Under the pieces are notes generated by a model that was given only the letters and a program-made list of their open reading frames with translations, did not search any database and was not told the origin of the DNA. Position numbers and translations under genes: made by a program. 34,746 nucleotides of DNA from Desulfobacterales bacterium RIFOXYA12_FULL_46_15 (GTDB lineage: Bacteria > Desulfobacterota > Desulfobacteria > Desulfobacterales > Desulfobacteraceae): NCBI GenBank assembly GCA_001799395.1, contig MGTJ01000162.1, forward strand, positions 145 through 34,890. Direction: 5' to 3'. Shown here in pieces: positions 1 to 34,746 of the stretch (its first letter is position 1; each line of letters starts with the position of its first letter).

Positions 1-766
1 AGACATAGATGCGCCGGTCCTTGGTGATAAGCTTTTCTCCGGCATTGGGCCAGCGCGGTTCGTTTGGCAGATGCTCCTTAAAGGCTGCCAGCGCCTGTTC
101 ACGCAGGGCAACCCGGTCGACCAGAAAAAGAACCTTTTCAGCATGACCGGTCCGCATCAGGGCATCAACCAAAGCGATACAGGTTCGGGTTTTGCCCGTG
201 CCGGTGGCCATTACCAGGAGAAAGTCGCGTTTCTTCTGCTCGATCCCTTCCAGCACTGCACGGATAGCCCGGAGCTGGTAGTCACGGCCTGCAATGGCGG
301 TATTGATCAGTTCCTGGGCCAGGGGTTTTTTGTTGCGGCGGATATACAAAAACCGTTCCAGGTCGTCACGGACGGGAAATCCCACAACCTTGCGCGGCGG
401 ATAGTTGTTCAGGTCCCAGAAATAGATGTCGTGCCCGTTGGTATAAAAGCAGAACGGCAGTTCACAGCCCAACTGCTTTTGGATGTTGGTGCAATACTGC
501 TTGGCCTGCTCGCGGCCGATGGCGGCGTCCCGGGTTGATTTCTTGGCCTCGACTACGGCCAGAGGTCTGCGGTCCTTACCGAGCAATACATAGTCGCTGA
601 ACTGATGTCCGCCATAGGGTGACAGACTCTCATTTACACTATCTTCAGATGGGACTAGAATATCAAATTCCTGCACGACCATTGAAAGGTCATCGACTTT
701 CCAACCGGCATTCATGAGGTGTTTGTCTATCAGTTCTTTTCTGGTATCGGCTTCCGTTTTGTTCAT
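1..766 (-). CDS. hsdR: Type I restriction enzyme R subunit, N-terminal part (runs off window)
   Basis: This is the ATP-dependent translocase and nuclease subunit of a type I restriction system, which cuts DNA distant from unmodified sites together with HsdM and HsdS. The first 255 residues are visible and the gene continues beyond position 1. An N-terminal PD-(D/E)XK nuclease domain is suggested by Asp58, then Glu73 and Lys75 in VVEAKK. A DEAD/DEAH helicase domain starts with the Walker A motif ATGTGKT at residues 187-193, followed by VLFLVDRVAL. The ATG at 766 is the first in frame, because a stop codon lies at 770-772 directly upstream. No strong Shine-Dalgarno is seen. hsdM and hsdS are not in the window and may lie to the left. 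A helicase of a related defence system cannot be fully excluded from the N-terminus alone. Confidence 0.88.
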   Translation of the reverse strand, partial: MNKTEADTRKELIDKHLMNAGWKVDDLSMVVQEFDILVPSEDSVNESLSPYGGHQFSDYVLLGKDRRPLAVVEAKKSTRDAAIGREQAKQYCTNIQKQLGCELPFCFYTNGHDIYFWDLNNYPPRKVVGFPVRDDLERFLYIRRNKKPLAQELINTAIAGRDYQLRAIRAVLEGIEQKKRDFLLVMATGTGKTRTCIALVDALMRTGHAEKVLFLVDRVALREQALAAFKEHLPNEPRWPNAGEKLITKDRRIYV

Positions 767-1004
767 AAATTAATGAATTGCATTGTATAAAGGCCTGTCA
801 ATGTTTCCCCCAACCCAAAGCTTTTGATTGGATTAAAGGTTTCATAGGATAGGGGCTTGCCTTTTGTCAACCAAAATATAAACCAAAAGATAAAGATATC
901 TTAATCATTTTTTCGTGGTCTGGTCTGTCAACGCAATCGATTAAAGATCTGCTGTACCATCAGGACATCTATTTTATTTGTATCTGCAATATAAGATTTT
1001 CTTA
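767..1004. other. AT-rich intergenic region between hsdR and lbtU
   Basis: Apart from the candidate hsdR promoter, I see no gene, RNA or clear terminator here. Short open frames on both strands have no ribosome site and no recognisable protein. The two flanking genes are transcribed away from each other. Confidence 0.5.
841..870 (-). promoter_or_regulatory. Candidate sigma-70 promoter for hsdR
   Basis: On the minus strand, TTGACA (870 to 865) is followed after 18 nt by TATGAA (846 to 841). This would put the transcript start about 65-70 nt upstream of the hsdR ATG. The assignment rests only on consensus match and position. Confidence 0.45.
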
Positions 1005-1033
1005 TTGACAGCAATAAAAGTTAGTTATAAAAG
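1005..1033 (+). promoter_or_regulatory. lbtU promoter, copy 1 of a shared promoter element
   Basis: TTGACA at 1005-1010 is followed after 17 nt by TAAAAG at 1028-1033; TATAAA at 1026-1031 overlaps it. The 34 nt from 1005 match 29 positions of the 34 nt from 2696 upstream of feoA. This suggests that both transcripts have the same promoter architecture and probably the same metal-responsive control. Which bases are operator and which are core promoter cannot be separated by eye. Confidence 0.6.
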
Positions 1034-1091
1034 ACATTTTAATTTATGATCAACTTAATGATCTTAAAATAACAAACCAAAGGAGATTGAT

Positions 1092-2195
1092 GTGGAAAAA
1101 ACAAATGTTGAGCGGATCAGGACAGGCAGGAACTGGAATTGTCTCAATACGGGAATTTTGCAAAAGACGGCGGCTGCGTTGACCTGGGGATATCTGATGG
1201 GGGTATGGATCATCTTCCCGGATCTTTTAACCGCTGAAGAGGAGAAAGAAAATAAATGGTTTGACCGCGTCAGGGTGAGCGGTTTTATAGAGGTTGAGGC
1301 AGGAATCAGTAAAATTGATTATGGAGATCCGGCAGAGGCGGACCGGAAAAAAAGTGATGCAGACCTGGCAAGTGCCGGCGTGGCAGTTGACGTTTCATTC
1401 TCACCATATGCAGAAGGCCATGTGCTGTTTAAATACGAGGATGATGATGTGTTTGTGGATGAAGGCTTTATCACTTTGACCGGTGCTGAAAAAATACCGG
1501 CCTATCTCATTGCCGGAAAACAGTACCTGCCCTTTGGAAATTTTGAAACTCATTTTATTTCCGATCCCATCACCTTGGAATTGGGTGAAACCAATGAGGG
1601 GGGAATGGTGATCGGGTATCGCCCGGTTCAGGATCTGGTGGATATCAATGTAAGCGTATTTAACGGAAAAACCGGCAAGGCCGGGTCGGATGATATCATT
1701 GAAAATTATACGGCCCGGGTGATGGTTACACCCCTTAAGACCATATCCTTGGGCACTTCCTATACTTCCAATCTGGCGGCTGCGGATTCTTTTTCAGATG
1801 AAATTCAGACCGGCCTTAAGGATTATGTCGCCGGCTGGAGCATTTTTATGACAGCCCTTTTATCCGAACGGTTTACAGTCTATGGGGAATACCTGGCAGC
1901 CCTTGAATCATTTGAACCCGGGGAAATTTATGATGCCACAGATACCGGGACCCGTAACCCCGGCGCCTGGAACCTGGAACTCGGATATGCGGTTACAGAG
2001 AATTTTCAGGTTGCATTGTGCTATGGCGGCTCCACTGACGGCGGTGCATTTCTTCCCCAAAAACGCTACGGAACGGTGGCAAACTGGGGCCTGTTTGAAA
2101 ACACCAGCCTTGCCCTCGAATATCTGAGAACTGAATTTGAAGATGGTTATCAGACGGTTGATGCGGTGACAGTGCAGCTTGCCATTGAATTTTAA
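1092..2195 (+). CDS. lbtU: LbtU-family siderophore porin-like outer-membrane protein
   Basis: The product is predicted to be an outer-membrane beta-barrel protein of 367 aa related to LbtU, the Legionella protein needed for legiobactin uptake. Its role here would be to let an iron source cross the outer membrane. The N-terminus has a basic segment and then a hydrophobic stretch (about residues 25-46), consistent with a signal peptide. The remainder consists of alternating amphipathic strands, and the protein ends in IEF with the C-terminal aromatic residue typical of barrels. Translation starts at GTG 1092, placed by AGGAG at 1081-1085; the overlapping ATG at 1090 leads to an early stop. It precedes a DtxR-type regulator and feoAB and shares their promoter element, which supports an iron role. 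The family call is from overall sequence pattern and is less certain than the barrel prediction. Confidence 0.75.
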   Translation: MEKTNVERIRTGRNWNCLNTGILQKTAAALTWGYLMGVWIIFPDLLTAEEEKENKWFDRVRVSGFIEVEAGISKIDYGDPAEADRKKSDADLASAGVAVDVSFSPYAEGHVLFKYEDDDVFVDEGFITLTGAEKIPAYLIAGKQYLPFGNFETHFISDPITLELGETNEGGMVIGYRPVQDLVDINVSVFNGKTGKAGSDDIIENYTARVMVTPLKTISLGTSYTSNLAAADSFSDEIQTGLKDYVAGWSIFMTALLSERFTVYGEYLAALESFEPGEIYDATDTGTRNPGAWNLELGYAVTENFQVALCYGGSTDGGAFLPQKRYGTVANWGLFENTSLALEYLRTEFEDGYQTVDAVTVQLAIEF

Positions 2196-2197
2196 GT

Positions 2198-2602
2198 TCA
2201 GGGTGTACAGTTGGGACAGGCATCCACCTTGGCAATAAATTCTTTGAATTTTTTAAAGGTCTCTTTGTCCATGGCATGCTCCACCTGGCAGCCTGTCCTT
2301 TCTGCCGTTTCTTCGTCTATCCCGAGAATCCTGTGGAAAAAATCCTTTAAAAAGATATGCCGCCGCTCAATTTCCTGGGCAATTTTTTTTCCTTCAGTGG
2401 TTAAGGTGACATAACCGTAAGGTTCATAATCAATCAGATGATTATCAGCCAGTTTTTTTAACATCCCTGTGACGGATCCGCGTTTGATATCCATTTTATC
2501 GGCAATGTCCTTGGATCTGGCAACGGTTTTTGTGGTCTGAAGTTCGAGAATGATCTCAAGATAATCTTCAAGGCTTTCCGAGAGTTGATTATTTTCCTTC
2601 AT
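2198..2602 (-). CDS. DtxR-family iron-dependent transcriptional regulator
   Basis: This 134-residue metal-dependent regulator would repress iron-uptake genes when iron is replete. An N-terminal winged helix (about residues 10-70) contains a recognition region near KRGSVTGMLKKL. The dimerisation and metal domain follows, with His82 in ERRH and the C-x-x-E-H motif at Cys105, Glu108 and His109, as in the ancillary and primary sites of DtxR. A C-terminal CPNC (129-132) resembles the Cys pair seen in iron-sensing members. There is no SH3-like third domain. I chose ATG 2602 because GGAG lies 8 nt upstream and the homologous region begins just after it; an upstream in-frame ATG at 2728 would add 42 unrelated residues and sits inside the feoA promoter. 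It is transcribed divergently from feoA and converges with lbtU, separated by only 2 nt. Confidence 0.88.
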   Translation of the reverse strand: MKENNQLSESLEDYLEIILELQTTKTVARSKDIADKMDIKRGSVTGMLKKLADNHLIDYEPYGYVTLTTEGKKIAQEIERRHIFLKDFFHRILGIDEETAERTGCQVEHAMDKETFKKFKEFIAKVDACPNCTP

Positions 2603-2647
2603 TTGTTTTTCTCCATTGTTACAATACCGCCTTAATTTATAATTGAA

Positions 2648-2750
2648 TACTAAGTAAGTCAAATATTTATTTTGCAAATTCATATAAGTTTTTAATTGAC
2701 AGAAATAAAAGTTAGGATTATAAGACATTATTATTGAACAAATACTTAGT
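2648..2750. promoter_or_regulatory. Divergent dtxR-type/feoA control region with inverted octamer
   Basis: ACTAAGTA at 2649-2656 reappears in inverted orientation at 2743-2750, flanking the feoA promoter. The nine bases at 2648-2656 are themselves palindromic around a central base. These are candidate operator half-sites for the adjacent regulator. They do not match the classical DtxR box closely, so the role is a guess from position and symmetry. Confidence 0.3.
2696..2724 (+). promoter_or_regulatory. feoA promoter, copy 2 of the shared promoter element
   Basis: TTGACA at 2696-2701, a 17-nt spacer and TATAAG at 2719-2724 form a good sigma-70 promoter about 60 nt upstream of feoA. The element matches the lbtU promoter at 29 of 34 positions, including the spacer block AATAAAAGTTAG. 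Conservation of a promoter spacer is unusual and suggests that a regulator binds over it. Confidence 0.65.
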
Positions 2751-2772
2751 CTTCTATTAAAAATAAAATAAA

Positions 2773-2796
2773 GGAAACGGAAACGGAAATGGAAAG
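2773..2796 (+). repeat. Four tandem hexamers across the feoA start
   Basis: GGAAAC, GGAAAC, GGAAAT and GGAAAG follow one another at 2773-2796. The ATG of feoA (2789-2791) lies across the third and fourth units, and the purine-rich units upstream supply the ribosome site. Confidence 0.7.
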
Positions 2797-3022
2797 AATC
2801 AATCTAAGACAGATGAAGATAGGTCAGAAAGGAATTATTCGCCGTGTAAATGCCGGCAGTGAGCTGGGCAGGAGGATCAGGGATATGGGTCTGATCCCGG
2901 GCAAAGAAATCACGGTCCAGGGCAGGGCGCCGCTCTATGATCCGGTGTCCCTCAGGATCATGGGTTTTACATTAACGCTTCGCAACAACGAGGCAGACCA
3001 TATCGAAGTGGAGGTATCATAA
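2789..3022 (+). CDS. feoA: Ferrous iron transport protein A
   Basis: This small cytosolic SH3-like protein (77 aa) is a partner of the FeoB ferrous iron transporter. The sequence has the FeoA pattern of a short beta-rich protein with GQKGIIRRV near residue 13, then GSELGRRIRDMGLIPG, and a C-terminal GFTLTLRNNEADHIEV segment. Its length is normal for a stand-alone FeoA. It is the first gene of the feo operon; its TAA stop is followed with no gap by the feoB ATG, so the two are almost certainly translated in a coupled way. The promoter lies about 60 nt upstream and the start is embedded in tandem hexamers. Confidence 0.93.
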   Translation: MERINLRQMKIGQKGIIRRVNAGSELGRRIRDMGLIPGKEITVQGRAPLYDPVSLRIMGFTLTLRNNEADHIEVEVS

Positions 3023-5227
3023 ATGAATGCAACTGTTGTACTGGCAGGAAACCCCAATTCCGGGAAGACCACCCTTTTTAATGAGCTGACCGGAGGCCGG
3101 CAGCATGTGGGAAATTATCCCGGCGTAACTGTTGAAAAAAAACAGGGGACCTGTAAAACCGATACAGGCCGGTTTGAAATCGTGGATCTTCCGGGGACCT
3201 ATTCCCTCACGGCCTATTCACTGGAAGAGGTGGTTGCAAGGGATTTCCTGGTCAATGAAAAACCGTCCATGATCATCAATATCGTGGATGCTTCCAACCT
3301 GGAGAGAAATCTCTACCTGTCGGTCCAGTTCATGGAAATGGGGCTGCCGGTCTGTATCGCGCTGAATATGATGGATGTGGCCAAAAAAAGGGGGATTGAG
3401 ATCGATATCCAAAAGCTTTCCGGTCTGCTTTCCATCCCTGTTGTCCCCATTGTGGCCAGGGATGGAAAGGGAAAACAGGCCCTCATGGCCTCAGTTGCGG
3501 AAAATATCGGCCAAAGCCGGCAGCCTTTGAGAATTTCCTACGGCCGGGATCTGGATGCAGCCCTTGACGAAATGGAGGCCCTGATCCGGCCGGCAGAATT
3601 TCTGACCCGCTCGTATGATCCGCGGTGGACAGCGCTCAAATATCTGGAAAATGACCAGCAGGTGATTGACAGGGGCTATAAACAGGATAAGGCCACAGCC
3701 ATGAAGCTTGACGCCGTTGTCCAGCGGGTGAGAACCCATATTGCCCATACCCTGGATACCCATCCTGAAGGTATTATTGCCGATCACCGGTACGGATATG
3801 TCCATTCTGTATTAAAACAGGGAGTAATCCGGTTTTTCCAGGATGAAAACAGGATTCAGGTTTCCGACAGGATCGACAGGATCGTCACTCACCGGTTCAT
3901 GGGCCCGGTCATCATGGTGGCCATGCTCATGGGCCTTTACCAGTTTACCTTTACCTTTAGTACAATACCGGTGGCATGGCTGGAAAGTTTTTTCGGCTGG
4001 GTATCGGCCATGGCAGAGCAGGCCCTGCCGGAGGGGATGGTGAGATCCCTCCTTGTTTCAGGGATCATTGACGGCATGGGCGGAGTCCTGGGCTTTGTGC
4101 CCCTTATCATGTTCATGTTCTTAGGCATTGCCTTTCTGGAGGATACCGGGTATCTGGCCCGCATGTCCTTCATGCTGGACCGGATATTCAGGATGTTCGG
4201 TCTTCACGGGTCTTCCGTCATGGCCTTTATCGTATCCGGCGGCATCGCAGGCGGATGCGCAGTTCCCGGGGTCATGGCAGCCCGGACACTGAAATCTCCC
4301 AAAGAGCGCCTGGCCACGCTTTTAACGGTTCCCTTCATGAACTGCGGGGCAAAACTGCCGGTGTTCGCCCTTCTGGTGGCTGCTTTTTTTGCCGAAAGCC
4401 GGGCTGAGGTCATGCTCCTGATCACCCTGATTTCATGGACCGGAGCCCTTCTGGTGGCCTGGTTCCTGAGATCCACCCTGATCCGGGGTGAATCCACACC
4501 CTTTGTCATGGAACTGCCGCCTTACCGGCTGCCCACCCTGAAAGGGCTTTTCATCCATACCTTTGAAAGAATCATTCAGTACGTGAAAAAGGCGGGAACG
4601 GTTATTCTTTTGATCTCCATCATTCTCTGGGCCATGATGACCTTTCCCGGTTTGGATGAAACCCGGACAAAGGAATTTGAAGACCGGCGAAGCACCATCG
4701 TATCGGGCCTGTCACAGGAAACCGCGGACGAGATCATGACTCAGAAGGACGAAAAGCTGACCAAGCCCATGTTGACGGTAAAGGAGAACCTGTTACAGGT
4801 TGACCGTGACCAGGCCCGGGAAGCATTGGAAAATTCCGTGGCCGGTCGCATGGGAGCGGCTCTTGAAAGCATTACCCGGTTTGCAGGCTTTGACTGGCGG
4901 ACCAATATCGCACTTGTAGGCGGATTTGCCGCCAAAGAGGTGGTGGTGTCCACCCTTGGAACGGCCTATTCCCTGGGGGAAGTGGACCCCGAGGAAACCG
5001 CTTCCCTGTCCGGAAGGCTGAAAACAGCTGAAGGCTGGGGACCCTTAACCGCCTTCAGCCTGATCCTGTTCACCATTTTTTATTCACCCTGTTTTGTGAC
5101 CGTGGTCTGCATTGCAAAGGAAACAGGATCATGGAAATGGGCCGCCTTTTCCATGGTTTTCAATACCTGTCTTGCCTTGCTCGTATCCACTGTTTTTTAC
5201 CAGATCGGCAGCCTTGTGCTTGCCTGA
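3023..5227 (+). CDS. feoB: Ferrous iron transport protein B
   Basis: This is the inner-membrane Fe(II) transporter with a cytosolic GTPase domain, 734 aa, a usual length for the family. The N-terminal G domain shows G1 at residues 9-16 (GNPNSGKT), the switch region HVGNYPGVTVE, G3 DLPG at 55-58 and G4 NMMD at 115-118. A helical guanine-nucleotide-dissociation-inhibitor-like region follows. The membrane part has two Gate segments including GGIAGGCAVPGVMAAR and PFMNCGAKLPVFALL, and several further transmembrane helices up to the C-terminus. The start abuts the feoA stop. The small Cys-rich membrane gene downstream belongs to the same unit. Transport of ferrous iron is consistent with an anoxic habitat. 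Confidence 0.96.
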   Translation: MNATVVLAGNPNSGKTTLFNELTGGRQHVGNYPGVTVEKKQGTCKTDTGRFEIVDLPGTYSLTAYSLEEVVARDFLVNEKPSMIINIVDASNLERNLYLSVQFMEMGLPVCIALNMMDVAKKRGIEIDIQKLSGLLSIPVVPIVARDGKGKQALMASVAENIGQSRQPLRISYGRDLDAALDEMEALIRPAEFLTRSYDPRWTALKYLENDQQVIDRGYKQDKATAMKLDAVVQRVRTHIAHTLDTHPEGIIADHRYGYVHSVLKQGVIRFFQDENRIQVSDRIDRIVTHRFMGPVIMVAMLMGLYQFTFTFSTIPVAWLESFFGWVSAMAEQALPEGMVRSLLVSGIIDGMGGVLGFVPLIMFMFLGIAFLEDTGYLARMSFMLDRIFRMFGLHGSSVMAFIVSGGIAGGCAVPGVMAARTLKSPKERLATLLTVPFMNCGAKLPVFALLVAAFFAESRAEVMLLITLISWTGALLVAWFLRSTLIRGESTPFVMELPPYRLPTLKGLFIHTFERIIQYVKKAGTVILLISIILWAMMTFPGLDETRTKEFEDRRSTIVSGLSQETADEIMTQKDEKLTKPMLTVKENLLQVDRDQAREALENSVAGRMGAALESITRFAGFDWRTNIALVGGFAAKEVVVSTLGTAYSLGEVDPEETASLSGRLKTAEGWGPLTAFSLILFTIFYSPCFVTVVCIAKETGSWKWAAFSMVFNTCLALLVSTVFYQIGSLVLA

Positions 5228-5240
5228 AAAAGGAGGTTTG

Positions 5241-5405
5241 ATGATGGAAAATATTATTGTCGGTATCATTGTGGCCGGAGCAGTCGGCTTTATGGTTAAA
5301 CGGTTCGTGGATATCTGGAAGGGCAAAAAATCCTGCGGCTGCAGCAACGGGTGCTCGTGCGCCGGGGGATCATGTTCTTCCCCGGACCCGTTTTTGAAAA
5401 AATAA
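5241..5405 (+). CDS. FeoB-associated Cys-rich small membrane protein
   Basis: This is a protein of about 54 residues with one N-terminal transmembrane helix (residues 4-20), a short basic linker and a Cys-rich tail containing CGC, CSC and a final Cys. Proteins of this type frequently follow feoB and are annotated as FeoB-associated; some may play the role of FeoC, but the biochemical function is not known. AGGAGG at 5231-5236 precedes two adjacent ATG codons at 5241 and 5244; the second has the better spacing. A longer in-frame reading starting at 5112 would lie inside feoB and is not supported. The stop codon is part of the left arm of the following terminator. Confidence 0.85.
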   Translation: MMENIIVGIIVAGAVGFMVKRFVDIWKGKKSCGCSNGCSCAGGSCSSPDPFLKK

Positions 5406-5446
5406 GAGCGCCCTGATTGATTAACAGCCGTCCGCTCTTATCTTTT
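5402..5446 (+). terminator. feo operon terminator
   Basis: ATAAGAGCG at 5402-5410 pairs perfectly with CGCTCTTAT at 5433-5441, followed by CTTTT. The loop is 22 nt, longer than usual, so efficiency may be moderate. The left arm contains the stop codon of the FeoB-associated gene. Confidence 0.65.
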
Positions 5447-5457
5447 AAAATAACACG

Positions 5458-5489
5458 GCATGACAGGAGAAAATGCAGAGCTGTCATGC
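5458..5489. repeat. 9-bp perfect inverted repeat before the small Cys gene
   Basis: GCATGACAG (5458-5466) and CTGTCATGC (5481-5489) form a perfect 9-bp stem with a 14-nt loop. No T-tract follows, so it is not an ordinary terminator. It lies 24 nt upstream of the ATG at 5514 and could be an operator or an mRNA structure. Confidence 0.5.
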
Positions 5490-5513
5490 AATTGAGTTTA
5501 TTCGGAGGTGATT

Positions 5514-5690
5514 ATGAAACCATATGTGAAAAATAAGGCAGCCATGTGCTGCGCCCTTGGAAAAAAACGGATGATGGATGCCCTCAGATCCTGTGATTAC
5601 TGCACCAACAGCCTTGAGGAACGCAGTGAATGCTATAGGGCCGTTGCCAAGGATACCGGCCTTCGCACCAAAACCTGTATACTGATGTAA
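5514..5690 (+). CDS. Small Cys-rich protein of unknown function
   Basis: I do not recognise this 58-residue protein. It is basic and contains six cysteines: a CC pair at residues 12-13, CDYC (about 27-30), and single cysteines near residues 40 and 55. The spacing suggests a metal or Fe-S site or a redox function. GGAGG at 5504-5508 places the ATG at 5514. It follows the feo operon in the same direction but after a terminator-like hairpin, so it may have its own promoter or be read through. The coding assignment is supported by the strong ribosome site, the compact fit between two hairpins and the strong terminator just after its stop. Confidence 0.65.
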   Translation: MKPYVKNKAAMCCALGKKRMMDALRSCDYCTNSLEERSECYRAVAKDTGLRTKTCILM

Positions 5691-5716
5691 GATAACCCAA
5701 TCCGGTTCGGGACTAT

Positions 5717-5763
5717 ACCGGGAGAATCCGGCCTTGAAGAAGGCCTGCATCTCCCGGTTTTTT
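5717..5763 (+). terminator. Strong intrinsic terminator
   Basis: ACCGGGAGA (5717-5725) pairs with TCTCCCGGT (5750-5758), with a nested GGCCTT/AAGGCC stem inside, followed by a run of T. It ends the rightward iron-uptake transcript. Confidence 0.85.
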
Positions 5764-5821
5764 ATTTTACAGCCGTAAAGGACGGCTGAATCCGGCCACC
5801 CGATTATAACTCCGGGACATT

Positions 5822-5938
5822 TTAACAAGTTTGCGCATGAAGAATATGGACCTCATTATCAAGTCTGTCCGCTAATAAATCCCCGGTGACCTCAAGATCA
5901 TATCGGGACTGGAGATTTAGCCAAAACTGGGGAGCCAT
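5822..5938 (-). pseudogene. Remnant of a HigA-type antitoxin gene (3' end only)
   Basis: Reading the minus strand from 5938 gives 38 residues beginning [17 protein letters not shown] and ending at TAA 5822-5824. FWLNLQ followed by YDLE is characteristic of the C-terminal part of HigA/VapI-type helix-turn-helix antitoxins. The DNA-binding domain is absent, and the sequence directly upstream is the macro-domain gene in another frame. It therefore appears to be a decayed remnant left by a deletion, and it is unlikely to be expressed as a protein. The upstream ATG is accidental and should not be taken as a start. No HigB toxin gene is seen nearby. Confidence 0.7.
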
Positions 5939-6440
5939 ATACGGCTTTCATCCAGACAGCCGTCATTTTTTCGCTAAAGAGATAAAAAATGATGGCCAGT
6001 GATTCATACTCCGGTCTTTGGCATATTGAAACGGCTATTCCTGCCGCTTCTTCAGGCGGATACCCGTAAACCCCGCATGAAATAGCGGGAAACGCAATGG
6101 ATTTACACGCATGGGAAATCGCCAGGTCCAGGCTGCTGCGGTATGCTGAAGCCAGAAGCGTTTCAGAAGGGGTATCGATCCCGTATCTGGGTCCCACAGT
6201 ATGAATCACATATTTTGCCTTCAAATTCCCGGCTTCAGTAATTCTTGCTTCTCCTGCCGGGCATCTTTCCCCGTTTATGGCTTTGACCTTTTTGCATGCC
6301 TCAAGCAATTTCGGACCGGCGGCCCTGTGAATGGCGCCATCCACCCCGCCGCCGCCCAGCATTACGGAATTGGCTGCATTGACAATGGCATCCACATCAG
6401 CCTTTGTGATATCGCCCAGAATTATTTTTATGGTGTTCAT
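5898..6440 (-). CDS. Macro-domain protein, O-acetyl-ADP-ribose deacetylase type
   Basis: This cytosolic macro-domain protein (180 aa) is of the MacroD/YmdB class, which removes ADP-ribose or acetyl groups from ADP-ribosylated products. GD (9-10), NAAN (21-24) and [14 protein letters not shown] (29-42, with the catalytic-type Asp34) form the ADP-ribose pocket, and [15 protein letters not shown] is the substrate loop. The ATG at 6440 has a good GGGGGAG ribosome site. The last dozen residues (from about GSPVLAK) are not family-like: they are an out-of-frame reading of the HigA remnant that overlaps the 3' end, so the original stop was lost. The fold itself looks complete. Confidence 0.9.
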
Positions 6441-6550
6441 ATATCTCTCCCCCTTAAGCGATCAATAGATCCCGGCTATGGATATATTTGATTCTGCCGG
6501 AACTGTCAAATCGGAAAAGATTTCATTCCCGGTGCTTTGTGAATCCCGGG

Positions 6551-6579
6551 TTGACAAAAAGGCGCTTCCTGTCTTATAT
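6551..6579 (+). promoter_or_regulatory. Promoter of the UshA-type nucleotidase gene
   Basis: TTGACA at 6551-6556, a 17-nt spacer and TTATAT at 6574-6579 predict a start about 70 nt before the gene. The rest of the interval 6441-6656 holds nothing else I can support. Confidence 0.55.
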
Positions 6580-6656
6580 CACATGATATTTTCAGTGATG
6601 TGGCTTTTGCATTTTTATAAATTGTTTTTAAAATTCATTAACCCGGAGTTGTTACT

Positions 6657-8225
6657 ATGAAAACAAGCCTTTTGTGTATTCGAAAATTCATATTTTTGAT
6701 CCTGCCGGTATTGTTCGCTTTGGGCCTGACCGTTCATGCAGAGACGCAAACCCATTCCAGCGTCAAGGGCGGATCAGACGCGATTCAGTGTACAATCCTG
6801 TTTTTTAATGACATCCACGGGCATCTCAAGCCTTTTCAGGCTAAGGAACAGGGACAGAAGATAGAAATGGGCGGGATCGCCCGGATAGCAGCTTTGGTTG
6901 AGAATATCCGTGCGGAAAATAATAAAAAAAATATTCCGACATTTTGCCTCCTGGCCGGGGATATTCTTCAGGGACCGCCCATGTCCACCGTTTTCAAGGG
7001 GGAGCCTGATGTAAAATGTTTTAATCAAATGGGAATCAATGCCATGACCATTGGGAACCATGAATTTGATTTCGGTCTGGACAATTTATTAAAGCTTAAG
7101 GATGCAGCGGCATTTCCGTTTCTCAGTGCCAATATCTATCTGAAAGCTACCGGGGAAAGGCTTTTTTGTCCCATGGTTGCAATACCCCTGGCACCAGGGA
7201 TTGATCTGAACATCATCGGGGTGACCACGAATGAACTTCTGTTTACCACTCACCCGAAGAACACCACTGATATCTACGTTCAGGACCCGGTGGAAGCAGT
7301 TCAGGCAGTATACCAGGCCGTGGAAGGAAAAGGGCCCGTGATCCTGCTGTCCCATAACAAGGCTGCCGAAGACAAAGCGATTGCCAGAAGATTACCCGGT
7401 CTCTTCGCCATTATCGGCGGACATGATCAGATTCTGCTGAATCCCCCTGGAATGGAAGGTTCCGTACCTATGTTCCAGGCCTTTGAAAAAGGAAAATATT
7501 TAGGACGGATTGACGCGATTGTGGACCCGTCCACCAAGCACGGTGAAATAACCCGATGGAATTACACGGCCATCACCCCGGAAATTCCGGAAAACACTGA
7601 AGTGGCTGCTGTTGTGATGGAGTATGACAATCAACTGGATAAGAAATTTCATGAAGTGATCGGGGAAGCTTTTGTTTATTTAAATGGTGACCGTGGGACG
7701 GTCCGGTATCAGGAGACCAACATGGGAAACCTGATCACGGACATAATGAAGAATTTCTCCGGTTCGGATATTGCCCTTCTGAACGCCGGAAGTATTCGAT
7801 CCGGCATTGACATAGGCCCCATCACCCTGGAGGAGGTTTATACGGCTTTCCCGTTTGAAAATGAACTGGTAGTGGTGAATATCTCAGGAGCGGATCTCCT
7901 GGCTGCCCTCACCCGCGCGGTCAAAGGAAGCCCGGCTGACGAAGACGGAGGATTCCTGCATGTTTCAGGGATGACCTTTAAGATAAAAAATGCCAGGCCC
8001 CTGGATATCATGATCAACGGCCTCCCGCTGGACCCTGCCGCCACATACCGTACTGCTGTTTCCGATTTTATAGCCGGCGGCGGTGACGGATATACCCTGT
8101 TCCGGGATAAAATCCCTTACCGATCCGGCTCCATGATCCGGGAACTCGTGGTCCAGGCCATCCGGAATCAGAAAGCCGTTTCACCGGCCACAGATGGCCG
8201 GATTGAGCGGCTGGACAAAATTTAG
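6657..8225 (+). CDS. Secreted 5'-nucleotidase / UshA-family metallophosphoesterase
   Basis: This periplasmic enzyme (522 aa) hydrolyses nucleotides or related phosphoesters to salvage nucleosides and phosphate. A signal peptide with a hydrophobic core at residues 10-25 ends near VHA-ET (28). The N-terminal metallophosphoesterase domain has NDIHGH (51-56), GD at 101-102, GNHEFDFG (133-140) and GGHD, which supply ligands for the two metals. The C-terminal substrate-binding domain has the family signature NAGSIRSGI and ends in the AGGGDGYTLF aromatic clamp. The length agrees with bacterial UshA proteins. The exact substrate (AMP, UDP-sugar or cyclic nucleotides) cannot be read from sequence. It is monocistronic; its stop lies 10 nt from the end of the convergent GNAT gene. 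Confidence 0.9.
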   Translation: MKTSLLCIRKFIFLILPVLFALGLTVHAETQTHSSVKGGSDAIQCTILFFNDIHGHLKPFQAKEQGQKIEMGGIARIAALVENIRAENNKKNIPTFCLLAGDILQGPPMSTVFKGEPDVKCFNQMGINAMTIGNHEFDFGLDNLLKLKDAAAFPFLSANIYLKATGERLFCPMVAIPLAPGIDLNIIGVTTNELLFTTHPKNTTDIYVQDPVEAVQAVYQAVEGKGPVILLSHNKAAEDKAIARRLPGLFAIIGGHDQILLNPPGMEGSVPMFQAFEKGKYLGRIDAIVDPSTKHGEITRWNYTAITPEIPENTEVAAVVMEYDNQLDKKFHEVIGEAFVYLNGDRGTVRYQETNMGNLITDIMKNFSGSDIALLNAGSIRSGIDIGPITLEEVYTAFPFENELVVVNISGADLLAALTRAVKGSPADEDGGFLHVSGMTFKIKNARPLDIMINGLPLDPAATYRTAVSDFIAGGGDGYTLFRDKIPYRSGSMIRELVVQAIRNQKAVSPATDGRIERLDKI

Positions 8226-8235
8226 CTGGACAGGT

Positions 8236-8787
8236 TTAAAATATGGTTTTCTTCATAGGTATGAAGTGGATAGCTACATCACCCGGGAGCTTATACTCCA
8301 AACGCTCTTCACCGATATAACCGCAAGCACGATAGAGTCTATGGCCGGGAAGCGTTGCAACCAACTCTGTGGAATGAAACCCATGTTCCAATGCCTCAGA
8401 TTCACACAATTCGATAAGACGGCGACCAATACCGAGCCTGGCCCAACCGGGTTTTACAAAAAACGCTCTAATTCTTGCAGATTCAGTATCGGGGTCAAGA
8501 AGTTCAGGCTGCCGGCCAGCCTGCCGGTCACCGCCAAAGAGCGTTTTCCTTTTGCTCCAGCCGCCACAGGCGATAATTTCAGATTGTGCTTCCACAACAA
8601 AATAGGTTTTGTCGTTAATAAGTGCGGTATCAAGGCCGAATGCACTGCCAAGGGCTGCATTTCTTTGAGATTCAGTGTAATCATTGCTGCCCAGGCCGTG
8701 GACGGATTCAACGATTATGGCCTTAATGGTTTCAATATCCGCAGATGTGGCTTTGCGGTAATTAAATTGAGATGATTTAGTATTCAT
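8236..8787 (-). CDS. GNAT-family N-acetyltransferase
   Basis: This is a predicted acetyl-CoA-dependent acetyltransferase of 183 aa. The GNAT fold is visible: an N-terminal helix region (ATSADIETIKAII), a central strand pair with VVEAQSEIIACGGW, then motif A with RAFFVKPGWARLGIGRRLIELCE, where R-x-x-G-I-G-R binds the CoA pyrophosphate, and motif B with ATLPGHRLYRACGY. The substrate is unknown. A stretch around residues 80-98 (KTLFGGDRQAG) is a loop insertion that is common in this subgroup. It stands alone between the nucleotidase and the pxp operon, and nothing in the context links it to either. Confidence 0.87.
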   Translation of the reverse strand: MNTKSSQFNYRKATSADIETIKAIIVESVHGLGSNDYTESQRNAALGSAFGLDTALINDKTYFVVEAQSEIIACGGWSKRKTLFGGDRQAGRQPELLDPDTESARIRAFFVKPGWARLGIGRRLIELCESEALEHGFHSTELVATLPGHRLYRACGYIGEERLEYKLPGDVAIHFIPMKKTIF

Positions 8788-8933
8788 ATTTTGTGATATA
8801 CCTTAACCAATAGTGTTTTTTTAATGGTCCAGCATTGCAAGAAATAGATCAGGATAAATCACTGAACATATATCCGGCAGTGCTGAACAGCTTGTTCCGG
8901 CGAGCAGGATTGATTCGGCGGCTTCCATGCGGA

Positions 8934-9881
8934 TTACAGGGCTTCAAGCCTTGTCTTGACGGCATGGAGCCTGTTTTTTTCATCAAGAATCAAGGCGTGG
9001 GCGGTTTTTAAATCGACACACTCAAACCAGAGGGTATCTCCCGGGGTGGTCTGGGCCACAAGAGGCAGGTCTGAGGAAATGACGGTGGCAATTTTGGCAT
9101 ACCCGCCCACGGTCTGCTCGACCAGGAGGATAATGGGCTGTTCATCAGCCGGGATCTGGATGCTGCCGGGCATGGAAGGCTCCGATACAATGCTTTTGGG
9201 CATGCCTTGTTTAATGGAGATGGGATTCCCCTGGAGCCGGTAGCCCATGCGGTCCGCTTTGACGGTGACACTATATTCGGATTGAAAAAGGGTTTTAAGA
9301 CCAGTATCAAAATATTCAGCCTGGGGTCCGGGGATGGCCCGGATGACAGCTTCGGACGGATACGCGGGAATGAAGGATTCCGGGATGGCCCGGACACGGG
9401 TTAATAACGGGAAATCCCCGGTTTCAAGCACATCCTCTTTTTGAAGGGGCCGTCCTTTAAAACCGCCTATTTTCCCGCCCACATAGGTGGAAAAGCTGCC
9501 CATAATTTCCGGAACCCTGATCCCGCCGCCAAAGGCCAGGTAAGCCCGGCACCCGGCCTGAACCTGGCCGATGGTGACAAGATCTCCGGGCCTGACCCGG
9601 ATGGAAGTCCATTGCTCCACCGGGCTATCATTGACACGGAGTCCCATTTTGGCCCCGGTCAGGGCAATGTCCATTTCTTTTTTGATTTCAAGGGAGGGCC
9701 CCATAACCGTCAGTTCCATGACCGGTGTATTGTCAGGGTTGCCCACCAGGAGATTTGCCAGAGTAAAGGCAAAGGCATCCAGAACGCCTGAAACAGGAAT
9801 GCCCATATTCTGGAATCCGAACCTGCCCCTGTCCTGGATGGTGGTATAACCTCCGGGAGAAATGACTTTTACGGCAGTCAT
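8934..9881 (-). CDS. pxpC: 5-oxoprolinase subunit C / biotin-dependent carboxyltransferase family (KipA-like)
   Basis: This 315-aa cytosolic protein is homologous to the KipA half of the urea-carboxylase carboxyltransferase domain. With PxpA and PxpB, family members hydrolyse 5-oxoproline to glutamate using ATP. The signature GGYTTIQDRGRFGFQNMG occurs near residue 10, followed by PVSGVLDAFAF, and FGGGIRVPEIMGS follows in the centre. ATG 9881 overlaps the pxpB stop by 4 nt (ATGA), with AGGAGG just upstream, so the two are coupled; an upstream in-frame extension to 10025 lies inside pxpB and is rejected. It is the last gene of the TRAP-pxp operon. Because biotin carboxylase and carrier genes lie in the same locus, a carboxyltransferase role remains open. 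Confidence 0.88.
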   Translation of the reverse strand: MTAVKVISPGGYTTIQDRGRFGFQNMGIPVSGVLDAFAFTLANLLVGNPDNTPVMELTVMGPSLEIKKEMDIALTGAKMGLRVNDSPVEQWTSIRVRPGDLVTIGQVQAGCRAYLAFGGGIRVPEIMGSFSTYVGGKIGGFKGRPLQKEDVLETGDFPLLTRVRAIPESFIPAYPSEAVIRAIPGPQAEYFDTGLKTLFQSEYSVTVKADRMGYRLQGNPISIKQGMPKSIVSEPSMPGSIQIPADEQPIILLVEQTVGGYAKIATVISSDLPLVAQTTPGDTLWFECVDLKTAHALILDEKNRLHAVKTRLEAL

Positions 9882-10588
9882 GACCTGTCCTCCTTTTCCT
9901 TTAGCCTTGCATATTCCTCCGGGGAAACGGGTATAAACCTGATCCAATCCCCAGCCTGGTAAAGAAAGGGGTTTTCCCGCCGGGGAGCAAACAGGGTCAA
10001 AGGGGTTCTTCCGATGATCTGCCATCCGCCCGGGCTGGCAATGGGATAAATACCGGTCTGGTTGTTGGCAATGCCCACAGACCCCTGGGGCACAACCATG
10101 CGGGGGGTTTTGAGCCGCGGGGTGAATAATTTTTCGTCCAGTCCGCCAAGAAAGGGAAACCCCGGGGTAAAGCCGACCATATAAATCAGATAATCCGGTG
10201 CAGCATGGCGCTTAATCACCTCTTCAGTGCTGAGACCCGCGGTTTTTGCAACCGTTTCTATATCAGGTCCAAATTCTTTGCCGTAACATACCGGGATGTC
10301 AACCCGTTTGAAGGGTCCGGCGTCTTCATCCAAAACAGCGGTGTCAAATTGCTCGATAAAGTTTACCAGTTTTTCTGGCCGGGTTTTCAGGGGCTCATAC
10401 ACCAGCAGCAAAGACCGGTAGGTGGGGATGATCTCAATCACCCCGTCCGGAGGTGTTTTTTTTACCGCTGCCGCCACAGATCTGACCCGGGCATTGACCG
10501 CTGGATCAATGCCTTCCCCGAATTCAACGATTAGGCCTGTGTCTCCTGCCAGGCGCCAGACCCATGGCATTTCTTGCTTTTTCCCCAT
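9878..10588 (-). CDS. pxpB: 5-oxoprolinase subunit B (KipI-like)
   Basis: This 236-residue cytosolic protein is the partner of PxpC and is homologous to the KipI half of the urea-carboxylase/allophanate carboxyltransferase domain. Family hallmarks are all present: IYMVGFTPGFPFLGGLDE, then VPQGSVGIANNQTGIYP and SPGGWQIIGRTPL. The N-terminal domain, with GDTGLIVEFG and PTYRSLLLVY, is also complete. It begins 2 nt after the pxpA stop and ends in a 4-nt overlap with pxpC, so the three are one translational unit. The Bacillus homologue KipI was first described as a kinase inhibitor; the metabolic role is the more general one. Confidence 0.9.
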   Translation of the reverse strand: MGKKQEMPWVWRLAGDTGLIVEFGEGIDPAVNARVRSVAAAVKKTPPDGVIEIIPTYRSLLLVYEPLKTRPEKLVNFIEQFDTAVLDEDAGPFKRVDIPVCYGKEFGPDIETVAKTAGLSTEEVIKRHAAPDYLIYMVGFTPGFPFLGGLDEKLFTPRLKTPRMVVPQGSVGIANNQTGIYPIASPGGWQIIGRTPLTLFAPRRENPFLYQAGDWIRFIPVSPEEYARLKEKEDRS

Positions 10589-10590
10589 GG

Positions 10591-11364
10591 TTAAAGCCTG
10601 TCTCCCACGGATTTTACGGTGATATTATGGGTTTCAAGGGTCTGCCGGATGGTTTTGACAAGATCGACGGCTTTGGGGTTGTCTCCGTGGACACACAGGG
10701 TCCGGACTTCAAGGGGCAGGCGGGTTCCGTCCACGGCTTTGACAAATCCGTCGGCCATGTCCAGGGCCCTTTTGGCCACCTGCGTTGGATCGGAAATGAC
10801 GGCGCCGGCCTCTTTTCTCGACAAAAGGGTCCCTTCCGGGGTATAGGCCCTGTCCGGGAAGGCTTCATAGACCACCCTCAGCCCCAGCTCTTCTCCGACC
10901 CGGCGCATGGTTTCCCCTTTTTTTCCGGCCAGGGCGACAAAATAAAGATCAGGGTCAAGACTCAGGATACCCTGGGCAATGGCCATGGCAATGGTTTTGT
11001 TTTCAACGGCATCCAGATAAAGGGCTCCATGGGGTTTGACGTAGGCCAGCCGAGTGCCGTGAACCTTGCAGAAGGCCATGAGGGCCCCCACCTGGAAAAT
11101 CAGGGATTGTTTGATTTCTTCATTGGTCAGGGCCATGCTCCGGCGGCCGAACCCCTGAAGATCCGGGTATCCGGGGTGGGCCCCGATGCTGACCTTGTTT
11201 TCAACAGCCAGCCGGACCGTTTTGTCCATGACCATGGGATCTCCGGCATGATAGCCGCAGGCAATATTGGCCGAACTGATATACTGCATCACGCTTGCAT
11301 CCATTCCAAGGGTATAAGCCCCGAAGCTCTCCCCCATATCACAGTTCAAATCAATGGTTTTCAT
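10591..11364 (-). CDS. pxpA: 5-oxoprolinase subunit A (LamB/YcsF family)
   Basis: This 257-aa protein of the LamB/YcsF family adopts a deacetylase-like barrel and is required for 5-oxoprolinase activity with PxpB and PxpC. Conserved segments are IDLNCDMGESFGAYTLG at the N-terminus, ANIACGYHAGDP (about 31-42), GAHPGYPDLQGFGRR, and VKPHGALY in the middle. The ATG at 11364 has AGGTGG 5 nt upstream; a GTG at 11373 would overlap that ribosome site and is less likely. It follows dctM by 19 nt and leads pxpBC. The context with a TRAP importer suggests that the substrate is taken up from outside rather than formed by cell turnover. Confidence 0.92.
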   Translation of the reverse strand: MKTIDLNCDMGESFGAYTLGMDASVMQYISSANIACGYHAGDPMVMDKTVRLAVENKVSIGAHPGYPDLQGFGRRSMALTNEEIKQSLIFQVGALMAFCKVHGTRLAYVKPHGALYLDAVENKTIAMAIAQGILSLDPDLYFVALAGKKGETMRRVGEELGLRVVYEAFPDRAYTPEGTLLSRKEAGAVISDPTQVAKRALDMADGFVKAVDGTRLPLEVRTLCVHGDNPKAVDLVKTIRQTLETHNITVKSVGDRL

Positions 11365-11383
11365 AATATCCACCTAAATGTGT

Positions 11384-12697
11384 TTATTGAGTTGTGGCCA
11401 TCAGTTCCGGCAGGTATAAGGCGATTTTGGGAAAAACCGTTAAAATCGCCGTGGTTAACAGCATCAGGAAAAAGAAGGGCAGGGCATATTTTGCGATTGT
11501 CATGATAGGCTCGCCGGTCAGCCCCTGTATGACAAAAAGGTTAAACCCCACGGGCGGGGTGATCTGGCTGATTTCCACCATGAGTACCAGGTAGATCCCG
11601 AACCAGATGGGGTCAAACCCGGCGGCCAGGACCATGGGAAGAGCAATGGGAAGGGTCATGACCACAATGGAAAACCCGTCCAGAAGACAGCCCAGTACAA
11701 TGTATACACAGCCCAGAAGAATCATCAGCATATAGGGTGACAGGTTCATCTGGGTGATGGACTGGGTGATGGCAGCAGGAATCCCCAGAAACCCCATGGT
11801 CCTGGATAAAAAGCCTGCGCCCACCACAATGAGCATGATCATGGCATTGGTTTTGACTGCCCCTTTCAGACATTCAAGGCAAATCCCAAAGGTCATCTGC
11901 TGGTTGAGAACGGCAAAAATGAATGCCCCCAGAACCCCGATGGCTGCAGCTTCCGTGGGAGTGGCAAACCCCCCGTAGATGCTGCCCAGTACTGCCAGGA
12001 TCAGGATCACAATGGGCGCAAGATCTTTGAGCCCGGAAATGCGGTCTGCCCAGGAATAGGTGTCCTGGGTCCTGGGCGCAATCTCCGGATTTCTGATGCC
12101 CCGGTAGATGATATAGACGCAATAGATCCCGGCCAGAAGCAGACCCGGCAGAATCCCGGCCATGAACATCTTTCCGATGGAAACTTCGGCCTGGATGGCA
12201 TAGACGATCATGATCAGGGAAGGCGGTATTAAAAACCCCAGGGTTCCGGCACCGGCCAGGGATCCCATGGAGAGGCTTTTGTCATATCCGAGTTTTTCAA
12301 ATTCCGCCAGGGTGATCCGTCCCACTGTGGCTGTCGTGGCCGCACTGGAACCGGATACGGCGGCAAAAAGCGTACAGGCCACGATATTCATGAGCAAAAG
12401 GCCGCCTGGAAGACGGTAGAGCCAGGGGACAAGCGCCCTGAACAGTTTTTCCGAAATCCCGGAGCGGTACAGGATCTCACCCATGAAGATAAACAGGGGA
12501 AGGGCCACATATTCCCATTTTTCAATGGTGGCCCACAAAGATGAGGCCATATTGTTGCCGGCCGGGAGGGAAGAAAAAAAAGTCATACCCACAAACCCGA
12601 CAATAAAAAGGGAAAAACCGACCCATACCCCTGCGGCCAGTGTTAAAAAAAGAACGCCAAAGATAATGACAGACATGAACAGGAATTCTGTTTCCAT
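11384..12697 (-). CDS. dctM: TRAP transporter large permease subunit (DctM type)
   Basis: This is the twelve-helix integral membrane subunit of a tripartite ATP-independent periplasmic importer, driving Na+- or H+-coupled uptake of an organic acid. The protein is 437 aa, normal for DctM. Typical stretches include GEILYRSGISEKLF, the hairpin region SGSSAATTATVGRITL, and GFLIPPSLIMIVYA. TPTEAAAIGVLGA and ITPPVGFNLFVIQG near the C-terminus complete the family pattern. Its ATG overlaps the dctQ stop by one base (TAATG), so the permease subunits are made together. It is followed closely by pxpA, which links transport to lactam or amide metabolism. Confidence 0.93.
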   Translation of the reverse strand: METEFLFMSVIIFGVLFLTLAAGVWVGFSLFIVGFVGMTFFSSLPAGNNMASSLWATIEKWEYVALPLFIFMGEILYRSGISEKLFRALVPWLYRLPGGLLLMNIVACTLFAAVSGSSAATTATVGRITLAEFEKLGYDKSLSMGSLAGAGTLGFLIPPSLIMIVYAIQAEVSIGKMFMAGILPGLLLAGIYCVYIIYRGIRNPEIAPRTQDTYSWADRISGLKDLAPIVILILAVLGSIYGGFATPTEAAAIGVLGAFIFAVLNQQMTFGICLECLKGAVKTNAMIMLIVVGAGFLSRTMGFLGIPAAITQSITQMNLSPYMLMILLGCVYIVLGCLLDGFSIVVMTLPIALPMVLAAGFDPIWFGIYLVLMVEISQITPPVGFNLFVIQGLTGEPIMTIAKYALPFFFLMLLTTAILTVFPKIALYLPELMATTQ

Positions 12698-13200
12698 TAC
12701 ACCACCTCCTCTTTGGTTTTGATGGCGGCAAAGGTCTTAAGGCTGGTGGCAAAGAGCTGGATAAAAAAACAGCCCGCCCCCGCGAGCATGACGGTCTGGG
12801 GAATCCATAAGGGCGTATTGGTCAGGGTTCCTGAGGTTGATTCATAACGGATGGCGGACTGGACCATTTTAAACAGATACCACCACAGATATCCCATGAA
12901 AATTGTTGTGATTGATGCTGAAATAAAGGTCGTAATTCTTGCCGCAAGCCCGGGCAGAAATCCCAGAACCAGGGTGATCCGGATATGGCCTTTTTCCCTG
13001 AGGCAATATCCTGCGCCCATGAAAATAATGGCGGCAAGGCCATAGGCGCTGTATTCGTCGGCTATCAGGGTTGTTTTTTCAAACAGGTTCCATAAAAAAA
13101 TTTCAATCAGAATCAGGAGGGTCATCAGCCCCAGGATGGCAGCGGAAACGGTTGCCATCCAGTCACTTAATCCATCGGAAAATTTTATAAGTTTATTCAT
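12697..13200 (-). CDS. dctQ: TRAP transporter small permease subunit (DctQ type)
   Basis: This is the four-helix small membrane subunit (167 aa) of the TRAP importer. Helices are predicted at about residues 14-34, 47-65, 86-110 and 130-155. The family signature is the region LIADEYSAYGLAAIIFMGAGYCLREKGHIR, with the polar E-x-x-x-Y and REKGHIR motif. It sits between the binding protein (27-nt gap) and dctM (1-nt overlap) in the usual P-Q-M order. Confidence 0.9.
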   Translation of the reverse strand: MNKLIKFSDGLSDWMATVSAAILGLMTLLILIEIFLWNLFEKTTLIADEYSAYGLAAIIFMGAGYCLREKGHIRITLVLGFLPGLAARITTFISASITTIFMGYLWWYLFKMVQSAIRYESTSGTLTNTPLWIPQTVMLAGAGCFFIQLFATSLKTFAAIKTKEEVV

Positions 13201-13227
13201 ATTATCACCCGGGCTTGAGATAAAGGG

Positions 13228-14217
13228 TTAACGGCCGGTTATCCTGTAATATTCCGTCAGGATTTTCTGGGCATCGGCTCCGGCTTTGGTGGCCCATTCA
13301 GCCCTTAATTTTTCGCCCACGGCATTGAGTTCGGAACGAAACTGTTTGCTCACAGGGCTTACGGTCATTCCGTTTCCAATCAGGGTAGCATGGCTTTTCC
13401 GGTCCATATCACCAGCCAGGTTCCACATTTCATCTTCCATTTGAGCAGCAATTTCCAGCACAACGACCTGGGTGTTTTTATCCAGCTTATTCCACGCATC
13501 CAGGTTGACGTTTATCATGTTGACAGGACCTACAATATTGATGGGGGTGAAAAATTTGAGTACTTCCCATGCCTTTGCATCCACACCTGAAACCGAAGAC
13601 GTATACATGGAATCCAGAAGACCTGCCTTCATGGCCGGATAGACTTCCGAGAAGGGCATTTTCCGGGCCGCAATACCCGTGGCTTCACCAAAGGTAAGGC
13701 CGGTGCCGTCGTATACCCTCATCTTGAGCCCTTTTAAATCAGATTCTGATTTTACGGGACGCTGGGTATAAATGCCGGAAAACGGCCACACAGATGTATA
13801 GAGAGTCATCTGGTTGAATTTTTTCAGGTTTTCTGCATACACCGGTTTTGCCAATTGATACAAAAGACGCTGTTCAAAGGTATTGGTGGAAATAAAAGGC
13901 TGGGCCGTCAATGCCAGTACCGGGGCATCCCCCTCCACCATGCCGGTGGGAATCTCGGCAACGGCCACCTGGCCTTCTGCAACGGATTTTAAAAGTTCAG
14001 GGCCCTTGAACCCGAGCGCTGCACCGGGATGGAGCACAATTGCCAATTCCCCGCCCGTGGCTTTGGCCACTTCATCTGCAAATTTTTGTGCCCCTTCGGT
14101 ATGGAAATTACCGGCAGGATAATTCAGGTGCAGATCCCATTTTGTCTTAGCCATGGCAGTGGAATAAAGTGATAAAGCAAACATCAAACCCGTTAATCCA
14201 ATTAACAATTTTTTCAT
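13228..14217 (-). CDS. dctP: TRAP transporter substrate-binding protein (DctP type)
   Basis: This is the periplasmic solute-binding component of the TRAP importer (329 aa). The signal peptide runs to about residue 23 (TAMA-KTKWD). The DctP fold is recognised from NYPAGNFHTEGAQKFADEV, the segment SDLKGLKMRVYDGTG with the conserved Arg that usually binds the substrate carboxylate, and GLLDSMYTSSVSG. This predicts a carboxylate ligand but not which one. A good AAGGAAGGGG ribosome site precedes the ATG at 14217. It is separated by 63 nt from the GntR regulator gene on the same strand, and that gap holds a TATAAT (14253 to 14248) that may give an extra promoter. Confidence 0.93.
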   Translation of the reverse strand: MKKLLIGLTGLMFALSLYSTAMAKTKWDLHLNYPAGNFHTEGAQKFADEVAKATGGELAIVLHPGAALGFKGPELLKSVAEGQVAVAEIPTGMVEGDAPVLALTAQPFISTNTFEQRLLYQLAKPVYAENLKKFNQMTLYTSVWPFSGIYTQRPVKSESDLKGLKMRVYDGTGLTFGEATGIAARKMPFSEVYPAMKAGLLDSMYTSSVSGVDAKAWEVLKFFTPINIVGPVNMINVNLDAWNKLDKNTQVVVLEIAAQMEDEMWNLAGDMDRKSHATLIGNGMTVSPVSKQFRSELNAVGEKLRAEWATKAGADAQKILTEYYRITGR

Positions 14218-14280
14218 TTTGGTTCCCCTTCCTTAGATTATGTTGATATTATAAGGCCTTCCAATCAAAGGTGCGTTTTT

Positions 14281-14973
14281 TTACAATGTCATAAAAATAA
14301 TGATCCTTTGTCTGAAAGTCTCAATGTGGTCCTGCAACAATTGTTTCAGCATTGGTTTATCTTTCCGGGCCAGGCTTTCGATGATCTGCTCATGTTCCTG
14401 TACAACGGATTTATAATGGAGTTCCAGTGATCTTGTCGGGCCTATGATATTGTTATAGGACAGGTAAGACAGCCTTTTGGCGTCTTTTCTCACATCATTC
14501 ACAGCCCGGATCAGGAACTCATTCCGGGAGCTTTGTGCAAAATTCATGTGAAATTCATGGTTTGCTTCCACCAGGTCAAAAACATTATTTGAAAAGATGG
14601 CTTTTTTAACTGCTTCATTTGAAACCTGCATTTTTTCGATAAAGGCTGAACAATCTTTCATTACGGCCACATCAGCGACGCCGAATTCAAAGAGATGCAT
14701 GCTTTCAAACATGGCTTTGGTATTCTGAAGCGTTATGGGTCTGACAATAACCCCTTTATTGGGTTGTGATTCAATCATGTTTTCACCCTGAAGCCGGACA
14801 AGGGCTTCACGGACAGGAGTTCTCCCGATTCCCAGTTCTTCTGCTATCAGGTTTTCTTCAAGATACTGGCCGGGTTGATATTCCAGGCAGATAATTTTTC
14901 TGACAATGGTCTCATATGCTATGACAGCCAAAGGTTGTTTCGGGATTTTCTGAATTTTTGCCAAAGCTGTCAT
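14281..14973 (-). CDS. GntR-family regulator with FCD ligand domain (FadR subfamily)
   Basis: This 230-aa transcriptional regulator probably responds to the imported acid or a product of it. The N-terminal winged helix-turn-helix spans about residues 18-78, with PGQYLEENLIAEELGIGRTPVREALVRL, the classic GntR recognition stretch. The all-helical FCD domain follows, with histidines in ANHEFH, VQEHEQI and LQDHIETF consistent with the metal-binding site of this domain, which often holds a carboxylate ligand. It lies at the centre of the locus: TRAP and pxp genes continue downstream on the same strand, and accB-accC-creatininase diverge from it. A long perfect palindrome lies in the intergenic region and is its most likely binding site. 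Repression lifted by ligand is typical for the subfamily. Confidence 0.92.
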   Translation of the reverse strand: MTALAKIQKIPKQPLAVIAYETIVRKIICLEYQPGQYLEENLIAEELGIGRTPVREALVRLQGENMIESQPNKGVIVRPITLQNTKAMFESMHLFEFGVADVAVMKDCSAFIEKMQVSNEAVKKAIFSNNVFDLVEANHEFHMNFAQSSRNEFLIRAVNDVRKDAKRLSYLSYNNIIGPTRSLELHYKSVVQEHEQIIESLARKDKPMLKQLLQDHIETFRQRIIIFMTL

Positions 14974-14989
14974 AGGGTGTACATCCTTT

Positions 14990-14995
14990 ATTATA
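14990..14995 (-). promoter_or_regulatory. Candidate -10 element of the GntR gene
   Basis: TATAAT reads on the minus strand from 14995 to 14990, about 17 nt before the regulator ATG. No convincing -35 is seen at 17 nt, and the region it would occupy overlaps the edge of the palindrome, so the promoter would be short and easily blocked. Confidence 0.4.
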
Positions 14996-15013
14996 TGGTT
15001 TTTAATGCTGATT

Positions 15014-15058
15014 AAAATATACTTGACATAGATTAAAAATATATGTCAAGTATATTTT
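15014..15058. promoter_or_regulatory. Perfect 17-bp inverted repeat, likely GntR operator
   Basis: The left arm at 15014-15030 is the exact reverse complement of the right arm at 15042-15058, with an 11-nt AT-rich spacer. Each arm holds the core ATACTTGACATA, so TTGACA occurs once on each strand. It lies midway between the divergent regulator and biotin-carrier genes, which is where an autoregulating GntR repressor controlling both directions would bind. Confidence 0.75.
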
Positions 15059-15067
15059 TAAAAATAT

Positions 15068-15073
15068 TATAAT
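15068..15073 (+). promoter_or_regulatory. -10 element of the accB-accC-creatininase operon
   Basis: A perfect TATAAT at 15068-15073 lies 26 nt before the accB ATG. The -35 region falls in the right arm of the palindrome (TGTCAA at 15044-15049, 18-nt spacing), so a bound regulator would compete with RNA polymerase. Confidence 0.55.
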
Positions 15074-15099
15074 GCTCAAACCTAAAAAAGGAGGGAATC

Positions 15100-15351
15100 A
15101 TGAGTGACACAAAATATGAGGTCCTGTCACCGCTCATGGGAACTTTTTATCGTGCCTCAGCCCCGGACAACCCGCCCCTGGTGGAGGCCGGCCAGAAAAT
15201 CAAGGCTTCGGATGTTTTATGCGTCATTGAATCCATGAAAATATTTACAGAACTTCGCAGTGAATATTCCGGGGTAGTAAAAGAAATCCTGGTGGAAAAC
15301 GAAGACCCGGTCATGAAAAAGCAAGTCCTCATGATCATAGAAAAACAATAG
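15100..15351 (+). CDS. accB: Short stand-alone biotin carboxyl carrier protein
   Basis: This 83-residue biotinyl-domain protein carries carboxybiotin between a biotin carboxylase and a carboxyltransferase. It consists of little more than the biotinyl domain: PLMGTFYRASAPDNPPLVEAG, then ESMKI with the biotinylated Lys47, and a C-terminal strand region ending in LMIIEKQ. E. coli AccB is about twice as long and has an N-terminal linker and thumb; this short form is typical of accessory carboxylases. AGGAGGG at 15089-15095 marks the start. It is followed by accC 23 nt later. No accA or accD occurs in the window, so its acceptor may not be acetyl-CoA; the gene symbol reflects homology only. Confidence 0.9.
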   Translation: MSDTKYEVLSPLMGTFYRASAPDNPPLVEAGQKIKASDVLCVIESMKIFTELRSEYSGVVKEILVENEDPVMKKQVLMIIEKQ

Positions 15352-15374
15352 GATGACCGTGAAAGGAAGAGACC

Positions 15375-16712
15375 ATGCCGTTTAAGCGTATCCTGATCGC
15401 CAACCGGGGCGAGATTGCCTTAAGGATCATCCGCGCCTGCAAAGAAATGGGGATTGAAACCGTTGCCGTTTATTCCGATGCAGACAAGGACAGCCTCCAT
15501 GTCAGATATGCGGATGATGCCGTCCATATCGGACCGGCATTAAGCTATAAGAGTTATCTGAATATGGATAAAATCATGGCAGCGGCCAGAGAGGCAAACG
15601 CAGACGCCATCCATCCCGGGTACGGATTTTTATCTGAAAATGCCGCTTTTGCAAAGGCATGTGAGGATGCCGGCATCACCTTTATCGGACCTTCTGCAGA
15701 GTGCATTGCAAGATCAGGAAACAAATCATCTGCCCGGAAGACCTTGACCGGTCTTGGCATTCCCGTTATTCCCGGGAGTGAGGATATCCTTGCCTCGCCG
15801 GACAGGGCCTGTGACCTGGCGCAAACCATCGGATTTCCCGTGATTTTAAAAGCTTCCGGCGGCGGCGGGGGCCGGGGCATGAGAATTGCTCATACTCCGA
15901 AAGAACTGGCAGAGGCCTTTTGCCTGGCATCGGGGGAGGCAAAGGCCGCCTTTGGCAATCCTGATATTTATCTGGAAAAATATATTACAAACCCTCGCCA
16001 TATTGAAATCCAGATCCTGGGGGACAAGTCTGGCAATTATATCCACCTGGCGGAAAGGGAATGCAGTATCCAGAAGCGGTATCAGAAACTCATTGAAGAA
16101 GCTCCTTCCTCCTTTGTGGATGGCGACCTTAGGGCCGAACTCGGGAACACCGCCATCACCATTGCAAAGGCCCTGGGCTATACCAATGCAGGCACCATTG
16201 AGTTTTTAGTAGACAAGGACAAAAACTTTTATTTCATGGAAGTCAATGCCAGGGTCCAGGTGGAGCATCCTGTCACGGAGATGGTCACCGGCATTGATAT
16301 TATCCGGCAGCAGATCCTGATTGCCGCAGGCAACAGGCTTTCCCTGAAACAGGAAGACATCGTTCCAAGGGGCTGGGCCATGGAATGCCGGATCAATGCC
16401 TCAGACCCGGATGATGATTTCATGCCGTCTCCGGGGAAAATCGAATCCATTGTATTTCCCGGCGGGCCAGGGGTCAGGATCGACACCCATATCCATGAAG
16501 GCTACATGGTTGGCCCTTTTTATGACTCCCTCATCGGCAAGCTCATTGTCTGGGACCAGGACCGGCCTTCTGCCATACGCCGTATGAAACGGGCCCTGGA
16601 TGAATTTGACATCAGGGGAATTCAAACCACCATTCCGTTTTTTAGAAAGATTTTCCAGAATCAGGCATTTCAAAAAGGTGATATTGATACTCATTTTCTA
16701 GACAATATGTAA
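15375..16712 (+). CDS. accC: Biotin carboxylase
   Basis: This 445-aa enzyme uses ATP and bicarbonate to carboxylate biotin on the carrier protein. The N-terminal domain begins KRILIANRGEIALRI. The ATP-grasp domain has the glycine-rich loop KASGGGGGRGMR and the active-site segment EVNARVQVEHPVTEMVTGID. The C-terminal domain contains ECRINASDPDDDFMPSPGKI. All catalytic regions look intact and the length is that of stand-alone AccC. It is co-transcribed with the carrier gene and the creatininase-like gene, divergently from the TRAP-pxp operon. A genome usually has another accC for fatty-acid synthesis; this copy sits in a catabolic context and probably serves a dedicated carboxylase. Confidence 0.93.
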   Translation: MPFKRILIANRGEIALRIIRACKEMGIETVAVYSDADKDSLHVRYADDAVHIGPALSYKSYLNMDKIMAAAREANADAIHPGYGFLSENAAFAKACEDAGITFIGPSAECIARSGNKSSARKTLTGLGIPVIPGSEDILASPDRACDLAQTIGFPVILKASGGGGGRGMRIAHTPKELAEAFCLASGEAKAAFGNPDIYLEKYITNPRHIEIQILGDKSGNYIHLAERECSIQKRYQKLIEEAPSSFVDGDLRAELGNTAITIAKALGYTNAGTIEFLVDKDKNFYFMEVNARVQVEHPVTEMVTGIDIIRQQILIAAGNRLSLKQEDIVPRGWAMECRINASDPDDDFMPSPGKIESIVFPGGPGVRIDTHIHEGYMVGPFYDSLIGKLIVWDQDRPSAIRRMKRALDEFDIRGIQTTIPFFRKIFQNQAFQKGDIDTHFLDNM

Positions 16713-16733
16713 TCTTATCTTAAGGAGGCAGCC

Positions 16734-17516
16734 ATGACTGGCAGTATCCGGCTCCAGGACATGACCTGGGAAGAAGTTCGGAAAGCAGTTGAAAAAAGCT
16801 CAAAAACAATCCTTCTGCCCTTTGGCAGCACTGAACAGCACGGGCCTCACCTGCCGGTAGGGACAGACACCCTGGTGGCCGTCACCCTGGCCGAAGATGC
16901 GGGGCAGAAAACCTCCGTCCCCGTGGCACCGCCCCTGTGGTTCGGATGGAGCCCCCATCACATGATCCTGCCCGGAACCATCACCATCCGCCCGGACCTC
17001 TTGGCTGAAATTGCCTTTGACATTATTTCTTCCCTTCACCACCACGGGTTTGAAAAATTTGTCCTCATCAACGGGCACCGCATTGTCAATATTGCCTGGC
17101 TCCAGATGGCCGGCGAACGGGCCAAACGGGAACTGGGCGTCAAGCCGGTTATTTTCGACCCGGCTTATATGTCCAAATCCATTATTGCCTCCCTGGGCTG
17201 GGGACAGGTGGGGCATGCCGAAGAAATCGAAACTTCCCATATGATGTACCGGTACCCGGACCTGGTGAAGATGGACCGGGCCATTGACAATCCCCATAGG
17301 CCGAAGCCATTATACAGTGTGGACCCTTCCTATGAAGGAGATACCCTTTGCTATGTTCCCAGCAGCCCGGAAGAAATGAGAGCTGCCACCCTGAAATCAG
17401 GCGGAACCTCGGGCGAGCCCTCCAAGGCATCGGCCAAGGGAGGGGAATGTTATCATGACCATCTGGTTTCCCGGCTGGTTGAGATCATCCGGATGCTTCA
17501 AATGGAAAAATTTTGA
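16734..17516 (+). CDS. Creatininase-family amidohydrolase
   Basis: This predicted metal-dependent amidohydrolase (260 aa) belongs to the creatininase family, members of which open cyclic amides or cleave small amides. Glu34, His36 and Asp45 lie in GSTEQHGPHLPVGTDT, at the same numbers as the metal ligands of creatininase. Another candidate ligand, His115, is in NGHRIVN, and HAEEIETS (161-168) matches the second conserved acidic block. The usual NGHGGN is replaced by NGHRIVN, one residue longer, which may reshape the active site. AAGGAGG precedes the ATG and the gene follows accC by 21 nt. The context suggests hydrolysis of an amide or lactam intermediate. A mycofactocin-type peptidase role is unlikely because no mft genes are seen. 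Confidence 0.87.
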   Translation: MTGSIRLQDMTWEEVRKAVEKSSKTILLPFGSTEQHGPHLPVGTDTLVAVTLAEDAGQKTSVPVAPPLWFGWSPHHMILPGTITIRPDLLAEIAFDIISSLHHHGFEKFVLINGHRIVNIAWLQMAGERAKRELGVKPVIFDPAYMSKSIIASLGWGQVGHAEEIETSHMMYRYPDLVKMDRAIDNPHRPKPLYSVDPSYEGDTLCYVPSSPEEMRAATLKSGGTSGEPSKASAKGGECYHDHLVSRLVEIIRMLQMEKF

Positions 17517-17580
17517 TGATGTTCGCGCCCTTACCCGAACGGGTTATGCAAACTTTCTTATGGTAAATATCCAGTTATTT

Positions 17581-18804
17581 TTATTGTTTTTTGGGTCTGA
17601 CCGGTTTTAATAAAGACAACATCAGAAGCCCCAGGGCGCTGACACCCAGGAAAAGCCGGAAGGGCAAATTGTAACTGCCGGTGCCGTCAAAGAGAAACCC
17701 TGTTAAAATGGGGCCTGCGGCACCGCCGGCAGTGCCGAAAAACACCACCAGGCCGAAAAGTGCACCATGGGAAGCAGTCCCGAAAAGTTCGGCAACAATG
17801 GGTGAAATCACGGTAAAAAAACCACCGTGGGCAAGACCGTAAATACAGGCAAAGACATAGAGTTTCCAAAGGCTGTCTGCGGTCTGAAGCCACAGGAGGC
17901 TGGTCAGGAGGAGCAGAAGGGCCAGGATCATGGTTCGTTTTCCCCCGATCCGGTCAATGATCATACCGATGATGAACCTGCCGGCCATACTGATTCCGCC
18001 AATGGCGGAGAGAATCCCGGCAGCCTTGTGGGCTGAAATGCCGATATCCCTGCCATGCGGGACAATATGCACGATGATGCTCATGAGGCAGGAGACAACG
18101 GTCAGGTTCATGATGCACAGAAGCCATAACTGGTATGTCCTGGATGCCTCGGCAAAGGACAGGTTCCCGTCCGGAGGCCGGACAATCCTGCCGGGGGTTG
18201 CCTGAACCGTATAGACAAGCACGGCCGGTTCTTTTTTTAAGAATTGTGCAATGGCCATAAGAAAGACCAGAGCAATGGCGCCCAGCATCATGCCGGCGTT
18301 TCGCCATCCAAACCCTGAGATGAGAAAACTTGTCAGGAGCGGAAACAAAAATTGCCCGGCACCGGTGCCCACCTTGACGATTCCGGTCATGGTCCCTCTT
18401 TTGGCCGGGAACCATCTTGCAATGGTGGTCAGGGGAATGACATCAATTGAACTTAACCCGATGCCGAACACCAGGCCGAAATACAGGTATAATTCCAGGA
18501 TGGTATCCATCCCGGACATGAGCATGTATCCGATCCCCATGAGAAAGGCAGCCGCCGACACGATGACCCTGGGTCCGATCCTGTCGTTCAATCTCCCGAC
18601 ATAAACGGCAAACAAACCTGAGATAAAAAAGGCGGCCGCAGATGATCCTGAGATAACCGACCTTGGCCATCCGAATTCGGTCATCAGGGGATTGAAAAAC
18701 ACGCCATAGGAAATATACACCCCGACACCAATGGCCTGGATACTGAAACAGGCGCCGACAATCATGCTTGATATGCTGGAATTTTTTTCTTTTAATGAAT
18801 TCAT
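17581..18804 (-). CDS. MFS transporter, OFA (oxalate/formate antiporter-like) family
   Basis: This is a twelve-helix inner-membrane carrier of 407 aa, probably for a monocarboxylate. The N-terminal half begins with YISYGVFFNPLMTEFGWPRS, typical of the OFA and monocarboxylate branch, and the loop between helices 2 and 3 carries VGRLNDRIGPR, the MFS motif A. A second copy of this loop, IDRIGGKR, occurs in the C-terminal half. A cytoplasmic loop near residues 200-220 separates the halves. It lies 18 nt after the CoA-transferase B gene and is the last gene of the operon. Since a TRAP system is also encoded, this carrier may import a related acid or export a product. Confidence 0.85.
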   Translation of the reverse strand: MNSLKEKNSSISSMIVGACFSIQAIGVGVYISYGVFFNPLMTEFGWPRSVISGSSAAAFFISGLFAVYVGRLNDRIGPRVIVSAAAFLMGIGYMLMSGMDTILELYLYFGLVFGIGLSSIDVIPLTTIARWFPAKRGTMTGIVKVGTGAGQFLFPLLTSFLISGFGWRNAGMMLGAIALVFLMAIAQFLKKEPAVLVYTVQATPGRIVRPPDGNLSFAEASRTYQLWLLCIMNLTVVSCLMSIIVHIVPHGRDIGISAHKAAGILSAIGGISMAGRFIIGMIIDRIGGKRTMILALLLLLTSLLWLQTADSLWKLYVFACIYGLAHGGFFTVISPIVAELFGTASHGALFGLVVFFGTAGGAAGPILTGFLFDGTGSYNLPFRLFLGVSALGLLMLSLLKPVRPKKQ

Positions 18805-18822
18805 GGTGATATCTATACAGGA

Positions 18823-19602
18823 TTATGGGCCGAGAATCAATCTTTGGGGGTCACAGTCCTCTCTTAAGATTTTCAGTTCCGTTTCAGTGGGCGGATCAGC
18901 CTCGGAAGCCTTTGACACATCCATTTTAAATTCCGTGTTAGAAAGGATGTCATCCTGGGTAATCCCTGGATAAAATTTGTCCAGGTACATCCTGCCCGTA
19001 TCCTTGTCAAAGCGCATCACGCCGAGATTGGTGACCACGATGCTGACCCCGCCGGGACGAAGGCCGGCTTTTTTCCGTGTATCGCCGCCGGCCAGCTGCC
19101 CGGGGCTGGTGAGATAATCCAGTTTCCTGACAAATTTTTGCCGTTCGTGTTGCATAAATGCAATGCAGCGGGGGACAAAGCTGAGCACATCACACCCGCC
19201 GCCGCTCCCGGGAAAGCGAATCCTGGGGGATTCATAATCTCCGATACAGGTGGTGTTCAGGTTTCCGTAAATATCGATCTGGGCTGCACCTAAAACGGCA
19301 ATGACCTTGTCGCCTGTTATCCGGTTCTGCATGGTGGCAAAGGCATCTGCCAGACTTGAATTTGCTGCGGCCCGGTACATGATGCGGGGGTCGGCAACGG
19401 CAAAGGGGATTTCCTCCAGAAGGGAATCCATGGCACCGGTTTCAAAGAAAATAACACTGTCCGGTGCATTGATTTTTTTGGCAGCCATGGCAGCCAGCAT
19501 TGAAATGCCGGTGCCGCTGAAAACGATATCGTTGTTCTTGATTTCCCTGGCTGCCATAATGGTCATGATTTCTTTGGGTGTATAGGCTGGGGCTTTGTTC
19601 AT
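18823..19602 (-). CDS. CoA-transferase subunit B (GctB-like)
   Basis: This is the beta subunit (259 aa) of a family I CoA-transferase that activates an organic acid by moving CoA from a donor thioester. The catalytic-type glutamate is Glu54 in IFFETGAMDS; the number matches the active-site Glu54 of glutaconate CoA-transferase. The glycine-rich segment GSGGGCDVLSFVPR and the block LGAAQIDIYGNLNTT are family features. The gene starts 1 nt after the subunit A stop and has AAGGG as ribosome site. Physiological substrates cannot be told from sequence; related pairs act on glutaconate, 3-oxoacids or sterol-ring catabolites. Confidence 0.88.
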   Translation of the reverse strand: MNKAPAYTPKEIMTIMAAREIKNNDIVFSGTGISMLAAMAAKKINAPDSVIFFETGAMDSLLEEIPFAVADPRIMYRAAANSSLADAFATMQNRITGDKVIAVLGAAQIDIYGNLNTTCIGDYESPRIRFPGSGGGCDVLSFVPRCIAFMQHERQKFVRKLDYLTSPGQLAGGDTRKKAGLRPGGVSIVVTNLGVMRFDKDTGRMYLDKFYPGITQDDILSNTEFKMDVSKASEADPPTETELKILREDCDPQRLILGP

Positions 19603-19603
19603 A

Positions 19604-20581
19604 TCAATCCCTTTTCATATTAACGCTGTAACCGGTTTCCGGGTCTGCTGCAATGGCCCGGAGTCTGTCCTTTCCAATGAGATTTAAGAATTCACTATGG
19701 TTTTTCACCCCATAAATATACGTATCCTGGTAGGTTTTAAAGGCCTCTTCAGTTTTTGCCGCCCGGCCAACCTTTTTTAAATACTGGGAATCATAATCAT
19801 AATAGCCGTACACGGCAGTGGGATAGGCCCCCATGGGAACGTGGCAGACAGCCGACACATGGAGAAAGGGGATCTGGTTTAAATCCGGGTTCTGCCTTAA
19901 GTTTTCTTTTTCAACCAGTTCTTCACAAGTCACAATGACATTCCGGGATGCCTTTGCCTGTTCGATGTCTGCAAAGGTAAGGCCCTGGATACGGCAGGTC
20001 CCCATGGAATCGGCCTTTTGAACATGGATAAGGGTGACATCCGGGTTAATAGCCGGCACCAGCAGTACTTTTTCTGCTTCTGCCCAGTTTCCAAAGGGAT
20101 TGTCAATGACAACCAGTTTTTTATTCACGATTTTGGGATCCGACTCCCGGAGGGATTCGGAAAACCCCCACCGGGTCAGGATATCGGATCCAAACCCGGA
20201 AAGGGTGGGTAAAAACGGTACCCCCATGGCCCCGGCCATGAATCTTAAACTCATCATATAATTTGAATAGTCTTCGCATAATATTTCTTTGTTCTGGACG
20301 GCCCTGGCAAACCGGATACAGGTGGGGGCGGCCTTTCCGATCCCCGCATAGGCAATCTCAAGCTTTGAAATGCATCCGGCACCGATGAGTTCATCAAGGC
20401 CTGCCCCATTGGAATGGGCGTATAAATGCAGATCCCTGATGTTCTGCCGGATGATTTCATACACGGCTGCCATGGGATTCCGGGTTAATGTAAACCCGCC
20501 GATGGAGATGTGGGAGCCGTTTTTTACATAGAGTTGAATTGCCTCGTGAAGGGGCATTGTTTTGTCCATAGGGGTTTCCAT
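19604..20581 (-). CDS. CoA-transferase subunit A (GctA-like)
   Basis: This is the alpha subunit (325 aa) that forms the active CoA-transferase with the next gene. The N-terminal region has HISIGGFTLTRNPMAAVYEI, the GG-hairpin region of the family, and LHLYAHSNGAGLDELIGAG follows. Further conserved parts are the middle block NPDVTLIHVQKADSMG and PMGAYPTAVYGYYDYD. The length fits GctA (about 320 aa). It follows the TRAP permease stop after 1 nt. An in-frame Met four codons later is a possible alternative start. The placement inside a transporter operon suggests that the imported acid is activated to its CoA ester on entry. Confidence 0.88.
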   Translation of the reverse strand: METPMDKTMPLHEAIQLYVKNGSHISIGGFTLTRNPMAAVYEIIRQNIRDLHLYAHSNGAGLDELIGAGCISKLEIAYAGIGKAAPTCIRFARAVQNKEILCEDYSNYMMSLRFMAGAMGVPFLPTLSGFGSDILTRWGFSESLRESDPKIVNKKLVVIDNPFGNWAEAEKVLLVPAINPDVTLIHVQKADSMGTCRIQGLTFADIEQAKASRNVIVTCEELVEKENLRQNPDLNQIPFLHVSAVCHVPMGAYPTAVYGYYDYDSQYLKKVGRAAKTEEAFKTYQDTYIYGVKNHSEFLNLIGKDRLRAIAADPETGYSVNMKRD

Positions 20582-20582
20582 T

Positions 20583-22592
20583 TTATATACCTGGGTTAGT
20601 GGTTGGTTTTGGTGTTAAGGGGTAAAATTTCTGGAGCGCCACCGCAGTGATCAACAGGATAAAGCCTGCAAGGTTTGCCCAATAGGCAGGCCAGAACAAT
20701 CCAAGGGCAGCCGGCCAGAATAAAAGAGTTTCAATGGGAGTGGCTTTTCGAAGACAATACCGTTCCAGGGCTGAAGCAAAGGCAACAAGACCCAGGGTGG
20801 TGGTGATCATTGTGAGGACGACTTCCCAGTGCATCAGGCTATACTCCTCTCCCATGCCGAGAAGGGGCCTGTAGGCCATGACAATGGGGATGACATAAAG
20901 CCCTTTTGCCAGTTTCCACGAAGCCAGGGCGGTTTCCATGGGGTTGGCCTTTGCAATCCCTGCTCCTGCAAAGCTGGCAAGACTGACCGGCGGTGTCACA
21001 TTGGCATCCTGAGAGTACCAGAACACGATCATATGAGCAACCATGAGAGGGACTCCCATATCCATGAGGGCAGGGCCGGCCAGGGTAGCCAGGACAATAT
21101 AGCTGGCCGTGACGGGCAATCCCATGCCAAGCACCAGGGAAGCGCCGCCGATGAGAAGAATGGCCAGGATCTTGATGCCGTAACTTAAATCAAGGACCAG
21201 GCTGGAGAATTTCAAGCCCATGCCCGTAAGACTGACCATGCCCACAATGATCCCTGCGGCAGCGCAGGCAACAGAGACCATGACCGCATTTTTTGCCCCG
21301 TTTTCAAGGGCTTTGATCAGCAATTGAATCTCACTCCGGACGAATCCGAAAAATCCGACCTCATTTTTTCCCGTTAAAATCCAGCGGATAAAATTTGCAA
21401 AAATACTGATGAAAAGGGTGCTGATAACGGCTATAAATCCTGCCATCATGGGTGAATAATTGGATAAAAGAACATAGATCAGTATCAGGACCGGAATGAT
21501 AAAATGAAGTCCGTGCTTTACCACATGGCCTATTTTCGGCAGGTTTTCTTTGGGCTGGCCTTTTAAACCGAATTTTTTAGCTTCATAATGAACAAACATG
21601 AATACAGTCAGATAATACATGATGGCAGGGACCAGGGCCACTTTGATAATGGTCAGATAGCTGGTGTTGGTGAATTCGGCCATTAAAAAGGCTCCGGCTC
21701 CCATGATGGGCGGCATCAACTGCCCTCCGGTTGAGGCTGCGGCTTCAATGGCCCCGGCCATATGGGCACGATACCCCACCTTTTTCATCATGGGAATGGT
21801 AAAGGTTCCCGTGGTCACCACATTGCCCACGGCAGAACCGGAGATGGACCCCATAAGACCGGATGCCACAACGGCTGCCTTGGCCGGACCCCCGGAAAAC
21901 TGCCCGGTCAGGGCATAGGCTATGTCAATGAAAAAAGCGCCCCCGCCGGTGGTTTCCAGGATGGCGCCGAAAAGAACAAAGGCAAAGACAAAGGTGGCGG
22001 CCACACCGATGGGAAGACCGAAAATCCCTTCCGTGGTGAGCCAGAGGGAGGTGGAAATCCGTTCAAGGCTGTAGCCTTTGTGGATGATCAGATCCGGCAT
22101 ATAGGGACCCAGAAGGGCATAGGCAATGCCGGTGGCACAGATGGCAGCCATGGTAAATCCAATGACCCGCCGGCAGGCTTCCAGGACCAGAAGGGTTCCT
22201 ATGATACTGACCACCTTATCCTGGATCAGCCAGTCTCCCTGACGTTCGAAAATAGCCGTGAGATTATTGCAGATATAAAAGGTGCAGTATACGGACATGG
22301 CTACCAGCAGCCAGTCCAGGAAAAGACAGACAGGTATTTTGTTTAGATTATGCCGTGAAGATGAGGGTTTGAGTAAAAAAGCCAGGCTGAGGATGGCCCC
22401 CAGGTGGACGGATCTCTGGACCAGGGCAGTCAGTGCCACCACACCGGCGGTATAGAGCTGGTAAATGCTCAAGCTGACGGCAATGCCCATGACGGCCCAG
22501 GCCGTTATTTTTATCAGGGCCTGGTTTATTTTTACCAAACCTGAATTTTCCATATATTTTTTTTCCTGAATCGATATGACATTTTTAACCAT
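20583..22592 (-). CDS. TRAP transporter fused permease (4TM-12TM, TAXI type)
   Basis: This is the inner-membrane permease of a TAXI-type TRAP importer with the small and large subunits fused in one chain of 669 aa. The N-terminal part (to about residue 170) holds the DctQ-like helices and the rest is DctM-like, with GSISGSAVGNVVTTGTFTIPMMK, STGGQLMPPIMGAGAFLMAEF and the late block ANVTPPVSLASFAGAGIAKANP. The ATG at 22592 has AGGGG at good spacing; an internal Met14 has a weaker site. The fused form always works with a TAXI binding protein, and one is encoded two genes upstream. The DUF1850 gene between them is a common companion. Confidence 0.93.
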   Translation of the reverse strand: MVKNVISIQEKKYMENSGLVKINQALIKITAWAVMGIAVSLSIYQLYTAGVVALTALVQRSVHLGAILSLAFLLKPSSSRHNLNKIPVCLFLDWLLVAMSVYCTFYICNNLTAIFERQGDWLIQDKVVSIIGTLLVLEACRRVIGFTMAAICATGIAYALLGPYMPDLIIHKGYSLERISTSLWLTTEGIFGLPIGVAATFVFAFVLFGAILETTGGGAFFIDIAYALTGQFSGGPAKAAVVASGLMGSISGSAVGNVVTTGTFTIPMMKKVGYRAHMAGAIEAAASTGGQLMPPIMGAGAFLMAEFTNTSYLTIIKVALVPAIMYYLTVFMFVHYEAKKFGLKGQPKENLPKIGHVVKHGLHFIIPVLILIYVLLSNYSPMMAGFIAVISTLFISIFANFIRWILTGKNEVGFFGFVRSEIQLLIKALENGAKNAVMVSVACAAAGIIVGMVSLTGMGLKFSSLVLDLSYGIKILAILLIGGASLVLGMGLPVTASYIVLATLAGPALMDMGVPLMVAHMIVFWYSQDANVTPPVSLASFAGAGIAKANPMETALASWKLAKGLYVIPIVMAYRPLLGMGEEYSLMHWEVVLTMITTTLGLVAFASALERYCLRKATPIETLLFWPAALGLFWPAYWANLAGFILLITAVALQKFYPLTPKPTTNPGI

Positions 22593-22607
22593 GATATTCC
22601 CCTGGAA

Positions 22608-23153
22608 TTATTTGCCGGCAATATTAGGGCCTTGTTGCCAAGACCCGTAAGACTGCCGTATTTGATGCAGCATGCTCACCCGGCGGCCTGAAAACCGGAC
22701 CGCCTCATGAGGAATCGTTTCTGAAAGATTATAGCTTACGCCCCGCCAGATAATGGTGTGATCCACCCCCCGGCTCCCGACCCTGAGAATGAAATCCCCC
22801 ACCGGCATATGGATATCGGTGACGGCTTCATACATTCCTTTTGTTGCCATCCGGCCCTTGCCGGGCATTTTGCCCATGCCGGCCCCGAATTTTTCATAGC
22901 GCTCCTCTTCGATAAAGATATTGCCGTCTTTGTCCATGCTGTGCTCTTCCCAGATGGGCGCATGTTCCACCGAGTGGTAATAATGAAGGGTGAACCGTTC
23001 TCCAGGGTTAAGGGGCAGAATCAATAGTGGTGTATTTCCTTTTACCAGGGTGATATCGAGTTCCAGTCCGCCGGGGGTCGACAAGGCTGCCAGAACCATG
23101 GATAGGACCAGGCCGAGCACGGAAATGAGTATCATGGAACCGGACCTGGTCAT
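22608..23153 (-). CDS. DUF1850 domain protein of a TAXI-TRAP operon
   Basis: This 181-residue protein has an N-terminal hydrophobic helix (about 7-27), so it is exported or membrane-anchored. The DUF1850 pattern is visible in PGERFTLHYYHSVEHAPIWEE, where H-S-V and the following Glu are the conserved core, and in VGSRGVDHTIIWRG. Its biochemical role is not known; it is regularly found between the TAXI binding protein and the fused permease, and it may assist assembly or ligand transfer. The spacing to both neighbours is under 16 nt, which supports co-expression. Confidence 0.85.
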   Translation of the reverse strand: MTRSGSMILISVLGLVLSMVLAALSTPGGLELDITLVKGNTPLLILPLNPGERFTLHYYHSVEHAPIWEEHSMDKDGNIFIEEERYEKFGAGMGKMPGKGRMATKGMYEAVTDIHMPVGDFILRVGSRGVDHTIIWRGVSYNLSETIPHEAVRFSGRRVSMLHQIRQSYGSWQQGPNIAGK

Positions 23154-23162
23154 GGGATTTGC

Positions 23163-24131
23163 CTAAGGCATCATATTTTCAGGAACGGCAATCCCTTTTT
23201 CCTTTATATATTTTATGGTTCCCGGGTGAAGAGGGATCGGCGAATATTTTACAGTGTTTTCAGGGGTGGTATAGGATGCGGAAGGATGAATTTTTTTAAG
23301 ATAGTCAACATTTTCAAACAAGGCCTTTGACAATTGATATACAAGCTCAGTATCAAGGGATGCCTGGCAGATGATAACATTCCAGACCCCGATGGTGGGA
23401 ACATTTGTATCAACCCCCTTGTATATTCCGCCGGAAAGATCCACACCTGCATAGGTGGCCTGGGCCGCAAGAATTTTTTTTGTCTGCTCCGGGGTGAACC
23501 CAAGGATGGTGATGTCATGGGTGGTGGCCAGATCGAGGATGGAGCTTGTGCTGGGTCCCACAGACCAGATGCCTATGTCAATTGTCCCATCCCTCAGGGC
23601 ATTGGCGGTTTCGGTAAATGAAAGACGGCTGTCCTTAAAAGAGGTCAGGGGGATATTGAGGGCTTTTAGAACAGCTTCTGCCATGAAATTGGTTCCGCTG
23701 CCGGGGCTGCCTGAACTGATGCTCCTGCTGCTGATCTGTTCAATATTGGTAATGCCGCTTTTCTTAAGGGCCACCACATGGAGAAGATTGGGGTACATGG
23801 CTGCCATGCTGAGGATATTCTGTTTCTTGTCCTTAAAGGCATCAACCCCGTTATAAGCAGCCTGGGCCACATCACCCATGACCTCACCGATAACGGTTTC
23901 GCCCTTGTGGGCCAGTTTGATGTTTTCAACACTGGCACCGGTAACTTCAGCCACTGCCTTGACATCCTTGACATGCTTTGACCATATTTCAGCCACGCCT
24001 CCGCCATAAGGATAATAAACACCTCCTGTTCCGCCGGTTCCGATACTGATGAAATTTGTTTTGGCAAAAACAGTCCCTGCAATAACCAGGGCGGCAAAGA
24101 GAACAAAAAGGGTGGTATACATTCTTTTCAT
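23163..24131 (-). CDS. TAXI-family TRAP solute-binding protein
   Basis: This is the periplasmic binding protein (322 aa) for the fused TRAP permease. The signal peptide ends near VFA-KTNF (residues 23-24). The TAXI signature FISIGTGGTGGVYYPYGGG follows at once. Other family parts are the block SGSPGSGTNFMAEAVLKAL and DGTIDIGIWSVGPSTSSILDL. TAXI proteins bind small carboxylates such as glutamate or related acids; the ligand here is unknown. It lies 33 nt downstream of the lipoprotein gene on the same strand and is likely expressed from the sigma-54 promoter further upstream. Confidence 0.93.
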   Translation of the reverse strand: MKRMYTTLFVLFAALVIAGTVFAKTNFISIGTGGTGGVYYPYGGGVAEIWSKHVKDVKAVAEVTGASVENIKLAHKGETVIGEVMGDVAQAAYNGVDAFKDKKQNILSMAAMYPNLLHVVALKKSGITNIEQISSRSISSGSPGSGTNFMAEAVLKALNIPLTSFKDSRLSFTETANALRDGTIDIGIWSVGPSTSSILDLATTHDITILGFTPEQTKKILAAQATYAGVDLSGGIYKGVDTNVPTIGVWNVIICQASLDTELVYQLSKALFENVDYLKKIHPSASYTTPENTVKYSPIPLHPGTIKYIKEKGIAVPENMMP

Positions 24132-24164
24132 GGAATATGACTCCTATTAAAATAAAGGTGGATA

Positions 24165-24593
24165 TTACTGGGCCATTGTCTTGATGAATATATCGATTTG
24201 TTCCGGGGAATGGTTCATCCCTTTCACCGGATAAGTGAATTTTGCCGTCTGGCCCGGTTTTACGAGGCCATCCTTGGTTTTTTCAGGGATAAGCCCGCCA
24301 ACGGCCTTGCCGTTTGAAAGAAAGAGCTGGACCCGGAACCGCTGGTCTTTTGTGCTGATGTTTTTTACAGCCACGTTAAGATGAAGGGAGTCTGTTCCTT
24401 CATAGGGTTTGATAACACATGAAAAATCTTCCAGAGAGGCTTCAGGGGCAATCTCTTTATGGATGCCGGAGGGTTTGGCACAGGAAAACGGTTCCCCCGG
24501 TTTTGGTCCCTGGGTCATACACCCGGCCAGAACCATCACTCCTGCTGTAACCATTAGAAATACCCATGAAAATTTAAATTTTGATCGCTTCAT
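24165..24593 (-). CDS. Small lipoprotein of unknown function
   Basis: This 142-residue protein has a lipoprotein signal: a basic N-terminus (MKRSKFKF), a hydrophobic stretch, and the lipobox VLAGC with the lipidated Cys at about residue 25. The mature part looks like one beta-sandwich domain, with LHLNVAVKNISTKDQRFRVQLFL and a C-terminal VKPGQTAKFTYPVKG, similar in style to proteins that bind at the cell envelope. No named family is claimed. The ATG at 24593 is preceded by GGGAG at 7 nt; an ATG 11 codons upstream lacks a site. It is the first gene after the sigma-54 promoter and probably heads the TAXI-TRAP/CoA-transferase operon. Confidence 0.8.
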   Translation of the reverse strand: MKRSKFKFSWVFLMVTAGVMVLAGCMTQGPKPGEPFSCAKPSGIHKEIAPEASLEDFSCVIKPYEGTDSLHLNVAVKNISTKDQRFRVQLFLSNGKAVGGLIPEKTKDGLVKPGQTAKFTYPVKGMNHSPEQIDIFIKTMAQ

Positions 24594-24663
24594 AAGATTC
24601 TCCCTTTTAAAAAAATTAATAAGCATACCCAGCCTTACAACCCATAAACAATCCTTGAGATAA

Positions 24664-24678
24664 GCAATTCAAGTGCCA
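24664..24678 (-). promoter_or_regulatory. Sigma-54 (RpoN) promoter
   Basis: On the minus strand TGGCAC (24678 to 24673), 5 nt and TTGC (24667 to 24664) match the -24/-12 consensus of RpoN promoters at all core bases with exact spacing. The start would be near 24652, about 60 nt before the lipoprotein gene. A sigma-54-dependent response regulator is encoded just upstream. Confidence 0.8.
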
Positions 24679-24756
24679 TGGGTTTGATTTTTTTTATCAT
24701 ATGGTCATTAAAAGGTCTTTAAAAATCCGGAAGGGTTTTGCCGGTGAGAGAAAAAT

Positions 24757-24808
24757 AAAAACCGTGCGGATATGCCCCATGCTTTCGGGCGGCATCCGCA
24801 CGGTTTTT
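24757..24808. terminator. Bidirectional intrinsic terminator
   Basis: A 15-bp perfect stem (24757-24771 with 24794-24808) is flanked by A-rich and T-rich runs, so it works on either strand. On the minus strand it ends the kinase-regulator-binding protein transcript just upstream of the sigma-54 promoter, insulating the two operons. Confidence 0.85.
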
Positions 24809-24831
24809 TGATTTGAACCAGCTGCACAGCA

Positions 24832-25812
24832 TCATCTGACAATCTGGTTGGCCATAATAAGAACGGACAAGGGGATTTGAATGCCGATTTCCTGGGCGGT
24901 CTTCATATTGACGGAAATATGATAGTGATCCAGGACCGAAGAGGGGATGTCCGAGGGTTTTTTATGGTTTAAAATCAGGATGGCCTTTCGGGCGGCAATC
25001 CTGCCCAGTTCATAATATTTGGGGACAAATCCGAGAAGAACCCCATCCTCTGAGACCATGCTTCCCACCGAAGACAGGGACGGAATCTTGTATGCATTGA
25101 TTTTTTCCATTATTTTTTTTCCCAGGACAATGATCATGGAGTCTGCCGGCAGGAAGACGGCATCGATCTCGGCTTTCATCCCAGGCATAAGGACAGGGAT
25201 ATCCTTTTCCCCGGAAATCAAGTATTCCTTAAGGGTGAACTTAAGCGTATTTTCCAGCCGCTTTGCGATATCCCTCTGGATAATGGAGTTCTGCTCTTTA
25301 GGATTATATATGATTCCAAGGGTTTTATAGGGGATGACCTTTTTCAGGATTTTCAACTGGTTTTCCGTCGATATTTTGTTGCTTGCTCCGGTAGCGTTAT
25401 TTTTTGAACTTTCCCAGCTTGCAATGATTCCCGATTCCACCGGGCTTGTAACCACATTAAAAACAATGGGGGTGTCTTTTACCCTTAACAGAACCGCCTT
25501 GGTGGCAGTGGTGCCAAAAACATAGATCAAATCCGCCGGTGTCTTTTGGATTTCCGTGATGATCTCCTGGAGCCGGTTTACGTCCTGACCGGCATTGTAT
25601 TTTGCCAGTGCAATATCATAGCCGGTATTTTTCAGCTCATGGATAAAGCCTTTTTCCGCCGTGGTTTCTCCCCGCCAGGTAATCATTGCAATCCGGTATT
25701 GTTTTGAAAAGGCCGGGGCCGCAGAGGCAATCAGGAACAAAAGAACCCAGAGTCCTGGAAGAAACCCATAAAAAAAATTCCATGAAGGTCTGTTGGAAAA
25801 TAAGGAAATCAT
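24832..25812 (-). CDS. ABC-type periplasmic substrate-binding protein (PF04392-like), orphan
   Basis: This is an exported binding protein (326 aa) of the type annotated as ABC transporter substrate-binding protein. An N-terminal hydrophobic segment (about 13-34) ends near AFS-KQYRI. The two-lobed fold is suggested by DLIYVFGTTATKAVLLRVKDTPIVFNVVT, then LGIIYNPKEQNS, and GVLLGFVPKYYELGRIAARKA. No permease or ATPase gene is nearby. The ATG overlaps the response-regulator stop by 4 nt, so it is translated with the two-component system. A sensing role, presenting ligand to the kinase, is plausible; so is a distant transporter. Confidence 0.85.
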   Translation of the reverse strand: MISLFSNRPSWNFFYGFLPGLWVLLFLIASAAPAFSKQYRIAMITWRGETTAEKGFIHELKNTGYDIALAKYNAGQDVNRLQEIITEIQKTPADLIYVFGTTATKAVLLRVKDTPIVFNVVTSPVESGIIASWESSKNNATGASNKISTENQLKILKKVIPYKTLGIIYNPKEQNSIIQRDIAKRLENTLKFTLKEYLISGEKDIPVLMPGMKAEIDAVFLPADSMIIVLGKKIMEKINAYKIPSLSSVGSMVSEDGVLLGFVPKYYELGRIAARKAILILNHKKPSDIPSSVLDHYHISVNMKTAQEIGIQIPLSVLIMANQIVR

Positions 25813-27209
25813 TTGCCTGGCAAAGAATTCTCCTTTTCCAGCTTGTGTATCCGCCGCAAGAGGGAATACCGGCTGATGTCCAGTATGCGGGCAGCCAGGG
25901 TCTTGTTTCCATTTGCCTTTTGCAGGGCATCATCGATAATTTGTTTTTCAAGGGATGACAATACCGTATCAATGGGCCTGCTTTTCCGGGGGGAAGCCTC
26001 TGGGGCCGGTGATTGGAATTTATTATGATTATAATCGAGCATTTCCCCGGGCAAAAGCGCTTTTCCGACAGCAGGACCTTCGCAGAAGATAACGGCCCGC
26101 TCGATAATATTTCTCAGCTCCCTGACATTGCCATACCAGGGATAGGCCAAAAAGATTTCTTCAACTTCAGGCAGAAGGGTTTTAGGGGTTTTTCCCATGT
26201 CTTTTGAAAAACCTTCTAAAAAATAATTGCTCAGCTTAAGGATGTCGTCTTTACGCTCCCTTAACGGCGGGGCATGGATGGAAACCACATTCAGCCGGTA
26301 ATACAGGTCTTTTCTGAATTTTTTATCCTCAATGGCAGAAATCAGGTCCTGGTTTGTGGCTGCAATAATCCTGACATCCACTTCAATGTCCTTGCCGCTT
26401 CCCAGCCGTTTAAACTGTTTTTTTTCAAGAAAGGTCAAAAGTTTTGCCTGGATGGACAATGGCATTTCACCGATTTCGTCAAGGAAAACCGTACCATGGT
26501 CGGCAATTTCCAGGAGTCCTTTTTTTTGTTGTTTGGCATCGGTAAAAGCCCCTTTTTCATAACCGAAAAGTTCGCTTTCAATTAAATTTTCCGGAAGGGA
26601 TGCACAATTGATTTCCATAAACGGGGCTGTGTTTCGTTTGCTCTTAAAATGGATGGCACCGGCAATCAGTTCTTTGCCGGTGCCGCTTTCTCCCAGGATC
26701 AGCACTGTGGTATGGTCTGTTTTGCAAAGGATTTCAATCTGCCTGTAGATCTCCATCATTTTTTCGCTTTCCCCCACAAGATCACAGAACCGGTTGATTT
26801 TGCGCTGCTGATACCTTAAATATTCCACCTCCCGTTTCAGAACACGGCCTTCAACAGCCTGGGCGACCAGCTTTTTCAATTCTTCCAGTTCAAAGGGCTT
26901 GTTGATAAAATGAAAGGCACCTGATTTAATGGCTTCAACCGTGATTTTTGTATCCCCAAAGGCTGTCATGATAATCACGGCAATGTCCGGGTCATGGGTT
27001 CTTATTTTTTTCAAGACCTCAATCCCGTTGATCCCCGGCAATCTCAGGTCTAAAAGGACAACGCCGGGATTGAATTCTTTCAAGAGTTCAAGGGCGTTCT
27101 CACCGCTGTTGGAAATTTTTACAACAAAGCCGTCTTCCGAAAAATCCATTTTTAAGGACCGGCAGAGGATTTCTTCATCATCAACAATCAGAATCCTTTC
27201 TTGATCCAT
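25809..27209 (-). CDS. Sigma-54-dependent response regulator (NtrC family)
   Basis: This is a transcriptional activator of 466 aa with three domains. The receiver has Asp10-Asp11 and the phosphoacceptor Asp54 in VLLDLRLPG, and a conserved Lys in INKPFE. The central AAA+ domain has Walker A GESGTGKE, then YEKGAFTDAKQQKKG, a GAFTDA form of the GAFTGA loop that touches sigma-54, and Walker B GTVFLDEIGEM. The C-terminal Fis-type helix-turn-helix is ANGNKTLAARILDISRYSL. I chose ATG 27209, giving MDQERILIVDDEE; a TTG at 27239, preceded by AAAGGTGA, is a real alternative that would overlap the kinase by 14 nt. The likely target is the sigma-54 promoter at 24664-24678. Confidence 0.93.
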   Translation of the reverse strand: MDQERILIVDDEEILCRSLKMDFSEDGFVVKISNSGENALELLKEFNPGVVLLDLRLPGINGIEVLKKIRTHDPDIAVIIMTAFGDTKITVEAIKSGAFHFINKPFELEELKKLVAQAVEGRVLKREVEYLRYQQRKINRFCDLVGESEKMMEIYRQIEILCKTDHTTVLILGESGTGKELIAGAIHFKSKRNTAPFMEINCASLPENLIESELFGYEKGAFTDAKQQKKGLLEIADHGTVFLDEIGEMPLSIQAKLLTFLEKKQFKRLGSGKDIEVDVRIIAATNQDLISAIEDKKFRKDLYYRLNVVSIHAPPLRERKDDILKLSNYFLEGFSKDMGKTPKTLLPEVEEIFLAYPWYGNVRELRNIIERAVIFCEGPAVGKALLPGEMLDYNHNKFQSPAPEASPRKSRPIDTVLSSLEKQIIDDALQKANGNKTLAARILDISRYSLLRRIHKLEKENSLPGK

Positions 27210-27225
27210 GGAGGTATCTGCCTTT

Positions 27226-29520
27226 TTAAGCCTGTCCAAAGGTCACCTTTCCGGCCGGGCTGTTTTTCATTTCACCGGTCACAGGAAGAATCAGTGTAGC
27301 CAGGGTCCCCCGGCCTTCTTTACTGTCAATATAAATGCAGGCATTGTTTTTTTCCAGGAGTTTATGGGCAATGGAAAGACCCAGACCGGTCCCGTTGGGA
27401 TGGGTGGTAAAAAAAGGATTAAATATCCGGGAAAGGTGTTCTTCCTTTATCCCTGACCCGGTGTCCTTGAAAGAAACGGACAGGAAATGATCCGGCATGG
27501 AAAAAGGCCGGTCAAAAGGCTGGGTGATTTGTTCCATGATCCTGTCCGTATTCTTTGCTATTTTTATGGATATGATCAAACAGCCTCCTTTTGGCATGGC
27601 ATTCACTGCATTCAGCAGCAGGTTCAAAAATACCTGTTGAATCTGCTCCCTGTCCATAAAGGCATCCGGGACAGGGTCATCATATTTTTGAACAATGGTG
27701 ATATTCTGTTTTTGTATTTTTTCCATCAGCAGGTCAAGGGTTTTTTTGAGCACGGCTTTGATGTCCACGGGTCCGGGAAAGGATAGGGACGGTCCTGAGA
27801 ATTTTAAAAGATCTGTCACAATTGTATTGAGGCGGTCGATCTCACTTAATATGCCTTCGAGAAGAAGCAGTTGTGAGGGCCGGGTCAGCTTTTTGGCCAG
27901 TACCTGGATGCTGGTTTTCATTCCGGCCAGGGGGTTTCGGATCTCATGGGCAATACCGGCAGACAATTCACCCATGGAGGCCAGTTTGTCAACCCTGAGC
28001 ATTAATTCTTCCATTCTCTTTTTCAGGGTAATATCCCGGATATCGGCAATGGCACCGATGATATTCCCACTGTTGTCGTTCAAAAGAGAGGTATTGATCT
28101 CAATAAAAACAGGTTCAGCCTGATGATTCAGATAGTCTATGACATGGTGCTCAATCTTTTCTTTTTTTTCAAGGGTCAGGATCAGCAGGGACAGGATTTT
28201 TTCCATGCTGGGACTGAATTTTTCTCTGGAGTCGTCTTTTTTTCCTGTGTTGTGAAATGATAAAACCGTTTCTGCACTTTTGTTGATCGAGGTCAGTTCT
28301 CCCTTTCGATTTACAGTGACAATACCGCTGGACACGCTTCTGAAGATATCGTCGTTAAAGGTTTTAAGATCAACAATCTCCTGCATGCTTGTTTTCAACC
28401 GGGCAGCCATGTTGTTGAATTCTCTTGCCAGACCCTGGAGTTCATCTGATGATTCCAGCCGGATGACCTGGTTGAGGTTGCCTTCCCCAATGGCCCTGGC
28501 ACCGGTGATCAATTGGCTGATGGGATGGGTAAGGCTTTTGACAAACAAAAGGGATACAAAGATGATCAGGCCGATGATCAAGGCTGAAAAAGTCACCACG
28601 CTCTGTCTGAATTTAATAATATCAGACATGAATTCAGAACTCTGCAAGGTGATCCCCACGCTCCAGTTTTTCATTCTGCACGGTGTGTAGACCATGTATT
28701 TTTTTCGTTTTTGATAAAGATATTCCCCAAAGCCGCGTTCTCCTGCTGCCATTTTTTTTATCAGGCCTGAAAACCTGGTGTCCCCGTTTTGAAAAAAAAT
28801 GTCTATGGGGTTAAGGCTGTGATCCGGGTGGTATATCAGATATCCGTTGCCGTCTATCAGGAATGAATATCCCTGGGAACCGATTTTCAGGCTTGAAACA
28901 AATTGGGTAAAAGCAGCCCATTTGATTTCAAAGGTAAGAATGCCGACAGGTTTTGTCTTATCTTCAAAATCATAGACTTTTTTCGCAAGGATCAGACATG
29001 GATCGGATAAGGCTTGATCCAAAATGATATCGGATAAAAACAGGTCTTTTTCCATGACGGCATTGAACCAGCCTGAGCCATGGGATATTTCAACCGGTTC
29101 TTTGGTATCCCCGGGAACCGTCAGGAGGGTCCGGCCCTGAAGATCGATCAGGTGAATCCGTTTGCAATATTGATTCTTTGTCTCATATTCTTCCAGCAGC
29201 CGTCTGGATGTATCCAGGCGCTGGCCGAATTCAAACTGAAGAAAGGAAAGCTGGATAAAGGGGAAATTGGAGAGCAGGTTGATGTCTTTTTCAATGACTT
29301 GAAAAAAGGTGTCAATCTGCTGGGCGGTTTTGTCGGCAAGATTGCCCAGTTGTTCCGTGGTCTGTAATAAAAGCGCGTTTGATGCGGTTTTATAAGAATA
29401 ATACCCTACTGCAACCAGCGGTATAACCCCTAAAATGAAAAAAATGGCAATGAACTTTGACCGTATGCTGGAAAACAGGCGATCCGAAAATAAAACAATG
29501 CGCTTCACATCAGTCCTCAT
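27226..29520 (-). CDS. Membrane sensor histidine kinase (dCache-HAMP-PAS-HisKA-HATPase)
   Basis: This is the sensor partner (764 aa) of the adjacent NtrC-type regulator. Transmembrane helices at about 22-42 and 308-328 enclose a 260-residue periplasmic region of double-Cache type (SYSFLIDGNGYLIYHPD-like end near 218-232), which commonly binds small organic ligands. A HAMP linker (about 330-382) and a PAS-like domain (about 388-500) follow. The HisKA motif is GIAHEIRNPLAG with His525. The ATP-binding N box is LLLNAVNAMPKGG and the G boxes are FKDTGSGI and GTGLGLSI. The ATG at 29520 has AGGAG only 3 nt upstream. The first gene of the leftward operon, it may be translationally coupled to a 28-codon upstream frame. 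Confidence 0.92.
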   Translation of the reverse strand: MRTDVKRIVLFSDRLFSSIRSKFIAIFFILGVIPLVAVGYYSYKTASNALLLQTTEQLGNLADKTAQQIDTFFQVIEKDINLLSNFPFIQLSFLQFEFGQRLDTSRRLLEEYETKNQYCKRIHLIDLQGRTLLTVPGDTKEPVEISHGSGWFNAVMEKDLFLSDIILDQALSDPCLILAKKVYDFEDKTKPVGILTFEIKWAAFTQFVSSLKIGSQGYSFLIDGNGYLIYHPDHSLNPIDIFFQNGDTRFSGLIKKMAAGERGFGEYLYQKRKKYMVYTPCRMKNWSVGITLQSSEFMSDIIKFRQSVVTFSALIIGLIIFVSLLFVKSLTHPISQLITGARAIGEGNLNQVIRLESSDELQGLAREFNNMAARLKTSMQEIVDLKTFNDDIFRSVSSGIVTVNRKGELTSINKSAETVLSFHNTGKKDDSREKFSPSMEKILSLLILTLEKKEKIEHHVIDYLNHQAEPVFIEINTSLLNDNSGNIIGAIADIRDITLKKRMEELMLRVDKLASMGELSAGIAHEIRNPLAGMKTSIQVLAKKLTRPSQLLLLEGILSEIDRLNTIVTDLLKFSGPSLSFPGPVDIKAVLKKTLDLLMEKIQKQNITIVQKYDDPVPDAFMDREQIQQVFLNLLLNAVNAMPKGGCLIISIKIAKNTDRIMEQITQPFDRPFSMPDHFLSVSFKDTGSGIKEEHLSRIFNPFFTTHPNGTGLGLSIAHKLLEKNNACIYIDSKEGRGTLATLILPVTGEMKNSPAGKVTFGQA

Positions 29521-29603
29521 AAACTCCTGTTATAAACCTGCCGTCCATCCATAGGTTCGATCCGGTCATATCCTTTCAAGGGTGTTTCAAGATACCGGTT
29601 CAT
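29517..29603 (-). CDS. Possible 28-codon leader peptide before the kinase gene
   Basis: An ATG at 29603 opens a frame of 28 codons (begins MNRYLETPLKGYDR) whose TGA overlaps the kinase ATG as ATGA. Such an overlap is typical of translational coupling. The ribosome site is weak, with GGAT about 12 nt upstream, and no family is recognised. It may be a chance frame, but the kinase ribosome site lies inside it. Confidence 0.3.
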   Translation of the reverse strand: MNRYLETPLKGYDRIEPMDGRQVYNRSL

Positions 29604-29800
29604 GGTGGAGATCTTTATCCTTCTGCCTGGGCTTTGGCAGCATTGGCAATAAGATTCGTCAGGGTTTTACCTTTGGCTTTGTATCATGGGAAAATACGGA
29701 TTGCCAAGGATTTATAGAGAGAAACTTGACTTTTCTCCCTTAACTGATATGAGTTCTCCCAGGGAATTGCTTTATTAACCAGGGGCCGGGGCAAAAGAAA
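29521..29800. other. Divergent intergenic region between kinase and glpD-like genes
   Basis: The right part holds a candidate rightward promoter, TTGACT at 29726-29731 and TATGAG at 29748-29753 with 16-nt spacing. TTGGCAAT at 29643-29650 is repeated in inverted form at 29700-29707. I see no terminator and no stable RNA. On the minus strand a protein-like frame interrupted by TGA ends at 29615. Confidence 0.4.
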
Positions 29801-31363
29801 ATGGGATTCTCAGATATCCGGGGGGAATACGATATTGTTGTGGCCGGGGGCGGGATCACCGGCGCAGGCGTTTTCCATGAGGCTGTCAGACAAGGCTTTA
29901 AAACCCTTCTCGTGGAAGCCCGGGATTTTGCCTGGGGCACTTCGAGCCGTTCATCCAAAATGGTCCACGGAGGTTTGAGATATCTGAAACAAGGCAAATT
30001 TTTCATGACAGGAGCGGCGGTGAAAGAGCGGGAATATCTTCTCAGACAATACCCGGGTCTTGTCACTCCCATAAAATTTATCATGCCCTTGTTTGATCAT
30101 TACGGCCCATCCCGGCTGTCCATGAAAGCCGGGCTTTCCATTTACAGTTTTCTCGCAGGAGAAAAACAGCACCAGGGGTTTAAAAAAAAAGAGGCCCTAG
30201 AAAAAATCCCTGGTATAAGAGAGGAAACCCTTTTGTCTGCTGTGGGGTTTAAAGACGCCCAGGTGGATGATGCACGGCTTGTGCTCAGATTGATCCATGA
30301 TGCCTGCCGAAACGGGGGAAAGGCGCTTAATTACACAAAGGTGACAGGCGTTGAAAGGGATAAAAAAGGATGGGTGGCCGCAGTCCTTGTGAGGGGTGAA
30401 GCCACCGGAACCGGGCGTGAGATCAAAAGCCCGGTATTGATCAATGCCACGGGCGCCTTTGCAGAAATCCTTCACCCATCGCCCATGAAAGGATTTCATA
30501 TCCGGCCCTTGCGGGGCAGCCATCTTTTTTTTTCTTCTGCCCGTATTCCCCTCACCCGGGTCATCAGTTTTATCCACCCTGCAGATTTGCGGCCGGTTTT
30601 CCTTTTTCCCTGGGAAGGAGTGATGGTGCTTGGGACCACGGATGTGGACCATGATGCGGATTTGACATCAGAACCCGGGATATCAAAAGAAGAAGCGGAT
30701 TATCTCATGGAAGGCGTAACCCATGTCCTGCCCGGGATGAACCTGAGCCTTTCCCGCTGCATCTCCTCCATGGCCGGGGTAAGACCGGTACTGAGCCGGA
30801 AAAAAACGGCTGCTTCAAAGGAATCCAGGGAACACGTGGTATGGCAGGACAAGGGTCTGGTTACGGTTACCGGCGGGAAGCTCACCACATTCCGGCTCCT
30901 GGCCCGGGATGCGCTTAAGGCGGCAAAACCGTTTCTGCCCGTGAGAGCACCCGGCCCGGTCAGCCCTGCAAAAAGTCTTCCCCTGGATCTATATTCCTCT
31001 CTCAGGGTTTCAGGCAGGACAGTGGAAAGGATCATCGGGCGATACGGTCCCAAAGCCGGGTCCGGGATTCTGGGTCAGGATGAAACCCTTCTCACGCCTG
31101 TTGGCAATACCCCGGTCATCTGGGCGGAAATCCGTCATGCCGCAAAACATGAGAACATTCATCATCTTTCGGATCTCATGCTCCGCCGGGTCAGGATCGG
31201 CCTTCTTTTGCCAGAAGGCGGGGTTCACCTCCTGGACCGGGTTGAAAGCATCTGCCGCCCCTTTCTTCCCTGGGACAAGGAACGATGGGAAAAGGAAAAA
31301 AAAGAGTATGCAAATCTCTGGCAGACCTGTTATTCTCCGCCTGAACCCCTTAAGGAGCCCTGA
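29801..31363 (+). CDS. glpD: Glycerol-3-phosphate dehydrogenase/oxidase (GlpD-like flavoprotein)
   Basis: This FAD-dependent enzyme (520 aa) would oxidise sn-glycerol 3-phosphate to dihydroxyacetone phosphate and pass electrons to the quinone pool at the inner membrane. The N-terminal Rossmann motif is DIVVAGGGITGAGVFHEA with the following acidic residue in LLVEARDFAWGTSS. SKMVHGGLRYL is the strongly conserved GlpD block, and VTGGKLTTFRLLARDA occurs at the start of the C-terminal part. The length agrees with aerobic-type GlpD. The rightward operon continues with a kinase 2 nt after its stop. A weak purine-rich ribosome site precedes the ATG. The order dehydrogenase, kinase, AGPS-like flavoprotein suggests a dedicated pathway rather than simple glycerol use. 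Confidence 0.87.
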   Translation: MGFSDIRGEYDIVVAGGGITGAGVFHEAVRQGFKTLLVEARDFAWGTSSRSSKMVHGGLRYLKQGKFFMTGAAVKEREYLLRQYPGLVTPIKFIMPLFDHYGPSRLSMKAGLSIYSFLAGEKQHQGFKKKEALEKIPGIREETLLSAVGFKDAQVDDARLVLRLIHDACRNGGKALNYTKVTGVERDKKGWVAAVLVRGEATGTGREIKSPVLINATGAFAEILHPSPMKGFHIRPLRGSHLFFSSARIPLTRVISFIHPADLRPVFLFPWEGVMVLGTTDVDHDADLTSEPGISKEEADYLMEGVTHVLPGMNLSLSRCISSMAGVRPVLSRKKTAASKESREHVVWQDKGLVTVTGGKLTTFRLLARDALKAAKPFLPVRAPGPVSPAKSLPLDLYSSLRVSGRTVERIIGRYGPKAGSGILGQDETLLTPVGNTPVIWAEIRHAAKHENIHHLSDLMLRRVRIGLLLPEGGVHLLDRVESICRPFLPWDKERWEKEKKEYANLWQTCYSPPEPLKEP

Positions 31364-31365
31364 AT

Positions 31366-32916
31366 GTGAAAGACGCCACCCTGCTTGCTGTTGACTGCGG
31401 AACCCAGAGCCTGAGGGCCATCCTTTTTTCAAGGACCGGGGATATGCTCGCCTGTGCAAAGATGGAATATGATCCTTATGTTTCTCCTTTTCCGGGCTGG
31501 GCTGAACAGGACCCGGAACTTTACTGGAACAGCCTTGTCGCAGCCTGCAGAAAGCTTGAATCAGAAGCGCCCCGGGCATTTGCCGCAGTTGCCGGGATGG
31601 GGGTGACCACCCAGCGGGCCAGCATGATCAATGTGGATGAGACCGGAAATCCGCTCAGGCCCTGTCTCTTATGGCTGGACCAGAGACGGGCAAATCCTTT
31701 CTTCGGTCAGAACCGGCTCTTGAAAACAAGTTTGAAACTAGCAGGCCTTAAAAACAGGATCGACGATATCCAGACCCAGGGCAAATGCAGCTGGATCATG
31801 CAGAACCAGCCTGACATCTGGGCCAGGACCTTTAAATACCTCCAGGTTTCCGGGTTTTTAAACCACCGGCTGACAGGCGAATTTAACGATTCCACAGCTT
31901 CCCAGATCGGCCATATCCCTTTTAATTACAAAACACAGGAATGGGCAGGCCCCTGGCAATTATCAAAATGGCTGTTCCCTGTTGAAAAAGAAAAGCTGCC
32001 GGTCCTTATCAAACCGGGTGAAATCCTGGGCCGGGTCACGGAAGCCGCGTCCCTGCTTTGCGGGATTAAAAAGGGGATTCCGGTGGTGGCCTGCGGGTCG
32101 GACAAGGGATGCGAAACCCTGGGGGCAGGGGTGGTGTCTGCGAAAACAGCCAGTTTGAGTTTCGGTACCACGGCAACGGTTCAGACCGTGTCCGGAACCT
32201 ATCTGGAAGTCATTCCCTATATGCCGCCGTATCCTTCACCCGTGCCCGGGTTTTACAACCCTGAGGTCGAGATTTTCAGGGGCTTCTGGATGATCTCCTG
32301 GTTCAAGAAGGAATTTGCCCACAAGGAAGTTGAAGAGGCAAAAATACTCGGCATCCCGGCAGAAGAAGTCCTGAACCGCTGTCTTGAAAGGACATCGCCT
32401 GGCGCCATGGGCCTTGTGGTGCAGCCTTACTGGGGAGCCGGGCTGGGGCAGCCCCATGCCAAGGGCGCCATGATCGGGTTCGGGGACATCCATACCAGGG
32501 ATCATATCTACCGGGCCGTTATCGAGGGCCTGGGATTCGGTCTTTATGAAGGTCTTGAAAAAATCGAGAAAAAAACAAAGATCAAAATCGAAAAAGCCGC
32601 CGTATCCGGGGGGGCTTCCCAGAGCAATGAAATCTGCCGGATCATGGCCGATATCATCAATCTTCCCATGGTCAAGGGTCAAACCCACGAAACTTCAGGT
32701 CTTGGCGCAGCCATGCTCACGGCAAAGGGCCTGGGCTGGTATCAAACCCTTGAAGAGGCAGTGGATCAAATGGTCCATGCGGAAATAATTTTCGAGCCTG
32801 ACCCTGAATCGGCTCAGATCTACAGGGCGCTTTATTCAAAGGTGTATTCAAAACTCTATGCAGCGCTTAAACCCTTATATTCAGAAATCAGAAATATTAC
32901 AGGATATCCGGAATGA
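31366..32916 (+). CDS. FGGY-family carbohydrate/polyol kinase (YgcE-like)
   Basis: This cytosolic kinase (516 aa) transfers phosphate from ATP to a polyol or sugar. Asp10 in AVDCGTQSLRA begins the first phosphate loop, LWLDQRRA (102-109) follows, and the catalytic-type Asp246 is in VACGSDKGCETLGAG. The C-terminal domain has AAVSGGASQSNEICRIMADI, the adenosine motif, and the later SGLGAAMLTAKGLG. Glycerol kinase has slightly different signatures, so the substrate may be another three- or four-carbon polyol. Translation starts at GTG 31366, placed by AAGGAG; an ATG two bases earlier leads straight to a stop. The stop overlaps the next gene by 4 nt. E. coli ygcE lies near ygcU, a relative of the next gene. 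Confidence 0.87.
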   Translation: MKDATLLAVDCGTQSLRAILFSRTGDMLACAKMEYDPYVSPFPGWAEQDPELYWNSLVAACRKLESEAPRAFAAVAGMGVTTQRASMINVDETGNPLRPCLLWLDQRRANPFFGQNRLLKTSLKLAGLKNRIDDIQTQGKCSWIMQNQPDIWARTFKYLQVSGFLNHRLTGEFNDSTASQIGHIPFNYKTQEWAGPWQLSKWLFPVEKEKLPVLIKPGEILGRVTEAASLLCGIKKGIPVVACGSDKGCETLGAGVVSAKTASLSFGTTATVQTVSGTYLEVIPYMPPYPSPVPGFYNPEVEIFRGFWMISWFKKEFAHKEVEEAKILGIPAEEVLNRCLERTSPGAMGLVVQPYWGAGLGQPHAKGAMIGFGDIHTRDHIYRAVIEGLGFGLYEGLEKIEKKTKIKIEKAAVSGGASQSNEICRIMADIINLPMVKGQTHETSGLGAAMLTAKGLGWYQTLEEAVDQMVHAEIIFEPDPESAQIYRALYSKVYSKLYAALKPLYSEIRNITGYPE

Positions 32917-34607
32917 CGAATAAACATCAATGGTCGCCCCCGTGGGTGGAAAAAGTGCCTGAACCCGGAACCTTCAGGTCTATTTTCAAATGGGGGGCAG
33001 GGGACACGTTCAAGCACCCGAACCCGGGTTTTTTACAAATCATTGCAAAGGAGCTGGGGCTTGTTGAAGGCGATTTCAAACAGCCTGCCTTTCTGGGGGA
33101 AAAAATTGTCGAAAACCGGCCCTGCATCTCATTTTCGCAAAAAGATGCAGCCCTGTTTGAATCCATTGTGGGGCCGGAAAACTGTTTTTCTGATACCTAT
33201 GCAAGGCTGAAATCCGCTACAGGCAAATCCATGGAAGACATCCTGAACCTGAGGGCAGGAAAAACACAAAACATACCTGACCTGGTGCTTCACCCGAAAA
33301 ACCGGGCCGATATTGAAAAAATCGTCCGGCTCTGCCATGAAAAAAAAATCCCCCTCCATGTGACAGCCGGCGGAAGCTCGGTCACCCAGGGCCTTGCCTG
33401 CCCCAAAGGGGGCGTGACCCTTGTCATGACCACCCACATGACCCGGGTTCTTGAATTTAATGAAACCAACCAGACCATTACCGTGGAACCGGGGCTCATG
33501 GGACCGGCCTACGAGGATATGCTCAACCAGGCCCGGGAAATTTTCAATGCAGAAAGACCTTATACCGGCGGCCATTTTCCCCAGAGCTTTGAATTCTCCT
33601 CTGTGGGCGGCTGGGTGGTCACCCTGGGTTCGGGCCAGGCCTCTTCCTATTACGGCGATGCAGGGGACCTGGTCGTGGCCCAGGACTATGTCACGCCTAC
33701 AGGGGATTTTAAAACCCTGGATTTTCCGGCCACTGCCACAGGCCCCAAGATCAACGACATCATGAAGGGGTCGGAAGGGTGCTTTGGCGTTCTCACAGCC
33801 CTGACCCTGAAAATATTCCCGTATTTCCCCGAAGCGGTCAGACCCTTTGCCTTCATGTTCAGGACCTTTGCCGATGCAATTTTTGCCGTCCGGCAGATCA
33901 GCCGGTCAGGATGCGGCATGCCATCGGTGCTCCGGGTTTCCGATCCTGAAGAAACCGATATTGCCATGAAAATGTACGGGCTTGAAGGCACACTGCCGGA
34001 CCGGTTCATGAGCTTAAAGGGCCTGAAACCCGGGTCCCGGTGCCTGGTCATGGGCCGGACCGAAGGCGAACCCTCTTTTTCGAAAAATCTTTTCAGACAG
34101 GTTAAAAAAATCGGGAAATCGAACAAAGGCCTTTATCTTACCGGATACCCAATGAAAAAATGGCAGGCCGGCCGGTTTTCCGATCCCTATATGCGCGACA
34201 GCCTGAACGATTTCGGGGTCCTCATTGATACCCTGGAAGCGGCCGTGACCTGGGACCATGTGGAAGACCTGTACAAAGGGGTGAGAAGCCATGTAAAAAA
34301 AACTCCGGGCATGATTCTCATGACCCATGCCTCCCATTTCTACACCCAGGGCACCAACCTGTATTTTATCTTTATCACAAAAATGATGACCCTTGATGAA
34401 TTCAAGGCCTTCCAGACAGGGGTCATAGAAAAAATCACCGCCCTTCACGGCTCCTTAAGCCACCACCACGGCGTCGGCCGGATGCTGGCCCCGTTCCTGG
34501 AAACCCATCTGGGCAAAAAGCAGATGGACGTGCTCCGGGCCCTTAAAAGAGAATTTGACCCCCACAACATCATGAACCCGGGAGCCCTTGGTCTGGGCCG
34601 GCAGTGA
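32913..34607 (+). CDS. FAD-binding oxidase, alkyl-DHAP synthase (AGPS)/YgcU-like
   Basis: This flavoprotein (564 aa) belongs to the vanillyl-alcohol-oxidase fold family and is closest in pattern to alkyldihydroxyacetonephosphate synthase and YgcU. The N-terminal segment FKWGAGDTF resembles the extension of AGPS-like proteins. The FAD-binding domain has LHVTAGGSSVTQGL (148-161) and later SFEFSSVGGWVVTLGSGQ. The cap domain includes HASHFYTQGTNLYFIF, and HHHGVGR begins at residue 517, the His-rich active-site motif of AGPS; the C-terminus reads KREFDPHNIMNPG. In eukaryotes AGPS exchanges an acyl for an alkyl chain on DHAP to make ether lipids. Here DHAP would be supplied by the preceding genes, but oxidation of a polyol or hydroxyacid is equally possible. 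Confidence 0.85.
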   Translation: MTNKHQWSPPWVEKVPEPGTFRSIFKWGAGDTFKHPNPGFLQIIAKELGLVEGDFKQPAFLGEKIVENRPCISFSQKDAALFESIVGPENCFSDTYARLKSATGKSMEDILNLRAGKTQNIPDLVLHPKNRADIEKIVRLCHEKKIPLHVTAGGSSVTQGLACPKGGVTLVMTTHMTRVLEFNETNQTITVEPGLMGPAYEDMLNQAREIFNAERPYTGGHFPQSFEFSSVGGWVVTLGSGQASSYYGDAGDLVVAQDYVTPTGDFKTLDFPATATGPKINDIMKGSEGCFGVLTALTLKIFPYFPEAVRPFAFMFRTFADAIFAVRQISRSGCGMPSVLRVSDPEETDIAMKMYGLEGTLPDRFMSLKGLKPGSRCLVMGRTEGEPSFSKNLFRQVKKIGKSNKGLYLTGYPMKKWQAGRFSDPYMRDSLNDFGVLIDTLEAAVTWDHVEDLYKGVRSHVKKTPGMILMTHASHFYTQGTNLYFIFITKMMTLDEFKAFQTGVIEKITALHGSLSHHHGVGRMLAPFLETHLGKKQMDVLRALKREFDPHNIMNPGALGLGRQ

Positions 34608-34628
34608 CGATGCTTTTTGCCTTATCCC

Positions 34629-34646
34629 GGCTGGAAGATTCCAGCC
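34629..34646. repeat. Short hairpin after the last gene
   Basis: GGCTGGAA (34629-34636) and TTCCAGCC (34639-34646) form a small perfect hairpin 22 nt after the stop. It is followed by C-rich, not T-rich, sequence, so it is only a weak terminator candidate. The remaining bases to the window end hold nothing I recognise. Confidence 0.35.
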
Positions 34647-34746
34647 CCCCTCAAGTATCATTATCCCTGTTTTGAGGTTTCGGTCCCTGAAATTATCAAG
34701 AATTCAAAAAATATCTTTCAGCAAATTATGATTGTACCAGAATGGT

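Follow-up and report, generated by a model that had tools for sequence, protein, structure and literature searches.

Why should the genes of a predicted 5-oxoprolinase share a presumed regulatory site with a biotin carboxyl carrier protein (BCCP) and a biotin carboxylase (BC)? Many prokaryotes have PxpABC, yet how it works is a matter of assumption; in the available part of one report, PxpB and PxpC are taken to phosphorylate 5-oxoproline (PMC13274462). The question is raised by a stretch of 34,746 nucleotides (the window) from Desulfobacterales bacterium RIFOXYA12_FULL_46_15 (contig MGTJ01000162.1). The nearest named locus belongs to a Desulfobacula sp. (L067), and the genome is Desulfobacula-like.

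A divergent locus, probably for 5-oxoproline uptake and utilisation

The original prediction described two divergent arms around a palindrome, and Pfam and NCBIfam profiles recovered each part at its place (Table 1). All three urea-carboxylase-type functions are present, each as a separate subunit, and accA and accD are absent from the annotated genes of the window, as had been proposed.

Table 1. Features of the divergent pxp locus (window positions)
Feature	Position	Strand	Evidence
PxpC (CT_A_B)	8934..9881	-	PF02626 293 bits; NCBIfam TIGR00724 291.6 vs cut-off 230.2
PxpB (CT_C_D), Arg158	9878..10588	-	PF02682 253 bits; TIGR00370 215.8 vs cut-off 145.55
PxpA (LamB/YcsF), ring-opening subunit	10591..11373	-	PF03746 326 bits; NF003814 353 vs cut-off 226
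DctM, TRAP large permease	11384..12697	-	PF06808, TIGR00786
DctQ, TRAP small permease	12697..13200	-	PF04290
DctP, TRAP solute receptor, predicted pyroglutamate-binding	13228..14217	-	PF03480; best matches 2pfy, 2pfz, 6wgm
GntR/FCD regulator, PxpR-like role by inference	14281..14973	-	PF00392 + PF07729
Conserved palindrome, presumably the operator for both arms	15021..15051	.	exact repeat, kept in relatives
BCCP, 83 aa, ESMK biotinylation motif	15100..15351	+	PF00364; motif
Biotin carboxylase (BC), 445 aa	15375..16712	+	PF00289/PF02786/PF02785; TIGR00514 683 vs cut-off 626.5
Creatininase-family metallohydrolase, putative	16734..17516	+	PF02633 216 bits; below creatininase equivalog cut-off

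The three pxp genes are adjacent; PxpA and PxpB exceed the cut-offs of NF003814 and TIGR00370, and PxpC that of the broader TIGR00724. Because PxpC scored 213.4 against the cut-off of 500 for equivalog NF045499, it is assigned at family rather than equivalog level. Its ORF was listed from 10025, and the ATG at 9881, residue 49 of that ORF, is probably the true start; it overlaps the PxpB stop by 4 bases. In relatives, stop codons are frequent ahead of this ATG and interrupt tblastn matches (34 of 91 PxpC rows affected). The BCCP carries the biotinyl lysine in its ESMK motif, and its score lies below the BCCP cut-off and above that of PRK07051. The BC carries a Gly-rich loop together with EHPVTE and ECRINA motifs, which we take to be biotin carboxylase motifs.

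As for the substrate, the top three PDB matches of DctP, by sequence and likewise by fold, are 2pfy, 2pfz and 6wgm. The substrate is most likely 5-oxoproline, since the entry titles of all three name pyroglutamate-binding or pyroglutamate-specific TRAP receptors. The broader list of substrates suggested earlier (hydantoins, creatinine and other lactams) found no support, as the importer points to 5-oxoproline. Hydantoin and creatinine were set aside on two grounds: the creatininase-family protein scored 121.6 against the cut-off of 235 for equivalog TIGR04448, and the receptor resembles pyroglutamate binders. A part for this enzyme in the chemistry, which had also been suggested, is likewise unsupported. 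D-glutamate cyclase genes occur in two BC-bearing clusters, which fits 5-oxoproline; however, the family is also matched next to pxp genes without BC.

The palindrome, ACTTGACATA-N11-TATGTCAAGT, is 31 bp long and exact, with 0 copies expected by chance in the window. Exact copies occur in 18 distinct genomes, and in L154 it is retained though a peptide ABC importer replaces the TRAP system. Allowing up to 3 mismatches, it is absent from L037, L068, L072, L075, L157, L158 and L160, among 12 further loci scanned. The GntR/FCD protein presumably controls both arms through this site and senses 5-oxoproline, and the two arms likely form one regulon.

Linkage of the biotin genes to PxpABC

A survey of neighbourhoods for accC-BCCP together with pxpBC, which the original prediction had called for, found that they co-occur, and that close BC homologues are confined to the PxpB-bearing genomes surveyed. 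Of 58 relatives, 16 have a BC homologue of at least 68% identity; PxpB is present in each of these, and none of the 33 PxpB-less genomes has such a BC (Fisher 2.6e-8, kinship ignored). In a class sample of 147 genomes, which overlaps with the 58 relatives, homologues of at least 63% occurred in 13 genomes, 13 of 13 with PxpB, itself present in 39 of 147 (Fisher 5.8e-9, kinship again ignored). BC and PxpB lie on one contig, at most 12 kb apart, in 11 of these 13. When 12 genomes were compared, the 4 with a BC of at least 67% were the 4 with the BCCP, and one locus (L043) presents a single collinear run BCCP-DctPQM-PxpABC-BC. The cultured Desulfospira joergensenii DSM 10085 (L071) carries the complete set.

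Because close BC homologues occur only in genomes with PxpB (16/16 and 13/13), the BCCP and BC are, on these sequence comparisons, probably not housekeeping subunits, and a functional link of both to PxpABC is likely. That they are acetyl-CoA carboxylase subunits located here by chance would agree with their scores, both of acetyl-CoA carboxylase type and with the BC above the accC cut-off, and with an own genome that holds just one other stand-alone BC. Nevertheless, the BC gene shares the palindrome with pxp, and two genus members that are 100% complete by markers (G008, G009) showed no stand-alone BC in our searches. Their best BC matches are carbamoyl-phosphate-synthase-like frames and a 1244-aa frame, which we take to be pyruvate carboxylase. 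Moreover, every ACCA-family match that exceeds its cut-off in the own genome is part of an MmdA-like carboxyltransferase, and accD is matched below cut-off only (profiling excluded one carboxyltransferase, C164, truncated by a contig end). With genus members that showed no stand-alone BC and ACCA matches of this kind, a housekeeping role was judged very unlikely.

The association is not limited to the Desulfobacterota. In the loci opened, a BC and a biotinyl gene also stand beside PxpABC in Bacillota, rhizobia and a haloarchaeon. The rhizobial cases are Shinella, Rhizobium, Neorhizobium, where a fused PxpBC adjoins a fused BC-BCCP, and Mesorhizobium; further loci belong to Levilactobacillus, Natronorubrum, Staphylococcus intermedius and Bacillus norwichensis. 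Across the rhizobial, lactobacillus, staphylococcus and haloarchaeon loci, PxpA, PxpB and PxpC are the constant neighbours of BC and the biotinyl gene. In a BC tree of 37 rows (L010, L135, L137 and L153 left out), the 29 pxp-associated rows require 4 label changes, against a mean of 7.3 after shuffling, and none of 500 shuffles came as low; these rows do not form one clade.

PxpABC is, nonetheless, also found without BC. One single-contig chromosome MAG (G061, also listed as G175; locus L072; marker completeness 91%) retains PxpABC, the same TRAP system and the creatininase gene, and searches at E 1e-30 for BC and 1e-5 for BCCP found neither. Searches of G002, G011, G058 and G059 found PxpABC kept and this BC and BCCP absent; this BC is absent from G142 too. 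Overall, 53 of 61 loci have PxpABC without BC within the available flank, many contigs being short and at least one locus (L070) having its BC on another contig. Because such near relatives do without BCCP-BC, working with biotin would be something extra or facultative for this PxpABC rather than its sole mode.

Residue columns were compared between BC-bearing and BC-less relatives, and no PxpA, PxpB or PxpC column separates them at the thresholds used. The PxpC tree held 89 of 91 rows (L035 and L106 excluded as short), and duplicate loci (L067, L071, L074, L076, L078, L092, L107) were kept outside the trees. The BC-bearing label of L032, L033, L036, L037, L039 and L070 refers to a BC elsewhere in the genome, on a separate contig; L126 and L127 are labelled BC-less on contigs too short to tell, and several other BC-less labels rest on limited flank. 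Bacillus rows entered as ambiguous, and L112 was later found to be operon-like.

A proposed role for the biotin subunits

The explanation to which we give an even chance is a regulon for 5-oxoproline uptake and utilisation, in which PxpABC is equipped with biotin subunits of its own, and these probably pass carboxyl groups on to PxpBC. The TRAP system would bring in 5-oxoproline, PxpABC would spend ATP to open the ring and yield glutamate, and the GntR/FCD protein would sense 5-oxoproline and govern the divergent arms through the palindrome. Using ATP and bicarbonate, the BC would carboxylate biotin on the BCCP, and this carrier would most likely dock on PxpBC, which has the carboxyltransferase fold of urea carboxylase. 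The lactam would then receive the carboxyl group from PxpBC and, in this activated form, be opened by PxpA; the resulting N-carboxyglutamate would lose CO2. A physical partnership of BCCP-BC with PxpBC is plausible, and carboxylation of the lactam is conceivable. The full form of this proposal, a biotin- and bicarbonate-dependent 5-oxoprolinase whose lactam is N-carboxylated via BC, BCCP and PxpBC before PxpA hydrolyses the activated ring, is put forward tentatively and at somewhat less than even chances.

Alternatively, PxpABC may be an ordinary biotin-independent 5-oxoprolinase, and BCCP-BC, though in the same regulon, may serve another reaction, e.g., with a carboxyltransferase encoded elsewhere for glutamate carbon. 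Bacillus PxpABC is reportedly active without biotin (attributed to Niehaus et al. 2017). The relatives that keep PxpABC without BCCP-BC and the missing residue signature agree with this alternative, as do the six PF01039 carboxyltransferases of the own genome, of which five lie on contigs where BC had no match. Against it stand the constancy of PxpA, PxpB and PxpC as neighbours of the biotin genes, the failure to find close BC homologues in PxpB-less genomes surveyed, and the physical association seen in PDB entry 9yx5. We hold it to be possible but rather doubtful.

If true, the biotin-dependent proposal would describe a new biotin enzyme that opens a stable lactam by carboxylation, as an optional module across bacteria and archaea. 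Comparing PxpABC lineages that have their own BC and BCCP with close relatives lacking both amounts to a natural experiment and makes it testable why PxpB and PxpC share a fold with biotin carboxyltransferases. Split or stand-alone acetyl-CoA carboxylase subunits annotated beside pxp genes would have to be recast, correcting their annotations. Among the matches listed, which cover open-licence papers only, no account of a biotin-dependent PxpABC was found. A chemical precedent is given by the unrelated caprolactamase, described as bicarbonate-dependent in the accessible part of its report (PMC8453981).

Comparison with known systems

Urea carboxylase/urea amidolyase combines BC, BCCP and a carboxyltransferase of CT_A_B and CT_C_D, as here. 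It is, however, one polypeptide, whereas here the parts are separate ORFs, all scoring far below 1303.85 of TIGR02712, and PxpA stands where urea amidolyase has allophanate hydrolase. Its catalytic lysine (KlUA K1605, following the portion seen of PMC5770610) in subdomain C/D is replaced by Arg158 in PxpB (predicted model pLDDT 90.9). Of the machine originally predicted, the separate subunits and the tie of BCCP and BC to PxpABC are supported, and the set recurs in other phyla; the change to Arg158 and the relatives that keep PxpABC without BC and BCCP speak against a close mechanistic likeness.

The mum operon bears on the same comparison. According to the extract consulted, Acinetobacter baumannii mumTLUHC joins an NRAMP gene, two genes with no function assigned, an allophanate-hydrolase-like gene and a biotin-carboxylase gene, was read as urea carboxylase, and mumC was reported to be needed for urea use (PMC5050338). 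Neorhizobium L064 (gene order NRAMP, PxpA, D-glutamate cyclase, PxpBC, BC-BCCP) resembles it, and by analogy the mum operon is probably of the same kind as the present locus, a likeness drawn from the published gene description and not from Acinetobacter sequence. A term search in the available text of PMC4347857 gave no match for allophanate or urea, and adjacent split UCT genes were remarked on in 2011, then without functional data, in the part seen of PMC3199775. That the locus encodes a genuine split enzyme of the urea-carboxylase type, with urea, hydantoin, creatinine or some other amide or lactam as substrate, would accord with mumC, the common fold and the creatininase-family gene in the BC arm. 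It is unlikely, given the arginine in place of lysine, an importer indicating pyroglutamate, the unreached creatininase equivalog cut-off and the absence of allophanate hydrolase among the annotated window genes.

The suggested tie of PxpBC to biotin machinery gains support from a structural precedent. By its entry title and chains, 9yx5 (2025) presents the M. smegmatis PxpC/PxpB homologues MSMEG_0435-0436 bound to a long-chain acyl-CoA carboxylase complex that includes a BC-BCCP subunit. The PxpB homologue likewise has Arg at the key place; its partner is the shared AccA3, whereas the present locus has a dedicated BC and BCCP.

Finally, prokaryotic PxpABC of Bacillus subtilis, E. coli and Corynebacterium glutamicum has PxpA, PxpB and PxpC in one operon, as here. 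In C. glutamicum pxpTABC, a GntR-type regulator lies beside importer and pxpABC, likewise as here, and this regulator, PxpR, binds 5-oxoproline according to the part of the source at hand (PMC13274462). The nearest solved relatives of DctP are the Bordetella pertussis pyroglutamate receptors DctP6/DctP7, at 32-34% identity and TM-scores by query length of 0.83-0.86. The present locus differs from known PxpABC systems in that a TRAP importer replaces PxpT and in its dedicated BCCP, BC and creatininase-family gene.

Gene set and substrate

Pfam and NCBIfam profiles recovered every gene of the original prediction, with order and strands as described. One arm carries PxpC, PxpB, PxpA, a DctMQP TRAP importer and a GntR/FCD regulator; the other carries an 83-aa biotin carrier (BCCP), a biotin carboxylase (BC) and a creatininase-family gene. 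The PxpC start probably lies at 9881, where its ATG overlaps the stop codon of PxpB (ATGA). Both arms share an intergenic palindrome whose chance occurrence is not expected. It recurs exactly in 26 of 165 loci (18 distinct genomes once copies were removed), a count that shows conservation, not specificity, as all loci were fetched for pxp or BC. In four of the 18 genomes (loci L041, L042, L069, L164), BC was not seen at the locus. A scan of 12 additional loci, some truncated at contig ends, did not find the palindrome in seven, even with three mismatches allowed. The creatininase-family gene also adjoins PxpC in L072, L088, L123 and L164, loci without BC in the flank, and thus goes with pxp, not with the biotin pair.

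Features of the window and of compared loci
Locus	Position	Strand	Feature
Window	15021-15051		Exact palindrome
Window	18823-24131	-	Adjoining, probably separate catabolic unit: CoA-transferase-like pair, fused TRAP permease, DUF1850 protein, TAXI receptor
L058 (genome G001)	4799-16222		Second pxp-like locus of the genome: sugar-type ABC importer, PxpA, C/D-type carboxyltransferase, second carboxyltransferase, small biotinyl protein, BC, class-III aminotransferase, aldehyde ferredoxin oxidoreductase
L064 (Neorhizobium)	3006-9254		NRAMP, PxpA, D-glutamate cyclase, fused PxpBC, fused BC-BCCP
L065 (Mesorhizobium)	11666-12061		pxp-associated biotin attachment protein; MK biotinylation motif not seen
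L154 (genome G097)	1944-15246		Oligopeptide ABC importer and zinc-carboxypeptidase-like gene replacing TRAP; BCCP-BC and palindrome kept; aminotransferase gene following BC

A lactam or amide acid had been proposed as substrate; 5-oxoproline (pyroglutamate) is best supported by the sequence and predicted model of the TRAP receptor. Indeed, 2pfy, 2pfz and 6wgm are its best PDB sequence matches and rank first in a structure search with the model (mean pLDDT 86.0); their titles read pyroglutamate-binding (Bordetella DctP7, DctP6) or pyroglutamate-specific. D-glutamate cyclase links D-glutamate and 5-oxo-D-proline. By Pfam, its gene lies within two other BC-bearing clusters, L064 and Levilactobacillus L066. 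Since family matches adjoin BC-less pxp genes too, the cyclase goes with pxp in general. In C. glutamicum, an excerpt of PMC13274462 places pxpTABC under a GntR-type regulator binding 5-oxoproline.

Association of the biotin subunits with PxpABC

Among 58 relatives, PxpB was found in 25 and BC of at least 68% identity in 16, all within the 25. An overlapping class sample of 147 evenly drawn genomes had PxpB (E 1e-20) in 39 and BC (E 1e-170) in 15. All 13 genomes with BC of at least 63% identity carry PxpB; the two with BC at 57-59% (G128, G180) do not. Fisher tests of the association gave 2.6e-8 and 5.8e-9, respectively, relatedness not being corrected for. In 11 of these 13 genomes, the two genes share a contig and lie no more than 12 kb apart; in G140 and G075 they are on separate contigs of fragmented assemblies. 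Rearranged loci still keep the partners together, e.g., L043 (BCCP-DctPQM-PxpABC-BC, all one strand). The importer and carboxypeptidase-like gene of L154 suggest pyroglutamyl peptides as a source. In L032, from a fragmented genome (G013), the PxpB and BC frames are broken by either decay or assembly error.

The proposed survey of accC-BCCP near pxpBC showed co-occurrence in several lineages, but a patchy one, many pxp loci having no BC in the flank. Twelve plasmid regions were examined, chosen from 40 of 595 matching records: eight have a separate or fused BC and biotinyl gene next to pxp, one a fused urea carboxylase and three neither. Of 61 genome loci retrieved by PxpB similarity, eight have BC in the available flank. 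In Bacillus norwichensis (L112), the genes follow one another as PxpB-PxpC-PxpA-Na/solute symporter-BCCP-BC. Mapping the BC label on the PxpC tree (89 rows) takes 11 changes; shuffled labels averaged 24.6, and none of 500 shuffles came as low. Of the 26 rows in the clade holding the window, 19 are labelled BC-bearing. On the BC tree, pxp-associated rows are clustered, yet not in a single clade. Because of this scattered presence, BC/BCCP beside PxpABC is a recurrent, patchy module.

Role of the biotin subunits

The pair was considered as the housekeeping acetyl-CoA carboxylase, a reading judged unlikely. The original prediction would fall if these were the genome's sole such subunits; the genome has a second stand-alone BC, clustered with its own carboxyltransferase (CT) and carrier. 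A further 1229-aa frame is taken for pyruvate carboxylase. ACCA-family matches above cut-off all lie inside MmdA-like CTs, the CT of contig C164, cut by the contig end, not being profiled. Among the matches listed, stand-alone BC was not seen in several near-complete genus members, among them G008 and G009 (marker completeness 100%). CTs occur on contigs C1, C15, C36, C45, C51 and C164, those profiled being MmdA-like; on C45, one lies next to an OadA-like biotin protein, and the two may provide malonyl-CoA by a transcarboxylase reaction.

In the least-forced model, BC-BCCP would hand carboxyl groups to PxpBC, which, so loaded, would activate 5-oxoproline for PxpA. A precedent by analogy is the unrelated caprolactamase, which opens its lactam bicarbonate-dependently; in the part of PMC8453981 consulted, carboxy- and phospho-activation are weighed. 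The same part reports that co-purified PxpB and PxpC hydrolyse ATP. This speaks for the main rival, in which PxpABC is of the ordinary kind and the BCCP-BC of the regulon serves another CT.

Five genomes (G002, G011, G058, G059, G061) keep PxpABC and lack this BC and BCCP. BC of another type occurs in G002, G058 and G059, as genes or fragments; the two with no BC match at all are G061 and G011. In G061, a single-contig chromosome MAG (marker completeness 91%, as G175), no BC match reached E 1e-30; in G011 (96% complete), the pxp contig ends where the sister's BC begins. No column of PxpA, PxpB or PxpC separated BC-bearing from BC-less rows at the thresholds used. Over evolutionary time, BCCP-BC therefore seems dispensable, and biotin is unlikely to be strictly required throughout the clade.

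Comparison with urea carboxylase and known systems

The catalytic lysine of urea carboxylase is KlUA K1605, according to a section of PMC5770610. By extending the alignment match, its column was placed at window PxpB residue 158. Lys occurs in 5 of 87 rows, each of which has BC and BCCP: L058, L063, L145, L150 and one fused urea carboxylase. The other 82, including the window, have Arg (26 labelled BC-bearing, 3 ambiguous, 53 BC-less). The idea of a split urea-carboxylase-like system fits L058 more closely than the window: this truly urea-carboxylase-like set has the catalytic Lys in its C/D-type CT (PKYNPPRTWTP) and the motif NCMK in its biotinyl protein.

Arg is nevertheless compatible with a biotin partner. 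PDB 9yx5, whose title names MSMEG_0435-MSMEG_0436 bound to the long-chain acyl-CoA carboxylase complex of M. smegmatis, contains AccA3 and a PxpB homologue with Arg at this position, as in the window. Excerpts report induction of MSMEG_0435-0436 by nitrogen limitation (PMC4617892) and list MSMEG_0435 among changed genes (PMC11001197). Adjacent split CT genes were noted earlier, with no function given in the part consulted (PMC3199775). No publication on biotin-dependent PxpABC was found in the open-licence literature searched. The A. baumannii mum operon is interpreted as a urea carboxylase in an excerpt of PMC5050338. The gene order of L064 matches that described there for mumTLUHC; judged from this order alone, the operon seems to be of the same kind as the pxp and BC sets, and may act on 5-oxoproline, either instead of urea or in addition to it.
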